Source of the DNA: a virus
Virus record (IMG/VR): IMGVR_UViG_3300009149_000012
Coordinates: 62,001 to 126,000 of that record
Length of the DNA: 64,000 nucleotides
Direction: 5' to 3' (one strand)
The translations under genes were made by a program, and so were the position numbers. Numbering within the stretch: the first letter of the stretch is position 1; each line of letters opens with the position of its first letter. Under the pieces are notes generated by a model that worked only from the letters and a program-made list of their open reading frames with translations, was not told where the DNA came from and ran no database searches. Positions 1 through 64,000 of the stretch are shown piece after piece.

Positions 1-1088
1 ATCCGGCTCCCCATCTGACCGATACGCTGGCTAAGCTTTTCGATCTTGATGCTTTCAACCCGTTCGAGCGGCTTAAGCACCTCATTGTAGATGAGGTGAC
101 GAACATGGCGGGTCATCTTCTGCTGTATACGGCCAACCGGAAGCCCTTTTGCTTGCCGACCCGCAATTTGCTCGGCGTAGAGCTTCTCCCGGGGGTTTCG
201 GACAAGCGTGCCGTCGCTCATGGCAGCCAAGACCACCAAACCAACATCGATACCCATGACAGAGCCAGGGATCGGGTCGGGCAACTTGCGAATGGGTACC
301 TCTTGCTTGATCGAGGCCCACCAACCATCGGCTTGTCGACGGATGCTCACCCCTTCCAAAACGCGTCCCCAAGGGACGTCTCCCGGCAAGCGCCCCTTGA
401 TCTTCAGACCATTGAACATTACCTGGCAATCGTAGAAATCCGGGTTCTTACCCCTCGCACCGAACGAACCCGTCTTGAAACACATGCCGCTTCGGGTTTG
501 GAGCGGCATGTGGTCGCTCTTCCGACGAAACTTCTTTCGCCTCTGACCCTTAGCACGACCACTTCCATCCGCTGCCTTGCCGCTTTTGAAGTAGTTCTTG
601 ACGAGCGCTTGGTATGTCCCAGCCCGAACCTTCACTTCCTCATCGTGATGGAAAAGGTGGGACTGAAAGAACTGGTAGTCATACTTGAACCCGAACCGCT
701 CGATTTCTTTACTGAACGGAAGACGAAGCTTGCAGCCGGGGACCTTCTTTGTCGCCTCATGGACCTTCTGGTTCCACTCCAAGTACATCTGGATGTTTTC
801 ATCCTTTGTCTCTTGGGCTTCTTTCGGGGTCATCCCGTCGTAGTCGACCGGGGGAAAGCACGGTACCCCTCGCTTTGTCCGGTACCCTGGATCAATCACG
901 AGCCCCGCTTTGACAGCGTAGATCTTTTGGACTTCGATCAATTCCTCGATTTGCTTGACCATCCAATTCCAGCAACGACGCAAGTCGTCTTCGATGAGCG
1001 TTAGCTTCCGCTCGGTTTCCTTGTCCGGGTACAGTCGGATCATGAAGCCCCGAACTTCGTTCCCAGGTTGACAGACGAACTTTTTCAT
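1..1088 (-). CDS. TnpB/OrfB-like RNA-guided nuclease, 3' part outside window
   Basis: Open frame of 362 codons from ATG at 1088 to the window edge with no stop. The N-terminus has the TnpB-type opening (IRLYPDKETERKL followed by RRCWNWMV). A RuvC-I motif (VMGIDVGL, Asp about residue 281) and a RuvC-II-like motif (SIKIEKLSQ, Glu about residue 350) follow. Family knowledge: TnpB of IS200/IS605 and IS607 elements is the guide-RNA nuclease ancestral to Cas12. The zinc finger and the third RuvC aspartate would lie beyond the edge, so catalytic completeness cannot be judged. No TnpA transposase is visible. The gene sits next to a homing endonuclease gene and the capsid gene. A domesticated phage TnpB or a Cas12-like protein are both possible; no CRISPR array is visible. 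Confidence 0.85.
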   Translation of the reverse strand, partial: MKKFVCQPGNEVRGFMIRLYPDKETERKLTLIEDDLRRCWNWMVKQIEELIEVQKIYAVKAGLVIDPGYRTKRGVPCFPPVDYDGMTPKEAQETKDENIQMYLEWNQKVHEATKKVPGCKLRLPFSKEIERFGFKYDYQFFQSHLFHHDEEVKVRAGTYQALVKNYFKSGKAADGSGRAKGQRRKKFRRKSDHMPLQTRSGMCFKTGSFGARGKNPDFYDCQVMFNGLKIKGRLPGDVPWGRVLEGVSIRRQADGWWASIKQEVPIRKLPDPIPGSVMGIDVGLVVLAAMSDGTLVRNPREKLYAEQIAGRQAKGLPVGRIQQKMTRHVRHLIYNEVLKPLERVESIKIEKLSQRIGQMGSR

Positions 1089-1127
1089 ATTGTGTTCCCT
1101 TAGTTTCAGGGGATTCGATGTGACGTC

Positions 1128-1227
1128 GTTGCAGGTATCGGACTGCGCTCCGTTGGTTTTAGGGCCGTGGTTCCCGTGGCCTTCCTCAGATTGGGCACCG
1201 TTGCAGGTATACCGGACTGCACTCCGT
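1128..1227. repeat. pair of imperfect direct repeats upstream of the TnpB-like gene
   Basis: Copies at 1128-1153 and 1200-1227 share about 26 bases, starting gttgcaggtat and ending ctccgt, with a 2-base insertion and one substitution in the second copy; start-to-start spacing is 72 bases. They fill most of the non-coding stretch between 1089 and 1248. The role is unknown; operator sites or remnants of a duplicated leader are possible. Confidence 0.6.
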
Positions 1228-1234
1228 GAGTTGC

Positions 1235-1244
1235 TCTACACCGG
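1235..1244 (-). promoter_or_regulatory. GGTGTA-type promoter-like motif
   Basis: CCGGTGTAGA on the minus strand, about 150 nt upstream of the TnpB-like start and just after the stop of the 99-aa gene. It is one of a family of such sites upstream of non-structural genes in this window. No clear -35 box is seen here. Confidence 0.45.
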
Positions 1245-1248
1245 CAAC

Positions 1249-1548
1249 TCAAAACTCGATCTCGTCATCCTCGTAGTCGATGCGATCCCATGTGGTGATG
1301 GGCTTGGGGGCTGCCTTGGGAGCCAGGGCTGCCTTGGGGGCTGCCTTAGCTCGACCCGTGCGTGCAACGCATGACGTGGGGCCCCAATACACTTCGCCAG
1401 CAACCTTGATCCCCATGCGGGGGGTGCCGTTGAAGCGGTCCGTGCCAGTCCAGATGCACTGACCAACGGTTCCGACCGGGGGAAGCCCCTTGCTTGAGGC
1501 CGTGACCTGGATTTTCGTGCCCTTGCGGACCTGGGTGTCGGTAGCCAT
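1249..1548 (-). CDS. hypothetical protein, 99 aa, Ala/Lys/Pro-rich linker
   Basis: Not recognised. The first 65 residues (KGTKIQVTASSKG, later GQCIWTGTDRFNGTPRMGIKV) look like a small beta-barrel, similar in flavour to SH3/KOW-type folds; this is only an impression. An Ala-Pro-Lys linker (APKAALAPKAAPKP) leads to an acidic end (DYEDDEIEF). The ATG is preceded by AGGG and belongs to a 38-nt leader that two other small genes share. The leader overlaps the end of the upstream gene. Confidence 0.75.
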   Translation of the reverse strand: MATDTQVRKGTKIQVTASSKGLPPVGTVGQCIWTGTDRFNGTPRMGIKVAGEVYWGPTSCVARTGRAKAAPKAALAPKAAPKPITTWDRIDYEDDEIEF

Positions 1549-1583
1549 GCACCCTGTAAGGCACGAAGCTAGCGCCGATCAAC
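1546..1583 (-). promoter_or_regulatory. conserved 38-nt leader (copy 1 of 3)
   Basis: Ungapped match, from GTTGAT to the start ATG, with 54057-54094 and 58036-58073. TTGATC is followed after 16 nt by CTTACA, then AGGGTGC and ATG. This looks like a -35/-10 pair plus ribosome binding site; if the CTTA[CG]A box is a -10 element the mRNA leader would be very short. Confidence 0.55.
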
Positions 1584-1784
1584 CGGTACCCCGTCGATTG
1601 CAAGGACCGTCACCCTGATCGGAATCGGATCCGGGGTGTCAATGAACGTCTGAACCTGACTGATGAGCGATTGGATGTACGACTGCTCTGCGGGGTCCCG
1701 GGAATAGGCTCGGGACATGTTCAGCGCCCGCAAGAAAAGGGGGGCGAGCTTTCGAGGAATCTTAAGAACTAGTTCTTGAGCCAT
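1569..1784 (-). CDS. hypothetical protein, 71 aa
   Basis: Not recognised. It begins MAQELVLKIPRKLAPLF, followed by a predicted helical stretch (LNMSRAYSRDPAEQSYIQSL) and a beta-like end (IPIRVTVLAIDG). Its ATG directly follows the TGA of the upstream 71-aa gene (TGAATG), so translational coupling is likely. Its last codons overlap the leader of the 99-aa gene. Confidence 0.7.
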   Translation of the reverse strand: MAQELVLKIPRKLAPLFLRALNMSRAYSRDPAEQSYIQSLISQVQTFIDTPDPIPIRVTVLAIDGVPVDRR

Positions 1785-2000
1785 TCAAAGAAGCCCTTGG
1801 TAATATGTGTTCCACATGTCATCCCAGTTCTCGTGATGGATCTTCGCGCACGCTCGGCATAAGGGGACGGGGGCGTTGGGGTCTTCCCGATCTTCAAGTC
1901 CGAGAAGATGGTCCCATTGGGTGGGCTCCGGGACATGATATGCGGTGCGAGAATCTTCTAGCTCAACACCAACATCCGTCCCACACCTCTCACATCGCAT
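1785..2000 (-). CDS. small HNH-like zinc-binding protein, 71 aa
   Basis: Starts MRCERCGTDVG (CxxC) and carries a second CxxC (PLCRACAKIHHENW), with WDHLLGL between them. Two CxxC pairs around a DH resemble the zinc-bound ββα core of small HNH proteins, but the usual N and final H are not obvious, so nuclease activity is uncertain. It starts about ten bases after a TGTAGA box, so the mRNA may be almost leaderless. It is translationally coupled to the next 71-aa gene. Confidence 0.7.
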   Translation of the reverse strand: MRCERCGTDVGVELEDSRTAYHVPEPTQWDHLLGLEDREDPNAPVPLCRACAKIHHENWDDMWNTYYQGLL

Positions 2001-2007
2001 ACGGGTT

Positions 2008-2035
2008 TCTACACCGGGGCGGTTGAATGTGCCAA
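2008..2035 (-). promoter_or_regulatory. promoter candidate TTGGCA-16-TGTAGA
   Basis: On the minus strand TTGGCA (2030-2035) is followed after exactly 16 nt by TGTAGA (2008-2013), embedded in CCGGTGTAGA. It is placed just upstream of the small HNH-like gene that starts at 2000. This is one of the better examples of the GGTGTA family because a -35-like box is present. Confidence 0.55.
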
Positions 2036-2039
2036 TACC

Positions 2040-3017
2040 TCACTTCACAGGGCGACCCACCGTACGGGGGTGGTCAATACCCAGCTTGATAAGCCTCCGG
2101 TTCACCGTAGTAGCCGACTCCCCAAGCTGTTCAGCGATCTTTCGAATGGGCACTCCTTCGGCAGCCAACGTCCGCAACGTCTTCACATTGAGCTTTCGAC
2201 GAAGCTGATAATTGTGCCCTTGGAACCCAAACTGAAGCTTGTAGCGCATGCATTCAGGAATGTGGGGTTTGATGAAGGCGATGAACCTTTCGGCTTGCTC
2301 CTCCCCCTCGAAGATGAACTCCCCAGTCTTGCCATGACGAAGGTCCCAACGAGGGGTGAACCCAAACGTCTCGAAGATACCCCACGCGATACCCCGGCTT
2401 GCCAGATCCATCCCAAACGTAATGATCGGCCACCACTGGGCACACCCGTCATCGAGATACCAAACGGCAAAGGCGAAAGGGTCCACCAGGTCCACCACAT
2501 TCTCTTGAAGCCGCTTCGGCCCCGGCACTGGGTAGAACAGGTCATGCCAAGGAAGCAGCATGGCATGACTGACCGTCTCGAACCGCCAACCTGGATAGGT
2601 CTTGTCCTCATGCTTCCAAGAGACGGGGCTCAACTTGTTCTTTGACCACGAACCCCACTGCTGTCGCTTCCACTCCAAGTAGTCCCTCTGGTTCTCGGCA
2701 TGGTTCTCAAGGTATCGAGCCGTGTGGGGGTTTCGGGCAATGCGACCGTCTCCCAACATTGAACCCACTAAAAGGCTCTGGAGAAGGCCCTCCACGGGCG
2801 GCACGTCGTGTCTGGTAGATCTGTTGATGGTCGGGATGCCAAACCGCCTACGCCAGGACCTGACCCGCTTCACGGTCGCCTCCCCTCCGATGCGACCCAC
2901 AATCTGTTGGTCGGTAAGCTTTTCATCCAGGTACAGGTGTCGAAGCTCAACGGGTGGGATGGGGCAGGATATGGCTTTCATGCTATCAGAGGTAGCATGT
3001 TGGAGCATTACGGTCAA
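2040..3017 (-). CDS. LAGLIDADG homing endonuclease, free-standing
   Basis: About 325 aa with two LAGLIDADG motifs: LLVGSMLGDGRI near residue 85 and AVWYLDDGCA near residue 205. Basic Arg/Lys/Trp-rich segments lie between them. Helix-turn-helix segments flank the core: N-terminal LTDQQIVGRIGG and C-terminal VPIRKIAEQLGESATTVNRR, typical DNA-recognition extensions. The longest frame opens at TTG; ATG codons three and twelve codons later are alternatives, and no strong ribosome site decides. It lies directly downstream of the major capsid gene after a hairpin terminator, a common place for a mobile endonuclease that does not interrupt its neighbour. Confidence 0.9.
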   Translation of the reverse strand: MTVMLQHATSDSMKAISCPIPPVELRHLYLDEKLTDQQIVGRIGGEATVKRVRSWRRRFGIPTINRSTRHDVPPVEGLLQSLLVGSMLGDGRIARNPHTARYLENHAENQRDYLEWKRQQWGSWSKNKLSPVSWKHEDKTYPGWRFETVSHAMLLPWHDLFYPVPGPKRLQENVVDLVDPFAFAVWYLDDGCAQWWPIITFGMDLASRGIAWGIFETFGFTPRWDLRHGKTGEFIFEGEEQAERFIAFIKPHIPECMRYKLQFGFQGHNYQLRRKLNVKTLRTLAAEGVPIRKIAEQLGESATTVNRRLIKLGIDHPRTVGRPVK

Positions 3018-3023
3018 AGGAAA

Positions 3024-3048
3024 GGCCGCTCAGGTTTCCCTGGCGGCC
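3024..3048 (-). terminator. hairpin terminator after the capsid gene
   Basis: On the minus strand GGCCGC plus CAGG, loop GAAA, then CCTGA plus GCGGCC, followed by TTTCCTTT. It starts about 25 bases after the capsid stop codon and would separate late capsid transcription from the endonuclease gene. Confidence 0.75.
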
Positions 3049-3073
3049 CTAAAAGGCTAGTTTTTGAGGGGAA

Positions 3074-3955
3074 TCAGACGCGCTGGACGACCATGCGGGT
3101 GAGGCCACGGGGGTTGAAGGCCCCGATGCCTACATTTTCGAAGCACGAGAAGCCGATCGTACGGGCCTTGGGATCGTCGGCCGAGAGAACGGTCAACTCG
3201 ATACGGACCGGGAAGCGACCGAAGTTCTCGGGCTCTGCGCAGATGTACACGAAGCCGGTCGGAACCAGGCGCGACGTGATGATCTGGGCTCCCCACAGAG
3301 TGGCCTGGAGGCCGGTGCGGAGAAGCTGAGCCTGGCTTTCGATGTCCAGGATGTCCCGACCGAACTTGCGGATGTCCGCATAGTCCGTGGCGTTCATGTA
3401 GATACGGGCAACACGAAGGTCGTGACGCTCGATCTCGGCGAACGCATCGGCGAGGACTGCGGGGCTGATCGGAGCCACGACGGCGACGTCGGGGTTCGTC
3501 TGGCCGGGCAGGCTGTCGAAGCCGGAAACGGCGATCGAGTCGAGGACTGCGAACACGCGCTCGTCTTCTGCGGCCTGAATTTGCGCCTTGGCGAGATCCT
3601 GGGAGCGCTCGATCAGGTCGAAGCGACGCTCTTTGATCTGCGTCAGAGGAATCTCGGGGTTCGAGGCGATCTCGAACAGCGGGAAGATGACCCGACGAGG
3701 CTTCTGGATGGCGAGGATATTTTCCCCTTCTTCGCCAACCACAAAGGCCGTAACCTCTGGATCTTTGTCGTAAATCGGGAGAGCGCCGTCAGGCAACTGC
3801 TCCACCAGGAAGGTCTTGCGACCCACGGCGGTGTAGTCTCGACGAAGCCGCAGAGGCTGGATCATCGAAGCTGCGAGCTTGGCACGGCCAGCGGCAGTCT
3901 TGATGTATTCCGAGATGACCTGTTGCTTGATCTCGTTGGTGATTTGGGTAGGCAT
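3074..3955 (-). CDS. major capsid protein (HK97-fold type)
   Basis: 293 aa. Called from composition and position: last gene of a terminase, portal, protease, scaffold, decoration, capsid series and directly upstream of a strong terminator. The protein has a helical N-terminus (TNEIKQQVISEYIKTAAG), a long mixed middle with an ERSQDLAKAQIQAAEDERVF spine-helix-like segment, and a C-terminal LTVLSADDPKARTIGF followed by ENVGIGAFNPRGL, typical of P-domain/A-domain strands in phage capsid proteins. A strong ribosome site (GGAAAGGAATC) precedes the ATG. No cleavage site can be fixed by eye. Confidence 0.85.
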   Translation of the reverse strand: MPTQITNEIKQQVISEYIKTAAGRAKLAASMIQPLRLRRDYTAVGRKTFLVEQLPDGALPIYDKDPEVTAFVVGEEGENILAIQKPRRVIFPLFEIASNPEIPLTQIKERRFDLIERSQDLAKAQIQAAEDERVFAVLDSIAVSGFDSLPGQTNPDVAVVAPISPAVLADAFAEIERHDLRVARIYMNATDYADIRKFGRDILDIESQAQLLRTGLQATLWGAQIITSRLVPTGFVYICAEPENFGRFPVRIELTVLSADDPKARTIGFSCFENVGIGAFNPRGLTRMVVQRV

Positions 3956-3981
3956 AGTATTGATTCCTTTCCTTCCCTTCC

Positions 3982-4611
3982 TCAGACCCTGAGATCGAGG
4001 ACCAACAGGTGATTGTTTGCGTCAGGCGCTACCTTGAGGACGCCGATGCGTGTCACGAACTCGATCGAGTTCTGACCAACAACGTTGTACTCGTAAGCGT
4101 CTGCCAGGCGATTGGTCAACAGTCCGTTGACGGATGCGTAGATGTTGTCACCGGCCGCATAGGTCAGATTGGCGACGCCGCCGATCTGCTGTTGCGTCTC
4201 GTAGACATCCACGCCGACGGTCGAGCCGGAACCGCATGCGTACGGGCCCTTGCCCGATGCGACGCCGGGGGTGTTCTCGAACGGGTTCCCAAGGGAATCG
4301 TTCAGGAGCACACCGAGGGGCTTGATCCCTGCGTTGTACACGCCAGCCGGGGCAACGGGGCCACCAACATAGCCATTCCCAACGTCGGGACGGGTAAAGG
4401 CGACGGTTCCGCCGAGAACACCAACTTTGGTGATCCCAGAGAGCGTCGTCGAGATGTTGGCTGCCGCAGTGACGACCGGGGGATTTGCTTGCGTGAACGA
4501 GTCTGCCGACAACGTACCCAGGCTGTTCCTGGTAACGATGTAGAACAGATGCACGTGACCGCTCATCTCCAGGAAATCACCCGAGCCGATTCCACCGAGT
4601 GGCATAGGCAT
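3982..4611 (-). CDS. putative capsid decoration or head-fiber protein
   Basis: 209 aa, rich in Gly, Ala, Val, Asn and Thr with a beta-rich look (ISTTLSGITKVGVLGGTVAF; VGVDVYETQQQIGGVANLTY). Lies immediately upstream of the capsid gene, where decoration or head-stabilising proteins are usual. It has no recognisable motif, so the assignment rests on position and composition. A GGAGAG ribosome site precedes the ATG; the 85-nt gap upstream holds a hairpin. Confidence 0.6.
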   Translation of the reverse strand: MPMPLGGIGSGDFLEMSGHVHLFYIVTRNSLGTLSADSFTQANPPVVTAAANISTTLSGITKVGVLGGTVAFTRPDVGNGYVGGPVAPAGVYNAGIKPLGVLLNDSLGNPFENTPGVASGKGPYACGSGSTVGVDVYETQQQIGGVANLTYAAGDNIYASVNGLLTNRLADAYEYNVVGQNSIEFVTRIGVLKVAPDANNHLLVLDLRV

Positions 4612-4670
4612 GTTGTAACTCTCCTTGTTACGTATGCTGGGGTGACAAATCGATGTACATCTGATCTATG

Positions 4671-4686
4671 CATCCCTTACGGGATG
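4671..4686 (-). other. perfect 6-bp hairpin between scaffold and decoration genes
   Basis: CATCCC, four-base loop, GGGATG, about ten bases after the stop of the upstream gene. No T-run follows, so it is more likely an mRNA stabiliser or processing element than a full terminator. The rest of 4612-4696 holds only the ribosome site of the next gene. Confidence 0.5.
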
Positions 4687-4696
4687 AATTCGGGGT

Positions 4697-6010
4697 TCAG
4701 GAACCGTGATGGGTTCCGGGGACGCCGAACACTGTGCTCACATCCGGTGCGCTTTCCCACATTCCGGAAAGGTTGTCGCCGGCCGGTTCAGGGCTCGCGC
4801 CCCCACCGATGCGGCTGACTCCACCGTTGGGACGGGTCCCAACGGTCTTGGTCGAAGCGGTACGAGTCTGGGGCACGGAGGCGGTGACAGGAGCGGGATC
4901 ACCCATTCCTGCGATCTGCGCTTGTGCTTCCGAATCGTTGGTCGCGAAAAGCTGCCGCAAAACGGCGTCTTCCGGGCCAAGCTGGACTTCGTCATCGAGG
5001 TCCATCGCAGGGGAGTCCATCTCGATACCCATCTCGCCGGGGGGCGGGGCGTCGAATTGAACGTCTTCCATCTGAGCTTCCGGTCCCATGTTGTCGCAGG
5101 CCGGGGCGGCGAATGCTTGCTGGATCATCTGCTGAACTTGCTCTGCGGTGAGGCCAGATTGGACCTGGTCTTGCTGAGCTTGCTGAACCTGGTCTTGCTG
5201 AGCTTGCTGGACCTGCTGTTGCTGCTGGACCTGCTGGGCAACCGCTTGCTGGATCATTTCCTGAACCTGCTCTGCGGTGACGGTGGCAGTCTTGGTCGCT
5301 TGCTTGCCATCGGCGTCGTCGTCCTGAGCGTCCTGGTCCTGGTTGCCCTGGTCCTGGTCGCCTTGGTCCTGGTCGCCTTGGTCGTCTTCGGACTTCTTGG
5401 CTTCAACGGCAGAAGCTTCCTTCTTGTCGTCGTCCTTCTTGTCGTCGTCCTTCTTGTCGTCCTTGTCGTCTTCCTTGCCCTTTTGGTGCTCAAGGAATTC
5501 CGGGGGCACTTGGCCCTTGGCGAGACGGGTGTAGGTCTCGAACAGGTCGAGGTCCGGGATGTGCATCAGGGACAGAGCTTGCTCTTCCAAGTTGGCATCC
5601 GTCACGGTGGAACCCAGCATGAGGCGAGCGACCTGAATCGTCAGATTCGCCTTTTTGACTGCGAGCGCATGCTCTTGGGCAGTCTTTTCCGGGTGGTTGA
5701 AAGTCTCTGGGCGCATCTCAGGCATCCCGATCTCGTTTCGTTTCGTTTCACCACCGGCATACTCCGTTTCCCAACGGTTGTCCGGGGTGACATCCTCAGC
5801 CCACGATGATGGGTCACCATTCACGTACTTGTCGGCGGCAGGCTGCTGATTCACGTGATCCTGATTCATCAGGTACGGATCAGCGGTCTTGTCGGCCGAT
5901 GCTGTCGTGTCGTCTGCCGCCGTGGTGGGGGCCGCATCCTGAGACGCCCCACCTTGGGCCGCAATCCTGGCCTGAATTTCGTCACGGTTCCAAGTGGTTC
6001 GCTCGCGCAT
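4697..6010 (-). CDS. putative scaffolding protein, low complexity
   Basis: 437 aa, very rich in Asp, Gln, Lys and Ala. The centre (about residues 175-240) is a charged run of KKDDDKKDDDKK type and DQGDQ repeats; residues about 240-300 are Gln-rich with repeated QQAQQDQV and two copies of TAEQVQ.MIQQA. The part at 100-170 (EHALAVKKANLTIQVARLML) is helical. Position between protease and capsid plus acidic, helical, repeat-rich composition suggests scaffold or a scaffold-associated protein. No homology motif is recognised. Confidence 0.55.
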   Translation of the reverse strand: MRERTTWNRDEIQARIAAQGGASQDAAPTTAADDTTASADKTADPYLMNQDHVNQQPAADKYVNGDPSSWAEDVTPDNRWETEYAGGETKRNEIGMPEMRPETFNHPEKTAQEHALAVKKANLTIQVARLMLGSTVTDANLEEQALSLMHIPDLDLFETYTRLAKGQVPPEFLEHQKGKEDDKDDKKDDDKKDDDKKEASAVEAKKSEDDQGDQDQGDQDQGNQDQDAQDDDADGKQATKTATVTAEQVQEMIQQAVAQQVQQQQQVQQAQQDQVQQAQQDQVQSGLTAEQVQQMIQQAFAAPACDNMGPEAQMEDVQFDAPPPGEMGIEMDSPAMDLDDEVQLGPEDAVLRQLFATNDSEAQAQIAGMGDPAPVTASVPQTRTASTKTVGTRPNGGVSRIGGGASPEPAGDNLSGMWESAPDVSTVFGVPGTHHGS

Positions 6011-6052
6011 GACCGAATACCTTTCTACCCCTCTGTGGGCATATAAGAGGAA

Positions 6053-8833
6053 TCACGATCCAAGGGCATACAAGCGACCCTTGAAAACGAGAATTTGGAC
6101 TTCCTCCGCTTTGAGTTCACGTCCGATTACCTGACTACAACGAGCCAAGTATTCCTTTTGATTCCCATGGGTTAGACCGCCCACAGCAACGATGGCTTTA
6201 TACAAGCGACCTTCACCGGCCAGCGACGCACGTTTGGTCATGGCGTCGACAGTCCGAGAAATCGCCAAAATGTCCCGACCCGTGAAATTGCCGGTCTTTG
6301 CGACCGCATTCCACCCACCGGACTTGTACAAGATCAGTCCAGCAAGGATCTTCCGGGACGCCTGGGCAGTGGGGGAAGCGCTCAACACGTAGTCAGCGAT
6401 CCCTTTCCACTGTTTTGACTTTTTGATTGCCGACTTGATCAGCGTGTCATTCTGGTTCTCACGAACGTCATGTACACGGTCGGCATCCTCTGAATTCATC
6501 TCTTCTCGGACTTCACGGACCGCCCGCTCACGAAGCGTATCCTTCAATTCCTTGACCACGGAATCCATCGGAGATTCAGGTTTGGCTTCCTGAGTTTCCG
6601 GATCGGCAGCGTCGTCAAAGTCAAAAGAATTGACCGGTGAGAATGTCCTCGGAATGACCACCGACGCTTGCTCGCCTGCAAGCTGATTCAACAGGTAGTC
6701 AATGTGATGTTGTCCCACCATCGAAGCGGCCTTACGCAGTGCGTTCGGGTCGATGCTTCGGTTGGTGTTGAACGCGATCTGAACCTTGTCTCCCACATTG
6801 GGGACCTGGGCTGGGGACAGAACGTTCCTGAGAACGGCACCGAGGAACGCCGGGTTCGCAACCCAGGACGCCTCAATGAACTTCACGCTCTTGGGGTCGC
6901 TCTTGTGCCCACAAAGCTCGGCGATCTTGCGCTGGATACCATTGGCATCCACGAAGGGCATCCCCTTGAAGTATCGGATATGCGGGCAGAGGGCCGATTC
7001 GTCGGCCGCAACGTTGCCGCACTTCGTACACTGCGTGTACTCCACAGTGCAGTTGGATACAGCCAATCCGTGAACCGTGTACGAATGGTCTTCCTCAACC
7101 TCTAGGTCATGAACCCACCCTTCATACTCGAACGGCTCGATCCCCTTAATCGGGAAGATCACCATGTCGTCGAGATTTCGAAGATTCTGGTTCTTGCGAC
7201 GTGTTCCTAGTACGGGGGCCTTGTCACAAACTGTTGTGAGACAGTCTGACGAGGACTGCGGAAAACACAAATTGAAGTGAGCCAGCTTGCCAGTCACTTC
7301 ATGACGACGAACTTCACCTCCAACCACAGCCTCCGAAATGGTTGCGGTCTTACCTCCAAACCGACATTCCATTCTAACGGGAATACCACACCGGATGGCA
7401 AGCATCTGAAGCTGACACACCAGGTCATAGGATGTCGTCGTACCCGTTGCATGCCCGGCTTGATGCTGGTTGCCATCCCCATTGATCCAGGCACCAAGAA
7501 TGTGACGCTGCACCTCAACGGGCCACCACATAGCCTCTGGGCTCAAGCGCTTGCGATGGGAATACTCCCCTCCATGCTGCAAAAACCATTGAACCATGTC
7601 ATGGCCCGTGGCATGAACTGTGGCCGTCGAACGTTCTGGTCGGTCCTGAATCCACGCTGGATTGGCTTCTGGAAATTCAGCAGCAAGAAGGTCTACCACT
7701 TCTTGAACGAACGTGTCGCGTTCGTCAGAGGAGAAGTTGAACTGTACCTCTGTGGGCTTGCCCTTATGCTTGAGGAAAGAGCCTTCTGCTAAGAAGTACC
7801 CCAAGAGACGGGCTCGCCCTTCAGACTCCCGTTCAATAGGGGCTTCGACGAGCTTGGGGAGACAGACATAGTCCCCAACCTGAAGCTCATCCGCACGCAC
7901 CTTCTCAACTTGAAGAGCCTTCAAGTCTTCCATCTTCTGTCGGCGGCGACGTGCTTCCCCCAATGAGTAGGTTCCATTCGGATTGAAGATTCGCTTGTCA
8001 TGACCAACTTTGAACCGTTTGGTCATGCGTCGAACAGAATCACGATCTGTCGAAGATAGTTTTTCCCCGCAACCACAGCCACAAGTCTTGGCCGCACGCA
8101 AAACATAGAATTCGTGAGTGTCCGTCACGCCGATAGAATCGGGCAACCCCACAACACTGATCCGGCGCATCCCCCAATGACCCTGTCGAATCTGCTTGTT
8201 GACAACCTCACGTGCTCGGCCCTTGTGCGTGAGAACCATCTCACCCGGCTGCACATCCTCAATGGGAATCCGCCGCCCATCTGACAAGGTAACAGGTGTT
8301 CCAGGCAGGAAACAACCCATCGAGAGGGTCTGAAGCTGGCCCGACGTGATCGCCTGAATGAGCGGGTGGAATCGCTTCTCAGTTGCAACCAGGATGTCGA
8401 CGTAGACAGACTCACCAATGTCCCTGGCGGCGGCATCGATGATCTTGCCCTTGGACAATTCAGGAATCTGAATGTGCTCGACATAGTTCTCGCCACCAAT
8501 GAAGGTGGGGAACGTCTGGAGCAACAGATCCCGCTCCCAGCAATCCTGGTTGTTGTTGATGTACTTCTCGGTCTCTGCCGAGATCAAGTAGTTCGAAAAC
8601 TTGCGGTTCACCTGGAACCCATCGACCATATGAATGCCGAGAGGCTCCGGGGACTCCTGCGTGTCCACCGACGCGATGATCGTGCAATGCGTCAACAAGT
8701 ATTGGTCAGGGTCATACCGAGGAAGCACGACATTGGATGCCGTTCGTGTCCCCCCCTTTGCCCTCTCCGTCCACTCACTGACTGAGGTGGAGGGGTTGAT
8801 CGTTTTTGCGTGAGCAAACCGTAGATGGGCCAT
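6053..8833 (-). CDS. putative prohead (capsid maturation) protease with intein
   Basis: 926 codons, of which 421 form an intein (separate entry). The spliced product would be about 505 aa. The N-extein ends in VATEKRFHPLIQAITSGQL then QTLSMG; the C-extein begins CTVEYTQCTKCG and continues with ALCPHIRYFKG and FIEASWVANPAFLGAVLRNV. The pattern SMG, Cys-rich segment, E(A/I)SWV.NPA resembles the catalytic region of phage head maturation proteases, and the gene sits between portal and scaffold as expected. Catalytic residues cannot be named with certainty. The tail (residues about 700-926) is a helical region that could be a scaffold-like domain. Confidence 0.65.
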   Translation of the reverse strand: MAHLRFAHAKTINPSTSVSEWTERAKGGTRTASNVVLPRYDPDQYLLTHCTIIASVDTQESPEPLGIHMVDGFQVNRKFSNYLISAETEKYINNNQDCWERDLLLQTFPTFIGGENYVEHIQIPELSKGKIIDAAARDIGESVYVDILVATEKRFHPLIQAITSGQLQTLSMGCFLPGTPVTLSDGRRIPIEDVQPGEMVLTHKGRAREVVNKQIRQGHWGMRRISVVGLPDSIGVTDTHEFYVLRAAKTCGCGCGEKLSSTDRDSVRRMTKRFKVGHDKRIFNPNGTYSLGEARRRRQKMEDLKALQVEKVRADELQVGDYVCLPKLVEAPIERESEGRARLLGYFLAEGSFLKHKGKPTEVQFNFSSDERDTFVQEVVDLLAAEFPEANPAWIQDRPERSTATVHATGHDMVQWFLQHGGEYSHRKRLSPEAMWWPVEVQRHILGAWINGDGNQHQAGHATGTTTSYDLVCQLQMLAIRCGIPVRMECRFGGKTATISEAVVGGEVRRHEVTGKLAHFNLCFPQSSSDCLTTVCDKAPVLGTRRKNQNLRNLDDMVIFPIKGIEPFEYEGWVHDLEVEEDHSYTVHGLAVSNCTVEYTQCTKCGNVAADESALCPHIRYFKGMPFVDANGIQRKIAELCGHKSDPKSVKFIEASWVANPAFLGAVLRNVLSPAQVPNVGDKVQIAFNTNRSIDPNALRKAASMVGQHHIDYLLNQLAGEQASVVIPRTFSPVNSFDFDDAADPETQEAKPESPMDSVVKELKDTLRERAVREVREEMNSEDADRVHDVRENQNDTLIKSAIKKSKQWKGIADYVLSASPTAQASRKILAGLILYKSGGWNAVAKTGNFTGRDILAISRTVDAMTKRASLAGEGRLYKAIVAVGGLTHGNQKEYLARCSQVIGRELKAEEVQILVFKGRLYALGS
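7052..8314 (-). mobile_element. intein with LAGLIDADG endonuclease in the putative prohead protease
   Basis: 421 codons starting at Cys (CFLPGTPVTLSDGRR, block A) and ending HGLAVSN before an extein Cys. EVEEDHSYTVHG is the block F/G region. The block B site has the expected TDTHEFY. Two endonuclease motifs are present: LLGYFLAEGSF and ILGAWINGDGN. A CGCGCG cluster lies in between. All elements for splicing (C1, penultimate region, terminal Asn, +1 Cys) are intact, and the endonuclease motifs look intact. It is inserted after LSMG, next to a conserved segment, as inteins usually are. Confidence 0.92.
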
Positions 8834-8837
8834 CCGA

Positions 8838-9626
8838 CTAGCTCCTGTATCGACGTGCGATCCGGAAGCTGAGTCGATCGAGGCGGGGCTTGTTCAGAGC
8901 CGCCTCGAACATCCGGTAGCCCAGCCAAGGATTCGTTTTGATTTGCTCGGAGGCTTGCTTGAGCTTCGCCAAAACGATCTGATCGAAGGGAACCTCTTCC
9001 ACGGCGCCACCGGCCGGAACGGATTCCAAGATCGTTTGCTCGATGTCCTGAATGAATCGGCGCATCTCTCGACGGGCCTTGTCGAACACCGGGGGGCTCA
9101 TCTTGAGACCACGAGACACCTGGTACAGGTTGTCCATGATCAATTCGAGGCTGATCCCAAGGATAGCAACGTCTTGGGGCTCCATCGCTTCCACCATCTT
9201 GAGGTGCTGCATGCTGTCGATGACCGCTGCGGCGCCCTCACGCATCCCTTTGAGCCCCAAGGTCACATGACTGTTTGGACTTGGGATCTTCGCCCGGGGG
9301 CCCTGAGCGAATTCCTTGTAGGCCGAGACAGCCGAAGTGACGGCGTTGAGGGAGACGATGTCCATCCCCAACCCCAACCTCGCCATGTCGTAGATGTAAC
9401 CTACGGATTCCTCGAATTGATTCAGAAACGCCATGAACGACGGCGCATCCTTTTGGCGCTTGAACACGCCATACGCCGCCGAAGTGTCGTAGGCGCTCTT
9501 TTTCAGAAGGATGGCAGCCCTCACGAGCCGCTCCGTCGATTTCAAGTCGAATTCAGGCAGCGCACTCGCCATCCGATACGCAGCGTTATGGTCGACAGAG
9601 GCGACTCGAAGGGCTTCCTGCAACAT
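8838..9626 (-). CDS. hypothetical virion-module protein
   Basis: About 262 aa, strongly helical throughout (LVRAAILLKKSAYDTSAAYG; FDKARREMRRFIQDIEQTIL). No motif recognised. It starts within TAATG at the stop of the upstream gene, which argues for coupled translation and fixes the ATG rather than the GTG two codons before. It lies between portal and protease, so a head-associated structural role is inferred from position. Confidence 0.75.
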   Translation of the reverse strand: MLQEALRVASVDHNAAYRMASALPEFDLKSTERLVRAAILLKKSAYDTSAAYGVFKRQKDAPSFMAFLNQFEESVGYIYDMARLGLGMDIVSLNAVTSAVSAYKEFAQGPRAKIPSPNSHVTLGLKGMREGAAAVIDSMQHLKMVEAMEPQDVAILGISLELIMDNLYQVSRGLKMSPPVFDKARREMRRFIQDIEQTILESVPAGGAVEEVPFDQIVLAKLKQASEQIKTNPWLGYRMFEAALNKPRLDRLSFRIARRYRS

Positions 9627-10357
9627 TACCACTCCACGGCTTGCCCGTCAGGGCCCACAAAATTGGTCTGCTTGACCAGGTGCATGTCCTTGGGACACGC
9701 AAACAAACGAGCGCGTCGACCCTCATCCATCTTGTAGATGGTCTTGCGCATGGGGGTTCCACACTTGGGACAGTTGGGACGGCGAGACTTCAGTTCCGTT
9801 TTTGTGCAGCGGTACTGTCGTCCTTCCGAAACCCAATAAGCTGCGGTCTTAGCAGTTCGGGTGCTTTCCCGAACCGCTTGCTGGATCATGACGTCCACCG
9901 TGTTCGTAGCGAACAGATAAAACTTGGCAACCTCATCACGAAGCGCCTCATCTCCCCAGTTTTGACCCGCATAGCGGTGCCACATCTCATCGTACGCTGC
10001 GATCTCGGTCTGTTGCTTCGCCCACATCCCAGACAGTTCCTTGTAGAACTCAGGGGGAACCGCCTGCGTGTTCCACACAGAAGTGGACGCTTTGTGCGTT
10101 GCATCCCACCCGGGGTAGTACGAGAAGTCGGTTGCCGGGGGCAGATACAACGAGAACTGAGGATTGACCTTGACGAGATCTTCCGGCGACTCACGCGAAT
10201 TGCCGTAGGGCCACTGCACATCGACGAAGCCGATGCCCGGAAGAACTGCTGTTACACGGCCCACAAAAGGCGAAAGCGCGCAGTACGTTGGAGCGTACTT
10301 TTGCACGATGTCGCCGAGACCGAAGCTTTTCGCCAAGTCCCAGTAATCGATTGCCAC
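9626..10357 (-). CDS. hypothetical virion-module protein with C-terminal zinc ribbon
   Basis: 243 aa. Residues about 30-65 (FVGRVTAVLPGIGFVDVQWP) look like an SH3/KOW-like barrel. The C-terminus carries a Cys cluster: QYRCTKTEL, CPKCGTPM and FACPKDMH, consistent with one zinc-ribbon site. The family is not recognised. Overlaps the next gene by 1 nt through TAATG. A zinc ribbon in a head-module protein is unusual; function not assigned. Confidence 0.75.
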   Translation of the reverse strand: MAIDYWDLAKSFGLGDIVQKYAPTYCALSPFVGRVTAVLPGIGFVDVQWPYGNSRESPEDLVKVNPQFSLYLPPATDFSYYPGWDATHKASTSVWNTQAVPPEFYKELSGMWAKQQTEIAAYDEMWHRYAGQNWGDEALRDEVAKFYLFATNTVDVMIQQAVRESTRTAKTAAYWVSEGRQYRCTKTELKSRRPNCPKCGTPMRKTIYKMDEGRRARLFACPKDMHLVKQTNFVGPDGQAVEW

Positions 10358-10376
10358 CGGGAACCTCCTTAGCCGA

Positions 10377-13300
10377 CTATTTGTGGCCGGGAGCGAGCGG
10401 ACGACCAGTCGTCGATTCGCCGTGGATCACACCAGAGGTGTCGTCGTCGGCGTATGCACGCATGTACGGCTCGTCGGCATCGGTCTGCTTGGGGTCGGAC
10501 GGGCCGTTGAACGTGTCCATGTACGGCTCGTCGCCTTCACGCTTGATCACTTCGGCTTGACGAAGCTCGAAGGATTCCTTGCCGTAGGTCGTGATCTCGA
10601 TATCGTCGAGGGAACGATCGAGGGCGTTGACGATGGCCTTGGCATCCTCGAAGGGGATACCCCACTCTTCCTGCTTTGCTTGGATCGTCTTCGCAACCCG
10701 ATCAATTCGGTTCAGGATGAGATCCGTGGCTTGCTTTGTCTCTGCGGAAACCTTGGGGGTCGACATGTCTTCACTCCGTATTGTGGCGGGCTGCCGTCCT
10801 ACATGCCCATCATCATCAAAAGATTGTTGCTGACTTGACTCTCGAATGGTCACCAAGGTCTCCCCTTCTGGGAAACCGGCAAGCTGAGCCAACAATGAAT
10901 TGTAAAGCGACGGGTGTACAGCACGGGCATACGCACCGCCATTTGTCGTGGCGATAGCGAAATCTAGAACGGCTCGAAGCTGAGCATCACGCACGGTGCC
11001 CTCTGTCGCCTTCATGGTGGGCTCTTTGAGCCACTCCTGAGACGCAGACAAGATTGTCTCTTGGTCAGCGAGCGTGAGATCATGCTGACTGACTTGACGC
11101 CAGTCAGGATATGGCTCGACGGCCTCGGGCTCGACGCCATGATACAGTGCGCGTTTCATCTCCAAACCCATGGAATAAGTAAAAGATGATTTTGAACGAG
11201 GCGGTTTTGGAGCCTCTGGCTTGGGTGGCGGTTCTTTGAGCTTGGGCTTCGGAGGCTTCTTTCCCCCTGTTTCCCGATAACCACCCTCTTGGGCCTTGAG
11301 CTTGTCCTGGTACTCTTTCTTGGTGACTTCATTTTCCTTGCGGACCTTCGCCACCTCGACTTCGTACTTTTTCAGCGCCTTCTCATACTGCTTTTTGGCC
11401 TTCTCGTACTGCTTCGTCTTTTTGGGTAAAACAGTGGACTCATGCTTGTCGAGCCGAGCCTTCACCTTTTCGTACTTTTCCGGAGTCAGGGTCTTGAGGC
11501 GGTCGAGCACCCGTTGTTGAAAAAGTCGCGCGACGTTACGTCCACGGGAATCCTCTGGATACTGATCGGCCCGCTCTTCCAACCACTCGCCCGCTCGAAC
11601 GAGCCCTGTGGAGATTGTCTCTGGGCTGTCGTGTTCCGAGACGCCCTGAGGCCCAAGGAACTTCTGCTTGGCCGATTGGTAGTCCCGGGCCTGAAGCGCC
11701 GCTGCCGCCAGCGACTGGGCAGCAGGGTCCCCTTCTAGGTGGTCGAGGATCCCATTGACGGCTTTGTTCGTCAGGGGGGTTTTGGTGGGGCCCTGTGAGA
11801 TCACCTCGGTGAACAGGCGGTCCCCTTCCTTCGCCGCCTCTTGCGCACGCTGTTCATCGCTCTGTCCCTGGTTCTTTTTCAGATGGAACGTAGCGATGGT
11901 GCGGGCGACATCGTCATTGCCAACATCCGAGAACCTCTGTGACACGAGCATCTGAGCAACCAAGCTCTTCATGGCGGTCTGCTGTTGATGCACGCGCCAA
12001 GCCTCAGCTTGCTCTTGCGGGGGGAGCTTCTCGTAAGGGACTTCTTTCCCACCCTTGAGGACTGTCTTCGGGGGGCTGATCTTGCCGGGATTCGTCTGGT
12101 ATTCCTCCCCAGCCTTTTCAAGGAATGTGTCCTGCTCCAAGTCCGACCACTCAGACGACTCTTTTTTCAACTGTTCGTACTGTTCAATGACCGCCTTGGC
12201 CTCTTCCGGATGCATGTCCTGGTCGAAGAACCCCCGCAGCATGTGCGCCGGGAGGTTGTCGGTGAGCATCTGGGTCGTCTTAGCCTGTTCTTGCTCTGAA
12301 GGGGGCTTGCGCTTGACTGGGGCCTTGAACATCCCGGTGGCGACAGACAGTAGATCCCCCATGCTGTGCAAGTCTTTGGGAAGCTTGCCCTTCAACTCCG
12401 GGATGAGCTTGGCTGGGTCCGCAAGCTCGATGTCCTTCTCCTCTAGAAGTCGCTTCGAAAGCTCGCTTTCAGGATCGGCAAGATCCTCCAAAACTTTCCG
12501 AACTTCAGGATCCTTTTTCCCTAGGTCCCGAAGCACCTTGGAGTGACCCGTCGAGCGGGACTGTTGTTCGAACTTCTTACGCCACTCGGTTTGCATCTCA
12601 GGCGAAAGCTCAGCGAACGGCACCTTTTCTTTCGACTCATTCACAAACAGAAGGCTGCCATCGGGATCCGTTGAAACGGTACGATCCGAATCGGCGAATT
12701 CAGCAAACTCTTTGCTCTCGACCGCTCCACCATCCACCCACGCCTTCGTCTGAACATGCTCTTTCTTGGCTTGTTCAGGCTTAGCCTTGGGCTTCGGTTC
12801 GGGCTGCGGTTCAGGCTGCGGTTCGGGCTTTGCCTCTTCCGGTGCCTTCTCGGGCTCGGGCTCTTTGGCAGGCGCTTCCTTCTCGGGTTCCGGTGCCTTT
12901 TCCTCAGGCTTCGGTTTGGGCTCGGTGGATTGCTCGGGTTCGGGCTCCTTAGAAGGAACATCAAACCGATCCACCTCTTCCTTTGGCGCTTCTGCCTCAG
13001 GCGTCTCTTGTTCGGGCTTCTCGGGCTTGGCCGGTTGTTCTTCCGGTTGCTCGGGCTCGGGCTTCTCGGCCTTCTCAGGCTTAGCCGGTTGCTCGGGCTT
13101 CGCCTCAGGGGTTGGCTCGGGTTTGGGCTCGGGCTTTGGTTCTAGGGTTGGCTTGGGCTCCGGGGTTGGCTCCGGAGCGGGCTTGGGCTTGGGCCGATTG
13201 AGAACCGCTTCCTGAAGATCACCTAGCGTCTCGACTCCGGGAGGAAACGCCGTGCCAGGATACACGTTCTCCAACTTGAGTTCCGGACGCGCCTTGGCTT

Positions 13301-13769
13301 TCGAACCGTCGCTGAAAGGATTGGTCGTGTCCGAGATACCCTCAAGAATCCCCTTCAGAGAGGGGTCCTTTGCCTCCAACTCGTCAAGTGCCTTGGAATG
13401 GTCAGGCTTCTCTGTGTCGCCGCCCTCATCCCCACCTTGATCCTTGTAGGGTTCATAGATGTCGGACTTGCTCCTGAGCGTCTCAGGGCTGACAAGAACG
13501 CGTTCCTTGTCTTTCTTGTTCCACGCTGGAACACGCTTGTCCAGACTCTTACCCTCCAACCAACGGCGGGCTACATTACCCCCGATGGTCTTGTAATTGA
13601 GGGAGAGATCAGGATCCCCATTCAGGTCAGGATCCTTCTCATCGTCAGGATTATCCATACGCTCACGCCGCCGATCGCGACGTGGGGGCTTTTTCTTAGG
13701 AGCCGGCCGTACAAGTCGGTCGGATTCCTCCTGTTCCCGCTCGTACGGATCTTTGGTAGCAACACGCAT
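10377..13769 (-). CDS. large Pro/Glu/Lys-rich head-module protein, 1130 aa
   Basis: The N-terminus is charged and disordered-looking; residues about 195-350 are tandem EPKPEP/PEKPEP repeats with long acidic-proline runs. The middle is helical with several coiled-coil-like segments (EKAKKQYEKALKKYEVEVAK about residue 770). A second low-complexity hinge (PPKPKLKEPPPKPEAPKPP) follows near residue 830, then a more compact C-terminal domain. No motif recognised. Located between portal and other head genes, it could be a portal-associated or internal virion protein. The repeat DNA (12780-13200) is a likely place for length variation. Confidence 0.75.
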   Translation of the reverse strand: MRVATKDPYEREQEESDRLVRPAPKKKPPRRDRRRERMDNPDDEKDPDLNGDPDLSLNYKTIGGNVARRWLEGKSLDKRVPAWNKKDKERVLVSPETLRSKSDIYEPYKDQGGDEGGDTEKPDHSKALDELEAKDPSLKGILEGISDTTNPFSDGSKAKARPELKLENVYPGTAFPPGVETLGDLQEAVLNRPKPKPAPEPTPEPKPTLEPKPEPKPEPTPEAKPEQPAKPEKAEKPEPEQPEEQPAKPEKPEQETPEAEAPKEEVDRFDVPSKEPEPEQSTEPKPKPEEKAPEPEKEAPAKEPEPEKAPEEAKPEPQPEPQPEPKPKAKPEQAKKEHVQTKAWVDGGAVESKEFAEFADSDRTVSTDPDGSLLFVNESKEKVPFAELSPEMQTEWRKKFEQQSRSTGHSKVLRDLGKKDPEVRKVLEDLADPESELSKRLLEEKDIELADPAKLIPELKGKLPKDLHSMGDLLSVATGMFKAPVKRKPPSEQEQAKTTQMLTDNLPAHMLRGFFDQDMHPEEAKAVIEQYEQLKKESSEWSDLEQDTFLEKAGEEYQTNPGKISPPKTVLKGGKEVPYEKLPPQEQAEAWRVHQQQTAMKSLVAQMLVSQRFSDVGNDDVARTIATFHLKKNQGQSDEQRAQEAAKEGDRLFTEVISQGPTKTPLTNKAVNGILDHLEGDPAAQSLAAAALQARDYQSAKQKFLGPQGVSEHDSPETISTGLVRAGEWLEERADQYPEDSRGRNVARLFQQRVLDRLKTLTPEKYEKVKARLDKHESTVLPKKTKQYEKAKKQYEKALKKYEVEVAKVRKENEVTKKEYQDKLKAQEGGYRETGGKKPPKPKLKEPPPKPEAPKPPRSKSSFTYSMGLEMKRALYHGVEPEAVEPYPDWRQVSQHDLTLADQETILSASQEWLKEPTMKATEGTVRDAQLRAVLDFAIATTNGGAYARAVHPSLYNSLLAQLAGFPEGETLVTIRESSQQQSFDDDGHVGRQPATIRSEDMSTPKVSAETKQATDLILNRIDRVAKTIQAKQEEWGIPFEDAKAIVNALDRSLDDIEITTYGKESFELRQAEVIKREGDEPYMDTFNGPSDPKQTDADEPYMRAYADDDTSGVIHGESTTGRPLAPGHK

Positions 13770-13789
13770 CGTCTCTAGTCAGGATATAA

Positions 13790-15613
13790 CTAGAATCGGC
13801 CACCGCCGCCTTCGTCGCCACCAGGCTTCGTTCGAAGCTTGAGGTACTGGCCGATGCGTTCTGTGACATCCGTGCTCGTGACGATCTCGCGCCCAACCTC
13901 GCTGTAAATGCTGCGCATGCACTCGTTGAAGGTCGCGTCGTTGATCGTGAACATGTCGTTCTGAAGCTTTTCTGTCGTGTCGGCCGGGTCGATGTTGAAC
14001 ATCTCCAAGATGACGTCGATCGAAACGCTGCCCTTCTGGTACAGGTTGAACAACGCATCGTAGGTGTCCTGGCTGTCACGAAGGGGCAGGCGGGTGAAGC
14101 TGAGGCGGGGGTACAACACAACCTCTTGGCCCCACTCATCCTCTTCCACGAAGCCCTTGCGGCGAGCAACAGGAATGAAGAGAGCTTCCTCGACCATCTC
14201 TTGCAAGACTTCTCGCAGGAACAGGTACCGGGTGTTGATGACTTCCAGCTTGAGCCGGTCACCACTGAACAGAGCTTCGCCGCTCATGAGGCTTTCGGTC
14301 GTGCCAAGCCCAGCGAGCATCTGACGCTCGGTCATCTCGTATTCGCTCGACAGGTCAAGCAAACGATCCCGGGCGCCCATCTCTTCCCACCGCACCTCAT
14401 AGTTGGTGACGATGGAATAGTCAGGATCCACCAAGGCAAGGTCGACTTGCTCTCGAAGGGCTTCAACGTCATCTTCGGCCAGCCCCTCACCCGAAACGAG
14501 CCGCTTGGGGGTCATGGCCCGGCTGGCGATCTGTGTCTGTGCCTGGCGCAGCTTGTCTCGGTAGTACAGGGTCCTCAAAAGGCGATCTAGGATGCTGATT
14601 CCGTAGTCCTCGTTGACGTCCCGATGCGCTGCCAGATGGTAGACGAACGAGCCTTCGTCAGGATCCGTCCCAAGCGGGACCATCTGACCGGCTTCGATGT
14701 ACTCACGCACCTCATCTGGAATCATCGCTGCCATCTCGGCGGCGGCTGGGTCTCCCTGCTTGGCCCGCTCGATGATCTCACGATCGCGTGACGACGGAAT
14801 CAACTCGACCCGGACCTTGTCCGAGAAGCTCATCCCAGTCACACGGACCTGGTCAATCGGCAGAATGACGAGACGGTCGAGACCTTGGTAGTGCTTCTGG
14901 TAATAGGAAAGCTCTTGGCTCTCTCTGTCGGACCGTTCTTCCCACTGCACAGCGGCTTGCTCGACTGGGACCCCCTCATCCGTCAGGTAGGAGTGCACGA
15001 CACGCTTGGCGTCGTAGCCAATCTCCGGGGGCACTTCGACGTCAGAGTCCTCTGCGAACACGAACACGCTGCCATCGAGCCAGTAGTGGTGGGTCGATTG
15101 GATGAGGCGCCGGAACAGCTTGACCCTTTTGCACATCCGCTCGAACCACGACAGGATGTACTTGCCGTAATCGTCAGGGCTCTTGAAGCCCTCTGGGCAT
15201 GTGCGGGGCCGGGGGGCTGCCAAACGCACCTTCGAAAGCGGCAACTCCGTGTGAAGGTCGATGGCCTGCCCAACGAGCGGGTCGTAGCGGTAGAAGTGGC
15301 GGTAGATCTCACGCTTCTCGCGCAAGGTCTGCGGCAATTCGAGGAAGTCCGTCGAAAGCTGGACGCTGAAGAAGTTTTGGTGTTGCGACTGCATCGTGTT
15401 GCCGCCGAACCCACCACCAAATCCGCCACCACCGGACGCATAGCCGCTGCTACCGGAGAAGCTTCCCGGCAAACAACCTGAAGCCGTCCGAGCCTCTCGG
15501 CGAGCACGGCGTTCTTTTTCAGTGAGATTCCCGCTTTTTGAGTTCGAAATGTACGGGGTAGAACGTGTCGTTCCCCACGCATAGGGGTTTCGAACATTGG
15601 TGAAGTCAGGCAT
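13790..15613 (-). CDS. portal protein
   Basis: 607 aa. A Gly/Ser-rich N-terminus is followed by FLELPQTLREKREIYRHFYR and DPLVGQAIDLHTELPLSKVR, a typical opening of the portal clip and wing region. Later come LIQSTHHYWLDGSVFVFAED, VLPIDQVRVTG-like beta strands, the DYGISILDRLLRTLYYRDKL helix, and LAGLGTTESLMSGEALFSGD followed by a long helix, the pattern of large phage portals. It forms the dodecameric DNA channel at the head vertex. Located two small genes after terminase. Its start overlaps the stop of the upstream gene by about 8 nt. Confidence 0.9.
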   Translation of the reverse strand: MPDFTNVRNPYAWGTTRSTPYISNSKSGNLTEKERRARREARTASGCLPGSFSGSSGYASGGGGFGGGFGGNTMQSQHQNFFSVQLSTDFLELPQTLREKREIYRHFYRYDPLVGQAIDLHTELPLSKVRLAAPRPRTCPEGFKSPDDYGKYILSWFERMCKRVKLFRRLIQSTHHYWLDGSVFVFAEDSDVEVPPEIGYDAKRVVHSYLTDEGVPVEQAAVQWEERSDRESQELSYYQKHYQGLDRLVILPIDQVRVTGMSFSDKVRVELIPSSRDREIIERAKQGDPAAAEMAAMIPDEVREYIEAGQMVPLGTDPDEGSFVYHLAAHRDVNEDYGISILDRLLRTLYYRDKLRQAQTQIASRAMTPKRLVSGEGLAEDDVEALREQVDLALVDPDYSIVTNYEVRWEEMGARDRLLDLSSEYEMTERQMLAGLGTTESLMSGEALFSGDRLKLEVINTRYLFLREVLQEMVEEALFIPVARRKGFVEEDEWGQEVVLYPRLSFTRLPLRDSQDTYDALFNLYQKGSVSIDVILEMFNIDPADTTEKLQNDMFTINDATFNECMRSIYSEVGREIVTSTDVTERIGQYLKLRTKPGGDEGGGGRF

Positions 15614-16016
15614 CGATCACCTCTCCATAGACCGCCTGGAAGTCCTCTGTAGCATTCGCAACAGTAGTTCCTCCATACTGAAGGCTCGGGCGGCGGGATC
15701 GGATCTCTTGAGCCTCTTGGTCTCGTTGCTCTTGTGCCGCTCGCTCCCGCTCCACACGCTCCTGAGCCTCACGCTCTTGCCGCTGGCGAACCAAGATCCG
15801 ATCGCTCGATGCCGCCCTCACCATCCCACGCTGAATGGCCCCACTGAAGCGGAGCCACGCATTTGCATAGGCGATGTCGAGGCGACCACCCTCCCGGTTC
15901 CGCCGAGCTTGACGTGCCAAAATTGTCGTCAACTCGAAGAGCCGTTGGACGTGTGCGGTGATCTGTTGGCGGGTCGAGAGAATCTCCGCATGGAGTTCCT
16001 CTGACGACATGCTCAT
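15606..16016 (-). CDS. coiled-coil hypothetical protein, 136 aa
   Basis: Starts MSMSSEELHAEILSTRQQIT. Almost entirely helical, with a heptad-rich charged segment RQEREAQERVERERAAQEQR. The start was put at 16016 because the longer frame upstream overlaps the neighbouring gene and has no family-like sequence. No motif. Lies between the paralogous pair and portal; possible small head or packaging accessory protein. Confidence 0.7.
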   Translation of the reverse strand: MSMSSEELHAEILSTRQQITAHVQRLFELTTILARQARRNREGGRLDIAYANAWLRFSGAIQRGMVRAASSDRILVRQRQEREAQERVERERAAQEQRDQEAQEIRSRRPSLQYGGTTVANATEDFQAVYGEVIDA

Positions 16017-16030
16017 AGGATTGCGTGTAC

Positions 16031-16545
16031 TCACAGAATTGCCTGTACTCCCAAGTATTGACTGTTGTTCGGCTTGGGAAGCTGGGCAACCCACCCGCAG
16101 TGCTCGGCGGGATCTGGCAAGCCAGCAAGAGTCCGCTCGTTTTCGATCGTCCACAGCCCTCGAAGAGACTGGTACATTGGGGCGTTCGGGAAGTAGTTGA
16201 TGGGGATGAGAGGCCCACCGCCCGTCCGAGACGCCCACGTAAATTGCTCGTAGGAAGATGTCGAGATGATGTTGCCGCCGATGAACATGACAGCGAACTG
16301 GTAAACCAGTTGGTTGCGAGTCATCGCCGTGAACTGGTCTGCCGACTCATCGGACCCCCACAGAAGGAAGCCGCCGAAGTGACCGTTTCCGTAATCCACC
16401 ACGAGATCATCGGTACCAGTGTCGACCCAACGCACGCCTTGACCACCCGCCCAGCCGCCATTGAGCATTGCCTGGAAACCGTCACGGTGATCGAATCCCC
16501 TTTTTGGAAGAGGATGCAGTCTCGGCTTCGAAGAATTTCAGGCAT
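16031..16545 (-). pseudogene. paralog of the 176-aa neighbour, interrupted by a single-base frameshift
   Basis: The first 23 codons (from ATG at 16545: MPEILRSRDCILFQKGDSI) match the start of the upstream neighbour (RTRDCIVLVKGDTMG). The match continues in another frame (WAGGQGVRWVD, then FGGFLLWGSDESADQFTAMT versus AGFLLWGSDEVPDRFTAMT). Adding one T to a three-T run near 16476-16478 restores one 171-codon frame that aligns without gaps. Either the gene is broken, the base is an assembly error, or a shorter protein starts at an internal ATG (16468). No canonical slippery heptamer is seen. Confidence 0.75.
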
Positions 16546-16553
16546 TGGCTACC

Positions 16554-17084
16554 TCAGACGGACATCTGAACGGTCATGAATTCGTCGGTCATCGGCGAGG
16601 GTGGTTGGATGATGTGGCCGCACCACAGGATGTTAGGGGCCCGTGGGTCACCTGACAAGGTCCACTCGTCCTCGATCGTGAGATAACCCCGGTTGCTCAT
16701 GAACAGGATGTCGTTGGCCTGGTAGACGATCGGCACCAAGGGACCAGCAATCCGAGAGGCGTAGGTGTATTTCTCGTAGGTGGTGGTGAGCATCACCCAT
16801 GAACCGAAGCAAAACACGCTGATTCGGTACGTAGGCTGAAGCCGGGTCATCGCCGTGAAGCGGTCTGGCACCTCATCTGAGCCCCACAACAGGAAGCCAG
16901 CCGGGCGACCATCTGACCGCTGGACCAAGAATTCGTCCTTCGTCGAGCCGGCCCACGTCACTCCCTGGGCTCCGGGCCAACCTTGGGTCGCCAAGTCCTC
17001 CGTCACGTTGACCCCCATCGTGTCGCCCTTGACGAGCACGATGCAATCCCGTGTCCTGATCTGAGCAAGCATAGGGTCAAACAT
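16554..17084 (-). CDS. hypothetical head-module protein, intact member of a paralogous pair
   Basis: 176 aa starting MFDPMLAQIRTRDCI. Beta-rich; conserved with its neighbour in the segments FLLWGSDE..D.FTAMTR and EKYTYASR. Family not recognised. The ATG overlaps the stop of the upstream gene (GATGTTTGA) with GGGAGG as ribosome site. Gene duplication between terminase and portal suggests a structural pair, for example two related ring or stabilising proteins; that is inference only. Confidence 0.8.
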   Translation of the reverse strand: MFDPMLAQIRTRDCIVLVKGDTMGVNVTEDLATQGWPGAQGVTWAGSTKDEFLVQRSDGRPAGFLLWGSDEVPDRFTAMTRLQPTYRISVFCFGSWVMLTTTYEKYTYASRIAGPLVPIVYQANDILFMSNRGYLTIEDEWTLSGDPRAPNILWCGHIIQPPSPMTDEFMTVQMSV

Positions 17085-17322
17085 CGCCGTCCTCCCTATC
17101 GTAGATCCGGCCCGGCATATCACCCCAAGCTTGAACGACTTGCTTCAGCACATTGACAGCGTTGCCGTCTCCTCGAAGAATCGTTTCCCAGGTGCCGCCC
17201 AACTGACGGTACACCAAGCGGATTGACATGTAGTCAGCCTTACCTATGACCACATCCTCCGACAAGAGATTGTCGGCGATGGTTCGGATCACTTTGTTCG
17301 CAAGCTGAATCGGGGAAGCCAC
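17077..17322 (-). CDS. hypothetical protein, 81 aa, GTG start
   Basis: Starts at GTG (VASPIQLANKVIRTIADNLL) because GGAGGTAA, which contains the terminase stop, lies just upstream; longer versions would overlap the terminase. Helical first half, then YMSIRLVYRQLGGTW and RGDGNAVNVLKQVVQAWGDM. No motif recognised. The gene is tightly packed between terminase and the paralogous pair. Confidence 0.7.
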   Translation of the reverse strand: MASPIQLANKVIRTIADNLLSEDVVIGKADYMSIRLVYRQLGGTWETILRGDGNAVNVLKQVVQAWGDMPGRIYDREDGDV

Positions 17323-17323
17323 C

Positions 17324-20300
17324 TTACCTCCGTCCCACGCTGCGCTCCGAGAACTGACCATGTCGGCGACTACGAGAGCGCTGGTAACGCGTAACACTCA
17401 TAGCTGACGCCGCATAAGGGGCTCCTGCAAACCTTCCGCCCTGAGCGATGAACTTCTTGTCTCCACGCCGGGCTTCACTCAAATGGACCGCTCGAACGAA
17501 GGCGTCGCTGAGATCGTCATGGGCGTCGACCACTTTCGGGGCCTCGACCACCACGAGGTTCTTGCTCACCTGGCGGGCCTGCAAGCTCAAAAGCTCTTGG
17601 ATGAGTTGGGAGTGCTTCTTTCCGACCAAGGGGTAGTCATACAGGCGCAAACGCTTGTCGTACATCAAGAGCTTGGCTTGCTGGAAGATCTTCGAAGACT
17701 GGTCACGGGTGAAGTATTGGCTGTTAAACTGCTTGAGCCCCATCTTGTGGAGCCGTTGCTCCAATGGGATGCCGTTCCACCGGTCGAACAGTCCGTCCGT
17801 GATGTAGAAGTGCTTGCAAAGAAGAGCGATCCAATCGGCGATTTCGTCGAAATCTAGCCGCTCGACATTCGAAAGCGTCTTGGCGTAGTTGGAGAGAGGT
17901 TCAACCAGGTGCGGGTTTGACTCACGCCAGTCGACCCCAGCCTGCCAGGTCTCATGGTAGTCGAGAACGACGTCCTCACCCTCAGGGTGGGTGATCACGA
18001 TGCCGGTGCCGTCGCCGACCAAACCAATGTCGATCCCCATCTGGTGAGGCGAGCGGGGCAGACCCCGGGTATGAGGCCGAAGATCTGGATCGATGCAGTC
18101 AAGCAAATCGGATTCACGCTCGATCCAACCCCGCATCTGATCGGAGAACATGGCGCCGTGCTCGACCATGAACACGGTCGGGTCGGCGTGGTACTTCTGC
18201 TTGTAGTAGGAAGACTCGACCGTGGGATTGATCTCCCACGTGGGGGCCTGGACAGCCAACAGGTTCTCGGAACCCTCTCCACCCCGCATCGCCTGGTCAA
18301 ATTTCTCCCAAAACAGACCGCTCTTGCCCAAGGGGCTGGAGATGAGGATGGTGCGAGCCTCGACAGGGCCGATTGCCACCTGGTTGTCTTCGGGGTCCTT
18401 CGGTGAGAAAGAAGCCGTCGACGGGGTGATGGCCTCGTAGATCTCTTTTGCAGAGGACGTTCCGTTATCCTGGAAGTGGGCGACTTCGTCCAAGATGATG
18501 ATGACGTTGCCGGCGCCACGAAGACCACGAGCGATGCAAGACTTGAACGTGACCCGGAGACTCGACTTGCCTTGGAAGCTCTGGAATGAGCCATCCTTGA
18601 CCCTGTTGATGGATCCGAACCGGTCGATCTCGTAGGGGGTACGGAAGTGGACGTGCGTCTGCGTGTTGTTGGCGATGTAGGGCGTGAAGTATTGGCACTT
18701 GGCAAGATGGCTCGCCACGTCGTTGTACAGAAGCCCCGCCTGATCCTTGTCGGTCGCCACCGAGATGATCTGCACCCGGTTGCCGTTGGGCAGACCGTAG
18801 TATTCCTGCGGATTGTACAGGTTCAGAAGCCGGTACACCTCGTAGCTCGCAAAGATGGCACTGAGGGTCGTGTTGTGGTTGGTCAAGCCGTTGGCTACGA
18901 AAGACGCCCCATCAGGCACGTTCAGATCGTAGACATGATCTTCACCCTCCTCGACAGACACGACAGGGTCGAAGAAATAGTCTTGGTGCAGCAAGTCCTC
19001 GAAGTGCTGCATTTCATCTTTCCCAGCGCCTAGTTCCCGAGCCACTTTCAGGGCCTCGACCATCCTGGTGTAAGTCAGATCCTCTTTTGAGCCAGGTTTG
19101 CACACGTTGCCCAAGGCTTTTCGGAGATGGGAACGGCCCCACCCCAGTTCCCCTCTCGCAGAATTACGCTTCGGAACGGACTTCAACAAGTTCCGCACCC
19201 TAGTGTACTGGTGGGGTACGCTCTCCGTGTTCGATTTACCTTCCTGGGCACGTTCAAGAGCTTCAAGCAAAGGTCCTTGCTTCTTCTCCGAGTCGAACCC
19301 CACAAGCTGGGCAAACCGACGTCGGGATCTCACACCCTTGATGCTCAGGTTAGCGTAGTGCCTTTTGGTTTTTCGGTTCCACTTGCGACCGATGTTCGAG
19401 ACGATCCCCAGGTTCAGGAGAAGTACCTGAACCTCATGGGCCAACCGAAAACTGGCCGAAGAGAACGTGATGTGGCGGCCCCCGCATTCGGCAGATCCGT
19501 CCGTCTCGAAAAGCCCCCGTAGAAACGCACACACCACATGGCGGGGCGACCGAAGGACCACCCACGGCACCATCTTGTCATAACGCCCACAGTCCGTCAC
19601 CCATCCGAGGTTAGCCAAGAACCGGCGCATCCCCACACTAGGAAATTCCAGTCGACCTGTCCCTTCTGTTCGCTGGTCCATCTGGACTCGATGTGACCCC
19701 AACAAGCTGTTGAACAGTTCTTTGAGCCGATCCCACGTCTCAGGGTGTTCCACTGTCATGGCGACACCCTGCGTGTGCGCCCAGCTACCGTCTCCGACAA
19801 GGTAGCCAAGAAGCAAGCCCCACTTTTCACTGAAAGTGTCAGGAAAAGACAGGTCCTTGTACCCGTCCGTGTTGTGGAACGGCTTAAGATCCACAAGGTC
19901 CTGAGACCATAGGTCAGTGGTCCGATTGACTGCCAGGTAGTCGCCGGGCCGGATGTTGTCCAGATACTTCCATTCCACGCAGCCTGACTCAGCCATCACC
20001 CTGACCCGGTGATTGCCCGTCCCCCGAACAGAGTAACCAGACCAACTCTTCACCGAGAAGGTTGGCTTCACACCACCGTCATAGAAAAAGGCGGATCTCG
20101 CTTGTCGCCCACCCTCTTGAGCCACCCCCACATTGAAGGATGTGGTGTCTTCCTCCGAAGCGCACGCCAAGTCCTTGATAGGGAACAAACCCAAGTCTGT
20201 CAAAACCAGGGTGTCGCCTGAAACACACTTGCCGGCCCGACGGCCGATCGGCAGGATAAGCTCACGCCGCTCGTGATCTTGTTCCCCGATGTTGCAGCGC

Positions 20301-20629
20301 CCCTCTTCGAACAGGTACTTCAGGAACTCTTTTTCGGTGAACCGATAGAGCACCTTGGTGTTGAACATATCCGTGACAGGAACGTTCTGTTCGGTGTCGT
20401 CTAGCTCCAAATGGTAGTAGAGCTTGACAAGAAAACGCTGGCCTGGGTACAGCCGCATCGACAGCCCCCACGGCTGTTCGATGTAGTCGATGATACTGAA
20501 GATGCGAGGGCCCTTTTGGCCTCCATCTTGAATTGTGCTTGAGGTGGTGATCGCATCACGCCGTGCGACCTGACCGGCTTTACGGATGAGGGAGCTTACG
20601 CCCGCCCCTTTGGTTTTGCGAGGCGGCAT
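17324..20629 (-). CDS. terL: terminase large subunit with intein in its P-loop
   Basis: 1101 codons; without the 452-codon intein about 649 aa. The ATPase Walker A is GRRAGK/TTLSAI, split by the intein after Lys134. Walker B is VIIILDEVAHF and a coupling motif ISSPLGKSGLFW follows. The nuclease domain shows HQMGIDIGLVGDGTG (first Asp) and DAHDDLSDAFVRAV (late acidic pair). The enzyme drives ATP-dependent packaging of DNA into the prohead through the portal and cuts the concatemer. Activity must wait for splicing, since the insertion disrupts the nucleotide-binding loop. The C-terminus is Arg/Ser-rich. Next gene upstream is a candidate small subunit. Confidence 0.96.
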   Translation of the reverse strand: MPPRKTKGAGVSSLIRKAGQVARRDAITTSSTIQDGGQKGPRIFSIIDYIEQPWGLSMRLYPGQRFLVKLYYHLELDDTEQNVPVTDMFNTKVLYRFTEKEFLKYLFEEGRCNIGEQDHERRELILPIGRRAGKCVSGDTLVLTDLGLFPIKDLACASEEDTTSFNVGVAQEGGRQARSAFFYDGGVKPTFSVKSWSGYSVRGTGNHRVRVMAESGCVEWKYLDNIRPGDYLAVNRTTDLWSQDLVDLKPFHNTDGYKDLSFPDTFSEKWGLLLGYLVGDGSWAHTQGVAMTVEHPETWDRLKELFNSLLGSHRVQMDQRTEGTGRLEFPSVGMRRFLANLGWVTDCGRYDKMVPWVVLRSPRHVVCAFLRGLFETDGSAECGGRHITFSSASFRLAHEVQVLLLNLGIVSNIGRKWNRKTKRHYANLSIKGVRSRRRFAQLVGFDSEKKQGPLLEALERAQEGKSNTESVPHQYTRVRNLLKSVPKRNSARGELGWGRSHLRKALGNVCKPGSKEDLTYTRMVEALKVARELGAGKDEMQHFEDLLHQDYFFDPVVSVEEGEDHVYDLNVPDGASFVANGLTNHNTTLSAIFASYEVYRLLNLYNPQEYYGLPNGNRVQIISVATDKDQAGLLYNDVASHLAKCQYFTPYIANNTQTHVHFRTPYEIDRFGSINRVKDGSFQSFQGKSSLRVTFKSCIARGLRGAGNVIIILDEVAHFQDNGTSSAKEIYEAITPSTASFSPKDPEDNQVAIGPVEARTILISSPLGKSGLFWEKFDQAMRGGEGSENLLAVQAPTWEINPTVESSYYKQKYHADPTVFMVEHGAMFSDQMRGWIERESDLLDCIDPDLRPHTRGLPRSPHQMGIDIGLVGDGTGIVITHPEGEDVVLDYHETWQAGVDWRESNPHLVEPLSNYAKTLSNVERLDFDEIADWIALLCKHFYITDGLFDRWNGIPLEQRLHKMGLKQFNSQYFTRDQSSKIFQQAKLLMYDKRLRLYDYPLVGKKHSQLIQELLSLQARQVSKNLVVVEAPKVVDAHDDLSDAFVRAVHLSEARRGDKKFIAQGGRFAGAPYAASAMSVTRYQRSRSRRHGQFSERSVGRR
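18872..20227 (-). mobile_element. LAGLIDADG intein in the terminase Walker A motif
   Basis: 452 codons. Begins CVSGDTLVLTDLGLFP (block A) with GTGNHRVRV as block B, and ends DHVYDLNVPDG, FVANGLTNHN before Thr. Endonuclease motifs are LLLGYLVGDGSW and AFLRGLFETDGSAE. Terminal HN and +1 Thr fit a standard splicing mechanism. The site, between Lys and Thr of the P-loop, is a known type of intein hotspot. Confidence 0.95.
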
Positions 20630-20632
20630 TCA

Positions 20633-21301
20633 TTAGCCTTTCTCTGCCATGGCTTCTGAAGCTCGATCCTCCCACCCCTCCATCGCCGTCTCCAAGCGGT
20701 TGAAGAAAAGCTCGACCTGTTCTGGGTCCAAGACTTCTTGTGCAACGAGACGGATCATGTCGATCCAGAGAGCGAACACCCGCTGGAAACGCTCGCCCTG
20801 AAGGTCGACCATCTCCACGCCGAGCTTTTTGATCTCCAACTCGATGTGGGCGATCTTGTTGAGCGCGTCGATCCGGCGTGTCGAGAGTTGGCCTGTGTCC
20901 TTGCCGAACTTCTCCAACTCGAAACGCGTGGCTTGGATTGCGGCGCCTTCCTTGGCAATCTCCAACTTGAGCAAGTGGAGCACCGAAATAGCGTCGAGAT
21001 GATTCTCGGCCGCTCGAACGACAGGGTCCTGTTCAACGATGAGAGCCTTCTGCTCTGAAACCTGTTGGTTGTACAGAAGGGCTTCAGCGGCTGGAGTTGT
21101 CTCGATCTTGCGAGGACGTCCCCGGCTCCCGGTCGAATTCGTCCGGTGGAAAGGTACCAGGTTCCGCAAAACTTCGGCGGGCTTGATTTCCTGAACCGGC
21201 TCCGTTGGGGGTGCTCCCTTCGGAAGTTGACCAACCAACGCATCCGAGGGGTCGTCGATGAACAGGTCGTCGGTTGTATCTGTCTTTGCTGCTTCCGCCA
21301 T
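20633..21301 (-). CDS. candidate terminase small subunit or packaging accessory protein
   Basis: 222 aa. The acidic N-terminus is followed by a basic GSRGRPRK patch (an AT-hook-like GRP), then long helices (SVLHLLKLEIAKEGAAIQAT; RRIDALNKIAHIELEIKKLG). It ends 3 nt before the large terminase gene. The small-subunit call rests on position, helical content and a DNA-binding-like patch; no family signature is certain. Confidence 0.5.
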   Translation of the reverse strand: MAEAAKTDTTDDLFIDDPSDALVGQLPKGAPPTEPVQEIKPAEVLRNLVPFHRTNSTGSRGRPRKIETTPAAEALLYNQQVSEQKALIVEQDPVVRAAENHLDAISVLHLLKLEIAKEGAAIQATRFELEKFGKDTGQLSTRRIDALNKIAHIELEIKKLGVEMVDLQGERFQRVFALWIDMIRLVAQEVLDPEQVELFFNRLETAMEGWEDRASEAMAEKG

Positions 21302-21334
21302 GGGAGTACCTCTACTTACAAAGTAGCAAGGATT

Positions 21335-21724
21335 TCAGTCGCCGCCAACAGGTTCCGCTCCTCCACCCCCCTCAGTCTTGATGAGATACTGGGAAAGGTT
21401 GCGGACCGCATCGTAGCCCTTGTTCTCCGGAACTTCGTCATCGATCGCTTTTTGAAGGTCTTTTCCGGTTTCAACAAGGTTCAGAACCCCTGTGTCATTA
21501 GGACCCGGGGAAAAGACATCCTTGGGCTGAATATCTCTGTGATTTATGGGCGCTTGGTCAGGATTCCCATCCTTTTGGACCTTGCCGCTGTCCTGAATGA
21601 TCTCCTTGGAGATGCCGTCTGGCTTGTTGATGGGTTGCGTGTTCTCCCGAGCCTTCTCCCGGCCATCGGGGGCCTGAGCGGCATACCGATTCGCAACTCG
21701 TTCGGCCATGTCCTGATCACGCAT
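21335..21724 (-). CDS. hypothetical protein, 129 aa
   Basis: Starts MRDQDMAERVANRYAAQAP at the TGATG junction with the upstream gene. Polar, Asn/Pro/Asp-rich middle, then a short helical end (GKDLQKAIDDEVPENKGY; VRNLSQYLIKTEGGGG). No motif recognised. Part of the packaging-side operon. Confidence 0.65.
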   Translation of the reverse strand: MRDQDMAERVANRYAAQAPDGREKARENTQPINKPDGISKEIIQDSGKVQKDGNPDQAPINHRDIQPKDVFSPGPNDTGVLNLVETGKDLQKAIDDEVPENKGYDAVRNLSQYLIKTEGGGGAEPVGGD

Positions 21725-22026
21725 CACCAACTCCCGTGGGCCTCGCCCATCCAATCAAACGAGTACACCAAGCTCTTGCTGAGCTTTTCAATGCCTCGAA
21801 GCACTTGCCCCTCGTTTGCCATGTCGTCTTTGGCAAGAGCCTCAAGACGCCGAATCTCTTCCCGAGCATCTTCCAGGTGGGAGAGCGCCTGACCTTGCAA
21901 CTCGGACTTGGAAAGTTGACTTTCCCCATCTGCCCGAGCGCGCCGGTAGCGGTCCTGAAGCATCGCTGCCGGGGTTGAACCCCGACTTGACGCCTTCCAC
22001 CTGGGAGAGTCGAGGGGGATGCTCAC
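21724..22026 (-). CDS. helical hypothetical protein, 100 aa
   Basis: Mostly helical (QLSKSELQGQALSHLEDARE, then EIRRLEALAKDDMANEGQVL), ends SLVYSFDWMGEAHGSW. Overlaps both neighbours by a few bases (ATG/TGA overlaps), which supports it being a real coupled gene. Function not recognised. Confidence 0.65.
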   Translation of the reverse strand: MSIPLDSPRWKASSRGSTPAAMLQDRYRRARADGESQLSKSELQGQALSHLEDAREEIRRLEALAKDDMANEGQVLRGIEKLSKSLVYSFDWMGEAHGSW

Positions 22027-24245
22027 AGCTTGATTTCCCCCGTCCCGAATTGAATCGAGGTGGTCTCACCTGTGGGGGCGTCATTCACCTCGACCTTCAG
22101 GGGCTGTCCCTGCATCTCGAACTCGGCAACCATGGTCGTGCCGTTGTTGACCAACTGTTCGAACGGAACTTCCGTCGACTTCTCGGCCAAAACCACACGC
22201 TGCATCGCTACCTTGTCTTCGTAGGGGGGCTCTTTGACGAGGGCTTTGTTGAGCTTGGAACAATGCCCTGGGCTACGTTGTAGTACGCAGGTCGCGCAAG
22301 CCGGGCCAACCTTCGCAAACTTGACCACACGAGATCGGTGAAGGCGTGCCGCTTCATCACAGCCCTTTCCGTAGTCCGAGTGGACGGTGGGATCGACATA
22401 GTAGATTCCCTGGAGCCCTTGCTCCGCAAGGATGGGGCGAAGCTCTTCCTGGGCGTTGGCGATGTCCCGGGCTTCGAACCGGCGTGTGAGGGCCTCACGA
22501 AGCTGCGTGCCGTACAGACCCTCGTTCATGTACTTCCGGGTCGCCTCAACAAGGTTGCGCTTCGTCAGGTCCGTCGTCACCATCTGGGGCGCATTCCCAT
22601 GGAACGCTTGCTGAACGGTCTGGCGCTCGACGTGAGCTTGAGGACGCTTCGTTGCTGTGGCATGAAGGGCTCGAAGGGCTTGCGCCGGGTCCGAACCCCA
22701 ATCCTGCCGTGCGTCAACCGCAGAGATCCGACTTGCCATCCGATGCTCGTCGAGAACTTGGGTGACGGTCTCGAAGTTGACGACGTCTCCCAAGGTCGGC
22801 GCGAGCTTGCGACCGTACAGAAGGCATCGACTGAGCTTGTTGAAGAAACACCCTTCGCACTTTTTGCCGGCGATGATGGCACGGACAGACGAAGAATGAC
22901 GTGCCAGGAAGTCAGCACCCTCGTGGCAGTTTGAGAAGGACTCCTGAGTCGAGAAGATGACGCCGTACAGACCCGCCTGCTTGAACAGGGGGCCCCACTG
23001 GGCTTGGGTGGCCTGAAGGTCACGCTCGTCGAATGCGAGCCGAAGGGCTTGGGTCAACTCTTGCTCGCTGCGTCCCTTGAGCATCTCCCGCCGCAAGAGC
23101 GCGATGATGGGGGCCGCATTGTGGGCTGCCACCGCTTCCATGTCGCTTGCCTGGCGCTCGACCATGAGCCCCGAAGCATGCTGGATGAATTCGTCCTGGG
23201 CAGCCTTGGAGATCTCAGGCATCGGGGGCTGCTGTCCAACCCCAGTGTAAACCGGGAGCTTGCGGGGAGCGACAGCGCCGATCGATTCCTTGACCGTGGT
23301 GAGATCCGCAGCGCTGCGTGCCGAAGCAACCGCCTTGTAGGCTGTCTGGGCTTCGACCACCGTGATGCGTCCACCACCGAAAGCTTCGTCGACCGCCTCG
23401 TTGGCTTTCTTCCGCTGGACTGTCAGATCCGCTTGAATCTGAATTGGCACCGGAGCCTTGGCCGGTCGAAGATCCCGTGCCGGGTCGGGCACCGGGTGGG
23501 GGGCCTGAGCGGCGACCGCCACCGGGATGTCGGAAGCCTGGTAGGCCGCACGGATCCGCTCACGGGCGTCGAGGTTCTCGGATGCCGGGACCGACTTGCC
23601 CTTGGCCCGCTGGATCTTCTCGACGGTGTCGGCGAGAGCCGGGGTGTAGGGTACCTGAAGCACGATCTGCTTGTGGAACACAGAGCAGTTGTCGTTCTTC
23701 GCATGCACACACGAACTGCATTCCGGCTTGGCCTTGATGAAAGGCGTGTCCGAGGCGTACTGCTTGACGAACGTCTGAAGTTGCTTCGGGGAGTTGTGGC
23801 AACCCGGCAAGTCCGACGCGTTGATGTAGTAGTTGCCCAAAAGCCCGATCTCATTCGTCAATGCGATCAGTTCTGACCGGACCGCTTCCAACGACTGGCG
23901 ATCGAACTTGTGAGCCAAGAACGACCCAATCTTGCGGCCGTCAGATGTACGCGTGAACAGCAACCGTGCGTACTTCATGATGTCCGCTGGCGCCGTCCGA
24001 AGCGGACCATGCACCTCCGACATGTCCCCCATCGTACGGGGGGCGCCCGCCTGATTGGGCACGAAGTAAGCCGATGGGGGCTGCCCCTCATGCGACCAAG
24101 CCGCTTCCAGGTCCGGCAGGACGTCGAGGTTCTGCCTTGGAAGCGTTTCAAGCTTCTCGTAATCCTCTTCGCTGACTTCCAGCCAATCGAGGTTCGGAAC
24201 GCTGCCGTCCTTCATGAAGTTTCCGAGATCTCCTAGATCACCCAT
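22023..24245 (-). CDS. protein with three copies of a Cys-rich repeat, 740 aa
   Basis: Contains three copies of a roughly 100-residue unit. Each has a helical part (e.g. EQELTQALRLAFDERDLQAT) followed by G-L-x-G-x-Y/I-Y/F, a C(H/D) pair, and a C-x2-C ... C cluster: DLPGCH with ECSSCV and DNCSVF (C149, C176, C179, C187); SFSNCHE with KKCEGC and SRCLLY; GKGCDE with PACATC and GHCSKL. Four cysteines per unit suggest a zinc or Fe-S site. Pro-rich linkers separate the units. Family not recognised. Lies upstream of the terminase genes in the virion block. Confidence 0.8.
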   Translation of the reverse strand: MGDLGDLGNFMKDGSVPNLDWLEVSEEDYEKLETLPRQNLDVLPDLEAAWSHEGQPPSAYFVPNQAGAPRTMGDMSEVHGPLRTAPADIMKYARLLFTRTSDGRKIGSFLAHKFDRQSLEAVRSELIALTNEIGLLGNYYINASDLPGCHNSPKQLQTFVKQYASDTPFIKAKPECSSCVHAKNDNCSVFHKQIVLQVPYTPALADTVEKIQRAKGKSVPASENLDARERIRAAYQASDIPVAVAAQAPHPVPDPARDLRPAKAPVPIQIQADLTVQRKKANEAVDEAFGGGRITVVEAQTAYKAVASARSAADLTTVKESIGAVAPRKLPVYTGVGQQPPMPEISKAAQDEFIQHASGLMVERQASDMEAVAAHNAAPIIALLRREMLKGRSEQELTQALRLAFDERDLQATQAQWGPLFKQAGLYGVIFSTQESFSNCHEGADFLARHSSSVRAIIAGKKCEGCFFNKLSRCLLYGRKLAPTLGDVVNFETVTQVLDEHRMASRISAVDARQDWGSDPAQALRALHATATKRPQAHVERQTVQQAFHGNAPQMVTTDLTKRNLVEATRKYMNEGLYGTQLREALTRRFEARDIANAQEELRPILAEQGLQGIYYVDPTVHSDYGKGCDEAARLHRSRVVKFAKVGPACATCVLQRSPGHCSKLNKALVKEPPYEDKVAMQRVVLAEKSTEVPFEQLVNNGTTMVAEFEMQGQPLKVEVNDAPTGETTSIQFGTGEIKL

Positions 24246-24254
24246 TTGTCAACC

Positions 24255-25337
24255 TCACTTCGGACGTTCCATGCCTGGTGTTGTGATGCGCTCATAGCTG
24301 TACTCGACGCCAGGCGTCGTGATGTCTCGTTGCGGACCCGACGTGTAGTCAGTGGGTAGCCCACTTTCAGGGCCGGGTCCATCATAGTCGAGAGCTTCGC
24401 CTTCGCCCTGGCCAAGACCGAAAGAATCACCCTCTGTGGGGGTTCCTGGGTCATTGGGAAGCGCTGACTCCCCATGGTGGCCTGGCGACGGTTGCTCTTT
24501 GAGATTGTTGTCCCAATCCGAGGGATAGTCGTACTCGTTCCAACCACCACCGTCGCTCTCGGACCAATCGTCCCGAACCGGGGGCTCGTCACGGTTGTAG
24601 GATCCGAAAGGACCGTCGCCTTCGGCGGGGCCACGATGGTCGACCCGGGGGCCACCAAGCGCATCGGGATTGTTGGTCGCGTCCGCAACCTTCCACGATT
24701 TCACGTCGAGGATCATTGCGACACGAGTTTTGCCACGGGGGGAACGGAGCCGGCGAGCCTGCTTTTCCGTCGACACAGGCTCGGCTTCCGACTGGTACTT
24801 GTCCGAGGTGGGGAGCTTCGAACCGGGTTCTTCCGTGCTGGTACCACCAGGTCCGTCGTTCTCTTTCTCGATCTCGGTCATCTCTTTCTCAGCGTCCTCG
24901 GTAGGATCGTCGAGATTCTCACGAGATTCCTCGATGAAACGCTCGACATCTTCGGCCTCGTTGTCGTCGAGAAGGGCGAGCTTGGGCTGCCAGTGGGGGC
25001 CCCGGACTTCGTCGAAGATGGTATCGCTGATCTGCGAAAGGATCTCGCAGGCGTCGTGGAGCTTTCCACGCATGGCGGTCACTTCCATGACGTAGCCCCG
25101 CCCGCCAAGCATCCCATCTGGGCTCACCGTGGCGCTCTTGACCCGGGAAAGCTGTCGGTAGGCTGTCAAGGCATGACCCAAGCTCACGCTCGTGGCCCAC
25201 AGCGCCTTAGCCATTGGCTTGAGCGCACGGGGATCAAAGGCATGGTCTTTGGGGATGTTACGTTGGCCCGGGCCCGGAGGTTCTTGAGGATCCTCCATCG
25301 GGGGGAACGCCGCCGTTTTGACCTTCCACTTGTCCAT
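24255..25337 (-). CDS. hypothetical protein, 360 aa, disordered acidic C-terminal half
   Basis: Starts MDKWKVKTAAFPPMEDP right after the upstream gene (2-nt gap). Residues about 45-150 are helical (ALWATSVSLGHALTAYRQLS; MRGKLHDACEILSQISDTIF). The remainder is acidic and Gly/Pro/Asp-rich with WNEYDYPSDWDN and tandem TTPG elements at the end. No motif. Genomic position suggests a virion-associated role. Confidence 0.65.
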   Translation of the reverse strand: MDKWKVKTAAFPPMEDPQEPPGPGQRNIPKDHAFDPRALKPMAKALWATSVSLGHALTAYRQLSRVKSATVSPDGMLGGRGYVMEVTAMRGKLHDACEILSQISDTIFDEVRGPHWQPKLALLDDNEAEDVERFIEESRENLDDPTEDAEKEMTEIEKENDGPGGTSTEEPGSKLPTSDKYQSEAEPVSTEKQARRLRSPRGKTRVAMILDVKSWKVADATNNPDALGGPRVDHRGPAEGDGPFGSYNRDEPPVRDDWSESDGGGWNEYDYPSDWDNNLKEQPSPGHHGESALPNDPGTPTEGDSFGLGQGEGEALDYDGPGPESGLPTDYTSGPQRDITTPGVEYSYERITTPGMERPK

Positions 25338-25339
25338 GA

Positions 25340-25600
25340 TCAACCTTTGACCGGGCCGGAACCTGAATCGAAGAGACGCTCGATTACGAATGCTTCGCCG
25401 TCTCGCCGCATAGACCACAGATCCTGTTCGCTCTTGTGGACCAACGTATCTTCGCTCACACGGACGAAACCCGCAAGCTCTTGCAAAGACGCGATCCGTC
25501 GTCGGGCAATCGGGCGAATCAGTTCAGGTGAGGTTTCGAAAAGCGCGTCCATCCCGCATGCGCCTTGCGTTTGAATACTTCCAAGATCGAACTTGCTCAT
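25340..25600 (-). CDS. hypothetical protein, 86 aa
   Basis: Starts MSKFDLGSIQTQGACGMDAL. A middle helix pair (RRRIASLQELAGFVRVSEDT) looks like a small helix-turn-helix but no family is recognised. GAGGAATC serves as ribosome site. Next to the BACON-like structural gene. Confidence 0.6.
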   Translation of the reverse strand: MSKFDLGSIQTQGACGMDALFETSPELIRPIARRRIASLQELAGFVRVSEDTLVHKSEQDLWSMRRDGEAFVIERLFDSGSGPVKG

Positions 25601-25607
25601 TGATTCC

Positions 25608-26510
25608 TCACGAGACGATGAGAATGATCGTGACGTCTACATGTCCGTTGCTGCTGTAACCACTGACACGAAGGATTGTCTCATAGGTGCCGGGGGTCAA
25701 GTCGTCGGGAGGCTGAACCGAAACCGTAACAAGGTCGTCAAAGCCACCGAGAACCGTGCCGGAAACCGGGGACCATCCTGAGAGCCACGATTCGATACAC
25801 GTTAATGCTTGCACCTGGTAGTCGAGGACCGACGCTGCCGGTCCTGTGTTCCGTACCAAGAAAGTCTGTGTTGGGAGAGTCGGGAAGGGACCACCAGCGG
25901 GCTTGGTCACCGTAAACAGCAAAGTCGCTGGGACCACCTCGAACACGGCCTTGGGCCGAACGTTGATGGTCACCGGGAAAACCTGTGGACTGTTGGTCGC
26001 GTCCGTGTCCTGAACGGTGATGGTCTCGGAGTACGGAGTAAGAACCGAATTCAGGTTTGTCGAGTCAACGAGAGCGCTGAAAGTTCCGCCCTCATTGGAA
26101 GCAAGATTACCCACGAGGGTCGGGGTAACCCGAAGATACGAAGCGGACGAGATCAGCGACGCGCTAAGCATCGAGCCGAAAACGCCTGAGTTTGTAATCA
26201 GAACTTCCTGTGGAAGCGTCAAGCCTCGACCCTCATCCACATCGAAAACCAATGAGGGAGGGGGGCCCATCAAGATGGTGGGCTTGAAGTTGGCCTTGAG
26301 TTGCACGATCGAGTCATGCATCGCCGTGACGATGTCACCCGGAATCGGGATGCTGTCTCGATACAGACCCCACGGAGTCTGGAGATCCAAGACCTGAAAA
26401 ATCACGCAGGCGCTTGAAACGTCCATGCGCGTAGTCCACCGCCAAACCCCAGCAGGCACGCGCTGCTCGAATTGATAGTCCTGGTGACGTAGATTGATCG
26501 CTTGGGTCAT
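25608..26510 (-). CDS. virion protein with BACON/Ig-like domains
   Basis: 300 aa. An N-terminal region (VWRWTTRMDVSSACVIFQVL) is followed by two tandem beta domains of about 95 residues with the pattern PxxLxF.....G......V.ITNSG and PATLLFTVTKPAGGPFP ... FLVRNTG, ending in VTVSVQPPDDLTPGTYETIL. This resembles BACON and related Ig-like carbohydrate-binding modules found in phage surface proteins. Likely on the virion surface; carbohydrate or adhesion function is inference. Confidence 0.7.
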   Translation of the reverse strand: MTQAINLRHQDYQFEQRVPAGVWRWTTRMDVSSACVIFQVLDLQTPWGLYRDSIPIPGDIVTAMHDSIVQLKANFKPTILMGPPPSLVFDVDEGRGLTLPQEVLITNSGVFGSMLSASLISSASYLRVTPTLVGNLASNEGGTFSALVDSTNLNSVLTPYSETITVQDTDATNSPQVFPVTINVRPKAVFEVVPATLLFTVTKPAGGPFPTLPTQTFLVRNTGPAASVLDYQVQALTCIESWLSGWSPVSGTVLGGFDDLVTVSVQPPDDLTPGTYETILRVSGYSSNGHVDVTIILIVS

Positions 26511-26561
26511 GGACGCTCCGGTTCTGTCAGAGCGCTTGTATCAAAAGAACATGACCAAACG

Positions 26562-26888
26562 CTAGCGAGGGGCCAACAGACGATGGACCCAGTCGTGCCA
26601 TTCATCCAACAAAAGGCGCTCAACGTAGGCACCAAGCGGCTTGGTACGCTTATCCTGAACAGCTACCGAAAGCAGCCCGCCCGTGGCTGAAGCCTCAACG
26701 ATTGCCTCGAAGATCATGGCCGGCATGACCACCGGAACCTTTAGTTCCAAGGACACGCTGATCTCGAAAACCTCGACTTTCGAAAAGTCGTCCTCACGAG
26801 TTTTGAGGTGTTTCATCCGAAGGAACGTCACCACCGTCTCGATGCGGTCCTTGATCTTCGTGCTGGCCGTTCGATCGTAGCTGTACAT
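26562..26888 (-). CDS. hypothetical protein, 108 aa
   Basis: Starts MYSYDRTASTKIKDRIETVV. The pattern is helix, strand pairs (VEVFEISVSLELKVPVVMPA), then a C-terminal helix (YVERLLLDEWHDWVHRLL). No family recognised. A GGTGTAATC motif lies about 13 bases upstream of the ATG. The 51-nt gap between this gene and the next one downstream (26511-26561) holds only a weak inverted repeat. Confidence 0.65.
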   Translation of the reverse strand: MYSYDRTASTKIKDRIETVVTFLRMKHLKTREDDFSKVEVFEISVSLELKVPVVMPAMIFEAIVEASATGGLLSVAVQDKRTKPLGAYVERLLLDEWHDWVHRLLAPR

Positions 26889-26898
26889 GGTGACTTTG

Positions 26899-26908
26899 AT
26901 TACACCAG
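26899..26908 (-). promoter_or_regulatory. GGTGTA-type promoter-like motif
   Basis: CTGGTGTAAT about 13 nt upstream of the 108-aa gene and just after the stop of the sigma-like gene. This is the leftmost site of the main series in the 27-61 kb block and lies at the border with the virion genes. Confidence 0.45.
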
Positions 26909-26912
26909 TGCT

Positions 26913-27548
26913 TTAACAACACTCATCGCCGCCCCGCCCCGCCCACTGCGGGAGCTTCACCTCTCGCAAGATGTTGAACTTCTTTCCAGCAATTGCCGAA
27001 AAGATTTCGAGGTAGGGTTGTAGGGATTCGTTGGTGGGGGCCTTCTCACGAAGGGCAGCGACGGCACGGAAGAAACGATGGCGCACGCGACCTTGGGTCA
27101 GGCCAAGGGCTTCGGCGACTTCGCTCTGACACGTCGTTTCCCACATGCCGACCAGGATGTTGACGTCGATGCTGTCTTTGAAGAGTGTTGGAAGATCTCG
27201 GCGAAGTTCTTCCTCGGAGACGGAGGGGATGCTCAAGAGGAACTTGATCCGTTTGATCCCCCGGTCGAGACGGTAACTGACGGCTGCCTGCGTGATGCCA
27301 AAGATGATGGCGATGTCGGCCTGCCGCTTGTGGGAAATGAAGTACAGTTCGATGAGATCCGCTTCACGGGCTGGGATCCGGGGTAGGAGCGGGGCGACCT
27401 GTTCCTCGAAGGTTGGAACGTCGTCCGTTAGCTGTTCTGGCAGCGACTCCCCGTCCCACTCCTCGAAGAATTGGAGCAGTGTGTCGGGAGCAGCGAAGCG
27501 TGTTGCGATTTGTGCGGGGTCGAGAGGGATCACATAGCCACTGCTCAC
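26913..27548 (-). CDS. sigma-region-4-like DNA-binding regulator
   Basis: 211 aa. Residues about 55-105 (RIPAREADLIELYFISHKRQ then ADIAIIFGITQAAVSYRLDR) match the shape of sigma-70 region 4: a leading helix, then a helix-turn-helix that begins (Q)ADIA..FGI(T/S)QAAVS. A second, weaker HTH (SEVAEALGLTQGRVRHRFFR) follows near residue 145. No regions 2 or 3 are seen. Such proteins can be phage sigma-like late factors, anti-sigma partners or antiterminators. It borders the virion block, which fits a switch regulator; this role is inference. Confidence 0.7.
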   Translation of the reverse strand: MSSGYVIPLDPAQIATRFAAPDTLLQFFEEWDGESLPEQLTDDVPTFEEQVAPLLPRIPAREADLIELYFISHKRQADIAIIFGITQAAVSYRLDRGIKRIKFLLSIPSVSEEELRRDLPTLFKDSIDVNILVGMWETTCQSEVAEALGLTQGRVRHRFFRAVAALREKAPTNESLQPYLEIFSAIAGKKFNILREVKLPQWAGRGGDECC

Positions 27549-27557
27549 GAGGGCCTC

Positions 27558-29342
27558 CTACTTGGCCCGGTTTCCACTCTTGAGGAACCCGGCAGACGGT
27601 CGAAAGAACGTTTCGAGAAAATCTTCGGGGTTCACATCTACATCTTGGAGGTGCTGCGTAGCAGCGGCCTCATCTTCACTCGGATCGACGGTCTCGAACG
27701 GAATGTCTGTCCGAATGGACATGAGATCTGCATTCAGCTTGACCCTGATCTCGGCATCACGCAATCGTTGGTACTGAGATTTGGTCACCCCGGCGAGTCC
27801 AGAAGCGAAGATTCCGTCGACAGTATCATGAGAACGTACCAGTGATGCAAGAATTTTCTTAGGAACACGGCCCACTCCGGGGAGATTGTCCGACGTATCC
27901 CCCGCAAGTGCCCGAAGAGAAACCATTTTCTCTGGGGGAACGTTGTACTCGAATTCGACCAAGTCAGGATCGAATAGGATCTCTTTTCGACCACCGACGG
28001 ACGGGACGAGAAGCACATCCGTGCGCGTCACAAGTTGAAGGAAGTCTCGGTCCGTCGAGATGATCACGTTCCGGTCGCCCTTGAGAGGGCCTCGAACCAA
28101 CGTTCCGATGACGTCGTCGGCCTCTTCCTCAGGGTGAAACGCCTGTGCAATGCCCAGGTTGGGGAGCAAGTTGTCTCGCAGGTAGGTAATCTGATCGAAA
28201 AGCGGCACCCCATGGGGCTTTCGATTGGCCTTGTACTCGGGATTCAAAGCCTTTCGCCGTTGACTCGACCCATCCCAGCACACGAAGAACATCGCGTCGT
28301 GATAGCGCTTGCGCAGTGCGCCAAGGCTTCGCAAAAACGCGTAGATCACACCGGTCGGCCGACCTTTTGAATCCGCTAGATCTTGCATGCCCGGTGCGTA
28401 CAACGCACGGAACGCCATGTTATGCCCGTCTACGATGATGTTGCTGATCATGTCGTCACCCTCGAATTCCTGACACCGTTGGTTTACACCGTCGATCCAG
28501 GACCACTTTCGGAAAGCGTCTCGAAGCGGAACCAAATCGAGACTGGGGATGGGCTTGTTCAAGATTTGAGTTTGTTCAAGCCACTGAGTCAGCATATGCC
28601 AGCGCTGTAGAAGGGCTGCCGCCTGAGACATGTCGAGCATGTCGACATCCTCTGCGATCTTCGAAGGCTGAAGCTGTTGGTAGAAGGACAATACCCGGGA
28701 GTATTCTTGAAAACCGTCCCGGATGGGCACGATCTGACCCGCCCACCCGGCTACGACCTGAGCCTCTTGTGCCCAAGCCTTCAACTCCTGCACTCGTTTC
28801 AAAAACGTCATAGGGCGAGCTTTACGAACCAGTTGCAAGAACGAACGGGGAAGGGTGAGCAGTGACTGCTTGGACCGAAGCTGCACGAAGACCTGGACGG
28901 ACTGTTTCTCTGGGATTTCCTCGACCACCGTCGCCTGAATGTTTCGGTAGGGGCCCGAAAGAATCAGAACTGTGTCGTCGACGCCGATCCCTTGATCTAC
29001 CTCAGCATTGGCCTGTTTTTTGAACTTGTTGATCTCCCGATCCGATATGGTCGCCAGGCAACGACACCGCCCCGTGCCTTGGGTTAAGATCGCCGCAACG
29101 TAACGATTCGAATTGGGGAGACGAAGGTAGTCGGAGTCGGGGCGCGTTCGCTGAGCAAACGCGTAGCCATCCACCAAGTAGTGCACCATGCGGTCGTCGC
29201 CGATCTGCGTGACGACGGCTGGGATGTACACCTCGGTGCCTCTCAACGCCTTGGAGATTGACCGTTGGAGAATCTCTGGATCCTCCCCATCACTTTTTGA
29301 GTTGAGGGCCAGCACGACCCAATCAGTCGTCATCAAGGCCAC
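27558..29342 (-). CDS. fusion of a NusG-like domain and a FEN-type 5'-3' exonuclease
   Basis: 594 codons in one uninterrupted frame. Residues about 5-110 resemble the NusG/RfaH NGN domain (TDWVVLALNSKS; GTEVYIPAVVTQ; YLVDGYAFAQR). Residues about 115-165 resemble KOW (VDDTVLILSGPYRNIQATVV). After a helical linker, residues 298-594 are a FEN/T5-type nuclease: IIVDGHNMAFRALY, FVCWDGSSQRRKALNPEYKA, EEEADDVIGT, STDRDFLQL and the H3TH segment LAGDTSDNLPGVGRVPKKIL. FEN removes RNA primers and flaps; NusG binds RNA polymerase. An internal ATG at residue 298 with GAGGG upstream could give FEN alone. Overlaps dnaX start/stop by 10 nt. Confidence 0.9.
   Translation of the reverse strand: MALMTTDWVVLALNSKSDGEDPEILQRSISKALRGTEVYIPAVVTQIGDDRMVHYLVDGYAFAQRTRPDSDYLRLPNSNRYVAAILTQGTGRCRCLATISDREINKFKKQANAEVDQGIGVDDTVLILSGPYRNIQATVVEEIPEKQSVQVFVQLRSKQSLLTLPRSFLQLVRKARPMTFLKRVQELKAWAQEAQVVAGWAGQIVPIRDGFQEYSRVLSFYQQLQPSKIAEDVDMLDMSQAAALLQRWHMLTQWLEQTQILNKPIPSLDLVPLRDAFRKWSWIDGVNQRCQEFEGDDMISNIIVDGHNMAFRALYAPGMQDLADSKGRPTGVIYAFLRSLGALRKRYHDAMFFVCWDGSSQRRKALNPEYKANRKPHGVPLFDQITYLRDNLLPNLGIAQAFHPEEEADDVIGTLVRGPLKGDRNVIISTDRDFLQLVTRTDVLLVPSVGGRKEILFDPDLVEFEYNVPPEKMVSLRALAGDTSDNLPGVGRVPKKILASLVRSHDTVDGIFASGLAGVTKSQYQRLRDAEIRVKLNADLMSIRTDIPFETVDPSEDEAAATQHLQDVDVNPEDFLETFFRPSAGFLKSGNRAK
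28481..28490 (-). promoter_or_regulatory. internal GGTGTAAACC motif ahead of the FEN half
   Basis: GGTGTAAACC lies about 30 nt upstream of the in-frame ATG at 28451 where the FEN domain begins. The site is identical to that upstream of the ligase gene (45546-45555). This suggests a separate transcript for the nuclease half. Confidence 0.45.
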
Positions 29343-30682
29343 GTCCGATCAAAGAGGGCCGTCCACTCGGCTGGCGACATGGTGGTGTTGAAGCCAACCG
29401 AGTCAAAGCGGGGTGGTGCGATAGCCTTCGCAGGCCGTGAGCCCCGGGGATGGTCCGCTGGAATCCCGTACGTGTCGACTTCCGTATGTGCGTACGGGTC
29501 GTCGCCCAGATTCCCAATGGTCTGGGGAAGCTTGGGTGCCGGTGTCGGGGTTGGTGCAGGGGTGGGCTGTGGTGCCACCTCGGAAGCCGCTTGTGGGGCA
29601 ACCGGTTGGGGAGCGGCAGGGACCATGAGCGGCGCGCTGAGAACCGGCTGCGCTACCGGAGCGGTCACAACCAAGATCGCCTCACACACGAGCGACGTTC
29701 GGGTAACAGATCGCAAGTTGGCGAACCTCGAAGCCAACCTGATCACTGAATCGCCGTACTTCTTGTGAACCTCTTCCGCCAAGGTTTTGTCCAGGGCAGA
29801 ATGGTCGACGAACATGTTGTTCGCCCACCGATACGAGTTCATGGCGGCTTCAGCGATTCCAGCGGCGACGTCACCGGGTTGCACCTGTTCACAAGCTGAC
29901 TCGATGAATGCCGCTGCTTGAGCCGGCGTGTCGAGCTTGAGCAAGATCTCGAAGTAAGTCTTGGTGAGGGACAGGCGCAGATAGCCCCGAACCGATTCGA
30001 GGGTGACGGGGCCCATCTGGGAGATCATCTCCAAACGGTTCATGACGTCCCGGACGTGACCCTGACAGTAGTCGATGACCGTGAGCACACCCTCATCCTC
30101 AAACTCGACGCCTTCAGCCTTGAGGATGAAAGCCATCCGCTCGAAGATGTCTTCCGGTGTGATGCGCCGAATCGAATGTTCTTCACAGCGAGAACGGATC
30201 GTCCCCCGGATCTTCTCGGGCTCGGTCGTGCAAAAGATGCCCACCATTCGCTTGTCTTCGATGGGCTTGAGCAAGACATCCTGCGAATCCCGACTCATTC
30301 GGTGCATTTCGTCGAACAGGAAGATCCGTTTGATGGCGTCAAGTACCGCAAAGGGCAGGTTGTCCACGATCGCCCGGATGTGCTCGATCGTTCCTTTGCT
30401 CGCTGCATCCAACTCGCTGAACGCCTGGCTGTTTTCCTCCAGGATGCTTATGCAGTTGTCGCATTCGTTGCAGGGCTCCTGATCCTCCGTCAAAGCCTGG
30501 CAGAGCAGTGCTCTCGCCAGAATTCGGCTAAGAGTTGTCTTGCCCTGTCCATGCCCCCCGCTGAAGATGTAGCTCGTGTTCAGGGCAGAACCGGACTTAA
30601 GGCGCGCTTTGAGGATTTGGATCGCACCTTCCTGCCCCAACACATCCGAGAACCTCAGCGGTCGGTACTTGACGTCCCACAT
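29333..30682 (-). CDS. dnaX: DNA polymerase III gamma/tau-like clamp-loader ATPase
   Basis: 449 aa. AAA+ core with WDVKYRPLRFSDVLGQE (box II-like), Walker A GGHGQGKT (42-49), four-Cys zinc module C61, C71, C74, C77, Walker B FLFDEMH (121-127) and sensor/arginine-finger SRC at 164-166. These are hallmarks of DnaX. The C-terminal part after residue 340 is a Pro/Ala linker plus a short tail, much shorter than tau. It opens the sliding clamp together with the delta and delta' genes at 49-51 kb. Overlaps the NusG-FEN gene. Confidence 0.94.
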   Translation of the reverse strand: MWDVKYRPLRFSDVLGQEGAIQILKARLKSGSALNTSYIFSGGHGQGKTTLSRILARALLCQALTEDQEPCNECDNCISILEENSQAFSELDAASKGTIEHIRAIVDNLPFAVLDAIKRIFLFDEMHRMSRDSQDVLLKPIEDKRMVGIFCTTEPEKIRGTIRSRCEEHSIRRITPEDIFERMAFILKAEGVEFEDEGVLTVIDYCQGHVRDVMNRLEMISQMGPVTLESVRGYLRLSLTKTYFEILLKLDTPAQAAAFIESACEQVQPGDVAAGIAEAAMNSYRWANNMFVDHSALDKTLAEEVHKKYGDSVIRLASRFANLRSVTRTSLVCEAILVVTAPVAQPVLSAPLMVPAAPQPVAPQAASEVAPQPTPAPTPTPAPKLPQTIGNLGDDPYAHTEVDTYGIPADHPRGSRPAKAIAPPRFDSVGFNTTMSPAEWTALFDRTWP

Positions 30683-30694
30683 GGGATAGACCCC

Positions 30695-31192
30695 CTAGCC
30701 GTGAGATTCCTGGCGTTCTTGCGTTGCCTCCGTTTGCTCGGGCTCGTCGAAATCGGCGATGTCGATCTGGGAGGCGATTTCGGTGAAGCCCTGCAAGTCC
30801 TCGTTCCATGCGCCGTGCCGACGAAGAATGGACGAGAATTCCTGCACGTCGTGGCTGCGCATGGACCACTTCATGGTGGCGCCCGGATCTTCCGGATCTT
30901 CCTCGCCGAAGCAATGCTCCAACTCGTGGTCGACAAGCGCCGTCCGTTGCTCGGCCGTCATGGGGTTCCACTGGTCCAGCGCGACCATGACCACGAAGTC
31001 CAGGTCCAACAGGAACTGGTTGACGCCCGTGATCTTTGTTGCGCTGGCTGCCGTGATCTTGCCGCCCTTCGTCGACGCCTTGTCAACGAACACGTACCGG
31101 ATCCTTGCCGTTGCCAGGTGGGGGTGATGGGTTGGGATGAGCACGTTCGCCAATGCCTCAACCGCTTCTGCATTCTCGTAAGTCTTAGCCAT
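30695..31192 (-). CDS. putative phage zinc metallopeptidase
   Basis: 165 aa with VDHELEHCFG, an HExxH motif (H89, E90, H93). It fits the small phage metallopeptidase family, which shows a region like AT..ITGVN.FLLD.DFVV before the HExxH. The C-terminus is acidic. Targets are unknown; host protein turnover or precursor processing is possible. Its start overlaps the primase stop by a few bases. Confidence 0.8.
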   Translation of the reverse strand: MAKTYENAEAVEALANVLIPTHHPHLATARIRYVFVDKASTKGGKITAASATKITGVNQFLLDLDFVVMVALDQWNPMTAEQRTALVDHELEHCFGEEDPEDPGATMKWSMRSHDVQEFSSILRRHGAWNEDLQGFTEIASQIDIADFDEPEQTEATQERQESHG

Positions 31193-31874
31193 CTGTCATT
31201 TTCTCCTGAAGAAACGCCTGAAGCTTGTCATCTCCCCAGGCGAGCCACAAATCAGCGGGATCCTTCGCCAGCTTCCCATCTACAAGGAACGCCTCAGGAT
31301 ACCGCAAGCTCTCGATATGGAAAAGGTCTCCATGTGCACTTTTCGCCTCATCGAAACCTTTCCTCCCAGCACTGTCCCTGTCGTACAAGAACCACGCCTT
31401 GCCCACGAGTCGGTGAAGCAAGCGAGCGAATGAATTGGTCAAAGTCGCCGTCTGCGTCGCAACCGTGGCGGGTTCAGCACGTTGGCATGGAAACAAGTCA
31501 AAGGCACCCTCAACGAGCAAGACCTTCTCGCTCTCCCAGATATGAGGGGCGGCTTGTCCAAGCCCAAAGAAGGTGGGTTCCGGGAAGTCGGGGGCATGCC
31601 ACGTCATGTAGCCCTTGATCTTCTCGTGAATACTCCGGAATTGGATCCCCGTGAGGTTTCCGAGAATGTTGGTCAGGGGTAGGACGTGGGACTGCTTGAT
31701 GTCGTACCGGCGAATGAAACGACCAAGGGACGGCGGGGTATTGTCGGGAGCCCCTTCCATGTACCCAAGTCGAAATAGCTCGATTTGGTCATCCGACACC
31801 CCTCGACTCCAAAGGGCATCGAGTGCTTCCGACGTCAGGGCGTCATGCGCGCAATCGACAAACGAGTCCAACAT
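31185..31874 (-). CDS. TOPRIM primase-like protein
   Basis: 229 aa starting MLDSFVDCAHDALTSEALDA. Has the DnaG-like inner part (LTGIQFRSI) and a TOPRIM core: VLLVEGAFDLF (E122), then WFLYDRDSAGRKGFDEA (D165, D167). The N-terminal zinc finger of full primases is absent, although the next gene upstream is Cys-rich and could supply it. Synthesises RNA primers at the fork, if active. The ATG was chosen because of GGGGAC upstream and because the longer frame overlaps the neighbour. A GGTGTAGG box precedes it. Confidence 0.82.
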   Translation of the reverse strand: MLDSFVDCAHDALTSEALDALWSRGVSDDQIELFRLGYMEGAPDNTPPSLGRFIRRYDIKQSHVLPLTNILGNLTGIQFRSIHEKIKGYMTWHAPDFPEPTFFGLGQAAPHIWESEKVLLVEGAFDLFPCQRAEPATVATQTATLTNSFARLLHRLVGKAWFLYDRDSAGRKGFDEAKSAHGDLFHIESLRYPEAFLVDGKLAKDPADLWLAWGDDKLQAFLQEKMTDG

Positions 31875-31884
31875 GTCCCCATGT

Positions 31885-31912
31885 CCTACACCTTGTCGCC
31901 GGACGAAAGCAA
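31885..31912 (-). promoter_or_regulatory. promoter candidate TTGCTT-16-TGTAGG
   Basis: TTGCTT (31907-31912) is followed after 16 nt by TGTAGG (31885-31890) on the minus strand, upstream of the primase ATG at 31874. The TAG of the box is also the stop codon of the upstream gene. Confidence 0.5.
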
Positions 31913-32404
31913 TTTTCCGATGTCCACAGGGTCTTTTTTCGCTCGGCCCGTGACCCAGTGCCAGATTCGGCGCCACCACGGTACCTGAAGCTCGATTTGC
32001 CCGATGACCCACAGAAGGTTGTAGGCATGAGGCATGTGCTCCTGCACCCACTCGATCGACGTGATGTCCTGCTTGAACTGCGAGACAATCTGTTCCTGTG
32101 AGACAATCGGCGTGAAATATGGGCAACGCTCTGCGTCAATCTGATCCTCGCAGATGGTGCCACCCCACACTTCTGGATCTTCGGAGCCGTAGAGGCATAG
32201 CCCAATCGTCTTGGTGGTGCCCTCAATCCGGTTATACATGGGGTTCGAACCACCATCGACCCCCTGCTTTTGGACGTCGAGGGGTTGGCGATGGTTGTAT
32301 TTGCAGCGCTCCGGGAAACGGGCAGCCGCATCCTGGAAGCGACGGTTCAACTCCTCTTGGAACACTTCCCTGATTCGGTCCCGAACTTCATTCTCGCTTC
32401 GCAT
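31886..32404 (-). CDS. Cys-containing hypothetical protein, 172 aa
   Basis: Starts MRSENEVRDRIREVFQEELN. A metal site may be formed by FPERCKYNH, IGLCLYG, TICEDQI and ERCPYF. The C-terminus is helical with WWRRIWHWVTGRAKKD. Not recognised. Sits directly upstream of the primase gene, so a primase zinc-binding partner is a possibility but is not shown by sequence. Confidence 0.65.
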   Translation of the reverse strand: MRSENEVRDRIREVFQEELNRRFQDAAARFPERCKYNHRQPLDVQKQGVDGGSNPMYNRIEGTTKTIGLCLYGSEDPEVWGGTICEDQIDAERCPYFTPIVSQEQIVSQFKQDITSIEWVQEHMPHAYNLLWVIGQIELQVPWWRRIWHWVTGRAKKDPVDIGKLLSSGDKV

Positions 32405-33089
32405 CTGACCCCCTTGCCAGCCGAATGGAGAGGTGTCTGGCGCCGTCCTCGACCACCTGAGAGCAATGGTAGGCTCTCTTGGCATAGGTGGCGTAGGAGC
32501 GTTGCTGCGTCACGAGAAGCACATCCAAAGCGCTGCGGTCGGCTAGCTTTCGCAAAAACTCAGCGGCGCCCTCGATATATTCCGGGGAGATGGCACCAAG
32601 CGTCTCGTCAAGAAACAGCATTGGAGCCCGACGAAGCCGTAGCAAAGTGAGGATTCGAAGAATCAGGGAGGCCACGCTTGAGGGACCACCCCCGAACGCT
32701 TCCAAGGGGTTGTCTCGGATCTCGACCCGATCCCCCTGTTGAACGACGAAAAACTCGATCGAAACCTTGTTGTACTTCGTCGAGACTTCTGCCTCGAAGC
32801 GTAGGTTCTGATCTGGGAAGATTGCCTGAAGCCCCTCAGTGACGATCGACTCGATGCTGCGCATGTGATCGACCACCAACTGATCCATGAGCGCACGGAA
32901 AAGCTCACCGACCTTGAGGAGGCGTGTCTGACGCTCTTCAAGGTCCGTGATCTCCTGCCTTTTGGCACCTAATTCCGTCGCTACGTGATCCCGAAGCGTG
33001 ATGAGACGAGTCCGGTTGGCTGACAAACGCTCGACACGCCCGGATAGATCACTCAGAGGTAGGACGGCATGTACCGAGTCAGCACACAC
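32388..33089 (-). CDS. C-terminal half of a split Rad50/SbcC (gp46-like) ATPase
   Basis: 233 aa. Opens with a coiled coil (ITDLEERQTRLLKVGELFRA), then a beta-rich lobe, the ABC signature FGGGPSSVASLILRIL (about 132-148), Walker B MLFLDE (157-162) with D-loop GAIS, and switch-like LDVLLVTQQ. Walker A is absent; it lies in the gene at 36382-37446. The frame starts at GTG 33089 and overlaps the clamp gene by 37 nt; the exact start is uncertain. With Mre11 it would process DNA ends. Confidence 0.85.
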   Translation of the reverse strand: MCADSVHAVLPLSDLSGRVERLSANRTRLITLRDHVATELGAKRQEITDLEERQTRLLKVGELFRALMDQLVVDHMRSIESIVTEGLQAIFPDQNLRFEAEVSTKYNKVSIEFFVVQQGDRVEIRDNPLEAFGGGPSSVASLILRILTLLRLRRAPMLFLDETLGAISPEYIEGAAEFLRKLADRSALDVLLVTQQRSYATYAKRAYHCSQVVEDGARHLSIRLARGSDAKRE

Positions 33090-34300
33090 TTGTGTACACC
33101 GTCCTTCGTGCTGTCGGCTTCGACCTTGCCTGCGTCGTCCAAGAGGTACTCATCGATGGTCCGGAACAGGGCGGTCTCGCGCCCATCCTTCGTCACCAAA
33201 TACACCCGAAGCTCAACTTGGTGGCTGCGCATGCTGTCGACGAGCTTCATGAAGTGCTCGAAATGCACATTTGCAGCGAAACCACCCACATGACCCCCGC
33301 CTTCGCCGACGTCGGTGTTGTGGTGAGTCAGTTCAACCGGAAGGTGGCTGGTACCCTTGCTGGAGCTTGCCGCCGCATGGAACACGAGCGTCGATTTATC
33401 GAGATCGAACGTCACACGCATCTTGGTGGACTTGCCCAGGTACGGACGAACCAGGTTTAGACAGCCGAGAAGCGCTGCCCGGTCGACCATCAAAACGTAC
33501 TGGTCGTACTTGCGGTGATAGTAGGTGAACTTCGGGAAAACCTCTGCCAGATGCGTCCAGCCAAGGAAGGCGCCCGTCTCGTCCTCCAAGAACGAATAGC
33601 CCTTCCCGATCCGGAGCTTGACAGTCTTGCCGCACTTACCGAGGAACGAGATGATGCTGGGCAAGTGCTCCGAAAACAGAGCCATGTGCTTGCCCTTGAA
33701 GATATCCGTCTTGAAGTAGAAGCTGCGGGTGCCGTCCGACGTCTGAAGGAAGCCGTCGCCCTTGGCGAAATCCTTCACGTTCTTGTCGAACATCTGAGCC
33801 GTGTTCCAGGTCGACACCTCACCCGTGTACTTGGCAAGGTACGGACGCGACCCCGACAGCGCCTCGACCAGGATGGCCGTGGGGAACTCCTGCACATCGG
33901 TCGCCGCAGCGTAGTCCTTGTCCCGGGTTGAGACCATCCGAGGATCGATCGTGGATGTCTCGGCGCTGCCATGGTCGCTGCTATGGGAGACCGTGTGGCC
34001 TTCCGCCTTCGCAACCACCTCGAAGCTCAAGATATCACCCGCATGCTGCAAGGACGCTGCGAGAGCCGCTGGGAAAGTGAACGAACCTTCCCCGTCCTCT
34101 TTCTCCACATCCGACACCTTGAACGAGGCTCGTGCGACTCGCTGAACATCCGTGGAGTAGACTTCGCAAGTGTCGTCCTTGACGTTGAACAGGTACGCAA
34201 CCCCCTCCATGGAATCGCTACTCGTGATGGGGCTGGGTGTCACCACCCCCACCACAGCGGTCGCTGCCAACAGGTCGTTTTTGTGAACCTTGAACTTCAT
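33053..34300 (-). CDS. sliding clamp (DnaN-like)
   Basis: 415 aa. Opens MKFKVHKNDLLAATAVVGVV and GVAYLFNVKDDTCEVYSTDV, the first strands of a beta-clamp domain, and continues with repeated mixed domains ending VYLVTKDGRETALFRTIDEY and VLTRYMPSYL, like the DnaN C-terminus (MPMRL/MPSYL). Slightly longer than the usual 365-380 aa. Context with DnaX, delta and delta' supports the call. Tethers the replicative polymerase to DNA. Confidence 0.85.
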   Translation of the reverse strand: MKFKVHKNDLLAATAVVGVVTPSPITSSDSMEGVAYLFNVKDDTCEVYSTDVQRVARASFKVSDVEKEDGEGSFTFPAALAASLQHAGDILSFEVVAKAEGHTVSHSSDHGSAETSTIDPRMVSTRDKDYAAATDVQEFPTAILVEALSGSRPYLAKYTGEVSTWNTAQMFDKNVKDFAKGDGFLQTSDGTRSFYFKTDIFKGKHMALFSEHLPSIISFLGKCGKTVKLRIGKGYSFLEDETGAFLGWTHLAEVFPKFTYYHRKYDQYVLMVDRAALLGCLNLVRPYLGKSTKMRVTFDLDKSTLVFHAAASSSKGTSHLPVELTHHNTDVGEGGGHVGGFAANVHFEHFMKLVDSMRSHQVELRVYLVTKDGRETALFRTIDEYLLDDAGKVEADSTKDGVHKCVLTRYMPSYL

Positions 34301-34308
34301 CTAAATCC

Positions 34309-34608
34309 TCATTTGTCCGCTGATTCGTACGCTGCCAACGATTTCTCAACCGCCTCAAGCTCCGTTTCAAATTTGGTTAGCTCTGCAATGAGAGCCCCCT
34401 TCGCCTTCTCGACTTCCGCTGGGAGATTGGTAGGATCGTACCCAGCTTCCTTGACTTCCTTGACTAGCTGCGCCAGCGCCCCCTTCTTTTCGTCGAGTTT
34501 GCGCTGAAACTTGCCCTTGCGGTCTCGGACGTTTCGATGCCGCACGATCAAGCCTTGGATCTTCTCGCGCAACTGTTCCGGAGTCATGCTGTCACATGGA
34601 GATGTCAT
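34309..34608 (-). CDS. small coiled-coil protein
   Basis: 99 aa from ATG 34608, or 92 aa from the ATG at 34587. Two long helices (VRHRNVRDRKGKFQRKLDEK; EKAKGALIAELTKFETELEA) separated by EAGYDPTNLPAE, a hairpin-like coiled coil. It lies between the two halves of the split Rad50, next to the clamp gene. It could be a coiled-coil piece of that complex or an unrelated small replication protein. No motif decides. Confidence 0.7.
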   Translation of the reverse strand: MTSPCDSMTPEQLREKIQGLIVRHRNVRDRKGKFQRKLDEKKGALAQLVKEVKEAGYDPTNLPAEVEKAKGALIAELTKFETELEAVEKSLAAYESADK

Positions 34609-35416
34609 CTACACCACCTCTAGTCTTGGAACAGTTCCCCTCGTACTCGCAGAACCTACACGAGTCGCCGACCTTTGGCCTGAAGAAATGCTCGGCTGAT
34701 TCCTCATCGATCGCCGCCTGTATTCCGTCTAAAGCGGACACAATATCGGACTGAAGCTTGTCGAGATCTTCTGGATTGAAGTCGACCCAATCGATGCTTT
34801 CGTTCGGCTCGAACCGCCAATAGAGAAACCCTGCCTTGTCGGCGGTCTCGTCATGCAGGCGGAAAAGCATGGCATACCAGAAGATCTGCATGGGGTCGAT
34901 GTATTTGTGCCGCCACTTCGATCCCTTGCCATCGATGATCACAAGATCTGAGAACGGCGCGACCCGGTGGAAAATGAAGTCGGCGCGACCCCCGATCTGG
35001 TGCGGACCAACCCGCTTGTCCAGCTTCACCTCAGCGTCGGCTCGTGGACCGAGCAACTTGTGCTGTTTGACAGAACGAAGGCCACGAGGAATCGCTTCCC
35101 GCACGTCAACGAGCAACTCCTCTCGGCTGTCATAGTTCGCCCGCTTCTCATCCCAGTCGATCTTGTCACCCTTTTTCAAGCGGTTCTTGATCTCCCGGTC
35201 CGTGTAGGGCTCGACCATCGTCAGAAGCCGCTGCCGGGCATCTGGACGCCGCCAGATCTTTTTCGTGTAGAAATCTTCGAAGATCTCCCCCACGATGGAC
35301 CCGTACAGGGCGTTGACGGCGTTGTCGGCTGGTATCTTGGTCTTGTTCACATACCGATGCCAGTACGCCTCACGGCACATGAGAAAAAGCTTGAAGCCCG
35401 AGTAGGAGATGTACAA
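34592..35416 (-). CDS. Cas4/RecB-like PD-(D/E)XK nuclease with Fe-S cysteines
   Basis: 274 aa, TTG start (LYISYSGFKLFLMCREAYWH) one base after the Mre11 stop with GAGGG as ribosome site. Active-site pattern GGRADF (D146), LVIIDGKGSK (D162, K164) and QIFWYAM (motif QxxxY). C14 plus CRFCEYEGNC (C253, C256, C262) form the four-cysteine iron-staple of Cas4/AddB-type nucleases. Probably a 5'- or 3'-resecting exonuclease working with Mre11/Rad50 and RecA. No CRISPR genes are nearby, so a Cas4 adaptation role is unlikely. Confidence 0.9.
   Translation of the reverse strand: MYISYSGFKLFLMCREAYWHRYVNKTKIPADNAVNALYGSIVGEIFEDFYTKKIWRRPDARQRLLTMVEPYTDREIKNRLKKGDKIDWDEKRANYDSREELLVDVREAIPRGLRSVKQHKLLGPRADAEVKLDKRVGPHQIGGRADFIFHRVAPFSDLVIIDGKGSKWRHKYIDPMQIFWYAMLFRLHDETADKAGFLYWRFEPNESIDWVDFNPEDLDKLQSDIVSALDGIQAAIDEESAEHFFRPKVGDSCRFCEYEGNCSKTRGGVDDISM
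34608..34617 (-). promoter_or_regulatory. GGTGTA-type motif
   Basis: GTGGTGTAGA at the 3' end of the RecB-like nuclease gene, directly ahead of the small coiled-coil gene. Confidence 0.35.
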
Positions 35417-35417
35417 C

Positions 35418-36380
35418 TTAGCCCTCGCGCGCCTTTTCCAGATAGTCCAACGCCAAGCTGCGCACGTCGTCTGCGAAGTCCAGCGCCCGCACATTATCTG
35501 CAATCGCTCGTGAAGGGTCAAGCACCGTGTCGTTCTGTAAGCGCAACACGAATTGGTCGATGTTGTCTTGCTCTTGCTCTCGGCGTTGTTTGGCTTCGAT
35601 ATCGAACACTTCCGTGGCAGGCGCCACTGCAAGTGAGAAAGGCTCCATCCCCAAACCATGTTCGTCGATTCGGATGATCGCAACCTTGGGGATTCGATCG
35701 AGGTTGTCTTTGATGAGAGCCCCCCGGCTGATCGCACCCAAGTTCACGAAGTGCTTACCGTCGATGATCGTGATGCCCTGATCCTTGTGCCAGTGACCAA
35801 AGAGCCAGCAATCAGGACCGTTCTCGCTCACCATGTCGCCGTAGCGGAAAACAGTCTCGTTGAACAAGTCATCGACGTGGGAGGGTGGGTTCTCTGCCGC
35901 CAGGGCATGCACAACAGCAATCAGGATCTCGTCACCAGTCTTTTGGATGGCGAGAAGGTCTTCCAGCTTGAGCGACGTGCTGTACGGCACCCCCACCACC
36001 CGCACGACGCGCTCGCCGGGAAAGGTCACCTCCCCCAACCGTTTGAACACCCCTGAGGCGTACAGGACCCCCAAGGGCTGCCGTTCCAAGGTCTCCAGGT
36101 TGCTGTAGGCGATGTCGTGGTTGCCCGGCACCGCCCACACTGGGCATGGATACGCTGCGTGGATCTCGGCGGTCTTTGCTACGAGCGCATGACTGTTGCG
36201 GCTCGCTGCCTTGGTGTGGAAGAAATCGCCACCGTCGAGCACCGCAATCGCCTTTTCATCCCGGGCGAGCTTGCCGATCTGCTCAAGATTGCTCCAAATC
36301 TCCCCGGGATAGTCCCCCTTCCATGAGGCGGGGTTCCGGTCGCACGCATGCACGTCGGTTCGAAAGATGATGTTGGCCAT
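35418..36380 (-). CDS. Mre11/SbcD (gp47-like) nuclease
   Basis: 320 aa metallophosphoesterase. Motifs: TDVHA (D9, H11), DGGDFFH (D52), GNHD (87-89), VVHAL (H158), GHWH (H196, H198). A short C-terminal helical capping part (RREQEQDNIDQFVLRLQNDT) contacts Rad50 in relatives. Forms the end-processing complex with the split ATPase encoded either side. Ends one base before the RecB-like nuclease start; begins one base after the stop of the ATPase N-half. Confidence 0.93.
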   Translation of the reverse strand: MANIIFRTDVHACDRNPASWKGDYPGEIWSNLEQIGKLARDEKAIAVLDGGDFFHTKAASRNSHALVAKTAEIHAAYPCPVWAVPGNHDIAYSNLETLERQPLGVLYASGVFKRLGEVTFPGERVVRVVGVPYSTSLKLEDLLAIQKTGDEILIAVVHALAAENPPSHVDDLFNETVFRYGDMVSENGPDCWLFGHWHKDQGITIIDGKHFVNLGAISRGALIKDNLDRIPKVAIIRIDEHGLGMEPFSLAVAPATEVFDIEAKQRREQEQDNIDQFVLRLQNDTVLDPSRAIADNVRALDFADDVRSLALDYLEKAREG

Positions 36381-36381
36381 G

Positions 36382-37446
36382 CTACTCCAGCGGTTTCATA
36401 CACGTCGGGCAGTAGCCAAGTGCGTCAAGCTCGGCCTGAGCTTCCAATTCCTGACGCTCCCCTTCTTCAAAGTCCGTCTGTGCCGTCGACACCTCTGAGT
36501 CTAACGCACTGTGCCGTCGATGTAACGCACGAACCTTTTCGAAGTCTTTGAGCGCATTGAGTAGCGCTTGGGGTTCCGGGGGCTCACCGATGGGAGGCCG
36601 AGATTTGAAGAACCGTTTGAACCGTCGAAGGGTACCAAGCCGAACGGCGATCCAATCGAACGTCTCCCAGAGCCCTTCCAACCGGGCGATGTCCGGGATC
36701 ACGATGTCACCGAGCCCCTCAAGATAGCGCAAATCCAGCGCCTTGTCCTTGATCTGGCTCGTGTACTGCTGAAGAACAGACAAGCTCCCCTGCAAACCCT
36801 GAAGCCCTTCTAGGCGCTTCTGGACGTCATCCACGGGCCTGGCGGCATCGTCCAAGCCTTCGTATGTGTCGAGCCCCTCTTGGAGCCCCTGGACGTCCTT
36901 GCGGCGCACCTTGAGCGTCGCCCTTGCGTCTCGAAGATCCTTGTCGGCCAACCGGCTCGCCACGTTGATCTGATCGAGCCGGGCCACGTCGGACAGGGTG
37001 TCCGCTACCGCTGGACCTGAGGCGTCGAGAAGGAAGATTGGCCGGAACTGATCGGCGACTTGTAGGAGAACTTGCTTGTCTGAGACACGTAAAGGAAGGA
37101 AGTCAGGCGAAAGGAAGGAAGGGGTGCCTCGTTCGACCTTGTCGTAAGTCGTTCCGTTGACGATGTAGCGATTGACCGCATCGCCCTTTTCCCACAGAAG
37201 ATCCAGCCCAGGCGCTTTGATGTGAACGGAAGCAAAGCACTTGCACTTCTTTTGGCCTACGAGCCGGGCACACGTCGCGCCATGACGCACGAAGTTGTTG
37301 CCCGCCCGACCTGTCAGGGCTGACTTGACCGCACGAATGACGGCTGTTTTGCCAATGTTACTTCGTCCAACGAGCGTGGTGAACCCGTTGATTGGGAGCA
37401 CCACATGCTCGATGGATTGGAAGTTACTGATTTCGACTTCAATCAT
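36382..37446 (-). CDS. N-terminal half of a split Rad50/SbcC ATPase ending at a zinc hook
   Basis: 354 aa. MIEVEISNFQSIEHVVLPIN and Walker A GRSNIGKT (27-34) are the usual opening. A coiled coil fills the second half. It ends LGYCPTCMKPLE, a CxxC zinc-hook motif (C346, C349), followed by the stop. The returning coil, signature and Walker B are missing and are found in the gene at 32388-33089. Start overlaps the recA stop by 8 nt. Confidence 0.9.
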   Translation of the reverse strand: MIEVEISNFQSIEHVVLPINGFTTLVGRSNIGKTAVIRAVKSALTGRAGNNFVRHGATCARLVGQKKCKCFASVHIKAPGLDLLWEKGDAVNRYIVNGTTYDKVERGTPSFLSPDFLPLRVSDKQVLLQVADQFRPIFLLDASGPAVADTLSDVARLDQINVASRLADKDLRDARATLKVRRKDVQGLQEGLDTYEGLDDAARPVDDVQKRLEGLQGLQGSLSVLQQYTSQIKDKALDLRYLEGLGDIVIPDIARLEGLWETFDWIAVRLGTLRRFKRFFKSRPPIGEPPEPQALLNALKDFEKVRALHRRHSALDSEVSTAQTDFEEGERQELEAQAELDALGYCPTCMKPLE

Positions 37447-38686
37447 CGCCTTCGGGGTTGTCGACTTCCTCCTCCATGTCCTCTACACCGCACTGCTCCA
37501 TCATTTGGTCATCGTCGAACACGCCGACTTCCGAAAGGATTTGGTCGGTCTCCGAAAGATCCGTGATGGGCTGCGGGGCCGTAGCGAGGATGGCAGCTTC
37601 CAAATCACTCTGAACCTGCTTGAACAGGGCGGGGTCCTCCATGAGAAGCTTGCGGAGTTGCTCACGGCCACGGACCTTCACTTCGCCGATGGTGTAGTTG
37701 CCGCCGCCACCCGCCTGGATCACCTTGTGGGCCGAAGCCGCTTCGATCACCGACAGGTAGTTGTCCACCCCGTAGCCGTACCGAATGAAGATGTGACCGC
37801 CCTGTCCCTGGTTGGCGTCGACCTTGGTCTTGACGATCTTCGCCTCGACCACGTTGCCGAACGGAAGGGAAACCTTCTTTTTCGTGACTGGGTCAATCCG
37901 TTCGACCTTCTCGGAGCGGACTCGCACGAGGCGCGTCCGACCATAGGCATAGAACTTGAGCGCCTTACCACCGGCCGAATCGCTCTGAGGCCCCTTGGCG
38001 CCGCCGCCCGTGTTGATCTTGGCTCGTTCCTGGTTGATGAACACGATCGCCGTTCCCGGGTGATCCGGGTAGTTCTTCGGCGGTTCGCTGAGCCAGTGAA
38101 CCATCTTGGGAAGAACCTCGGACAGCTTGGATGCCCGAGCACCGACCTTGGCCGGGTCGTCGAGCTTCTTTTGCATTTCGGCCAGAGGCACCATGGCGGC
38201 AACCGAGTCAGCCACGACCAGGTCAATACCGGCTCGCATGCCGATAACCGCCATCTTGAAGCCCTCTTCCATGCTTTGGGGGGCGTAGTACAGAAGCTTG
38301 CTGGGATCGAAGCTCACGCCCACTTGCTTGGCGTACGCATGATGCAGGGCGTGCTCCCAGTCGAGGAACATGGCGACCCCTCCCGCTTGCTGACATGCGG
38401 CGATGGCAGCAAGCGTGAGGGTCGTCTTGCCGCTGGATTCAGGGCCGTACACCTCCCAAATCCGTTTGCGTGGGAAGCCGGGGCACAGCGGCGTGCCGGT
38501 TTCCGTCTTGGAACCTCCGATGAGGAAGTCAACGATCAAACTCCCCGTCGACACGTGTGGCAACGTATCGTACGAAGGGGTGAGGGGATCTTCTCCCGTC
38601 GCCTTCCGGATCAAGCTCATCGTCATATCGGCGATGATGGCTGACTCGGAGGTTGGTTTCGGTTCAGCCTTTTTACGTGGGGCCAT
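37439..38686 (-). CDS. recA: RecA-family recombinase
   Basis: 415 aa. Walker A GPESSGKT (81-88), WEH (Glu111) as catalytic Glu equivalent, Walker B GIDLVVADS (153-161), INQERAK (L2-side motif) and a GGKALKFYAYGR segment. It has a RecA-type core rather than the compact UvsX pattern, with an acidic C-terminal tail (DDDQMMEQCGVEDMEEEV). Performs strand exchange for recombination-dependent replication and repair, together with SSB, Mre11/Rad50 and the resolvase in this cluster. Confidence 0.94.
   Translation of the reverse strand: MAPRKKAEPKPTSESAIIADMTMSLIRKATGEDPLTPSYDTLPHVSTGSLIVDFLIGGSKTETGTPLCPGFPRKRIWEVYGPESSGKTTLTLAAIAACQQAGGVAMFLDWEHALHHAYAKQVGVSFDPSKLLYYAPQSMEEGFKMAVIGMRAGIDLVVADSVAAMVPLAEMQKKLDDPAKVGARASKLSEVLPKMVHWLSEPPKNYPDHPGTAIVFINQERAKINTGGGAKGPQSDSAGGKALKFYAYGRTRLVRVRSEKVERIDPVTKKKVSLPFGNVVEAKIVKTKVDANQGQGGHIFIRYGYGVDNYLSVIEAASAHKVIQAGGGGNYTIGEVKVRGREQLRKLLMEDPALFKQVQSDLEAAILATAPQPITDLSETDQILSEVGVFDDDQMMEQCGVEDMEEEVDNPEGDD
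37482..37491 (-). promoter_or_regulatory. GGTGTA-type motif inside the recA 3' end
   Basis: GCGGTGTAGA about 40 nt upstream of the split-ATPase N-half start (37446), within the recA coding sequence. Confidence 0.35.
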
Positions 38687-38688
38687 GA

Positions 38689-39333
38689 CTACTCCATTAG
38701 AGAGAATTGGAAAAAGCGGTCATTTTCCCGATACATCGTTCCTTTTCGGGTGGTCATCCCCGCACGCTTACCTCTCGTGTAGGTGTGCGTTCGGGTGAAG
38801 GTGTGCGTTTCAGCCGGGGACAAGTCCTCGACCGAAAGGCATCCCTTCTGAAGCAACCAGAACCGGGCGGCGAACCGAGCAATGTGGTACGCATCCGCCA
38901 TGTTGTGGTTGAAGGGCCCCGTGATTCCGGTGTCGGCCTTGGCTGCGTCCACCATGTCGGCCTTGGTCATTTTGCCCTTGATGACTGAAGGATCAACCTT
39001 CGTGAGGGCTTTGACTGTGACCGGATCGAAGTAAACTACATCCTTGCGCCGAGAGTAGATCGCCTCGTTGGTGTACAAGAACAACCCGTAGAGCCCCTCA
39101 GACCACAACTCCCCGAAAGGGGGCGACTCGACACCCACGGCCTCGATCGCCGGGTAGGTATCGAGAAGCTCACCCACCTTTTCCCGCATGAACATGTACC
39201 GGGAAACGAAGATCTGCTTGGCGTTCGTCTTGAACATCCCACGTTCGACGACGCGTAGCGGTCCGGAGGCATCCGAGTCGTGAATACACCACCCGAAGCC
39301 CCGCAGAGACGGATCGAGCCCCAAGCAGATCAT
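38689..39333 (-). CDS. RuvC-like Holliday-junction resolvase
   Basis: 214 aa. RuvC-fold acidic residues: LGLDPSLRGFGW (D7), AVGVESPPFG (E69) and NHNMADAYHIARF (D147). The C-terminal 50 residues (THTFTRTHTYTRGKRAGMTT) are extra, basic and Thr-rich. Resolves four-way junctions formed by RecA. Starts right after the SSB gene; three bases before recA. Confidence 0.88.
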   Translation of the reverse strand: MICLGLDPSLRGFGWCIHDSDASGPLRVVERGMFKTNAKQIFVSRYMFMREKVGELLDTYPAIEAVGVESPPFGELWSEGLYGLFLYTNEAIYSRRKDVVYFDPVTVKALTKVDPSVIKGKMTKADMVDAAKADTGITGPFNHNMADAYHIARFAARFWLLQKGCLSVEDLSPAETHTFTRTHTYTRGKRAGMTTRKGTMYRENDRFFQFSLME

Positions 39334-39336
39334 GGG

Positions 39337-40191
39337 CTAGACGTTTTCGAGGATACTGTCGAAGTCGTCGCTGCCCACGTTGCCAGGTCCGTCCATGCCG
39401 AGCTTCGCCCGAAGATCCGGCGTCGACATCTCACGGAAGGGAACGATCTTCTCGTACAGTGGGAAAGCCTTCTCCAAGACCTTCGCCTTGAACGAGTCGC
39501 TGCGTGTCCACAGAGCCGGGCCGGCGCCGCTCACGTCAACGTTCTTGAATTCCTCGTTCTTGCACTCCAACAGCAAGTCCTGCGAGGCGAGGCTCACCTT
39601 GTTCTCACGCAGGCTCTTGGCAGTCTTCCAGATGCCTTCGTAGATCTTGGAACCGAAACGCCAAGGGATGACGTCCCACTTCTTGGCGAGCAGATCAGGG
39701 TCGACGGTGCCGTCCTTGTCGGTCGGGTAGATGAGCAACACGGTCGTGAAGAACTTGCGCGACTCTGGGAGTTTCTTCCAGACTTCGTCCGCTTCCGGTC
39801 CGTCGAGGCCAAGCCGGCTGATCACGTATCCGAGCCCGTCCTGGTAGTGCGCGATCAGCTTCTTGAACTGAACGGTACCAGTGTTGAGCTTCTGGATCTC
39901 GGTCATAGCATCCACGCCGACACCCAACTTCTCGGAGTAGGCTGCCATCGCCTTCGACCCGATGTCGCGCATCTCGTCCTGCGTCAACTCCCGTCCTTCC
40001 TTTTTGGCTTTCTTGACGGCCAAGCGGACAGCCGTCACGTGCACTGGGTGGAAGTACACCAGCGCCACACGGTCGATCTGCCCCTTGCGTGGGCTGTACC
40101 AGTCGGGACGGGCGTTTGAGACGCCTTCCTTGCGGTCGTCATCATCCAAGCCGATGTCGTCGAGAAAGTCGTTGTAATCGAAGTCAGGCAT
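39337..40191 (-). CDS. gp32-like single-stranded DNA-binding protein
   Basis: 284 aa starting MPDFDYNDFLDDIGLDDDDR. The core shows RKFFTTVLLIYPTDKDGTVD and IPWRFGSKIYEGIWK, the pattern of phage gp32-type OB folds. The acidic end GSDDFDSILENV resembles an SSB interaction tail. The ATG at 40191 was chosen for its AAAGGA site; a longer frame to 40257 has no ribosome site. The N-terminal CxxH zinc site of T4 gp32 is not visible. Confidence 0.8.
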   Translation of the reverse strand: MPDFDYNDFLDDIGLDDDDRKEGVSNARPDWYSPRKGQIDRVALVYFHPVHVTAVRLAVKKAKKEGRELTQDEMRDIGSKAMAAYSEKLGVGVDAMTEIQKLNTGTVQFKKLIAHYQDGLGYVISRLGLDGPEADEVWKKLPESRKFFTTVLLIYPTDKDGTVDPDLLAKKWDVIPWRFGSKIYEGIWKTAKSLRENKVSLASQDLLLECKNEEFKNVDVSGAGPALWTRSDSFKAKVLEKAFPLYEKIVPFREMSTPDLRAKLGMDGPGNVGSDDFDSILENV

Positions 40192-40270
40192 TGTGCGATC
40201 CTTTCGCAGTAGGGTTGCCCAAGGTCCACAAATGCTAAGCGGGTAAACCTCGGACAAGCATCCGGTTTCT

Positions 40271-40280
40271 TCTACACCAA
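40271..40280 (-). promoter_or_regulatory. GGTGTA-type motif ahead of the SSB gene
   Basis: TTGGTGTAGA about 80 nt upstream of the SSB start, within the gap 40192-40306. The rest of that gap shows no other feature apart from the ribosome site. Confidence 0.45.
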
Positions 40281-40306
40281 TAGTTTGGGGATTCTGGTAG
40301 AAATCG

Positions 40307-41038
40307 TCACAGGTTGTCGAGAATCTGGTCGTACTCGTCGTCCGTCATGGCGTCCGCAATCAGATCCTCTTCCGGCTCGTCGGCGGGGAGGCTCGACACT
40401 AGGGTCAGAACAGGCTTTTCCGGCACCTCAACGGGCACTTCAGGCGCGTTTTGCTCGGCCTCGTGCTCTTGGAACAAGCGATCGATGTCATCGCCACTGA
40501 ACCCGTCGTCGACCGCTTGCTTCGAAATCGGGAAGTTGTTCGATGTCATCGTCTCGCGCTCGTCCCCGAAGTAGGACTTGGTGTCCAACTCGTCACGAAG
40601 GAGACTCCGCTGAAGCCGGATTTCGCTCATCGTCGACTTCAACTCCCGGTGCACCATCCGCACAGCCTTATCGACGAAGTCTACGTTCTGGATTTCGGCC
40701 TTCAAAACGGAAATTCGCGCCAGGTTGTCTCGGAGCCGGACGTTGATCGACGCTTCACGGTCCTTGATGTTCGGTAGGTTCCGGATGACGACGTCGCCCT
40801 GCAAGATCTGATCGGCTTCGACGGAGAAAACGGTCTCTTCCCCTTGTAGACCCGTCGACAGGTTGTGCTTTTCCTCGTTCAACTGTTGCAGAAGGCGAGC
40901 GACGTTGTTGAGGTAATTCCGGCACGTAGCGATCAACTCGTTGAGGTACCCAGCCCCGTGCCCCCCTGGGTTTTTTACCAAGGTGATCCGGTAGCCGTCG
41001 ATCTCATCGTAGATCTCTTTGGCTCGCTTGGCATCCAT
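40307..41038 (-). CDS. hypothetical replication-cluster protein with SSB-like acidic tail
   Basis: 243 aa, mostly helical (MVHRELKSTMSEIRLQRSLL). The C-terminal third is acidic and disordered-looking and ends TDDEYDQILDNL, nearly the same as the SSB end (SDDFDSILENV). Lies directly upstream of the SSB gene. No family recognised. The shared tail suggests both proteins bind the same partner. Confidence 0.7.
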   Translation of the reverse strand: MDAKRAKEIYDEIDGYRITLVKNPGGHGAGYLNELIATCRNYLNNVARLLQQLNEEKHNLSTGLQGEETVFSVEADQILQGDVVIRNLPNIKDREASINVRLRDNLARISVLKAEIQNVDFVDKAVRMVHRELKSTMSEIRLQRSLLRDELDTKSYFGDERETMTSNNFPISKQAVDDGFSGDDIDRLFQEHEAEQNAPEVPVEVPEKPVLTLVSSLPADEPEEDLIADAMTDDEYDQILDNL

Positions 41039-41041
41039 AGG

Positions 41042-41458
41042 TCAGTCCTCACCCAACAGCTTCAACAGACGGTTGTCGTAGACTCGAAGGATACCACCCA
41101 ACTCGTTGCGAGCCGAGTTGGTCGCCAGGAACCCCCGTGCCACGGCATCCATGTAGCACATCGAAACGACCTGCTTGGACATGAGCGCATGCACGATGTT
41201 GGACTCATCCCTCGTGAAGTTGGCCGGGGGAGCGTCCTCGTGGAGTTGCTGCACTTCGGCGCCATGACCCCGGCTACTGGTCAGGCTAATGAACGCCGAC
41301 TTCTTTCGACCGGAGCGGTCACGGTCCTCGATCGAGAAGCTAACCGTGATCTTGTCCGTAGCGATCTCGGATTGAAGCTTGTCGAGTCGCGCTCGTTGCG
41401 CCTTGGTCAGAGACTCCAAAGGCTTCTGGGGCGACTCAGTCTGGGGCTTGTTGGGCAT
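41042..41458 (-). CDS. hypothetical protein, 138 aa
   Basis: N-terminal helix-rich part (LTKAQRARLDKLQSEIATDK), a beta pair (KITVSFSIEDRDRSGRKKSA) and a C-terminal helical part (IVHALMSKQVVSMCYMDAVA). Not recognised. GGAGAT ribosome site and a TCGGTGTAGAT motif lie upstream. Its position between the helicase and SSB suggests a DNA-metabolism role. Confidence 0.65.
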   Translation of the reverse strand: MPNKPQTESPQKPLESLTKAQRARLDKLQSEIATDKITVSFSIEDRDRSGRKKSAFISLTSSRGHGAEVQQLHEDAPPANFTRDESNIVHALMSKQVVSMCYMDAVARGFLATNSARNELGGILRVYDNRLLKLLGED

Positions 41459-41477
41459 GTAAATCTCCTGCCCAGTA

Positions 41478-41487
41478 TCTACACCGA
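41478..41487 (-). promoter_or_regulatory. GGTGTA-type motif ahead of the 138-aa gene
   Basis: TCGGTGTAGA about 25 nt upstream of the ATG at 41458; its TAG is the stop codon of the helicase gene. Confidence 0.45.
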
Positions 41488-43629
41488 ATCGCAGACAATC
41501 GACGGTACTTCAGACGGGGTTGATGCAGAAAACTGTGCGGAAACACGAGACCCAAATACGGTGTTCCGATGCTGCACCCGGTCATTGTCAATCGCCCGGC
41601 TGATCGCCCGTCCCTCACCCAAGAGCCAGACCTTCTCACGAGCCCGAGTCAGCGCCGTATAGAACAGGTTTCGTTGGAGCATCTGCCCTTGACCATTGAA
41701 GATCGGCAGGATGATCGTGTCGAACTCGGAGCCCTGGCACTTGTGGACCGTGATCGCGTAGGCAAGCCGCAAGATGTTCCAAACGCCGGCTTTGGAGAAC
41801 ACCACCTCTTGCTCTGGGGTGTTGCCCTCAGCATGAATCCGCATATGCAAGCCGTAGCGGGTGATGGCGACCAACTTGCCCACGTCCCCATTGTACACGC
41901 CAAGGTTGTAGTCGTTTCGGATCACCATGAGGCGGTCGCCGACCCGGACTTGAAGGGGGCCAAACTTACCCTCCGTCTGACCACGCGCCGGGTTGAGCCG
42001 CTCTCGAAGCGCCTCGTTGAGCCGATCCACCCCGGCGACACCCTTGTACATGGGGCTTAGCACCTGGAAATTCTCGTCTCGCTCTTTGAGCTTGGCGCAG
42101 ATCTCGACCACCAGCCGAACAGCGTCCTCTTGAGACGCCATCGAAACGAATTGAAACTCGGATTTCTTGGGGTACTTCAGGGGAATCATGTGCCCACCGT
42201 GAATTCGGTGAGCATTGACCACGATCTCTCCCTTGTCGTCTTGCCGGAAGATGCGGGTGAGCCGAACGTGCTCCACCTCTGGGCAGCTTAGAAGCTCTCG
42301 CAGGACATTTCCAGGACCCACGGACGGTAGCTGTGCATCGTCACCAACGAATACGACCCGGGTACCAGGCTTGAGCGCTGCCAGAAGCCGATACAGCAAT
42401 TCTTGGTCGACCATGCTGACTTCGTCCACGATGACGACGTCGGCATCAATCGGCAGCCCCCCTCCATGCCCCCAATTGGAACCATCGTACTTGAGCCCCC
42501 GATGAACCGTCATGGCAGGCTGGTCAACGATGCCGCCAAGACGCTTGGCAGCGATTCCGGTAGGGGCGAACAATCGAAGGGTCAGCCCGGCTCGTTGGAA
42601 TACGTCTGCGAAGCACTTGACCAGCGTGGTCTTGCCGGTACCGGGGAGCCCCGTCAGGACCAAGACGTTGTGCTTGAGCAGTTTATCCACAGCAGAACGT
42701 TGAATCTCGTCCAACTGTATCTGGTTTGCCTTCTCGTACTGGGCAAGGAACGTTGGGACGTCCACGCTGAGCGAGACCTGGGTTCTAACGAGACGGCTGA
42801 TCAGATCAGCAGATTCCTGTTCATACTCGTGAAGGGTCCGCAAGTAGACGCCAACGCCACGTTCCTGGACGATGAGGTGTCGCTGCGCCAGGGTCTCCAA
42901 CCCCACATCCAGGTCATGATCCAGCACCTCACGGTCCTCGAACTTGAGGTTCCGCAAGACATGAGGAAGCTCCCACCGACCAATGTACAGATGCCCCCGG
43001 TGGGACTGCTCCCTGAGCGCCCACAGGATCAACCCACCGAACCGTCTTGGGTCATCCGCTGGTACCCCGACCACCTTGGCGATCCGGTCGACCATGTCGA
43101 AGGACAACGATGGGACGGTCATCAACTGGTAGGGGTCCCGAGAAATGATCTCTGGTGCTTCCACTCCGAAGACAGCGAGGATATCCCGGATCTCTCGACC
43201 TGAAACTTCGCAGGCTTGAAAGGTGCTCGCGAGGCGGCGGGTGACGTTGAGCCGCTCCCAAGCCAACAGGAACGCCGTCAACTGGTCATAGGTGGCGTTG
43301 GGACCGGACATTGCCAGAATCTCGTCCGGCTTTTCGTCGATGGTCTGGTATGCGTCCGTACCGAAACGGCGGGAGATCCCGTAGGCCACGCCGGATGGCA
43401 GGATGCGATTCGAAAAGGCGTTCGTCAGGAAGACCTGAACGTCTTGATAGTCCTGTGCCCAGGGCTCCCAAGACTCGATCTTGACCTGACGCCCGTACTT
43501 GCGATGGTCGATCCACTCACCCGTGAGACGAAGCGGCATCTTTGGGACCGCCCGAGACAACCCCGGGAGGTACCCACACGCCTTGATCACACGATCGGGG
43601 GCACCGTCCGTGTCATAGACTTCGAACAC
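41479..43629 (-). CDS. RecD2-like SF1B helicase
   Basis: 716 aa from GTG. N-terminal OB-like part (MPLRLTGEWIDHRKYGRQVK), helix-hairpin-helix region, then helicase motifs: GLPGTGKTTL (I), APTGIAAKRL (Ia), VVIVDEVSMVD (II), VFVGDDAQLPSVGPGNVL (III), LTRIFRQ (IV), AITVHKCQGSEFD (V), LFYTALTRAREKVWL (VI). A 5'-3' helicase of the RecD2/Dda group. RecD2-like sequence (VAGRIQKVIHDADGFYVL) continues in frame upstream to about 43686 but contains no ATG/GTG/TTG start except the GTG used here. A true start may be a non-standard codon such as ATA or ATT. Confidence 0.92.
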   Translation of the reverse strand: MFEVYDTDGAPDRVIKACGYLPGLSRAVPKMPLRLTGEWIDHRKYGRQVKIESWEPWAQDYQDVQVFLTNAFSNRILPSGVAYGISRRFGTDAYQTIDEKPDEILAMSGPNATYDQLTAFLLAWERLNVTRRLASTFQACEVSGREIRDILAVFGVEAPEIISRDPYQLMTVPSLSFDMVDRIAKVVGVPADDPRRFGGLILWALREQSHRGHLYIGRWELPHVLRNLKFEDREVLDHDLDVGLETLAQRHLIVQERGVGVYLRTLHEYEQESADLISRLVRTQVSLSVDVPTFLAQYEKANQIQLDEIQRSAVDKLLKHNVLVLTGLPGTGKTTLVKCFADVFQRAGLTLRLFAPTGIAAKRLGGIVDQPAMTVHRGLKYDGSNWGHGGGLPIDADVVIVDEVSMVDQELLYRLLAALKPGTRVVFVGDDAQLPSVGPGNVLRELLSCPEVEHVRLTRIFRQDDKGEIVVNAHRIHGGHMIPLKYPKKSEFQFVSMASQEDAVRLVVEICAKLKERDENFQVLSPMYKGVAGVDRLNEALRERLNPARGQTEGKFGPLQVRVGDRLMVIRNDYNLGVYNGDVGKLVAITRYGLHMRIHAEGNTPEQEVVFSKAGVWNILRLAYAITVHKCQGSEFDTIILPIFNGQGQMLQRNLFYTALTRAREKVWLLGEGRAISRAIDNDRVQHRNTVFGSRVSAQFSASTPSEVPSIVCDSV

Positions 43630-43691
43630 CAGGACGTAAAAACCGTCGGCGTCGTGGATGACTTTTTGAATCCGTCCGGCAACATATATGG

Positions 43692-45539
43692 TTACTTGCC
43701 GAGTATCTCCAACAAATGATCCTCAGAGATGCATTCAGTGCCGTTCTTCCGGGCAGCCTTGGCTTTCGCCGTCGTGGAGTTGGGGTCTGCCAGAACCAAG
43801 TAGGTGACCCCCTTCGAAACGCTTTTCTTCACCAGTGCTCCCGCTGCTTCCGCCATGGCTGCTAGCTCTGCTCTCTTATAGCGCGTTTTCCCCGTAATAC
43901 ACAAGGATTTCCCGCTCAAGACCCCTTTTGCCTGGGTCTTGATCTTGACCCCGGTGTCCAGGATGGCTTGAATGATCAAGGTATTGGTCCTGAACCACAA
44001 GGACAGGGTCATCGCCTTCGTGGGGCCAATTGTCGGGATGGCTTCGAATTCCGAAATCGTCCGGGTTTGGATCTTCTCGACCGTGTCGTAACCCGCTTGG
44101 ATGATCGGCTGGAAGGTCGACGCACCACAGAGCGGAATAGAGAGCCCACCAAGGAACTTGTCCAGGGGGATAGGGTTGACCTTCCAAAGCTCCATGTGCG
44201 CAATCTCGGCCGAGCGAGGCCCCATACCCGGGAGGTTGTTGATGTCGGACAGATCGAGCTTGTACAGATCCGGAACCGACTTGACGAGCCCCTTCGTGAC
44301 GAGAAGCTCGATCAAAGACTCGCCCCACTCCATGATTCCCTGGACCGAAATCCATCGCAGAAGCCGGCCTTGAACCTGAGCCGGGCACCCATACGTGTTG
44401 GGGCAGATGAGATATTCACCGTCGATGTCCAAGGGATGGTCACACTCAGGACAGCGGGTGGGGGGCTTGATCACCTCAGCAACGTGCTGGACGACTTCCT
44501 CAACCCGGGGAATCACGTCGTTGGCCCGAACCACGAGGATGGTAGCCCCCTCATGATAGCCGATCTCGTTGACGTAGGCGTAGTTGTAGAGGCTCGCGTA
44601 CGTCACCGTGGCACCTAGAAGGTCGACCGGCTCGAAGACCGCCACGGGGGTAATGCGGCCGGTACCGCCCACCTGGTTCTCGATTCCCTTGGCGATGGTC
44701 ACCTTGCCCGGCGAGGCGAACTTGAACGCCCGAGCCCCCTTAGGCCGTCCGTCATGCTCACCCATCTCAAGCCGGGTTTCCATATCGTTGACAACCACGA
44801 CCATTCCGTCGATATCGTAATCGAGAGCATCCCGGTCGTGATTCTGCACAAGGTGCTTGGGCTCGGTCGTGACGGTCCACCAGGGCGTCTCGAAGCCGTG
44901 TTCGTCAAGCCAACGAAACTGTTCGTGCTCCTCCTCGCAATCGACGGTGGGCACCTGGTAGCAGATGACGGTCAGGTGTTCACAACGGGTACCGTCGAAG
45001 CGCTTGGCCGTCCCAGCCGCCGCATTCCGGGTGTTTTTCTTGTCTTGGAAGTGCTTGGCGAAGTCACTCTTGCGAAGGATGATCTCGCCCCTGACTTCGG
45101 CGTCGACGTCGAGCGAAACCGGGAGACCCTTCATCTTCAGGACGTTGGGGGTGATGTCCTCACCCACCTCCCCGTCTCCACGGGTGACCGCTTGCACGAG
45201 GGTGCCGCCTTCATACTTCAGGCTGATACTGATTCCGTCAAGCTTTTCGCTCACGCAGTAGGAGTCGACCCCTGTGGTTTTGGCCCACGTGTCGAACTCC
45301 TCATCGGTCTTAACCTTTTCGAGCGACCCCATGGGGATCGTATGGTTAACCTTGGGCCATGCGCTCGAAGGGGTGTGACCAACGGTTTTGAGAACCGGGT
45401 TGTCAGGGTCCCGCTCTTTGATCTCGTCCTTGACCGCATCGTAGGCGTCGTCGGACAGGTCGGGCTCATCGCCGTCGTGGTATTGCTTGTCGGCCTTACC
45501 AACTTCGTCCATCAACTCGAAGATCGATCGTTGAGTCAT
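43692..45539 (-). CDS. ligA: NAD+-dependent DNA ligase
   Basis: 615 aa. N-terminal Ia domain (DLSDDAYDAVKDEIKERDPD), nucleotidyltransferase core with VSEKLDG (Lys99 as adenylated lysine), Zn finger CPECDHPLDIDGEYLICPNT then GCPAQ, helix-hairpin-helix repeats (DLSDINNLPGMGPRSAEIAH), and a C-terminal BRCT-like domain from about residue 540 (KSLCITGKTRYKRAELAAMA). About 50 residues shorter than bacterial LigA. Seals nicks using NAD+. A GGTGTAAACC motif and AAGG ribosome site lie directly upstream. Confidence 0.95.
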   Translation of the reverse strand: MTQRSIFELMDEVGKADKQYHDGDEPDLSDDAYDAVKDEIKERDPDNPVLKTVGHTPSSAWPKVNHTIPMGSLEKVKTDEEFDTWAKTTGVDSYCVSEKLDGISISLKYEGGTLVQAVTRGDGEVGEDITPNVLKMKGLPVSLDVDAEVRGEIILRKSDFAKHFQDKKNTRNAAAGTAKRFDGTRCEHLTVICYQVPTVDCEEEHEQFRWLDEHGFETPWWTVTTEPKHLVQNHDRDALDYDIDGMVVVVNDMETRLEMGEHDGRPKGARAFKFASPGKVTIAKGIENQVGGTGRITPVAVFEPVDLLGATVTYASLYNYAYVNEIGYHEGATILVVRANDVIPRVEEVVQHVAEVIKPPTRCPECDHPLDIDGEYLICPNTYGCPAQVQGRLLRWISVQGIMEWGESLIELLVTKGLVKSVPDLYKLDLSDINNLPGMGPRSAEIAHMELWKVNPIPLDKFLGGLSIPLCGASTFQPIIQAGYDTVEKIQTRTISEFEAIPTIGPTKAMTLSLWFRTNTLIIQAILDTGVKIKTQAKGVLSGKSLCITGKTRYKRAELAAMAEAAGALVKKSVSKGVTYLVLADPNSTTAKAKAARKNGTECISEDHLLEILGK

Positions 45540-45545
45540 ACCCTT

Positions 45546-45555
45546 GGTTTACACC
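45546..45555 (-). promoter_or_regulatory. GGTGTAAACC motif ahead of ligA
   Basis: About ten bases before the ligA ATG; identical to the internal site in the NusG-FEN gene. Confidence 0.45.
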
Positions 45556-45565
45556 AGGGAAGCGA

Positions 45566-46171
45566 TCATTTCTTCGGAATCAGAGCGTCCTCAACCGAAA
45601 GTTCGCCCTCTGCCACGAGCTTGGCAACACGCTCGACGGTTTCAAGAGAGGCGATGATGAGGCGAACCTCTTGCCCTTTGTACTGCTTGAGCGTTTCCTG
45701 CACGTCGAACACCTTCACTTCGCCGCCCGGCACCTCGTACCGGATCACGAAGCGGTCCGACATCGGATCCTGTTCAACGATTCCTTCAACCAGGTTCCCA
45801 AAGTCTTTCGGATCGATCATGGCTCTCCGGGGGCGGGGTTGGGTCGTGAAATCTGTCCACGAGCCTTCATGCTTGCAAGCCAGACATAGCACGAAGCTCA
45901 AATGGGGGGAATCCTGCTTGGGCCTCGTTCCGGCAGGAATGTCGTACCGACCAGAGAATACCACCCGGATGCTCCCGCACTTGGGGCAGCCATAGGGACG
46001 TGCCGCATCACAGGCGGCTTCTTCCTCAGCATCCCTTTGCTCTTCATAGCATTCGTAGCAGGCACCATCTTGCATTTCCTTCCCGGTCACGACCGGGCAA
46101 TCGTCATAGCCGTACTTGCAGCCGTGGATGAGGCAACAGTGACTGGCACAGGAAGGATGCTTCTTGCTCAT
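45566..46171 (-). CDS. Cys-rich protein with a C-terminal unknown domain, 201 aa
   Basis: Starts MSKKHPSCASHCCLIHGCKY after a strong GAGGAGAGG site. A dense Cys/His cluster (CASHCCLIHGC, CPVVTGKEMQDGACYECYEE) is followed by a zinc ribbon (GCPKCGSIRV ... LCLACKHEG). The last 85 residues (MIDPKDFGNLVEGIVEQDPM onwards) form a separate alpha/beta domain, so this may be a fusion of two small proteins. Not recognised. Confidence 0.7.
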   Translation of the reverse strand: MSKKHPSCASHCCLIHGCKYGYDDCPVVTGKEMQDGACYECYEEQRDAEEEAACDAARPYGCPKCGSIRVVFSGRYDIPAGTRPKQDSPHLSFVLCLACKHEGSWTDFTTQPRPRRAMIDPKDFGNLVEGIVEQDPMSDRFVIRYEVPGGEVKVFDVQETLKQYKGQEVRLIIASLETVERVAKLVAEGELSVEDALIPKK

Positions 46172-46178
46172 CCTCTCC

Positions 46179-46188
46179 TCTACACCGG
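46179..46188 (-). promoter_or_regulatory. GGTGTA-type motif ahead of the Cys-rich gene
   Basis: CCGGTGTAGA 10-15 nt upstream of the ATG at 46171, merging into the ribosome site. Confidence 0.45.
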
Positions 46189-46221
46189 GGAGAGATCCAG
46201 ATTGGTAATGTTGGGGAGACT

Positions 46222-49071
46222 CTAGCGAACGGGGCAGACGCCGCTCTTGCATTCTTCAGTTTCGAAGTCACCACCGTGAGCAAGTTGGTGCGTTCCATCA
46301 ATTCCGGCTGTGATGGAATTGTAGGTGGCTTCGTCGATTTCTTCGTAGGGGGGCTGTTCGTAGCCATGAGCCTTCGAAAGGACGCTCGTTGACTTGAGAC
46401 GGGGCACGAACTCTTTGAACAAACCCGCCAACTGGTCACGCTCGCTGGCCTCAAATGAGATGGTCGACGACACGGCGTTGTCAGCCCAGAACTCTTGAAC
46501 CTGTTGTTGGCGCTCGAACTGGTCACGCACAGTCTCGGTCACGACCATGTGCCGAGTGTGTCGAGCCTTCGAGGGGAAGCTGAACACGAGGGTGTTGCCG
46601 GTCTTGTCGTAGACGTCACGCTCGTAGGGGACGCCGGCTTCCATCAATGCGGGAACGAGCGGGTCGTTCTTGGCGTGACGGGTCCGACGAATGTAGAAGG
46701 GGGCGTAGGGAGCGTGAATGCCAGGACTTGAGCCGTTCAGGAGGCTGATTGTGCCTGAAGGTTTGACCGTCGTGGTTGTGATCGGGGGACGAACGCCCAT
46801 GGTCTCGGCGTATTGGTCGGCTTCGTTGCGGCATGTGTTGAACCAACTCGAAAGCTGGTCTGGGGTCCACTTGAAGTCGCAGATGCCGCCCAGGCCCACA
46901 CCGATCCGGTTGTTGCGCTCGCCAACGGCTTGGCTCTTGGCGTCGGTCAGGGGGGTGAGGCGTTGACGCATCGTGTAGCGGGTGAGGAGACGGAACGCTG
47001 TCGCCGGATCCGTGCTGGCCTCGAACATGGCGGGGAACGCTTCGGCGAGGTTGCAGGACTCACGATCGTGCAAGCTCTGCTCACCACACGGGTTGACTCC
47101 GGTCGCCCCTGGGTCTGTGCGCCACACGAGCGGCAGATTGAGAACGCCGGGCTCACCGTAGTCGACGACGTCGTTGGCAAGCCCTTCCCAATCGAAATTC
47201 GCAATCTGATCCCAAGACCGGAAGACGATCGAGTTGTTGCTTGTGTGCCGGTGGGTCTTGACCGCCTCATAATCTTTCTTGGCGTTGCGGAAGTCGTGAT
47301 CCTCAGCATCCCCAAGAACGATAAGAGCCGAGCGACGGACATTGCCCGCCTTGATGCACAGGCCAATGTGGTTGGTGATGTCGAGGGCCTCAACGCTGCG
47401 TAGCTTGCGTCCGGCTGCTCCACGGATGATTTCCCATGCGGCACGCATAAGCTGCACCAGGGGGCCGGGACCGGCTGCGATGCCCCCAAATGTACGGATG
47501 GGAGCCCCTCGCTCACGCACCTCTGAGACGTCGATGATCTGATCACGGTTTTCGAACGCCGCTTGCATGGTCAGGCGAATGGCCTCGACCCAACCGCTGC
47601 GTGAATCATCAACCCGGTAAATAGGCGTCTGGCCGTTGAGGAAGCTGCGGTCTTGGGGCTTAACTTCGTCGATGTTCGGATGTGAGTTGCCACACCAAAC
47701 AGCAAAACGAGCTTCGCCATTCTTCACGACTGGGAAGTCGTTAATCCCAGCGAGACCGACACCAACGCCGCCGCCGAGCATCAACTGATTGGCAACCCAG
47801 CACCAGTCATCGATCTCGTGAAGTGTGGTGTACCAACAATTTCCTGTGACGACGCCGCCCTCCAGCGTGAACGAACCCGTTTCAGGTTCCGTAACGCAGA
47901 AGGTTTCTTCTTCCCGTCCCTCATCCACCATTTCACGAACCGTGTATTCCACTGGCTCATTTCGAAGGGTCAAGATCTCCAAGCGAGAAGAGCGGGGGCC
48001 AAAGTTGGTTTCCATGCTGGGATCCAAGGATCGACCCGTCACGCAGTAGCCCAAGAACGGAGCACGCTCGACTGCCCAATCAAGAGCAGAGGCATTCTGC
48101 GAAGCCAATCGGTTGCCGCCACGCCCGTCAGAACGAATTGAACCATCCGCCGCCAACCAGCCTGCCAAGAAGCCAGCTTGATATGATGATGGAGTGCCGT
48201 CGCCTGGAAGTTCTTTCCAATTCCGATCCGAACGGAAGAACAAAACAGGGTCGCCGTTGCAGGAAGGGGGTGTGCAAGTGTTCGTGTGCTGAATGACGCT
48301 TTCAAGGCGAGCTTGATGTTGGCGATCTTTCTCAGCACACAAGCGAATCTTGAACACCCCGGGCTTAAGGGTCTCACGCGAGCCGTCACCGAAAACGATG
48401 CCATGAGCAAAACCCTCTTCAAAGAGTTCCTTGTCATGCTCGGACGTCAGAAATGACTCGACTGGCGTAGGCGACACCAGGATTCGGTCGCCAACCTTGA
48501 GATCTGTCACCTCACCCCGATTGGAAGTGAACCAACGGTGATTGGCCGTGGCTGAAAACTCAAAGGCAAAGTTCGTGCGACCTGGAGGCTTCATCCGATA
48601 GCGAAGCAACTTCTGCACGCCGAACGATTTGACTTCCGCTGGACGCCATTGGCCGTCCTTTGCCAAAACCTCAACCGTTTGACCAACCGCTTCCTCGAAC
48701 GTCGTCAGAACGCCATTTGCCCAGAACCGGGTTTCCTTGGCGAAGCAATTGTACCTTGCGTCCGCTGGGATGCCTTCGATGCCGCCGACCCAGAGGCTTC
48801 GACCAGGGGGCAAAAGCTGGCCGGTCCAAAACAGGTGGAAGAGCATTTGCGCTTCCCGGCGCTCGACGTGTCGCTGAGCCAAATTGATGTTGGACTCGAC
48901 CACCCGTTGGATGGTCGATGACCACACCTCCCCCTCACGGCAATACTTCGTGAGGTAGGTCGATCGAGAGAGAAGAGACTCGAATGGGTCACCCTTTTCA
49001 AAGTAGGGAGCCAAAAAAAGTCGCTGGAAGCGAAAACGCTCCATTTCCGTAGCCTGGTGAGTAATCAGCAT
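46222..49071 (-). CDS. class II (adenosylcobalamin) ribonucleotide reductase with intein
   Basis: 949 codons; 646 aa after removal of a 303-aa intein. Start at ATG 49071 (MLITHQATEMERFRFQRLFL) with AGGGGC. Monomeric B12-type features: LPPGRSLWVGG, ARYN/CWYTTLHE, GGGVGVGLAGI, HIGLCIKAGNVRRSALI, VNPCGEQSL (active-site Cys), SGTISLLNGSSPG, and C-terminal ECKSGVCPVR (redox cysteines). Reduces ribonucleotides for phage DNA synthesis and needs coenzyme B12 but no oxygen. No B12 riboswitch is visible. The intein breaks the protein near the conserved N/C of the active-site region. Confidence 0.93.
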   Translation of the reverse strand: MLITHQATEMERFRFQRLFLAPYFEKGDPFESLLSRSTYLTKYCREGEVWSSTIQRVVESNINLAQRHVERREAQMLFHLFWTGQLLPPGRSLWVGGIEGIPADARYNCFAKETRFWANGVLTTFEEAVGQTVEVLAKDGQWRPAEVKSFGVQKLLRYRMKPPGRTNFAFEFSATANHRWFTSNRGEVTDLKVGDRILVSPTPVESFLTSEHDKELFEEGFAHGIVFGDGSRETLKPGVFKIRLCAEKDRQHQARLESVIQHTNTCTPPSCNGDPVLFFRSDRNWKELPGDGTPSSYQAGFLAGWLAADGSIRSDGRGGNRLASQNASALDWAVERAPFLGYCVTGRSLDPSMETNFGPRSSRLEILTLRNEPVEYTVREMVDEGREEETFCVTEPETGSFTLEGGVVTGNCWYTTLHEIDDWCWVANQLMLGGGVGVGLAGINDFPVVKNGEARFAVWCGNSHPNIDEVKPQDRSFLNGQTPIYRVDDSRSGWVEAIRLTMQAAFENRDQIIDVSEVRERGAPIRTFGGIAAGPGPLVQLMRAAWEIIRGAAGRKLRSVEALDITNHIGLCIKAGNVRRSALIVLGDAEDHDFRNAKKDYEAVKTHRHTSNNSIVFRSWDQIANFDWEGLANDVVDYGEPGVLNLPLVWRTDPGATGVNPCGEQSLHDRESCNLAEAFPAMFEASTDPATAFRLLTRYTMRQRLTPLTDAKSQAVGERNNRIGVGLGGICDFKWTPDQLSSWFNTCRNEADQYAETMGVRPPITTTTVKPSGTISLLNGSSPGIHAPYAPFYIRRTRHAKNDPLVPALMEAGVPYERDVYDKTGNTLVFSFPSKARHTRHMVVTETVRDQFERQQQVQEFWADNAVSSTISFEASERDQLAGLFKEFVPRLKSTSVLSKAHGYEQPPYEEIDEATYNSITAGIDGTHQLAHGGDFETEECKSGVCPVR
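47839..48747 (-). mobile_element. LAGLIDADG intein in the ribonucleotide reductase
   Basis: 303 codons from Cys (CFAKETRFWANGVLTTFEEA) to GGVVTGN before an extein Cys. The block B-like site is SATANHRWF. Endonuclease motifs: GFAHGIVFGDGSRE and GFLAGWLAADGSIR. A mini-cluster NTCTPPSC lies between. Short for an endonuclease-containing intein, but both motifs and both splice residues are present. Confidence 0.9.
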
Positions 49072-50045
49072 GCCCCTAAACCCGCTATTGACAGAACAGC
49101 CAGTTCGACAAGCGTCCGTTTTGAAACGCTCGCGCCCTTCACATCTGAATCCAATTCGCACAACCGCTGCATGTGCCCGATGAGCGCATTCACGGTGTGT
49201 AGTTTCGCTTGGGGAAGAATGGCGTTTTTGCAACGCCATGGGTTCATGTCCAAGCGAGCGGCAATGTCCTCGTGCTTGCTTCCCTTGTCGAGCATATGAC
49301 GTGCCACGAGAAGCGTCTCAGCACGTTTCATGAGAGATCCAAGCACCTGGACATGCGCGCCGGGGCCCTCTTGCTGGTAGAGATGACCAAGAACGCGTGT
49401 TGCTTTCCTGGAGTCCTTTTGAAAAGCCGCTTCAGAGACCTGGTACGGGGCTGCCGGAAAGACCCGGGTCAAAACCAGAGCGAGATGCTCTTGCATGACC
49501 TTGCCGTCAACTCCGACCAGGAACTGAAACTTACGAAGCTCGTTTGACAAGCGGTACAAGTCGTTGCCGACGACTCGATACATTGAATCGGCGATGCCCT
49601 TGTCGAGCTTGATCCGCAGCCGGGTAGCTTCGGCGTCGATCCACCGAACCACCTGGTTGTTGTTCTCCCAGTCCTTAAGCTGCATGCACTTGGAGGACAT
49701 GCCCTTGGCAGCGGCGAGCTTCCACACAGCAGGAAGATCCTTGTGCCGAACGATGGCTACGAGGATCGTTTGGTTTCCACCATCATGGTCCTCGATGTAC
49801 GCCTTCAGACTTCCATCATCCTTGAGCTTCTGAGCATCGTCGACAATGACCGTCTTGGACGACTGCTCCTGCCAAAGAGAGATCTGAGAACACGCTGAGA
49901 TCACTTCCGAGACAACCGGTGGGACGTGGACAACGAGCCGACCCTGTTTTTTCGAGGTGTTTTTGACCTTGAGAAGCTCCCGGTCTAGGAGCAATGACTC
50001 CGTTCCGTAGGACACAAAAAAGGCGGGAAGCTTGCTTTTGCCCAT
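49065..50045 (-). CDS. holA: clamp-loader delta subunit (HolA-like)
   Basis: 326 aa. Pattern of DNA polymerase III delta: SYGTESLLLDRELL, VVEVISACSQ-like switch region, KTVIVDDAQKLK, DLPAVWKLAAAKG, CMQLKDWENNNQVVRWI, then NDLYRLSNELRKFQFL and a helical collar domain. No P-loop, as in HolA. Opens the clamp with DnaX and delta'. Its stop overlaps the RNR start. Confidence 0.85.
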   Translation of the reverse strand: MGKSKLPAFFVSYGTESLLLDRELLKVKNTSKKQGRLVVHVPPVVSEVISACSQISLWQEQSSKTVIVDDAQKLKDDGSLKAYIEDHDGGNQTILVAIVRHKDLPAVWKLAAAKGMSSKCMQLKDWENNNQVVRWIDAEATRLRIKLDKGIADSMYRVVGNDLYRLSNELRKFQFLVGVDGKVMQEHLALVLTRVFPAAPYQVSEAAFQKDSRKATRVLGHLYQQEGPGAHVQVLGSLMKRAETLLVARHMLDKGSKHEDIAARLDMNPWRCKNAILPQAKLHTVNALIGHMQRLCELDSDVKGASVSKRTLVELAVLSIAGLGAC

Positions 50046-50052
50046 CGTGGCC

Positions 50053-51000
50053 TCAACCAGCGAAGGCGCGAAGCAGCGCCGTTTTGATGTGGAACGGGTA
50101 TTTGATGGAGGGGGACCGTCCCTTCAGGGATAGAAGGTCCCGATGCAGTGAGAGCAGAATGGCATCGCTCGTGGTTTCCCGCATCCTCGCGACATCCTCA
50201 ATGATGTCGACGTTGATTAGGCGAGAAACGTCGTGAGTTACCATTAGTAAATCGTGAATCAAGTGCTCCAGAAACCGGACGCCGAGAGGAAGGTCTTTGA
50301 TGCCGTTGAGTTCTTCGAGAAGAGACGACAAGTCACCATGCAAGCCCATCCTAAACAACGAGACGACCTGGTTTCGAAGCTGTATTCGTTTGGAGCCCCA
50401 GAGCCTCAATGCATGGCCGACGGAGCCCTCAGCTATACGAGCATACACAAGTGCTTTCGCAGGATCCTTCTCACGCTTCGAAACCTCGGAAAGGACATAG
50501 CTTTCCGGGAGCTTACGGCACCAAACCAATCCGCACCGTGATCGGATGGTGGGAATTATTCTTTCCAGGGATGTCGCAAGTAGGAAAAACCTGATCGTAC
50601 TTGGGGGTTCTTCCAGGGTTTTGAGAAGAGCATTTGCAGCGGCGCTTGTGATTCTGTCAATTCCATCAATGACGAAAAAACGGACAGGGGCGCTGGTCGG
50701 GAAGAACTTGGAGTTTCCGACAACCTGTCGAATGCTGTCGACCTTGATGTCCTTGCCTTCGGGGTCGCTGACGTACACGAAGTCAGGATGCAACTCCTTG
50801 CGCATCTGAAAACAGGACGCGCATTGACAATCAGGCGCCCTATCCTCGGTACAAAACATCTGCATCGCCGCCTGTGAAACAGCGAACTTGCGGCCCACCC
50901 CTTCAGGTCCGACAAGTAGCAGAGGGGTTGTCAGATGCCCTTGCACCACCCGGGTCAGAACAGCGACAGCCTCATCCTGACCCTTTACTTCGTCCAACAT
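50053..51000 (-). CDS. holB: clamp-loader delta' subunit (HolB-like)
   Basis: 315 aa starting MLDEVKGQDEAVAVLTRVVQ. Degenerate P-loop GPEGVGRKF, Cys module (CTEDRAPDCQCASC), VRFFVIDGIDRITSAAANAL (Walker-B-like, ID), LLKTLEEPP and IRSRCGLVWC (SRC arginine finger). This is the usual HolB pattern. Follows the small zinc gene and precedes delta by 7 nt. Confidence 0.92.
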   Translation of the reverse strand: MLDEVKGQDEAVAVLTRVVQGHLTTPLLLVGPEGVGRKFAVSQAAMQMFCTEDRAPDCQCASCFQMRKELHPDFVYVSDPEGKDIKVDSIRQVVGNSKFFPTSAPVRFFVIDGIDRITSAAANALLKTLEEPPSTIRFFLLATSLERIIPTIRSRCGLVWCRKLPESYVLSEVSKREKDPAKALVYARIAEGSVGHALRLWGSKRIQLRNQVVSLFRMGLHGDLSSLLEELNGIKDLPLGVRFLEHLIHDLLMVTHDVSRLINVDIIEDVARMRETTSDAILLSLHRDLLSLKGRSPSIKYPFHIKTALLRAFAG

Positions 51001-51151
51001 CCGAAGCCTCCGGTAACGATGGAATACGGAGAGGGTCCACCGGAACGAGTCGCATCTCAGCCACGTAATTCTGGCCGCACTTCTCGCAAACGAACCGCTG
51101 GGGTTCCTGCCCACTCGGCGCAAGGAAACCCTTACACCGGAGACATCGCAT
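50972..51151 (-). CDS. small zinc-binding protein, 59 aa
   Basis: MRCLRCKGFLAPSGQEPQRF then VCEKCGQNYVAEM: two CxxC pairs of a zinc ribbon, followed by a polar tail. Overlaps the start of delta' by 29 nt. Not recognised further. The GGTGTAAGG within its start codons encodes CRCKG and is probably coincidental. Confidence 0.7.
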   Translation of the reverse strand: MRCLRCKGFLAPSGQEPQRFVCEKCGQNYVAEMRLVPVDPLRIPSLPEASDVGRSKGSG

Positions 51152-51159
51152 CAAACTCG

Positions 51160-51363
51160 TCAACCGAGGTTTACTCCCCCACCGACATCGATCCCCCACG
51201 CCTGCTTGCACTTCACACACTGGTACATTCGCCCACGAGCACCTTTGGGTGTGATCTCGATCGCCACCATGTGACCGCAACTCTTGCAGCGGATGTGAAC
51301 TTCGTCGGGCTTCTTTTCGTTCGAAACGAGACCAGGCTTGGTACCGGTGGGGTCGACGGGCAT
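51160..51363 (-). CDS. small zinc-ribbon protein, 67 aa
   Basis: HIRCKSCGHMVAI and YQCVKCKQAWG form a four-Cys zinc ribbon. It has a Lys/Asp-rich N-terminus and a Gly-rich end. No further recognition. Coupled between the unknown 169-aa gene and the 59-aa zinc gene. Possible nucleic-acid binding. Confidence 0.75.
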   Translation of the reverse strand: MPVDPTGTKPGLVSNEKKPDEVHIRCKSCGHMVAIEITPKGARGRMYQCVKCKQAWGIDVGGGVNLG

Positions 51364-51372
51364 CGTGGGCTC

Positions 51373-51882
51373 CTAGTAAACGGAAATCGGGAAGTCTTCG
51401 GGAAACAACTCCGTGAGCTTGTCCAAGATGCGCTGATACATCGACTTGTCCCCTACGAGGCTTCCATCCCTCACCGACTTGTTGCCCAGGGCAATAAGCT
51501 CATCGGAGGGAGGACCAGTGTACACAGAAAAGATACCCGCATCAAACCCTTCCCGTGCCTTCTCAACGAGCCTCAGATAGTCGGTTCCTGAAACGGGTTT
51601 TTGCACTGAAGCCGAATCCGGACCGATCGCCGTAGCCACCATGGGAGTCGAAAAGTATCCGTCCATGATGTACGGAAGAATCTTGCTCCAATCCTCCCAC
51701 ATGATGACGACGTCGCCGTCATCGTGCTTGATCCTGACGAAGAAATCATCGTGGAAGGCTCCCTTGTCGATCCATGCGCGCTTGCGCAAAGCAGCCATGA
51801 GCGCAGAAGCAACAGCGGGGAGATCTGGCTTACGGAGTCGGTGCAGCCGACCGGGGCCGACCTGACGGAGACGAACGTCCAT
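51373..51882 (-). CDS. hypothetical protein, 169 aa
   Basis: N-terminal helix (LPAVASALMAALRKRAWIDK), mixed central part (FVRIKHDDGDVVIMWEDWSK; YFSTPMVATAIGP), then a C-terminal helical region (YLRLVEKAREGFDAGIF; MYQRILDKLTELFPEDF). Not recognised. Just downstream of the groEL gene. Confidence 0.65.
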   Translation of the reverse strand: MDVRLRQVGPGRLHRLRKPDLPAVASALMAALRKRAWIDKGAFHDDFFVRIKHDDGDVVIMWEDWSKILPYIMDGYFSTPMVATAIGPDSASVQKPVSGTDYLRLVEKAREGFDAGIFSVYTGPPSDELIALGNKSVRDGSLVGDKSMYQRILDKLTELFPEDFPISVY

Positions 51883-51905
51883 ACCTCAGTCAGGTGATAG
51901 GAAAA

Positions 51906-53489
<1,584 letters not shown>

Positions 53490-53828
53490 CTAAATCTCCC
53501 CTTTCTCCTGATAGCACTTCCGAATCTCTTCGGGGTCAATATCAGGGGGATCCTCGACTTCGTTTGCTTTGCGAACGACATCGCTCGTTGACAACTCGCT
53601 CGTTCGAGGCGCCCAGGCATTTGTTGGTGCTGGCTTCCCACGCACCTTGAGCCAACCCCAAGCATGGAAGGAAAGCAGACGCAAGTCTGGGTCGGCTCTC
53701 TCCCACACGACAGTTTCACCATCCAAAATAGCAGCCGACGCCGTCTCGGGATAGATCTCGTAGGACCAATCTTCCGGGAGGGCGTCTCGCACAGCCTGGA
53801 CCGTTTGATCGACGGTCCATAGGGTCAT
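53490..53828 (-). CDS. hypothetical protein, 112 aa
   Basis: Starts MTLWTVDQTVQAVRDALPED at ATG 53828; a GTG six codons earlier (53846) lies inside a strong hairpin and is less likely. An alpha/beta N-terminal half (WSYEIYPETASAAILDGETV) and a polar C-terminal half. Not recognised. Its stop is adjacent to the groEL start; no sequence similarity to GroES is seen. Confidence 0.6.
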   Translation of the reverse strand: MTLWTVDQTVQAVRDALPEDWSYEIYPETASAAILDGETVVWERADPDLRLLSFHAWGWLKVRGKPAPTNAWAPRTSELSTSDVVRKANEVEDPPDIDPEEIRKCYQEKGEI

Positions 53829-53840
53829 TTCTTGGAGTGT

Positions 53841-53872
53841 GGGCACCGGACGGATGATGATAGCCGGTGCCC
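53841..53872 (-). other. 9-bp perfect stem-loop upstream of the 112-aa gene
   Basis: GGGCACCGG / CCGGTGCCC with a 14-nt loop, on the minus strand 10 bases after the 58-aa gene stop and covering the alternative GTG start of the next gene. No T-run. It could end or stabilise the upstream mRNA or hide a start. Confidence 0.6.
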
Positions 53873-53882
53873 CGGGGGGTGG

Positions 53883-54059
53883 TCAACCGCTTCCGTAATA
53901 GAAGCGATTCTCGGCTCGGAACACCTCGTTCCGAATCGCCGCCTGCACCATCTTGCGATGGGCCTTGCCCTGGATGCGGGGGGGATTGGCAGACGCCACC
54001 TTGTAGGTGATGACCACGGTGGGGACGGTCACGAGGCGGCGGGTGGTGTTGGTGTTCAT
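53883..54059 (-). CDS. hypothetical protein, 58 aa
   Basis: MNTNTTRRLVTVPTVVITYK then basic helical end (KAHRKMVQAAIRNEVFRAEN). Small and basic. Its leader, AGAAGGGGC before the ATG, is part of the 38-nt conserved element. Function unknown. Confidence 0.6.
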   Translation of the reverse strand: MNTNTTRRLVTVPTVVITYKVASANPPRIQGKAHRKMVQAAIRNEVFRAENRFYYGSG

Positions 54060-54094
54060 GCCCCTTCTAAGGCACGAGCCTGGTACCGATCAAC
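54057..54094 (-). promoter_or_regulatory. conserved 38-nt leader (copy 2 of 3)
   Basis: GTTGATCGG, then CTTAGA 16 nt after TTGATC, AAGGGGC and ATG. Identical in length to the copies at 1546-1583 and 58036-58073. Confidence 0.55.
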
Positions 54095-54266
54095 TCTTTG
54101 ATCGATATTCGTCACGAAGTAGCGGGAGGGAGTAGCGAAACGATTGCTCGGCCATGGCGCTTCGGGACAGACCCTTGGCCTTGGCGGCGGCTTCCAACAG
54201 TTCCAAGGCTTCCTCACTCAGCGCGATGGAAAGCTTGACCTTCTTCTTTCGCTTCGGAGCTTTCAT
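54090..54266 (-). CDS. small basic ribbon-helix-helix-like protein, 58 aa
   Basis: Starts MKAPKRKKKVKLSIALSEEA, then LELLEAAAKAKGLSRSAMAE. The strand (KVKLSIALSEE) plus two helices fits a CopG/Arc-type ribbon-helix-helix DNA-binding protein. The A of its ATG is the A of the CCA end of the tRNA-Ser(UGA) gene, so it has no separate ribosome site. Could be a phage regulator. Confidence 0.65.
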   Translation of the reverse strand: MKAPKRKKKVKLSIALSEEALELLEAAAKAKGLSRSAMAEQSFRYSLPLLRDEYRSKS

Positions 54267-54351
54267 GGCGGAAAACAGAGGAGTCGAACCCCCAACCTTT
54301 CGGTCGCCCCGGTGTTCAAGACCGGTTGCCCACCACTGAGCAGTGTCTTCC
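54266..54351 (-). tRNA. tRNA-Ser(UGA)
   Basis: Class II tRNA. Acceptor GGAAGAC with GTTTTCC; anticodon arm CCGGT CTTGAAC ACCGG (anticodon TGA); long variable arm around GACCGAAAGGTT; T-loop GTTCGACT. CCA is encoded and merges with the ATG of the next gene. Confidence 0.93.
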
Positions 54352-54355
54352 GTAG

Positions 54356-54438
54356 AGGAGAATAGAGGAGTCGAACCTCCGACCTTGCGGTCGCCCCAGT
54401 GTTCGAAACTGGTTGCCAGCCACCTAGCGGTATTCTCC
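54356..54438 (-). tRNA. tRNA-Ser(CGA)
   Basis: Class II tRNA. Acceptor GGAGAAT with ATTCTCC; anticodon arm CCAGT TTCGAAC ACTGG (anticodon CGA); variable arm GACCGCAAGGTC; T-loop GTTCGACT. CCA is not encoded; discriminator base appears to be T. Only a few bases separate it from tRNA-Ser(UGA), so a dimeric precursor is likely. Confidence 0.9.
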
Positions 54439-54460
54439 ATGGGCCTTGCGGCCCAACCCA

Positions 54461-55966
54461 TCACCAGTTCTTGCTAATGCGGTTCTTGGTGATGCGTTTC
54501 TTGACGGGATCCGAGTTTGTGCTTTCCGATTCAGGCGGGGAAACCTCGTAGACGGGCGTGTTGGCATCCGGCGTGTGGACTGCCGGGACCACGAACATCG
54601 AAGCCGCAGCATCCGAGTCGACCGCAAAGTCCTCCGAAAGCTGCTGTTGAGAAGCGTTGCAGGACACAACCCCAAGCTCCTGAAGGTCGGCAGAGGCATC
54701 CGAATCGGCCGAGAAGGTTCCGTAGCCTGCCGACATGCCCCGGCCCACGCTGCGCAGGTAGCCTTGGCCTTCGTTGAAGTTCTCGCTGGTTGCCATCCGT
54801 TGACCAAGACGCTGGCTCACGTTGGCGACCCCGACATGACCCCGGCGCTGGGCGCTTTCAGTGTGGACACGCATGATTGACTGCGCCTGGGCGAAGTTGC
54901 CGTTGTTGGCCTGTTCTTCGGCTTCAAGCTGCGCCTTGGCCGTTTGAGCCAAGACCACGATGGCGTCGACGTCCTTGGTCGGCAAGTCCTGCTGTTCGCC
55001 GTTCTTGACGAACCGGACCTTGGCTTTGATGTCTTCGTTGTGATCCAACTTTTTGCCGTCCTTGTCGAGGCAACTGTACTTGACGTTCACCTCGAAGGCG
55101 TTGACGGCACGAGGGAAAGCTTGCTTTTGCTCTTTGAACTTGATCAAGAACACGAGGTGACGCGTTTCCTCAGCGAGAAGGTCAGGCGTCTGGACACTCA
55201 CTTCGCCGGTCACTTCCTCTTCAACGTCGGCATCCGAGATGCACTCAACGATCTGGTGACCGTTGAGGGGTTTGACTTCCAACGTGACGTCGGTTGCGTA
55301 GGTCGACACCAGCCCGCCAAGCTCTTTGCCGAAGGCGGCGAGAGCCGAGTCAGGGTTCTCGATGTAGGCGTAGTTGCCCTTGCCCTCTTTGGACCACTCG
55401 GTCAGAAGCTTTTGGTCGCAGTCACGGGCGTTGCCGTAGCCGAAAGCGCTGACAGACACCCGACCTCGGTTGGCTTCCAAGAGCTTGAGCAGTTCAGGAG
55501 CGCGCTGAGCGACGCCGCAGTTGGCGTAGCCGTCCGTGAACATGATGGCCCGGTGGATGATGTCCGAGCCCAGGTCCATGGAGTTCATCAACTCGACGGC
55601 CTTCAGGAAGCCGCCAGAAAAGTTGGTGCTCCCGCCAGGGGTGAGCTTGTTGACTTCGGCCTTGAGCAGTTCCTTGGTCTGAGGCGTGATCTCGGTCGGG
55701 GGGTAGGACCGCACACGGTCATCAAACGCCACGAGCCCACAGTAGTCGCCTTCCTGAAGGTGGTCGATGAGCTTGAGGACGGAACGCTTGGCGTACTCCA
55801 TCTTGTTGCCCATGCCCATGCTGCCGGACACGTCCATGACCGGCATCACGAAGATGCGGGGCCGTTTGGCGGTCGCCGACGGGGCGGTGAGGCTGATCAC
55901 AAGGTGGGCGTCGGTGTCGACGTCATGACGGACTTGGTCAAATGTATGGCGAGCTTCAATCTTCAT
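54461..55966 (-). CDS. von Willebrand factor A-domain protein, 501 aa
   Basis: VWA domain from about residue 38: VMPVMDVSGSMG (MIDAS DxSxS), TPGGSTNFSGG (MIDAS Thr) and IMFTDGYAN (third MIDAS Asp), VSAFGYG. The middle is beta-rich (VEEEVTGEVSVQTPDLLAEE), as in YfbK-like VWA proteins, and residues 350-430 are helical. The end is Ser/Asp-rich, then basic KKRITKNRISKNW. No signal peptide or MoxR-type ATPase partner seen. Role in a phage is unclear; a metal-dependent protein-binding scaffold or part of a host-directed function is possible. Confidence 0.88.
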   Translation of the reverse strand: MKIEARHTFDQVRHDVDTDAHLVISLTAPSATAKRPRIFVMPVMDVSGSMGMGNKMEYAKRSVLKLIDHLQEGDYCGLVAFDDRVRSYPPTEITPQTKELLKAEVNKLTPGGSTNFSGGFLKAVELMNSMDLGSDIIHRAIMFTDGYANCGVAQRAPELLKLLEANRGRVSVSAFGYGNARDCDQKLLTEWSKEGKGNYAYIENPDSALAAFGKELGGLVSTYATDVTLEVKPLNGHQIVECISDADVEEEVTGEVSVQTPDLLAEETRHLVFLIKFKEQKQAFPRAVNAFEVNVKYSCLDKDGKKLDHNEDIKAKVRFVKNGEQQDLPTKDVDAIVVLAQTAKAQLEAEEQANNGNFAQAQSIMRVHTESAQRRGHVGVANVSQRLGQRMATSENFNEGQGYLRSVGRGMSAGYGTFSADSDASADLQELGVVSCNASQQQLSEDFAVDSDAAASMFVVPAVHTPDANTPVYEVSPPESESTNSDPVKKRITKNRISKNW

Positions 55967-55976
55967 GGGATTCCTC

Positions 55977-56004
55977 CGTACACGTTATCGGTCGGTGCCA
56001 TCAA
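55977..56004 (-). promoter_or_regulatory. promoter candidate TTGATG-16-TGTACG
   Basis: TTGATG (55999-56004) and TGTACG (55977-55982) with 16-nt spacing, just upstream of the VWA gene (start 55966, GGAGGA ribosome site). Same spacing as the other TTG-16-TGTA pairs. The remaining stretch up to 56159 shows no gene or RNA that can be supported. Confidence 0.45.
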
Positions 56005-56159
56005 CGCAGAGCCGGACATGCTCCCATAATCAATGACGTGCCTTACGATCGTCCTCAGTGTCTCCAAAACCCTTTCGGGCGCGATTCACTGTACGGGGAC
56101 TCAACCTATGAAGGCGCATCCCCTTGCAGAAGCCATCCTCTCAAAGATGACTTTTGATG

Positions 56160-56417
56160 TCAAGCGTGTTTTTCACACCGCCACTGAAGTCGACCAAGAG
56201 AGTCTCGGCCGATGATCCGACGTGTCGCCGGTTCTCCACACAGAAACTTGAGTTTGCTAGACCGACACTTGTAAATCTTCACATGGCGCCTGCCCCGGGG
56301 CAGGCCCCCGGTTTGAGCGTAACCGCACACGAGGCACTTGGAGCACTGCCAGTAGCGATCTGGCTTTTCACCAAGCGGGATTCCTCGAAGGGGCTGCCAG
56401 TCATGTTCGCAATCCAT
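56160..56417 (-). CDS. zinc-binding hypothetical protein, 85 aa
   Basis: MDCEHDWQPLRGIPLGEKPD then YWQCSKCLVCGYAQTG, with YKCRSSKLKFLCGEPATRRI and WRCEKHA: enough Cys/His for two metal sites. Starts just downstream of tRNA-Ser(GGA). Not recognised further. Confidence 0.7.
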   Translation of the reverse strand: MDCEHDWQPLRGIPLGEKPDRYWQCSKCLVCGYAQTGGLPRGRRHVKIYKCRSSKLKFLCGEPATRRIIGRDSLGRLQWRCEKHA

Positions 56418-56436
56418 GCGGCCGACACTAGCACAG

Positions 56437-56523
56437 CGGAAGCAGGAGGTATCGATCCCCAAGCAGCGTGAGCCGCTCGTACACGTTTCCAACGTGTCCC
56501 GTACCCTGTACGGTTCAGCTTCC
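56437..56523 (-). tRNA. tRNA-Ser(GGA)
   Basis: Class II. Acceptor GGAAGC/GCTTCC; D-arm CCG TACAGGGTA CGG; anticodon arm ACACG TTGGAAA CGTGT (anticodon GGA); variable arm AGCG GCTCA CGCT; T-loop ATCGATA instead of TTCGANN and one mismatch in the T-stem. Discriminator G, no CCA. Some weakness in the T-arm. Confidence 0.75.
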
Positions 56524-56784
56524 AGGCAGGGTCTCGTAGGTCGCCAATTGCTGGGACCACAAGACCCCTTCGATCCACCCAAGGGCTCCCGCTGCGGCGA
56601 GCGAGTTGCCTTCCCGGGCGATTCTCAAAACGTTCGGGATCATCCAGAGCACGTGGCACAGGACTTCCATCCGTTCCGGGATCTTGCCCGGGAGCGTGTA
56701 TTGCTTCGGAGTAGCACCCGCCTCTTGAAGCAAATCACGGTACTTCTCAAGAGCCCGCTCGAAATGAGGATCACTTGGTGCCAA
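56515..56784 (-). CDS. helical hypothetical protein, 89 aa
   Basis: MAPSDPHFERALEKYRDLLQ, MEVLCHVLWMIPNVLRIARE and ALGWIEGVLWSQQLATYETL: an all-helical small protein. Overlaps the HNH gene start by 14 nt on one side and the tRNA-Ser 5' end by about 9 nt on the other. Unknown. Confidence 0.65.
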   Translation of the reverse strand: MAPSDPHFERALEKYRDLLQEAGATPKQYTLPGKIPERMEVLCHVLWMIPNVLRIAREGNSLAAAGALGWIEGVLWSQQLATYETLPGS

Positions 56785-57286
56785 GGTACCACGTCCATTG
56801 CTCGGGAGCGTTGTTCATCGGGATGGGAGGCGGGGTGAGCGGCAGCGTCTTGGGCTGGACCGGCTTTTTCAGCAGCCGCATCCCTGCTTGCTGCGGCGTG
56901 CGACCCGCTTTGCGGTTGTTGCACGGGTAGCAACACGTCACGATGTTCGTCCACACAGTCTTCCCACCTTGGGAGCGAGGGATGACGTGGTCGTAGTTGA
57001 GCTTGCTCATCGTCGCCTTCGTTCCGCAATACTGGCAAACGAACTTGTCCCGGGTCATCACGTTGATCCGAGAGAACTTCACAGCCTTTTTGCGAGCCGA
57101 AACCGTCTTCGTGAGTCGAGCCACGGCGGGAATGCTCATCTCCACCGAAGGACTACGGACCGTTTCCTCATACTCTTCCAGCACCTCGATCTTGCCCATC
57201 CACAGCAAGCACACGGCTTGCTCCCAGGGTACGATCCGGTGAGGCTGGAAGCCTTGAGTCAGGATAAGTGTGTGGGATGAAGCCAT
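56771..57286 (-). CDS. HNH endonuclease, 171 aa
   Basis: HNH core: RDKFVCQYCGTKA (C84, C87), LNYDHVIPRSQGG (D99, H100), TNIVTCCYPCNNRKAGR (N and CxxC). N-terminal 80 residues begin QGFQPHRIVPWEQAVCLLWM, matching the RNA ligase-like/HNH family often found beside phage genes. C-terminal tail Pro-rich. Could be a homing-type endonuclease or a DNA packaging nuclease. Lies next to the tmRNA gene. Confidence 0.9.
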   Translation of the reverse strand: MASSHTLILTQGFQPHRIVPWEQAVCLLWMGKIEVLEEYEETVRSPSVEMSIPAVARLTKTVSARKKAVKFSRINVMTRDKFVCQYCGTKATMSKLNYDHVIPRSQGGKTVWTNIVTCCYPCNNRKAGRTPQQAGMRLLKKPVQPKTLPLTPPPIPMNNAPEQWTWYLGTK

Positions 57287-57327
57287 GATAAGCCTACCGT
57301 TTCTTTTTCCGCATCATTCAGCCTTGT

Positions 57328-57337
57328 TTACACCGTG
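57328..57337 (-). promoter_or_regulatory. GGTGTAAAC motif between tmRNA and HNH gene
   Basis: ACGGTGTAAAC about 45 nt upstream of the HNH ATG at 57286. The stretch 57287-57345 holds no other feature. Confidence 0.45.
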
Positions 57338-57345
57338 GAATTAGT

Positions 57346-57701
57346 GGAGTCGCCGGGAATCGAACCCGGGTCCGAAAAACATCGTTTCAATCCGTCTACG
57401 TGCGTAGCCCTTCTACCCTCGGGCGGGGTTTGCCGATCTTCCAACCGACATGGGGATTTTCATTGTCTTGATCGGGGGTTATCGACACGTCCCTCAATTT
57501 TGCCCCGAAGCATCCTGTGTGGGTTGACGTCGCCGGGGTACTCAGGACCCTTCCCGTTTGACGGACACTACGCTGCTGCGAGCATCAGGTTACCATTATC
57601 GTTGGCAATTGACGTTCCACCTGTTTGATCATGGCTGTTCAGGTGGCTCAGCCAGCACGCGAGATCGAACCTCCATCCTCCGTCGAAACCAAGTCGACCC
57701 C
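57346..57701 (-). ncRNA. ssrA: tmRNA
   Basis: 356 nt. 5' end GGGGTCGACTTGGTTTCGAC and 3' end with GGGTTCGATTCCC and CGACTCC form a tRNA-like domain; the acceptor has G1-G2-G3.U, i.e. the G3-U70 alanine identity pair. A mRNA-like segment encodes tag ANDNGNLMLAAA, GCC at 57606 to TAG at 57568. CCA is not encoded. Rescues stalled ribosomes with SmpB and tags their products for ClpXP-type proteolysis. A smpB gene is not in this window. Confidence 0.95.
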
Positions 57702-57717
57702 AAATGAGTCAAGAGAA

Positions 57718-57727
57718 GTTACACCGA
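57718..57727 (-). promoter_or_regulatory. GGTGTAAC motif ahead of the tmRNA
   Basis: TCGGTGTAAC ends 17 nt upstream of the tmRNA 5' end, with TTGCCG 15 nt before TGTAAC. The precursor would be trimmed to the mature 5' end. Confidence 0.4.
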
Positions 57728-57746
57728 GTTGATGCACCCGGCAAGC

Positions 57747-57833
57747 TGGTAGGGGTGACAGGAGTCGAACCTGCACGCCACGAAGGGCACCTGAACTTAA
57801 ACCAGGCGTGTCTGCCAGTTTCACCACACCCCC
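57747..57833 (-). tRNA. tRNA-Leu(UAA)
   Basis: Class II. Acceptor GGGGGTG with CACCCCT (G1-U72 wobble), anticodon arm CCTGG TTTAAGT TCAGG (anticodon TAA), variable arm TGCCCTTCGTGGCG, T-loop GTTCGACT, CCA encoded. Directly follows the stop of the 67-aa gene. Confidence 0.93.
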
Positions 57834-57834
57834 G

Positions 57835-58038
57835 TCAGACGCAGGCTTCCCCAGCCTGGGAGAGCCTCAAGACACTGTGAGGCACGTCGCACTGCAAGAC
57901 GTAGTCGAACCGAGTCGAGACCACGTAGTGCAGCAACCCCTTCTCGACCAAGGCATCCCGCACCCGCTTGGTGGGGAAGCGACCCTGCATGGTCTTGAAG
58001 TATTCGAGAGCGGCTCGTTGGGGGGTTGTGATCTTCAT
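57835..58038 (-). CDS. hypothetical winged-helix-like protein, 67 aa
   Basis: MKITTPQRAALEYFKTMQGR, then FPTKRVRDALVEKGLLHYVV and STRFDYVLQCDVPHSVLRLS: helix-helix-helix-strand order of a small winged-helix domain. Begins directly after the 38-nt leader. Not recognised further. Confidence 0.65.
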   Translation of the reverse strand: MKITTPQRAALEYFKTMQGRFPTKRVRDALVEKGLLHYVVSTRFDYVLQCDVPHSVLRLSQAGEACV

Positions 58039-58073
58039 GCACCCTCTAAGACAGCCGAGCCGCCTCAATCAAC
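58036..58073 (-). promoter_or_regulatory. conserved 38-nt leader (copy 3 of 3)
   Basis: GTTGATTGA, CTTAGA 16 nt after TTGATT, AGGGTGC, ATG; lies between tRNA-Leu(CAA) and the 67-aa gene. Confidence 0.55.
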
Positions 58074-58080
58074 CGAAAGT

Positions 58081-58167
58081 TGGTGGCAACGGGGGGAGTC
58101 GAACCCCCACGCTCACATGGAGCACCTGGGTTTGAGCCAGGCGTGTCTGCCATTTCACCACGTTGCC
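58081..58167 (-). tRNA. tRNA-Leu(CAA)
   Basis: Class II. Acceptor GGCAACG with CGTTGCC, anticodon arm CCTGG CTCAAAC CCAGG (anticodon CAA), variable arm TGCTCCATGTGAGCG, T-loop GTTCGACT, CCA encoded. Confidence 0.94.
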
Positions 58168-58358
58168 AAAAGCGAGAGCTAACAGGACGGAGCAGAGATG
58201 CTCGGGTAGGGGCGATGAAAATGGAGTAACCGACTTGATAGTGGAAGAACTGTCGGTGTTCCAGATTGAAGTTTTTCGCACACTTTCCCGATTTGCCGTG
58301 AGCGTCTTTCAACGCTTATTGTAGGTAGGTCTTCTCTCGCCTCGTTTCCGCCCCCGGA
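58168..58358 (-). other. 190-nt non-coding gap
   Basis: Between tRNA-Leu(CAA) and the 167-aa gene. Contains GCGT/ACGC hairpin near 58310 without T-run. A TTG-started frame crosses the tRNA and is rejected. No other feature can be supported. Confidence 0.5.
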
Positions 58359-58862
58359 TTACTCCGGGAGGGTTACGTTCATTTCGATTTCGGTCAGGTT
58401 GCCCTTGGCGATGGCGGCTCGAATGACCGCCGCTTCTTTCGCCGCCTGGTTGGCGAACTTCAAGGCTTGTGCCTGGGTGACCATGCGCTTGGCCCGGACC
58501 TCGTTGGGGTCACGGGTGAGCGTTTCGTCCCGGTAGCTGTAGCGGTCTTTCTTGACCCCGGCGACGCTTCGCCACATCTTCTCCAACCGACCCGCACCGC
58601 CGACGCTCTTGATCGCTTCGGTGAGGGTCATCGTGTCGGAGCCAACTTCAACACGAACCTGCATGTTGTAGTCGGTCTGCGCCGTCTGAAGCTTGGCGAC
58701 CATCACATCATACGCATGGAACTTGTCAGCGATCTGCTGAGGCGTTTCCTTGTCGTCATCCTCGAAGGCGTGAAGCGAGCCATCGAAAAGGGAAGCCGTC
58801 GTGTCTCGAACCATCACAGTTCGTTTGATTGCGTCTTTCAGAATGTGTCCGGTAACTTTCAT
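58359..58862 (-). CDS. hypothetical protein, 167 aa
   Basis: MKVTGHILKDAIKRTVMVRD; helical middle (ETPQQIADKFHAYDVMVAKL) and end (AQALKFANQAAKEAAVIRAA). Regular helices and strand pairs but no motif. GAGGA ribosome site and a TCGGTGTAGAT motif upstream. Confidence 0.65.
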   Translation of the reverse strand: MKVTGHILKDAIKRTVMVRDTTASLFDGSLHAFEDDDKETPQQIADKFHAYDVMVAKLQTAQTDYNMQVRVEVGSDTMTLTEAIKSVGGAGRLEKMWRSVAGVKKDRYSYRDETLTRDPNEVRAKRMVTQAQALKFANQAAKEAAVIRAAIAKGNLTEIEMNVTLPE

Positions 58863-58880
58863 GGTCGTCCTCTGATCTGA

Positions 58881-58890
58881 TCTACACCGA
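58881..58890 (-). promoter_or_regulatory. GGTGTA-type motif ahead of the 167-aa gene
   Basis: TCGGTGTAGA about 18 nt before the ATG, at the 3' end of the upstream 242-aa gene. Confidence 0.45.
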
Positions 58891-59610
58891 CGGGTCAGTG
58901 TCGGCTGAATTTTCGGTCGTGAAAGAAGCGCCCGCCTGGTTCAAATGATGAGCTTGGGCCGACGTCAACGCAAATTCGGTGGGAATCCCATCCATAAGGG
59001 CGGCAGCGGCATGAAGCGGCACGTCAGGGAAAAGCTGGCGGTACGCTCGAAGGAAAGCGATCCGGTCTGACACCGAAGTGAGGGTGAGATTGAAACGTTC
59101 CTCTTGAATACCGACGGTCAGTTCCTGGTTATTCTCTTGGTAGGGCTCATCGGGTACCCCAGCCGTAGTCACAGACGGAAGAGCCTCCCGATACGGTGCA
59201 GGAGCAAGCCCAGAGAGCCTGCCAATACGGGGTGAGCGTCGAACAGGCGGGTGGTCGCCCTCTCGAAAGGGTGTCGGGGCCGAACCTCGAATCGGCTGCA
59301 CCATGGCTTCAGCAAGGTCTGCCATCGCTTGCGGGTCGTGTATGATCTGTTCGACAAGGCTCGGATCCATGATCGGAGCGCGAGGTTCCGTACGGGTCTC
59401 CGTGAAGGGAGGCGCAACGTCTCCGCTCATGACCAACCCCCGGGGCCTCACATCACTGATATCGCCCGAATACTGAATCGGCTCACCCGGTTGCCGGGGG
59501 TACCCAGGCGGCGCCAAGCTCGAATAGATCCGAGCACTTTGGTCACGGAGCTTGAGCGCTGCCTTGTCCTCGGCTTCCTGCACGAGTTGTATCAACCGCT
59601 GCTTGCTCAC
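58882..59610 (-). CDS. hypothetical protein, 242 aa
   Basis: GTG start (MSKQRLIQLVQEAEDKAALK)  supported by GGAAGGAA. Pro/Arg-rich disordered-looking middle (residues 30-150) and a helical C-terminal part (ISDRIAFLRAYRQLFPDVP-like; SDRIAFLRAYRQLFPDVPLH). Not recognised. Overlaps the SGNH gene end by about 68 nt. Confidence 0.55.
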   Translation of the reverse strand: MSKQRLIQLVQEAEDKAALKLRDQSARIYSSLAPPGYPRQPGEPIQYSGDISDVRPRGLVMSGDVAPPFTETRTEPRAPIMDPSLVEQIIHDPQAMADLAEAMVQPIRGSAPTPFREGDHPPVRRSPRIGRLSGLAPAPYREALPSVTTAGVPDEPYQENNQELTVGIQEERFNLTLTSVSDRIAFLRAYRQLFPDVPLHAAAALMDGIPTEFALTSAQAHHLNQAGASFTTENSADTDPSV

Positions 59611-60115
59611 GATGTAATTCCTTCCAGATCCACGTTGCCCAAATCTCTCGTCCCTTGAAGGTCGGGTGAAGTTGGTCCTCCCACATGGGAATGGTCACAG
59701 GCCTGGAATCAAGATACACCACGCCGGTTTCCAAGATGAGGTTGCGGACGTAGGTCGGACGGATCGACAAGGGAAGCTTGGGCATCCCCACCCACACGAG
59801 CCGTATGCCAGTTTGCCCCATCCGACGGTGGAACCGAGCCATGAAGGGCCCCGTCTGCACGTGAGGCTTCATGTAGGCGTCGTTGGCGCCGAGCACGATG
59901 ACGACCAACGTAGGCCGAAACCGGCGCAAAGGCGTCAGGTCTGCTGTCGACCACGAGATGATGCTGGTACCTGGCACCGTGTCAGATCCGAAGGCATGGC
60001 CCTCGGTGACCGCAAGCTTTCACAAGGGCTCCACGAGACCATGCGCCAGCGAATCACCCGTGAGCCAGATTCGGTCCCCCGGATGCACGAGCGCTGCGAG
60101 TAGCAACGGCCACAT
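59543..60115 (-). pseudogene. SGNH/GDSL hydrolase with in-frame UGA at codon 32
   Basis: From ATG 60115 (TGATG overlap with the upstream gene): MWPLLLAALVHPGDRIWLTG then DSLAHGLVEPL, a signal-like start and GDSL block I. Codon 32 is TGA (60020-60022). The same frame continues KLAVTEGHAFGSDTVPGTSI, LVVIVLGANDAYM (block III GxND) and WEDQLHPTFKG (block V DxxH). So all catalytic blocks (Ser, Asn, Asp-His) are present in one frame but split by UGA. Without readthrough the downstream part lacks its nucleophile. Esterase, possibly acting on host envelope or exported. Confidence 0.75.
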
Positions 60116-60285
60116 CAATAGCCGTCGCTCATGTAGCGTTTCCGCCATTGGGCGTAGTTGAGCCACTCGACGAGAATGCTTTCACATTCGGGGCAGTGCT
60201 CAACGTATCGCCGATGTTGGTGCCACACGTGCTTGCACTTGCAACACTTGAAGCGGGGTTTGATTTTCTTGCTAACTAATCCCAT
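60115..60285 (-). CDS. zinc-ribbon protein, 56 aa
   Basis: MGLVSKKIKPRFKCCKCKHV, then WHQHRRYVEHCPECESILVE. Two CxxC pairs form a zinc ribbon; basic N-terminus. ATG shares its A with the CCA end of tRNA-Ile, so there is no own ribosome site; TGATG couples it to the SGNH frame. Confidence 0.7.
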   Translation of the reverse strand: MGLVSKKIKPRFKCCKCKHVWHQHRRYVEHCPECESILVEWLNYAQWRKRYMSDGY

Positions 60286-60366
60286 GGTCCGCTGAGAAGG
60301 AATCGAACCTTAAGCTCTGGCACCTTATAAGGATGCTGCTGGCAAGCCCAGCCAGCGCCTCAGCGG
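60285..60366 (-). tRNA. tRNA-Ile(UAU)
   Basis: Acceptor CCGCTGA with TCAGCGG, anticodon arm GCATC CTTATAA GGTGC (anticodon TAT, reads AUA), T-arm AAGG TTCGATT CCTT, D-arm with a large loop and only three stem pairs. CCA encoded. A UAU anticodon for Ile is rare in bacteria, which use modified CAU, so it may fill a host gap. Confidence 0.82.
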
Positions 60367-60545
60367 GCAGCCTCAAGCTCTTCCACTATGATGAGCTTGT
60401 CCAGCCGCCGCCGACCCCGCCGAAGCCCCTTCTTCAGTCCCCATTGACACGGGTGACCGGGCTTGGAGTACCTTGCCAGGCTATGGGTTCCTGTGAGGCC
60501 ACGGTTGACGCGAGCTTGTTTGATGACGCGTCTTCCAGCACCCAT
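60360..60545 (-). CDS. small basic hypothetical protein, 61 aa
   Basis: MGAGRRVIKQARVNRGLTGT then GLKKGLRRGRRRLDKLIIVE. Very basic. ATG in a TAATG overlap with the upstream gene. Its last codons overlap the tRNA-Ile 5' end by 7 nt. Possibly nucleic-acid binding. Unknown. Confidence 0.55.
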   Translation of the reverse strand: MGAGRRVIKQARVNRGLTGTHSLARYSKPGHPCQWGLKKGLRRGRRRLDKLIIVEELEAAR

Positions 60546-60742
60546 TACGAGGCCCCTTTCTGGCACTGTTTGCAGAGCGCCCTGTTGTCAGGGGCCGTGC
60601 CCCGGTAAACCTTTTTGTGGCCGCATTCCAACGTCAAGGTGAAGATGTCGATCCCCCGCCGCCAGTTGAGGGTCTTGGGGGTGACGGACATCGAGTCACG
60701 TTCCTTGGTGACCTTACAGTCGACGATCTTGCGATAAGGCAT
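60545..60742 (-). CDS. small zinc-binding protein, 65 aa
   Basis: MPYRKIVDCKVTKERDSMSV, then LTLECGHKKVYRGTA and LCKQCQKGAS: CxH plus CxxC as a single metal site in a beta-rich fold. CCGGTGTAGG promoter-like box upstream. Coupled to the basic 61-aa gene. Unknown. Confidence 0.65.
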   Translation of the reverse strand: MPYRKIVDCKVTKERDSMSVTPKTLNWRRGIDIFTLTLECGHKKVYRGTAPDNRALCKQCQKGAS

Positions 60743-60749
60743 GCGATGT

Positions 60750-60777
60750 CCTACACCGGGCCTCAATCCCCAATCAA
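60750..60777 (-). promoter_or_regulatory. promoter candidate TTGATT-16-TGTAGG
   Basis: TTGATT (60772-60777) and TGTAGG (60750-60755) with 16-nt spacing on the minus strand, upstream of the 65-aa zinc gene (60742). Confidence 0.55.
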
Positions 60778-61077
60778 ATGGTCCCAAGTGGTCTTCAGAG
60801 ATTCGGGGGGCTCGGGAGGCTCGGGGGGTTCCAAGGGTTTGACTTCAACGTGAATGGTTCCGCCTGCATCGACGATGATCTTGATCCCACGTTGAGCCCA
60901 ACTCAAGGAAGGCTCAACGATAATGAGCTTCGGAAAGGGGCCTTCTGCGACCACCGCTGCCGCACGTGGTGACAGATTGAATGCATTGATCATGGCCGAC
61001 ACCATGCACTGGTTTGCCGGTGCCAAAGGGTACCGTGTCTGCGGCTCCCAACCATCGAGATAGACTTTGAGCGGCAT
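60763..61077 (-). CDS. hypothetical protein, 104 aa
   Basis: MPLKVYLDGWEPQTRYPLAP, a helical middle (QCMVSAMINAFNLSPRAAAV), then a beta end (IKIIVDAGGTIHVEVKPLEP) and a PPEPPEPPE tail. Not recognised. GGTGTAAAT motif about 15 nt upstream, next to a tRNA gene. Confidence 0.6.
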   Translation of the reverse strand: MPLKVYLDGWEPQTRYPLAPANQCMVSAMINAFNLSPRAAAVVAEGPFPKLIIVEPSLSWAQRGIKIIVDAGGTIHVEVKPLEPPEPPEPPESLKTTWDHLIGD

Positions 61078-61085
61078 GGGGTTGA

Positions 61086-61095
61086 TTTACACCGG
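61086..61095 (-). promoter_or_regulatory. GGTGTAAAT motif ahead of the 104-aa gene
   Basis: CCGGTGTAAA at the 3' end of the tRNA with UAG anticodon. Confidence 0.4.
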
Positions 61096-61169
61096 TACCC
61101 AGAGCGGGATTCGAACCCGCACCTGTACACGTTCTAAGCGTGTTGCCTCTGCCGTTGGGCTACCTGGGC
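61096..61169 (-). tRNA. tRNA with UAG anticodon (Leu, class I shape)
   Basis: Acceptor GCCCAGG with TCTGGGT, D-arm GCC..GGC, anticodon arm ACACG CTTAGAA CGTGT (anticodon TAG, reads CUA Leu), short variable loop ACAGGT, T-arm GCGGG TTCGAAT CCCGC. Leu tRNAs normally have a long variable arm; this one is class I. CCA not encoded. Confidence 0.7.
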
Positions 61170-61183
61170 TCTTCTGAGAAATG

Positions 61184-61258
61184 TGGTGCACGGCGTGGGA
61201 ATCGAACCCACCTAAACTAGCATGTCGAGCTAGCGCTCTCCCAGAGAGCGAGCCGTGC
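61184..61258 (-). tRNA. tRNA-Val(GAC), unusual C33
   Basis: Acceptor GCACGGC with GCCGTGC, D-arm GCTC TCTGGGA GAGC, anticodon arm CTAGC TCGACAT GCTAG, T-arm GTGGG TTCGATT CCCAC, CCA encoded. The 7-nt loop puts C at position 33 (normally U) and GAC as anticodon. Structure is otherwise complete, so identity is likely but not certain. Confidence 0.65.
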
Positions 61259-61262
61259 GTAG

Positions 61263-61334
61263 TCGGGGTGACGAGAATCGAACTCGTCATCGCTTCTACC
61301 CGAAAGAAGTGGCCCACCCTGAGCCTTCACCCCG
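61263..61334 (-). tRNA. tRNA-Pro(CGG)
   Basis: Acceptor CGGGGTG with CACCCCG (C1-G72, usual for Pro), anticodon arm CTTCT TTCGGGT AGAAG (anticodon CGG, G37), T-arm GACGAG TTCGATT CTCGTC. No CCA. Confidence 0.85.
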
Positions 61335-61365
61335 TATCTCAAAACATTGGAACCAGAGGAGAGAA

Positions 61366-62025
61366 TCACCTTAGCCATTTCCGAATGGCGTTATCGCTCA
61401 CACCATACTTCCGACCCACCCCAGTGAATCCCAGTTTTTTGATTTCCTCTTGAAGCACGGATAGGGTTGGCCGCTTGACTCTCCGGTATGGGAACTGGGC
61501 ACACCTCCCGCACTGACCCCCCTGTTGCCCTACAAGAGCACCACACTTGCAAGAATGTATTTTTCTCGCATTTCTTCCTGCATGTGTCGGTAGCTGGCTG
61601 GCACAATTGGGGCAAACAAGACGTAGATTCTCTATACGATGATCGTCGGCCACACCGTTTTTATGATCCAGCACCATAACCAAGGACTGCCCACGCCAAA
61701 CGGGGGGCAGCCCGCAGACAGAGCACTCATTTTCCAGCACTTTTTCTTGTAGCAATCGCCGCTTTAAGTGACCACGACCAAAGGACGAGTTTTCAACTAG
61801 AACAGAATCAAGGGGTTTCTTAGGCCGAATCCCATGAGGATGCACTCCGAAATGAGAAACATCGACACCCTCCTCAGCCAAACGACGGTGAAGGGTTCGA
61901 CAGTTTCCCCCTTTGTTAACCAAACCGAAATGTGCCAAAACCTCGGTATAAGTGTGGCTTGAAGCTACCAAAGACCTGAATTCATCCGAGGTCAGGCCCC
62001 AAATAGGGCTGGTCCGTTTACGCAT
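61366..62025 (-). CDS. HNH endonuclease with flanking DNA-binding regions, 219 aa
   Basis: N-terminal region LTSDEFRSLVASSHTYTEVL and RTLHRRLAEEG resembles helix-turn-helix. HNH core: NECSVCGLPP, LVMVLDHKNGVADDHRIENL, RLVCPNCASQLPTHAGRNAR. A second Cys group (CKCGALVGQQGGQCGRC) is a zinc ribbon. C-terminal HTH (FTGVGRKYGVSDNAIRKWLR). Pattern fits homing-type HNH endonucleases (HNH_3/AP2-like group). Inserted amid tRNA genes. GGTGTGGA box lies upstream. Confidence 0.9.
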   Translation of the reverse strand: MRKRTSPIWGLTSDEFRSLVASSHTYTEVLAHFGLVNKGGNCRTLHRRLAEEGVDVSHFGVHPHGIRPKKPLDSVLVENSSFGRGHLKRRLLQEKVLENECSVCGLPPVWRGQSLVMVLDHKNGVADDHRIENLRLVCPNCASQLPTHAGRNARKIHSCKCGALVGQQGGQCGRCAQFPYRRVKRPTLSVLQEEIKKLGFTGVGRKYGVSDNAIRKWLR

Positions 62026-62068
62026 GGGGTAGAGCTTACTCCACACCGCAAACAAAGTCTACCCCTAG

Positions 62069-62139
62069 CACCGAGAGCTAGATTCGAACTAGCACAAAGG
62101 GCTTCAAAGGCCCTCGTCCTACCATTAGACGATCCCGGC
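62069..62139 (-). tRNA. tRNA-Gln(UUG)
   Basis: Acceptor GCCGGGA with TCTCGGT, anticodon arm AGGGC CTTTGAA GCCCT (anticodon TTG), T-arm GCTAG TTCGAAT CTAGC. No CCA. Confidence 0.88.
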
Positions 62140-62182
62140 ATTGGTCGCAAAGTCCGGTGTCTTGCCGTTAGACGACCCTGGC
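62140..62182 (-). pseudogene. 5' half of a decayed tRNA-Gln-like gene
   Basis: GCCAGGGTCGTCTAACGGCA, then ACACCGGACTTTG, i.e. acceptor, D-arm and first part of the anticodon arm with CTTTG as in Gln. The 3' half is missing and the sequence continues directly into tRNA-Gln(UUG). Confidence 0.65.
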
Positions 62183-62188
62183 AATAGT

Positions 62189-62255
62189 CGCGACGAAGGG
62201 ACACGATCCCTTGCGGTGCCGGGTATGGACCGGCCCTCCAACCTCTGGACGTCGC
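62189..62255 (-). tRNA. tRNA-Met(CAU)-like gene, degenerate
   Basis: Acceptor GCGACG with CGTCGC (six pairs), anticodon arm GCCGG TCCATAC CCGGC (anticodon CAT, C33), T-arm AAGGG ATCGTGT CCCTT with atypical loop, poor D-arm. Could be a diverged Met or Ile2 tRNA, or decaying. Confidence 0.45.
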
Positions 62256-62261
62256 GTTTGG

Positions 62262-62334
62262 AGTCTCCGGTGGGAGTCGAACCCACAATCATCTGGTTCG
62301 AAGCCAGAAGCTCTGTCCATTGAGCCACGGAGAC
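62262..62334 (-). tRNA. tRNA-Arg(UCG)
   Basis: Acceptor GTCTCCG with CGGAGAC, anticodon arm TCTGG CTTCGAA CCAGA (anticodon TCG), T-arm GTGGG TTCGACT CCCAC. No CCA. Confidence 0.9.
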
Positions 62335-62338
62335 GTAG

Positions 62339-62410
62339 CCCCCACGGAAGGATTCGAACCTTCATTGCAGGATTCGTAGTCCTGGATCCTATCCATTGGA
62401 TGACGTGGGG
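62339..62410 (-). tRNA. tRNA-Arg(ACG)
   Basis: Acceptor CCCCACG with CGTGGGG, anticodon arm CAGGA CTACGAA TCCTG (anticodon ACG), T-arm GAAGG TTCGAAT CCTTC. Discriminator G, no CCA. A34 would need deamination to inosine by host TadA. Confidence 0.9.
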
Positions 62411-62414
62411 TTGT

Positions 62415-62490
62415 TGGAACCTACACCGGGACTCGAACCCGGATTTCAGCCGTCGGAAGGCTACGTGATGATCCATTTCACTATGTAGGC
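62415..62490 (-). tRNA. tRNA-Arg(CCG)
   Basis: Acceptor GCCTACA with TGTAGGT, anticodon arm TAGCC TTCCGAC GGCTG (anticodon CCG), T-arm CCGGG TTCGAGT CCCGG, CCA encoded after T. Confidence 0.88.
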
Positions 62491-62496
62491 ATTCAG

Positions 62497-62567
62497 CGCC
62501 CCCGGCAGGACTCGAACCCGCACCGAACCAGATAGAAGCTGGCTTGCCGTCCATCGGCGTCAGGGGC
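62497..62567 (-). tRNA. tRNA-Arg(UCU)
   Basis: Acceptor GCCCCTG with CGGGGGC, anticodon arm GCCAG CTTCTAT CTGGT (anticodon TCT), T-arm GCGGG TTCGAGT CCTGC. No CCA. Adjacent to the stop of the 85-aa gene. Confidence 0.9.
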
Positions 62568-62825
62568 TTATTTCAGCAGGTCGGTAGCCTTGATGGGCTT
62601 ACCCTTCTCGGTCTCGACCAACTCGAACTCGACCACTTCCCAAGATGCAGGGATCTTGGCGGGCCGGACAACCGAACCTCGGTACCCTCTAAGGTGAAGC
62701 TTGAAGTGGGTTTTCACACCGCACAACCGATCCCAGGACTTGCCAATTTCGGTGAAGTGGGGGTTGTAGCCACCGGATGAGAAGAGCCCGGTTTTCGTGT
62801 CCCGAACCTTGAAGATGGTCTTCAT
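62568..62825 (-). CDS. hypothetical protein, 85 aa
   Basis: Starts MKTIFKVRDTKTGLFSSGGY. Beta-rich with SVVRPAKIPASWEVVEFELV near the end. The pattern (KVRD..TGLFS.GG, HL..Y..(A/P)..(P)..WEV(V/I)E(F/Y)E) recurs in small phage proteins. Not assigned. ATG chosen over longer frames that run through tRNA-Cys. Confidence 0.75.
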   Translation of the reverse strand: MKTIFKVRDTKTGLFSSGGYNPHFTEIGKSWDRLCGVKTHFKLHLRGYRGSVVRPAKIPASWEVVEFELVETEKGKPIKATDLLK

Positions 62826-62844
62826 GTAGGGGACTACACTGAAT

Positions 62845-62920
62845 TGGAAGCACGGGTGGGAATCGAACCCACGAATACCTGTTTTGCAAACAGGGCCCTT
62901 TGCCATTTGGGTACCGTGCC
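62845..62920 (-). tRNA. tRNA-Cys(GCA)
   Basis: Acceptor GGCACGG with CCGTGCT, anticodon arm CCTGT TTGCAAA ACAGG (anticodon GCA), T-arm GTGGG TTCGATT CCCAC, CCA encoded after T. Confidence 0.9.
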
Positions 62921-62942
62921 AAGTTTTCATCTATGAAACGGG

Positions 62943-63773
62943 ATGGGCATGTCGTTCCCATCCAATCTTCAAGAACGTGAGCAATACATCCTGGACCAAG
63001 TCCAGGCTGGAAAGTACGAGATCGACTGGGTCCCGATCAAGTCGATGAATGACGATGACGAAGTCACCTTGTGGGTGAGCGCCGACGCCTTGAAGGTCGA
63101 AGGCACCCGGGTCAACGTCATGGCCGAGACGCAGCAAAAGATCGCTGACGTGTTGGGGGCCAAGCTTCTCACTGCCAAGATCGCCGACCTGATCTGGTTG
63201 CAAGCAGACCTGATCTTGCCGCCCTTCCCTCGTGCCATCACGTCCTCAACGGAAGCGATGATCGAGCACAGCGGCAAGATCGACAACGCCATCGAGGCGC
63301 TTGGCGGGGCCGCTCCCGGCAACCTCATCTCGACCGTCGGCAAGCATTGGCTCATCGACAACAAGCTGGCCCAAAAGACCGTTGGTACCGCCATGAACTA
63401 TGGCTGGCATTTCTTCGGTCAGAGCTACCAGGGGATCAACGGGGAGGCGGTCGCCTCTCTGGAGAAGGATCCCAAGACCGGCATGTACTACCGGCTCATC
63501 CAAGGCCGGGGGACCGCTCACGACATGCACCATGTCGACTACAGCCAGACCGCCATGTTCGTCCTGCGTGCCTGTCACGTCAACGGAGAGGCTGCCTGGC
63601 TCGACGACGTCATGGTCGATGAGAAGTATGCCAAGCTCGTCAACGTCGAAGGCGTCATGACCGTTCTACGCCAGCCCGGGGTACCTGAACCCGAAAACCC
63701 GGTCTGCGTTCTGCCTGAACAGATCATCACCGTTCCGCCCCCGCCGACATCTCGACGTTTCCGCAACTCCTAG
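62943..63773 (+). CDS. hypothetical protein, only complete plus-strand gene
   Basis: 276 aa. A helical N-terminal half (LQEREQYILDQVQAGKYEID; AETQQKIADVLGAKLLTAKI) leads to a conserved-looking core (ISTVGKHWLIDNKLAQKTVG; AMNYGWHFFGQSYQG; RLIQGRGTAHDMHHVDYSQT). His, Asp and Trp residues in this core could form a catalytic or metal site. A Pro-rich C-terminus ends PPPPTSRRFRNS. Family not recognised. A strand switch occurs here, about 20 nt beyond tRNA-Cys on the opposite strand. Confidence 0.8.
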   Translation: MGMSFPSNLQEREQYILDQVQAGKYEIDWVPIKSMNDDDEVTLWVSADALKVEGTRVNVMAETQQKIADVLGAKLLTAKIADLIWLQADLILPPFPRAITSSTEAMIEHSGKIDNAIEALGGAAPGNLISTVGKHWLIDNKLAQKTVGTAMNYGWHFFGQSYQGINGEAVASLEKDPKTGMYYRLIQGRGTAHDMHHVDYSQTAMFVLRACHVNGEAAWLDDVMVDEKYAKLVNVEGVMTVLRQPGVPEPENPVCVLPEQIITVPPPPTSRRFRNS

Positions 63774-64000
63774 TCCAAAACCACGTCGAAACGGGTCCTC
63801 GCTTGAACACGAGGCGGAAGCCTTGTGTCTCGTTCAGGTGCACGATGGAAGGATCCGACTTGCTTCCCGAACCCGTCAGGATGCTGCGAAAGTCCTCTTG
63901 GAGTCTCGCTCGAAGGGCCCTGCCGTAGCCTTTGCCCCGGTGCTCGGGATGGACCGCCGTGGCGCTGATCGCAACCTCTGGATCGAGAGCCTTGATGACG
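63727..64000 (-). CDS. GNAT-family N-acetyltransferase, 5' part outside window
   Basis: Open frame from the right edge to TGA 63727. Motif A of GNAT: SATAVHPEHRGKGYGRALRA (R/Q-x-x-G-x-G/A) for acetyl-CoA binding, then LQEDFRSILTG and VHLNETQGFRLVFKRG (motif B-like, G-F). Only about 90 residues are visible. The 3' end overlaps the end of the convergent plus-strand gene by about 47 nt. Substrate unknown. Confidence 0.85.
   Translation of the reverse strand, partial: VIKALDPEVAISATAVHPEHRGKGYGRALRARLQEDFRSILTGSGSKSDPSIVHLNETQGFRLVFKRGPVSTWFWTRSCGNVEMSAGAER

Follow-up and report, generated by a model that had tools for sequence, protein, structure and literature searches.

Does one frame of a viral genome really join a NusG-type transcription factor to a FEN-type exonuclease and, if so, does the gene yield one product or two? 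To our knowledge, of all transcription factor families only NusG/Spt5 is shared by the whole of cellular life. FEN belongs to the core nucleases of replication and repair, and one would not expect the two to be physically joined and this arrangement to be conserved. An earlier note, made from the letters alone, had described such a frame in a 64,000-nucleotide stretch (positions 62,001 to 126,000) of IMG/VR virus record IMGVR_UViG_3300009149_000012, which is the whole of the DNA analyzed here and is referred to as the window. The features of the locus are as follows.

27558..29342, minus strand: NusG–linker–FEN fusion open reading frame (ORF), 594 aa, GTG start at 29342
28830..29342, minus strand: NGN-KOW (NusG-type) module, residues 1-171 (PHROG 6386, family profile, AF2, Foldseek)
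28887..28982, minus strand: KOW motif, residues 121-152 (Pfam PF00467, 22.3 bits)
28452..28829, minus strand: MID segment, residues 172-297, mostly predicted helical, low confidence
27561..28451, minus strand: FEN/PolI-type 5'-3' exonuclease, residues 298-594, candidate short product (PF02739 and PF01367)
28449..28451, minus strand: internal in-frame ATG (M298), candidate start of a free FEN (NTG conserved in 18/18; ORF start in lineage L016)
28459..28463, minus strand: GAGGG, Shine-Dalgarno (SD)-like, 7 nt before the internal ATG (pairing energy)
28481..28490, minus strand: GGTGTAAACC, internal copy of an upstream-enriched motif (no counterpart in relatives)
29333..30682, minus strand: clamp-loader ATPase, always upstream of NusG or NusG-FEN (PHROG 5846, 5.8e-53; synteny)
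26913..27548, minus strand: sigma-like neighbor, 211 aa, two sigma-70 region-4-like matches (Pfam Sigma70_r4, 1.5e-13; synteny)

Architecture of the fusion gene and identity of its halves

The frame is open across 27558–29342 on the minus strand, the strand having been missing from the earlier note. An alternative start, an ATG at 29333 that gives 591 aa and overlaps the clamp-loader stop as TGATG, is likelier than the listed GTG to be the true start of the ORF. Residues 1–171 form the NGN-KOW part, residues 172–297 the MID segment, and residues 298–594 a complete FEN/PolI-type 5'-3' exonuclease, and profiles matched both halves, as had been proposed for this single frame. The same fused ORF was found in 17 further non-redundant contigs with about 40–47% identity to that of the window, and no stop codon lies between the halves in any of the 18 lineages. 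Because the fusion recurs in this way, a chance open frame or an assembly join is ruled out, and the gene fusion is confirmed to be real and conserved across lineages. In a full-length structure model, confidence was high for the NGN-KOW and FEN parts and low for the mostly helical stretch that connects them, and the identities of the two halves as NusG and FEN are secure.

PHROG 6386 ("transcription antiterminator") matched residues 55–155 (3.5e-6), and the KOW match in the window protein (1.1e-4) lay exactly at the cut-off. The curated Pfam NusG model did not match the window protein itself; among 26 family members, Pfam matched NusG in 8 and KOW in 17. When the family profile was compared with PDB, NusG proteins were matched across both domains, the best being Thermotoga (T. 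maritima) NusG (2.2e-12). Besides, an AF2 model of the first 171 residues reached a mean pLDDT of 93.1, and all 35 Foldseek matches in PDB with E<=0.001 were NusG, RfaH, or Spt5 chains or complexes containing them, with a probability of 1.00 for the NGN-KOW half. Thus, the NusG-like fold that the earlier note had ascribed to residues 1-170 was upheld. Whole-chain TM-scores were about 0.4-0.5, probably owing to a differing orientation of the two domains, and single-domain chains fitted better (target-normalized TM-scores of 0.69 for RfaH 8pen and 0.77 for KOW 2mi6).

NGN precedes KOW, which is the order that membership of the NusG family requires, and the G-Y-x-F strand of NGN, a candidate part of the surface that would contact the clamp helices of RNA polymerase, is near-invariant both in the fused clade and in its sister clade described below (Tyr60, Phe62, and Leu56 invariant; Gly59 near-invariant). 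The KOW Phe of NusG (F165 of E. coli) contacts Rho and S10. This hallmark of a housekeeping NusG is not found in the present family: Arg156-Ser157 is invariant in 26 of 26 members, and IFGR of T. maritima NusG is aligned with LRSK. Since the classical Phe is replaced by an invariant Arg, the protein is a paralogue rather than a housekeeping NusG, and its KOW partners may differ from those of classical NusG. This would suit an elongation or antitermination factor peculiar to the phage that has given up Rho recruitment and is perhaps partnered by the adjacent sigma-like protein.

The second half contains both domains expected of a FEN, i.e., an N-terminal resolvase-like nuclease domain and a C-terminal SAM-fold (H3TH) domain; residues 302–551 match 5_3_exonuc_N (PF02739, 4.8e-32) and 5_3_exonuc (PF01367, 6e-14). 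A Foldseek search with the full-length model retrieved mycobacterial FEN 6c33 (7.8e-18), as well as ExoIX and T5 FEN. In alignment with Taq Pol I, the active-site carboxylates (D305, D357, E407, D409, D410, D431, D433, D482, and D485) are near-invariant. Both Pfam domains, the fold, and the complete carboxylate set accord with the assignment of residues 298-594 to FEN, and the intact catalytic residues suggest that this half is an active nuclease.

The MID segment is variable in length and sequence (11-22% identity among members) and has one constant Trp. The lowest model confidence in the fusion protein is at residues 224–296, within this segment, which remains attached to NusG in L016, a lineage in which the gene is split. 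A comparison of MID with PDB gave weak, chance-like matches only (best, 0.043).

Relatives and gene neighborhood

Among annotated phage records, none covers 80% of the fusion protein, and the matches there cover the FEN part only. The NusG half alone matched one annotated record, LR745208.1 (L002), a 485-kb uncultured phage with a free-standing NusG of about 205 aa in the order clamp loader, NusG, and sigma-region-4-like. In IMG/VR, the whole protein as a single query sequence gave no matches; alignments of two sequences each, for NusG and for the sigma-like protein, yielded 41 loci there, some of which share contigs, and a broader alignment retrieved no further contigs. The NusG alignment found no relatives in 84,980 bacterial and archaeal genomes. 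It should be noted that the records may mostly be fragments.

In group A, NusG, MID, and FEN occupy one frame of 557–658 aa; it has 18 non-redundant members including the window, on huge-phage contigs of up to 513 kb. In group B, its sister clade, NusG stands alone, with a length of about 180–205 aa and an identity of 21–28% to that of the window, and FEN is missing from the interval up to the sigma-like gene. A Toprim protein, a metallopeptidase, the clamp loader, NusG, and the sigma-like protein are neighbors in both groups, and in some stand-alone-NusG loci the Toprim protein was undetected or extra genes lie in between. In all 18 fused lineages, the fusion gene is located between the clamp-loader and sigma-region-4-like genes. 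A tree built from the joined sequences of the clamp loader, NusG, and the sigma-like protein parted the two groups by one very long branch. As the sister clade has a stand-alone NusG at the same site, NusG must have a role that does not depend on FEN.

The neighbors themselves show several peculiarities. The 211-aa sigma-like protein, in which region 2 was unmatched in Pfam, adjoins NusG or NusG-FEN in both clades (L002:8579-9172) and is possibly a late-transcription factor or coactivator. Two clamp-loader ORFs (L002:6161-8047 and L019:6275-9004) are enlarged by an insert interrupting the match to the window homologue; that in L002 is intein-like, beginning with Cys and ending with SNC. In L011, the clamp-loader match is split over two open frames about 1.5 kb apart.

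Internal start and candidate short product

The earlier note had pointed to an in-frame ATG at 28451 with GAGGG upstream and had suggested from it a short free nuclease beside the long form. We found both elements on the minus strand with a spacing of 7 nt; the duplex energy of GAGGG is -6.9 kcal/mol, within the best 6.5% of the in-frame positions of the ORF. The ten codons that precede the conserved N-x-x-x-D-G core of FEN contain ATG, GTG, or TTG in 18 of 18 fused members and ATG in 14 (chance expectation per sequence, 51% for NTG and 13.5% for ATG), and windows farther upstream in the linker contain NTG in 5–13 members and ATG in 0–4. Under the codon frequencies of the ORFs themselves, the chance of such counts is 5e-6 for NTG and 1e-9 for ATG, or 1.5e-4 and 6e-6 with subclade L021–L034 counted once, values that overstate independence because the members are related and the remaining kinship is ignored. 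Anti-SD pairing exceeds the in-frame ORF background in the 12 members outside this subclade (mean rank, 0.21; P about 1e-4) and is not clearly above it within the subclade (mean rank, 0.35; P, 0.10); SD-like support is absent in L004. Save for the unclear SD in L021-L034, the family thus has the conserved internal start and ribosome-binding site of a dual-start gene.

A natural split of the gene bears on the same point. In L016, NusG–MID (320 aa) and FEN lie in separate frames with an ATGA overlap, and FEN starts at the equivalent ATG with GGGAG upstream. Since L016 is the sister of the fused L015 with 100% support and is nested inside the fused clade, the split is secondary, and since it is one contig, an assembly error or a sequencing indel is possible. 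Besides, the FEN of Rhodococcus phage E3 (gp143) begins at a nearly equivalent place. Because the start codon is found in every fused member and L016 is split there, the short free nuclease is well supported as a reading of sequence, and two products from one gene are likely. We infer that the internal start is actually used.

The best-surviving alternative, which we consider possible although clearly the lesser prospect, is that the gene makes a single bifunctional polypeptide only, i.e., an operon gene fusion with the halves independent on one chain and the internal Met as a relic, which could be that of the ancestral FEN start. Operon neighbors commonly fuse, and Met, Val, or Leu at this position may suit the first beta-strand, yet the residue varies among these three while most codons stay start codons; a good SD-like sequence is missing in several members, but the start codon persists throughout the fused clade although the linker around it is so poorly conserved, and in L016 it opens an ORF of FEN alone.

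The nuclease had also been credited with a motif of its own, and this part of the claim stood only in that GGTGTAAACC is present at 28490–28481 on the minus strand and belongs to an upstream-enriched set. Its first base is 39 nt upstream of the internal ATG, unlike the 15–18 nt typical of the upstream copies of this phage, and in other members the 200 nt ahead of the FEN core contained no copy, L019 having only GTGTAG at -146. Lacking a counterpart in relatives, the motif is poor evidence for a separate nuclease promoter, and we rejected it as a conserved internal promoter.

No other 6-mer in the window is as strongly enriched upstream of genes as GGTGTA: on the minus strand, 10 of 28 copies fall in the 60 nt that precede a gene start (1.0 expected; p, 3e-8). 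These mostly have A or G as the next base and often lie 15-18 nt before the start codon.

61093, 58888, 57334, 51138, and 45555, minus strand: GGTGTA upstream copies, first five
40278, 37489, 34615, 33100, and 26906, minus strand: GGTGTA upstream copies, other five

In six group-A relatives (L021, L024-L026, L029, and L034), GTGTA[AG] occurs 18–21 nt before the NusG-FEN start, the copy in L026 overlapping the clamp-loader stop. In the flanking 80 kb, GGTGTA is weakly enriched near starts (4 versus 1.2; p, 0.03), with three copies exactly 17 nt from the start. GGTGTA may be a phage promoter element.

Proposed mechanism and comparison with known systems

In nine group-A records (149–513 kb, including the split L016), the fused or split FEN is the only match to PF02739 or phrog_107, and eight of the nine have a separate family-A polymerase (DNA_pol_A) match. 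With a single FEN per genome, it is very probable that this FEN serves replication in group A. The group-B records searched contained no PF02739/phrog_107 FEN anywhere, and RNase H1, an alternative primer remover, was found in no record searched of either group. For the stand-alone-NusG clade (L002, L009, L035-L044, and others), in which FEN and RNase H1 are both absent, host PolI is one option for primer removal. In the 485-kb record G001, the family-A DNA polymerase match (426418-430125) consists of three separate pieces in one open frame of 1763 aa, which hints at inserts in frame, for example inteins.

NusG of this family is present in exactly one copy in each of 16 genomes searched. A phage RNA polymerase as its partner was rejected, as the beta' family had no match in twelve records, and NusG here would therefore act on the host enzyme. 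In NusG paralogues, the NGN domain makes the contact with RNA polymerase (PMC7819879), and the NGN of the fusion would be expected on the clamp helices of host RNA polymerase.

We favor, with a probability of about 0.6, a dual-product gene of huge phages that encodes a NusG paralogue riding on host RNA polymerase with a linked FEN and, from the internal start, a free replication FEN. In the long form, NGN would occupy the clamp helices as above, and a flexible helical linker would join the NusG part to an active FEN-type 5' nuclease. The conserved internal ribosome start would additionally yield FEN alone, which would act as the replication flap endonuclease and remove primers and flaps beside the FEN-less family-A polymerase. 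As to origin, a FEN gene may have entered the clamp-loader–NusG–sigma-like operon, joined NusG in frame, and kept its own start codon, the change presumably having run from stand-alone NusG to the fusion.

The tether may serve an end of its own or may be a mere record of gene fusion, and the long form might couple transcription to DNA processing. It seems unlikely that the long form is what matters, i.e., that a FEN tethered to RNA polymerase clears R-loops, RNA primers, or flaps at transcription–replication encounters or processes nicks at which the clamp would be loaded for late transcription: 18 of 19 lineages have retained the fusion next to the clamp-loader and sigma-like genes, and no recognizable RNase H1 occurs in the phages checked, but L016 manages with separate proteins, and forks need FEN anyway. 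Similarly doubtful is the fuller version, in which the sole flap endonuclease is tethered to transcribing host RNA polymerase via the NusG paralogue and clears R-loops, primers, and flaps where transcription meets replication, an untethered replication copy coming from the internal start. Least probable is that NGN-KOW has left RNA polymerase and is now a nucleic-acid or replisome targeting module for FEN, for, although the gene follows the clamp-loader gene, an invariant Arg stands where KOW classically has Phe, and KOW folds can bind nucleic acid or ribosomal proteins, the sister clade has NusG at the same site with the same sigma-like neighbor and no recognizable FEN, and the G-Y-x-F strand is held in both clades.

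If the long form of the favored dual-product gene works on RNA polymerase, it would offer a tractable system for transcription–replication encounters in large, heavily transcribed and replicated genomes. Nature has in effect set up the comparative experiment itself, with a sister clade of stand-alone NusG, the fused clade, and the split gene of L016.

Taken singly, both halves are known, and the joint architecture and dual start were not found in the annotated phages, structure libraries, and papers searched. The literature search found no paper combining NusG, flap endonuclease, fusion, and phage; papers mentioning both NusG and flap endonuclease are, by their titles and abstract openings, not about such a fusion, and the words "fused" and "fusion" are absent from a NusG review (PMC7819879). 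The fusion shares the NGN-KOW order and fold and the G-Y-x-F strand with the NusG/RfaH/Spt5 family (RfaH, LoaP, UpxY, and the PHROG 6386 phage antiterminators), and, like the specialized NusG paralogues, it is one extra NusG on a mobile element. However, it differs from that family in the attached nuclease, in the invariant Arg-Ser in place of KOW Phe-Gly, and in its cluster of replication and sigma-like genes. With FEN/PolI 5'-3' exonucleases (T5 D15, SPO1 gp32.85, mycobacterial FEN, and ExoIX) it has in common both Pfam domains, the acidic residues, and the fold, whereas the FENs of annotated phages match the FEN part without a NusG half.

In T4, the clamp, clamp loader, gp55/gp33, and RNase H are the late-transcription and replication set of one phage. 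The present phages likewise combine a clamp loader, a sigma-like factor, and a FEN-type nuclease, but their nuclease forms one polypeptide with a NusG paralogue. In infB and lambda S, an in-frame internal start gives a long and a short product. The second in-frame start of the fusion gene would give a C-terminal short form in the same manner, whereas the two products here would serve transcription and replication.

Follow-up and report, generated by a model that had tools for sequence, protein, structure and literature searches.

The window analyzed here is a stretch of 64,000 bp, covering positions 62,001–126,000 of a 148,881-bp IMG/VR record, and carries on its minus strand a gene for a transfer-messenger RNA (tmRNA, ssrA), which rescues stalled ribosomes in bacteria. 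At window positions 57344–57701 (minus strand), ARAGORN predicts a one-piece tmRNA with the tag ANDNGNLMLAAA. The Rfam model RF00023 matches positions 57342–57701 on the same strand over its whole length (model positions 1–374 of 374) with 113.1 bits and E = 2.2e-43, the gathering score being 47. This full-length covariance model match, which the sequence-only reading had named as a check, together with the ARAGORN call confirms its proposal of a phage-encoded, single-chain tmRNA with all core parts. The mature body up to the discriminator base A73 occupies 57345–57701; the earlier reading had found the right locus, but its low end at 57346 was one nucleotide short and left out the discriminator.

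The tRNA-like domain is complete. The 5′ strand of the acceptor stem (GGGGUCG, 57695–57701, minus strand) forms seven of seven pairs with the 3′ strand (CGACUCC, 57346–57352, minus strand), the stem shows compensatory changes in relatives, and its third pair is G3·U70, as expected from the alanine identity claimed before. The T-arm CCGGG-UUCGAUU-CCCGG (57353–57369, minus strand) has a T stem with five of five pairs. After discriminator A73 (57345) the sequence continues with CUA; the gene thus has no encoded CCA, again in agreement with the earlier observation. Upstream of the tag, a pseudoknot PK1 (UGGCUG/CAGCCA and CCACCUG/CAGGUGG, 57617–57654, minus strand) is built from perfectly complementary helices of 6 and 7 bp, and its score was reached by 0/60 and 0/100 shuffles. 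The tRNA-like fold and the pseudoknot, whose absence would have spoken against a tmRNA, are thus both found. Downstream of the tag, two candidate pseudoknots, GUCCUG/CAGGAU with CCCCGG/UCGGGG (57503–57548, minus strand) and GUCGAUA/UGUCGGU with CCGAUC/GAUCGG (57433–57486, minus strand), are suggestive only; in a search for PK2–PK4 the three best candidates are each weak singly, and combined they are equalled or surpassed by 2 of 40 shuffles. The score of 113 bits lies below that of most sampled bacterial tmRNAs (mostly 150–216 bits), which is mainly due to the variable mRNA-like region.

The gene is placed within a large tRNA array. Besides the tmRNA, ARAGORN gives 44 tRNA calls for the contig, which all fall into the region from 116 to 138 kb and span window positions 54266–62920 and, beyond the window, contig positions 126565–137991. 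Their anticodons cover most amino acids; one call is without an assigned amino acid, and no tRNA-Tyr was called by ARAGORN on the 148,881-bp contig. A tRNA-Leu(taa) gene at 57747–57833, 45 nt upstream of the tmRNA, and a tRNA-Leu(caa) gene at 58081–58167 were identified on the minus strand by both ARAGORN and Rfam, which bears out the tRNA genes described around the tmRNA. Furthermore, most relatives whose loci were read carry a tRNA-Leu gene within 1.5 kb of their tmRNA. The motif GGTGTAAC reported just upstream of the tmRNA does exist at 57718–57725, but across the contig it shows no enrichment: the 149 kb contain 16 copies of GGTGTAA, on both strands and often inside genes, which is near chance, and only within the window alone is GGTGTAAM mildly over-represented (5 occurrences versus 1.27 expected). 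The motif was therefore rejected as a special signal.

Directly downstream of the tmRNA lies an open reading frame for an HNH endonuclease (56771–57286, minus strand; phrog_16726, 8.2e-32; PF14279, 4.5e-16). Also encoded on the minus strand of the window are a GroEL-like chaperonin (51906–53489; phrog_5725, E = 1.2e-143), a 501-amino acid VWA-domain protein near the tRNA array (54461–55966), for which no relative was found in viral contigs when it was used as a query, a 926-amino acid open reading frame with weak matches to Hint/intein-splicing domains (6053–8833) and the large terminase subunit (17324–20629). The latter contains an intein-like insert with LAGLIDADG and intein-splicing domains at residues ~150–586. 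An NAD-dependent ligase, a RecD2-like helicase and a ribonucleotide reductase are likewise encoded on the contig. The terminase is 58–68% identical to that of contigs of up to 529 kb and 46% identical to that of the uncultured phage LR745208.1 (485 kb). Since its terminase relatives reach such sizes, the contig probably represents part of the genome of a huge phage.

Distribution and descent of the tmRNA among terminase relatives

A tmRNA is present in 27 of 47 terminase-related contigs, the window's own not counted, where the contigs are records rather than independent events, since near-identical copies occur among them (for example G002/G005, G020/G021, G024/G036 and G037/G043). RF00023 exceeds its cut-off in nine of the twelve close terminase relatives (58–68% identity), the other three being contigs of 49, 86 and 104 kb, and in 18 of 35 further contigs of at least 100 kb obtained by a wider terminase-alignment search. 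The RF00023 search, by which a permuted form could be missed, detected no tmRNA in 20 of the 47 contigs, some of them near 400 kb, and therefore the gene is common but not universal in this clade and hence dispensable. An exact search with the tag DNA pattern gave no viral relatives.

Among 24 distinct copies from the clade, all seven pairs of the acceptor stem and G·U at 3:70 are present in every copy. The acceptor pairs 2-71, 4-69, 5-68 and 6-67 as well as the T stem vary with compensation (in G007 the T stem was placed one base off by the script), with five pair types each at 4:69 and 5:68. PK1 has the same H-type topology with different helix sequences in 23 of the 24 copies, although several of these pseudoknots, taken one by one, are equalled by a few shuffles. 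CCA is encoded in four of the 24 copies. The distances between tmRNAs are correlated with those between terminases (Mantel r = 0.50 for 24 copies and 0.53 for the inner 22, reached in none of 2000 permutations), and the two trees have several clades in common. The distance correlation, the shared clades, the invariant G3·U70, the compensatory changes and the kept PK1 suggest that the tmRNA is a phage gene of long standing, passed on mostly by vertical descent. One contig (G040) is discordant, its tmRNA falling inside the main clade and its terminase being distant, which suggests some transfer.

Integration often takes place at ssrA in bacteria, and phages can carry fragments of it (PMC9004378), so a tmRNA on a phage contig might be a recently captured host gene, acquired for instance by imprecise prophage excision and carried as a neutral passenger. 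For the gene studied here such an origin is extremely unlikely, since tmRNA distances track those of the terminase, base changes are compensatory, relatives also have the gene in a tRNA array, the copies share only about 50% identity and the Rfam score lies below that of the sampled bacterial genes. What the sequence-only reading lacked is this context, namely a clade of huge phages in which the tmRNA is ancestral.

The tag and its degron end

The embedded tag frame that had been read from the letters is present at 57568–57606 (minus strand) and agrees with the ARAGORN tag. It runs from the resume codon GCC through ANDNGNLMLAAA to the stop UAG, with the codons GCC AAC GAT AAT GGT AAC CTG ATG CTC GCA GCA GCG TAG. 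Across the clade, 23 distinct tags of 9–15 residues were obtained and every frame is intact. Two of the tags were read by hand, ANDNALAAAA at L090, which ARAGORN missed, and ANDNAYAAVA at L196, where its frame was wrong. The start AND is found in 21 of the 23 tags; 21 end with AA and two with VA. The residues before the terminal pair differ widely, the ends including LAAA, AIAA, KAAA, LVA, GLAA, QAA, AAAA, VAA, EAA, MAA, RAA and KAA. On a deep branch of the clade, the tmRNAs L200 and L201 (contigs G043 and G037) have a tag called as DETQYAAAA, whose start is not AND.

The LAAA end of the window's tag had been considered unusual and possibly handled differently by host proteases. This view is not supported, because seven of 58 bacterial tags also end with AAA and the terminal Ala-Ala is intact; LAAA is a known tag variant, which was seen in other viral contigs as well. 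The 58 bacterial calls come from one-piece tmRNAs sampled in two phyla, which were selected by way of the loci L049 and L054, and comprise 39 LAA, 7 YAA, 7 AAA, 3 FAA, 1 IAA and 1 SAG ends; the SAG end stems from a locus with two calls, of which it is the second and a doubtful one. ClpX relies mainly on the terminal Ala-Ala, and a change of the antepenultimate leucine causes only a modest rise in KM (PMC7652416). Because Ala-Ala is kept and the leucine change costs so little, the tag of the window tmRNA should still be degradable.

For the clade as a whole, the end of the tag could have been tuned by the phages in such a way that tagged proteins escape host proteases or are handled differently by them. 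A leucine or valine at the antepenultimate position is indeed rarer in the phage set, with 6 of 23 distinct tags versus 34 of 50 distinct bacterial tags (Fisher p = 0.001), where the tags are non-independent within both sets, the phage tags being related and the bacterial sample being narrow with at least one doubtful call. However, significance is lost when L, V, I and M are pooled (p = 0.19), AAA ends occur in bacteria, and 21 of the 23 tags keep the Ala-Ala on which ClpX mainly depends, so such tuning appears unlikely. Of modest interest is the drift of the degron end across the clade while the ANDN start stays fixed.

The tag was also thought to be able to point to the host group by comparison with bacterial tags. 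Tags of the type ANDN...LAAA are present in Bacillota, Acidobacteria and one Rhodospirillales genome; they are too widespread to indicate any single host group, and a host assignment from the tag was given up.

SmpB and the proposed role of the phage tmRNA

SmpB (PF01668) was found neither on the contig of the window nor on 17 further records and 35 contigs. Of the 17 records, the three behind L020, L031 and L036 were chosen by their tags, which leaves 50 terminase-related phage records, none with a match; an SmpB too divergent for PF01668 would escape this search, and most phage records may be incomplete. As a control, the search recovered SmpB from both of the bacterial genomes examined and from 10 of the 14 control genomes. 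Therefore, the SmpB of the host is presumably used by the phage tmRNA. A ClpP of the phage as private protease was considered as well and rejected, none being present on the contig and only two of 21 relatives having one. These two relatives are tmRNA-bearing and encode a ClpP-family protein at 143590–144006 (G009, L262) and 202709–203116 (G051, L263), the latter gene being located ~2 kb from the tmRNA.

In trans-translation, a matured and alanylated tmRNA is brought to ribosomes on truncated mRNA with the help of SmpB and EF-Tu. For the phage tmRNA, the expressed transcript would be trimmed by host enzymes, which would also add CCA, and the alanyl-tRNA synthetase of the host would charge it with alanine through G3·U70. 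Host SmpB and EF-Tu would then bring it to ribosomes stalled on broken mRNA, and such stalls would be frequent once the infection destroys host mRNA and tRNAs. The ribosome would resume at GCC, add (A)ANDNGNLMLAAA, stop at UAG and be recycled, and the tagged fragment would go to ClpXP of the host or a similar protease. For the phage, the main benefit could lie in the recycling of ribosomes, in the clean-up of proteins or in the recycling of amino acids. In the mycobacteriophage Wildcat, the tmRNA is the most highly expressed lytic gene of that phage (PMC7474061), consistent with a real function in the course of infection.

The lack of an SmpB match on the phage records would also suit an RNA that acts mainly as a decoy by competing with the host tmRNA for SmpB, the tag being incidental. 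Such competition was put forward for phage DS6A, whose RNA consists of the TLD only, and a TLD RNA of the DS6A type inhibits tmRNA (PMC4131195; PMC11915505). In contrast, the RNA described here has a full mRNA-like domain with PK1 and an intact tag frame, and the conserved start and Ala-Ala are kept across 23 distinct tags; since a decoy would not need them, this explanation is very unlikely. The preferred reading is that the window encodes a functional-looking tmRNA which belongs to the tRNA array of a huge phage. In this reading, the gene has long been present in the lineage, where it is retained among the phage's own means of translation, and is not a stray host fragment; a probability of about 0.85 is assigned to it.

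The one-piece tmRNA of bacteria (ssrA, RF00023) resembles this RNA in the tRNA-like domain with G3·U70, the T-arm, PK1, the resume codon and the Ala-Ala tag end. In contrast, the phage copy is more divergent (113 bits), lacks CCA, is not accompanied by smpB on the records and is located in a tRNA array. Phage-carried tmRNAs are known from the mycobacteriophages Bxz1 and Wildcat, Bacillus phage G and Streptomyces phage Annadreamy (PMC4131195; annotation), but blastn of the window tmRNA gave only 22–37 nt matches at the 3′ end to any phage record. The tmRNAs of huge phages with genomes over 200 kb described by Al-Shayeb et al. (2020) are similar in kind, although SmpB was reported there (PMC7162821) and none was found here; LR745208.1 has no tmRNA in the RF00023 search. 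The Melnitz/pelagimyophage tmRNA is likewise phage-encoded but is a permuted two-piece form with a riboswitch, in contrast to the one-piece RNA of the window, and tmRNA genes occur in 402 of 18,146 phage genomes (PMC9004378). With phage tmRNAs already known by the hundreds, the single tmRNA of the window is real but ordinary.

A more far-reaching possibility, which is doubtful at present, is that the clade has long kept a tmRNA without SmpB of its own and uses that of the host, the ANDN start being fixed and the degron end being free to be tuned to the proteases of each host. What the locus adds is a covariation-supported, apparently vertically inherited tmRNA family in a little-described lineage of huge phages. 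Its 23 distinct natural tags represent material for studying the role of a phage tmRNA without its own SmpB as well as the limits within which a degron end can drift.
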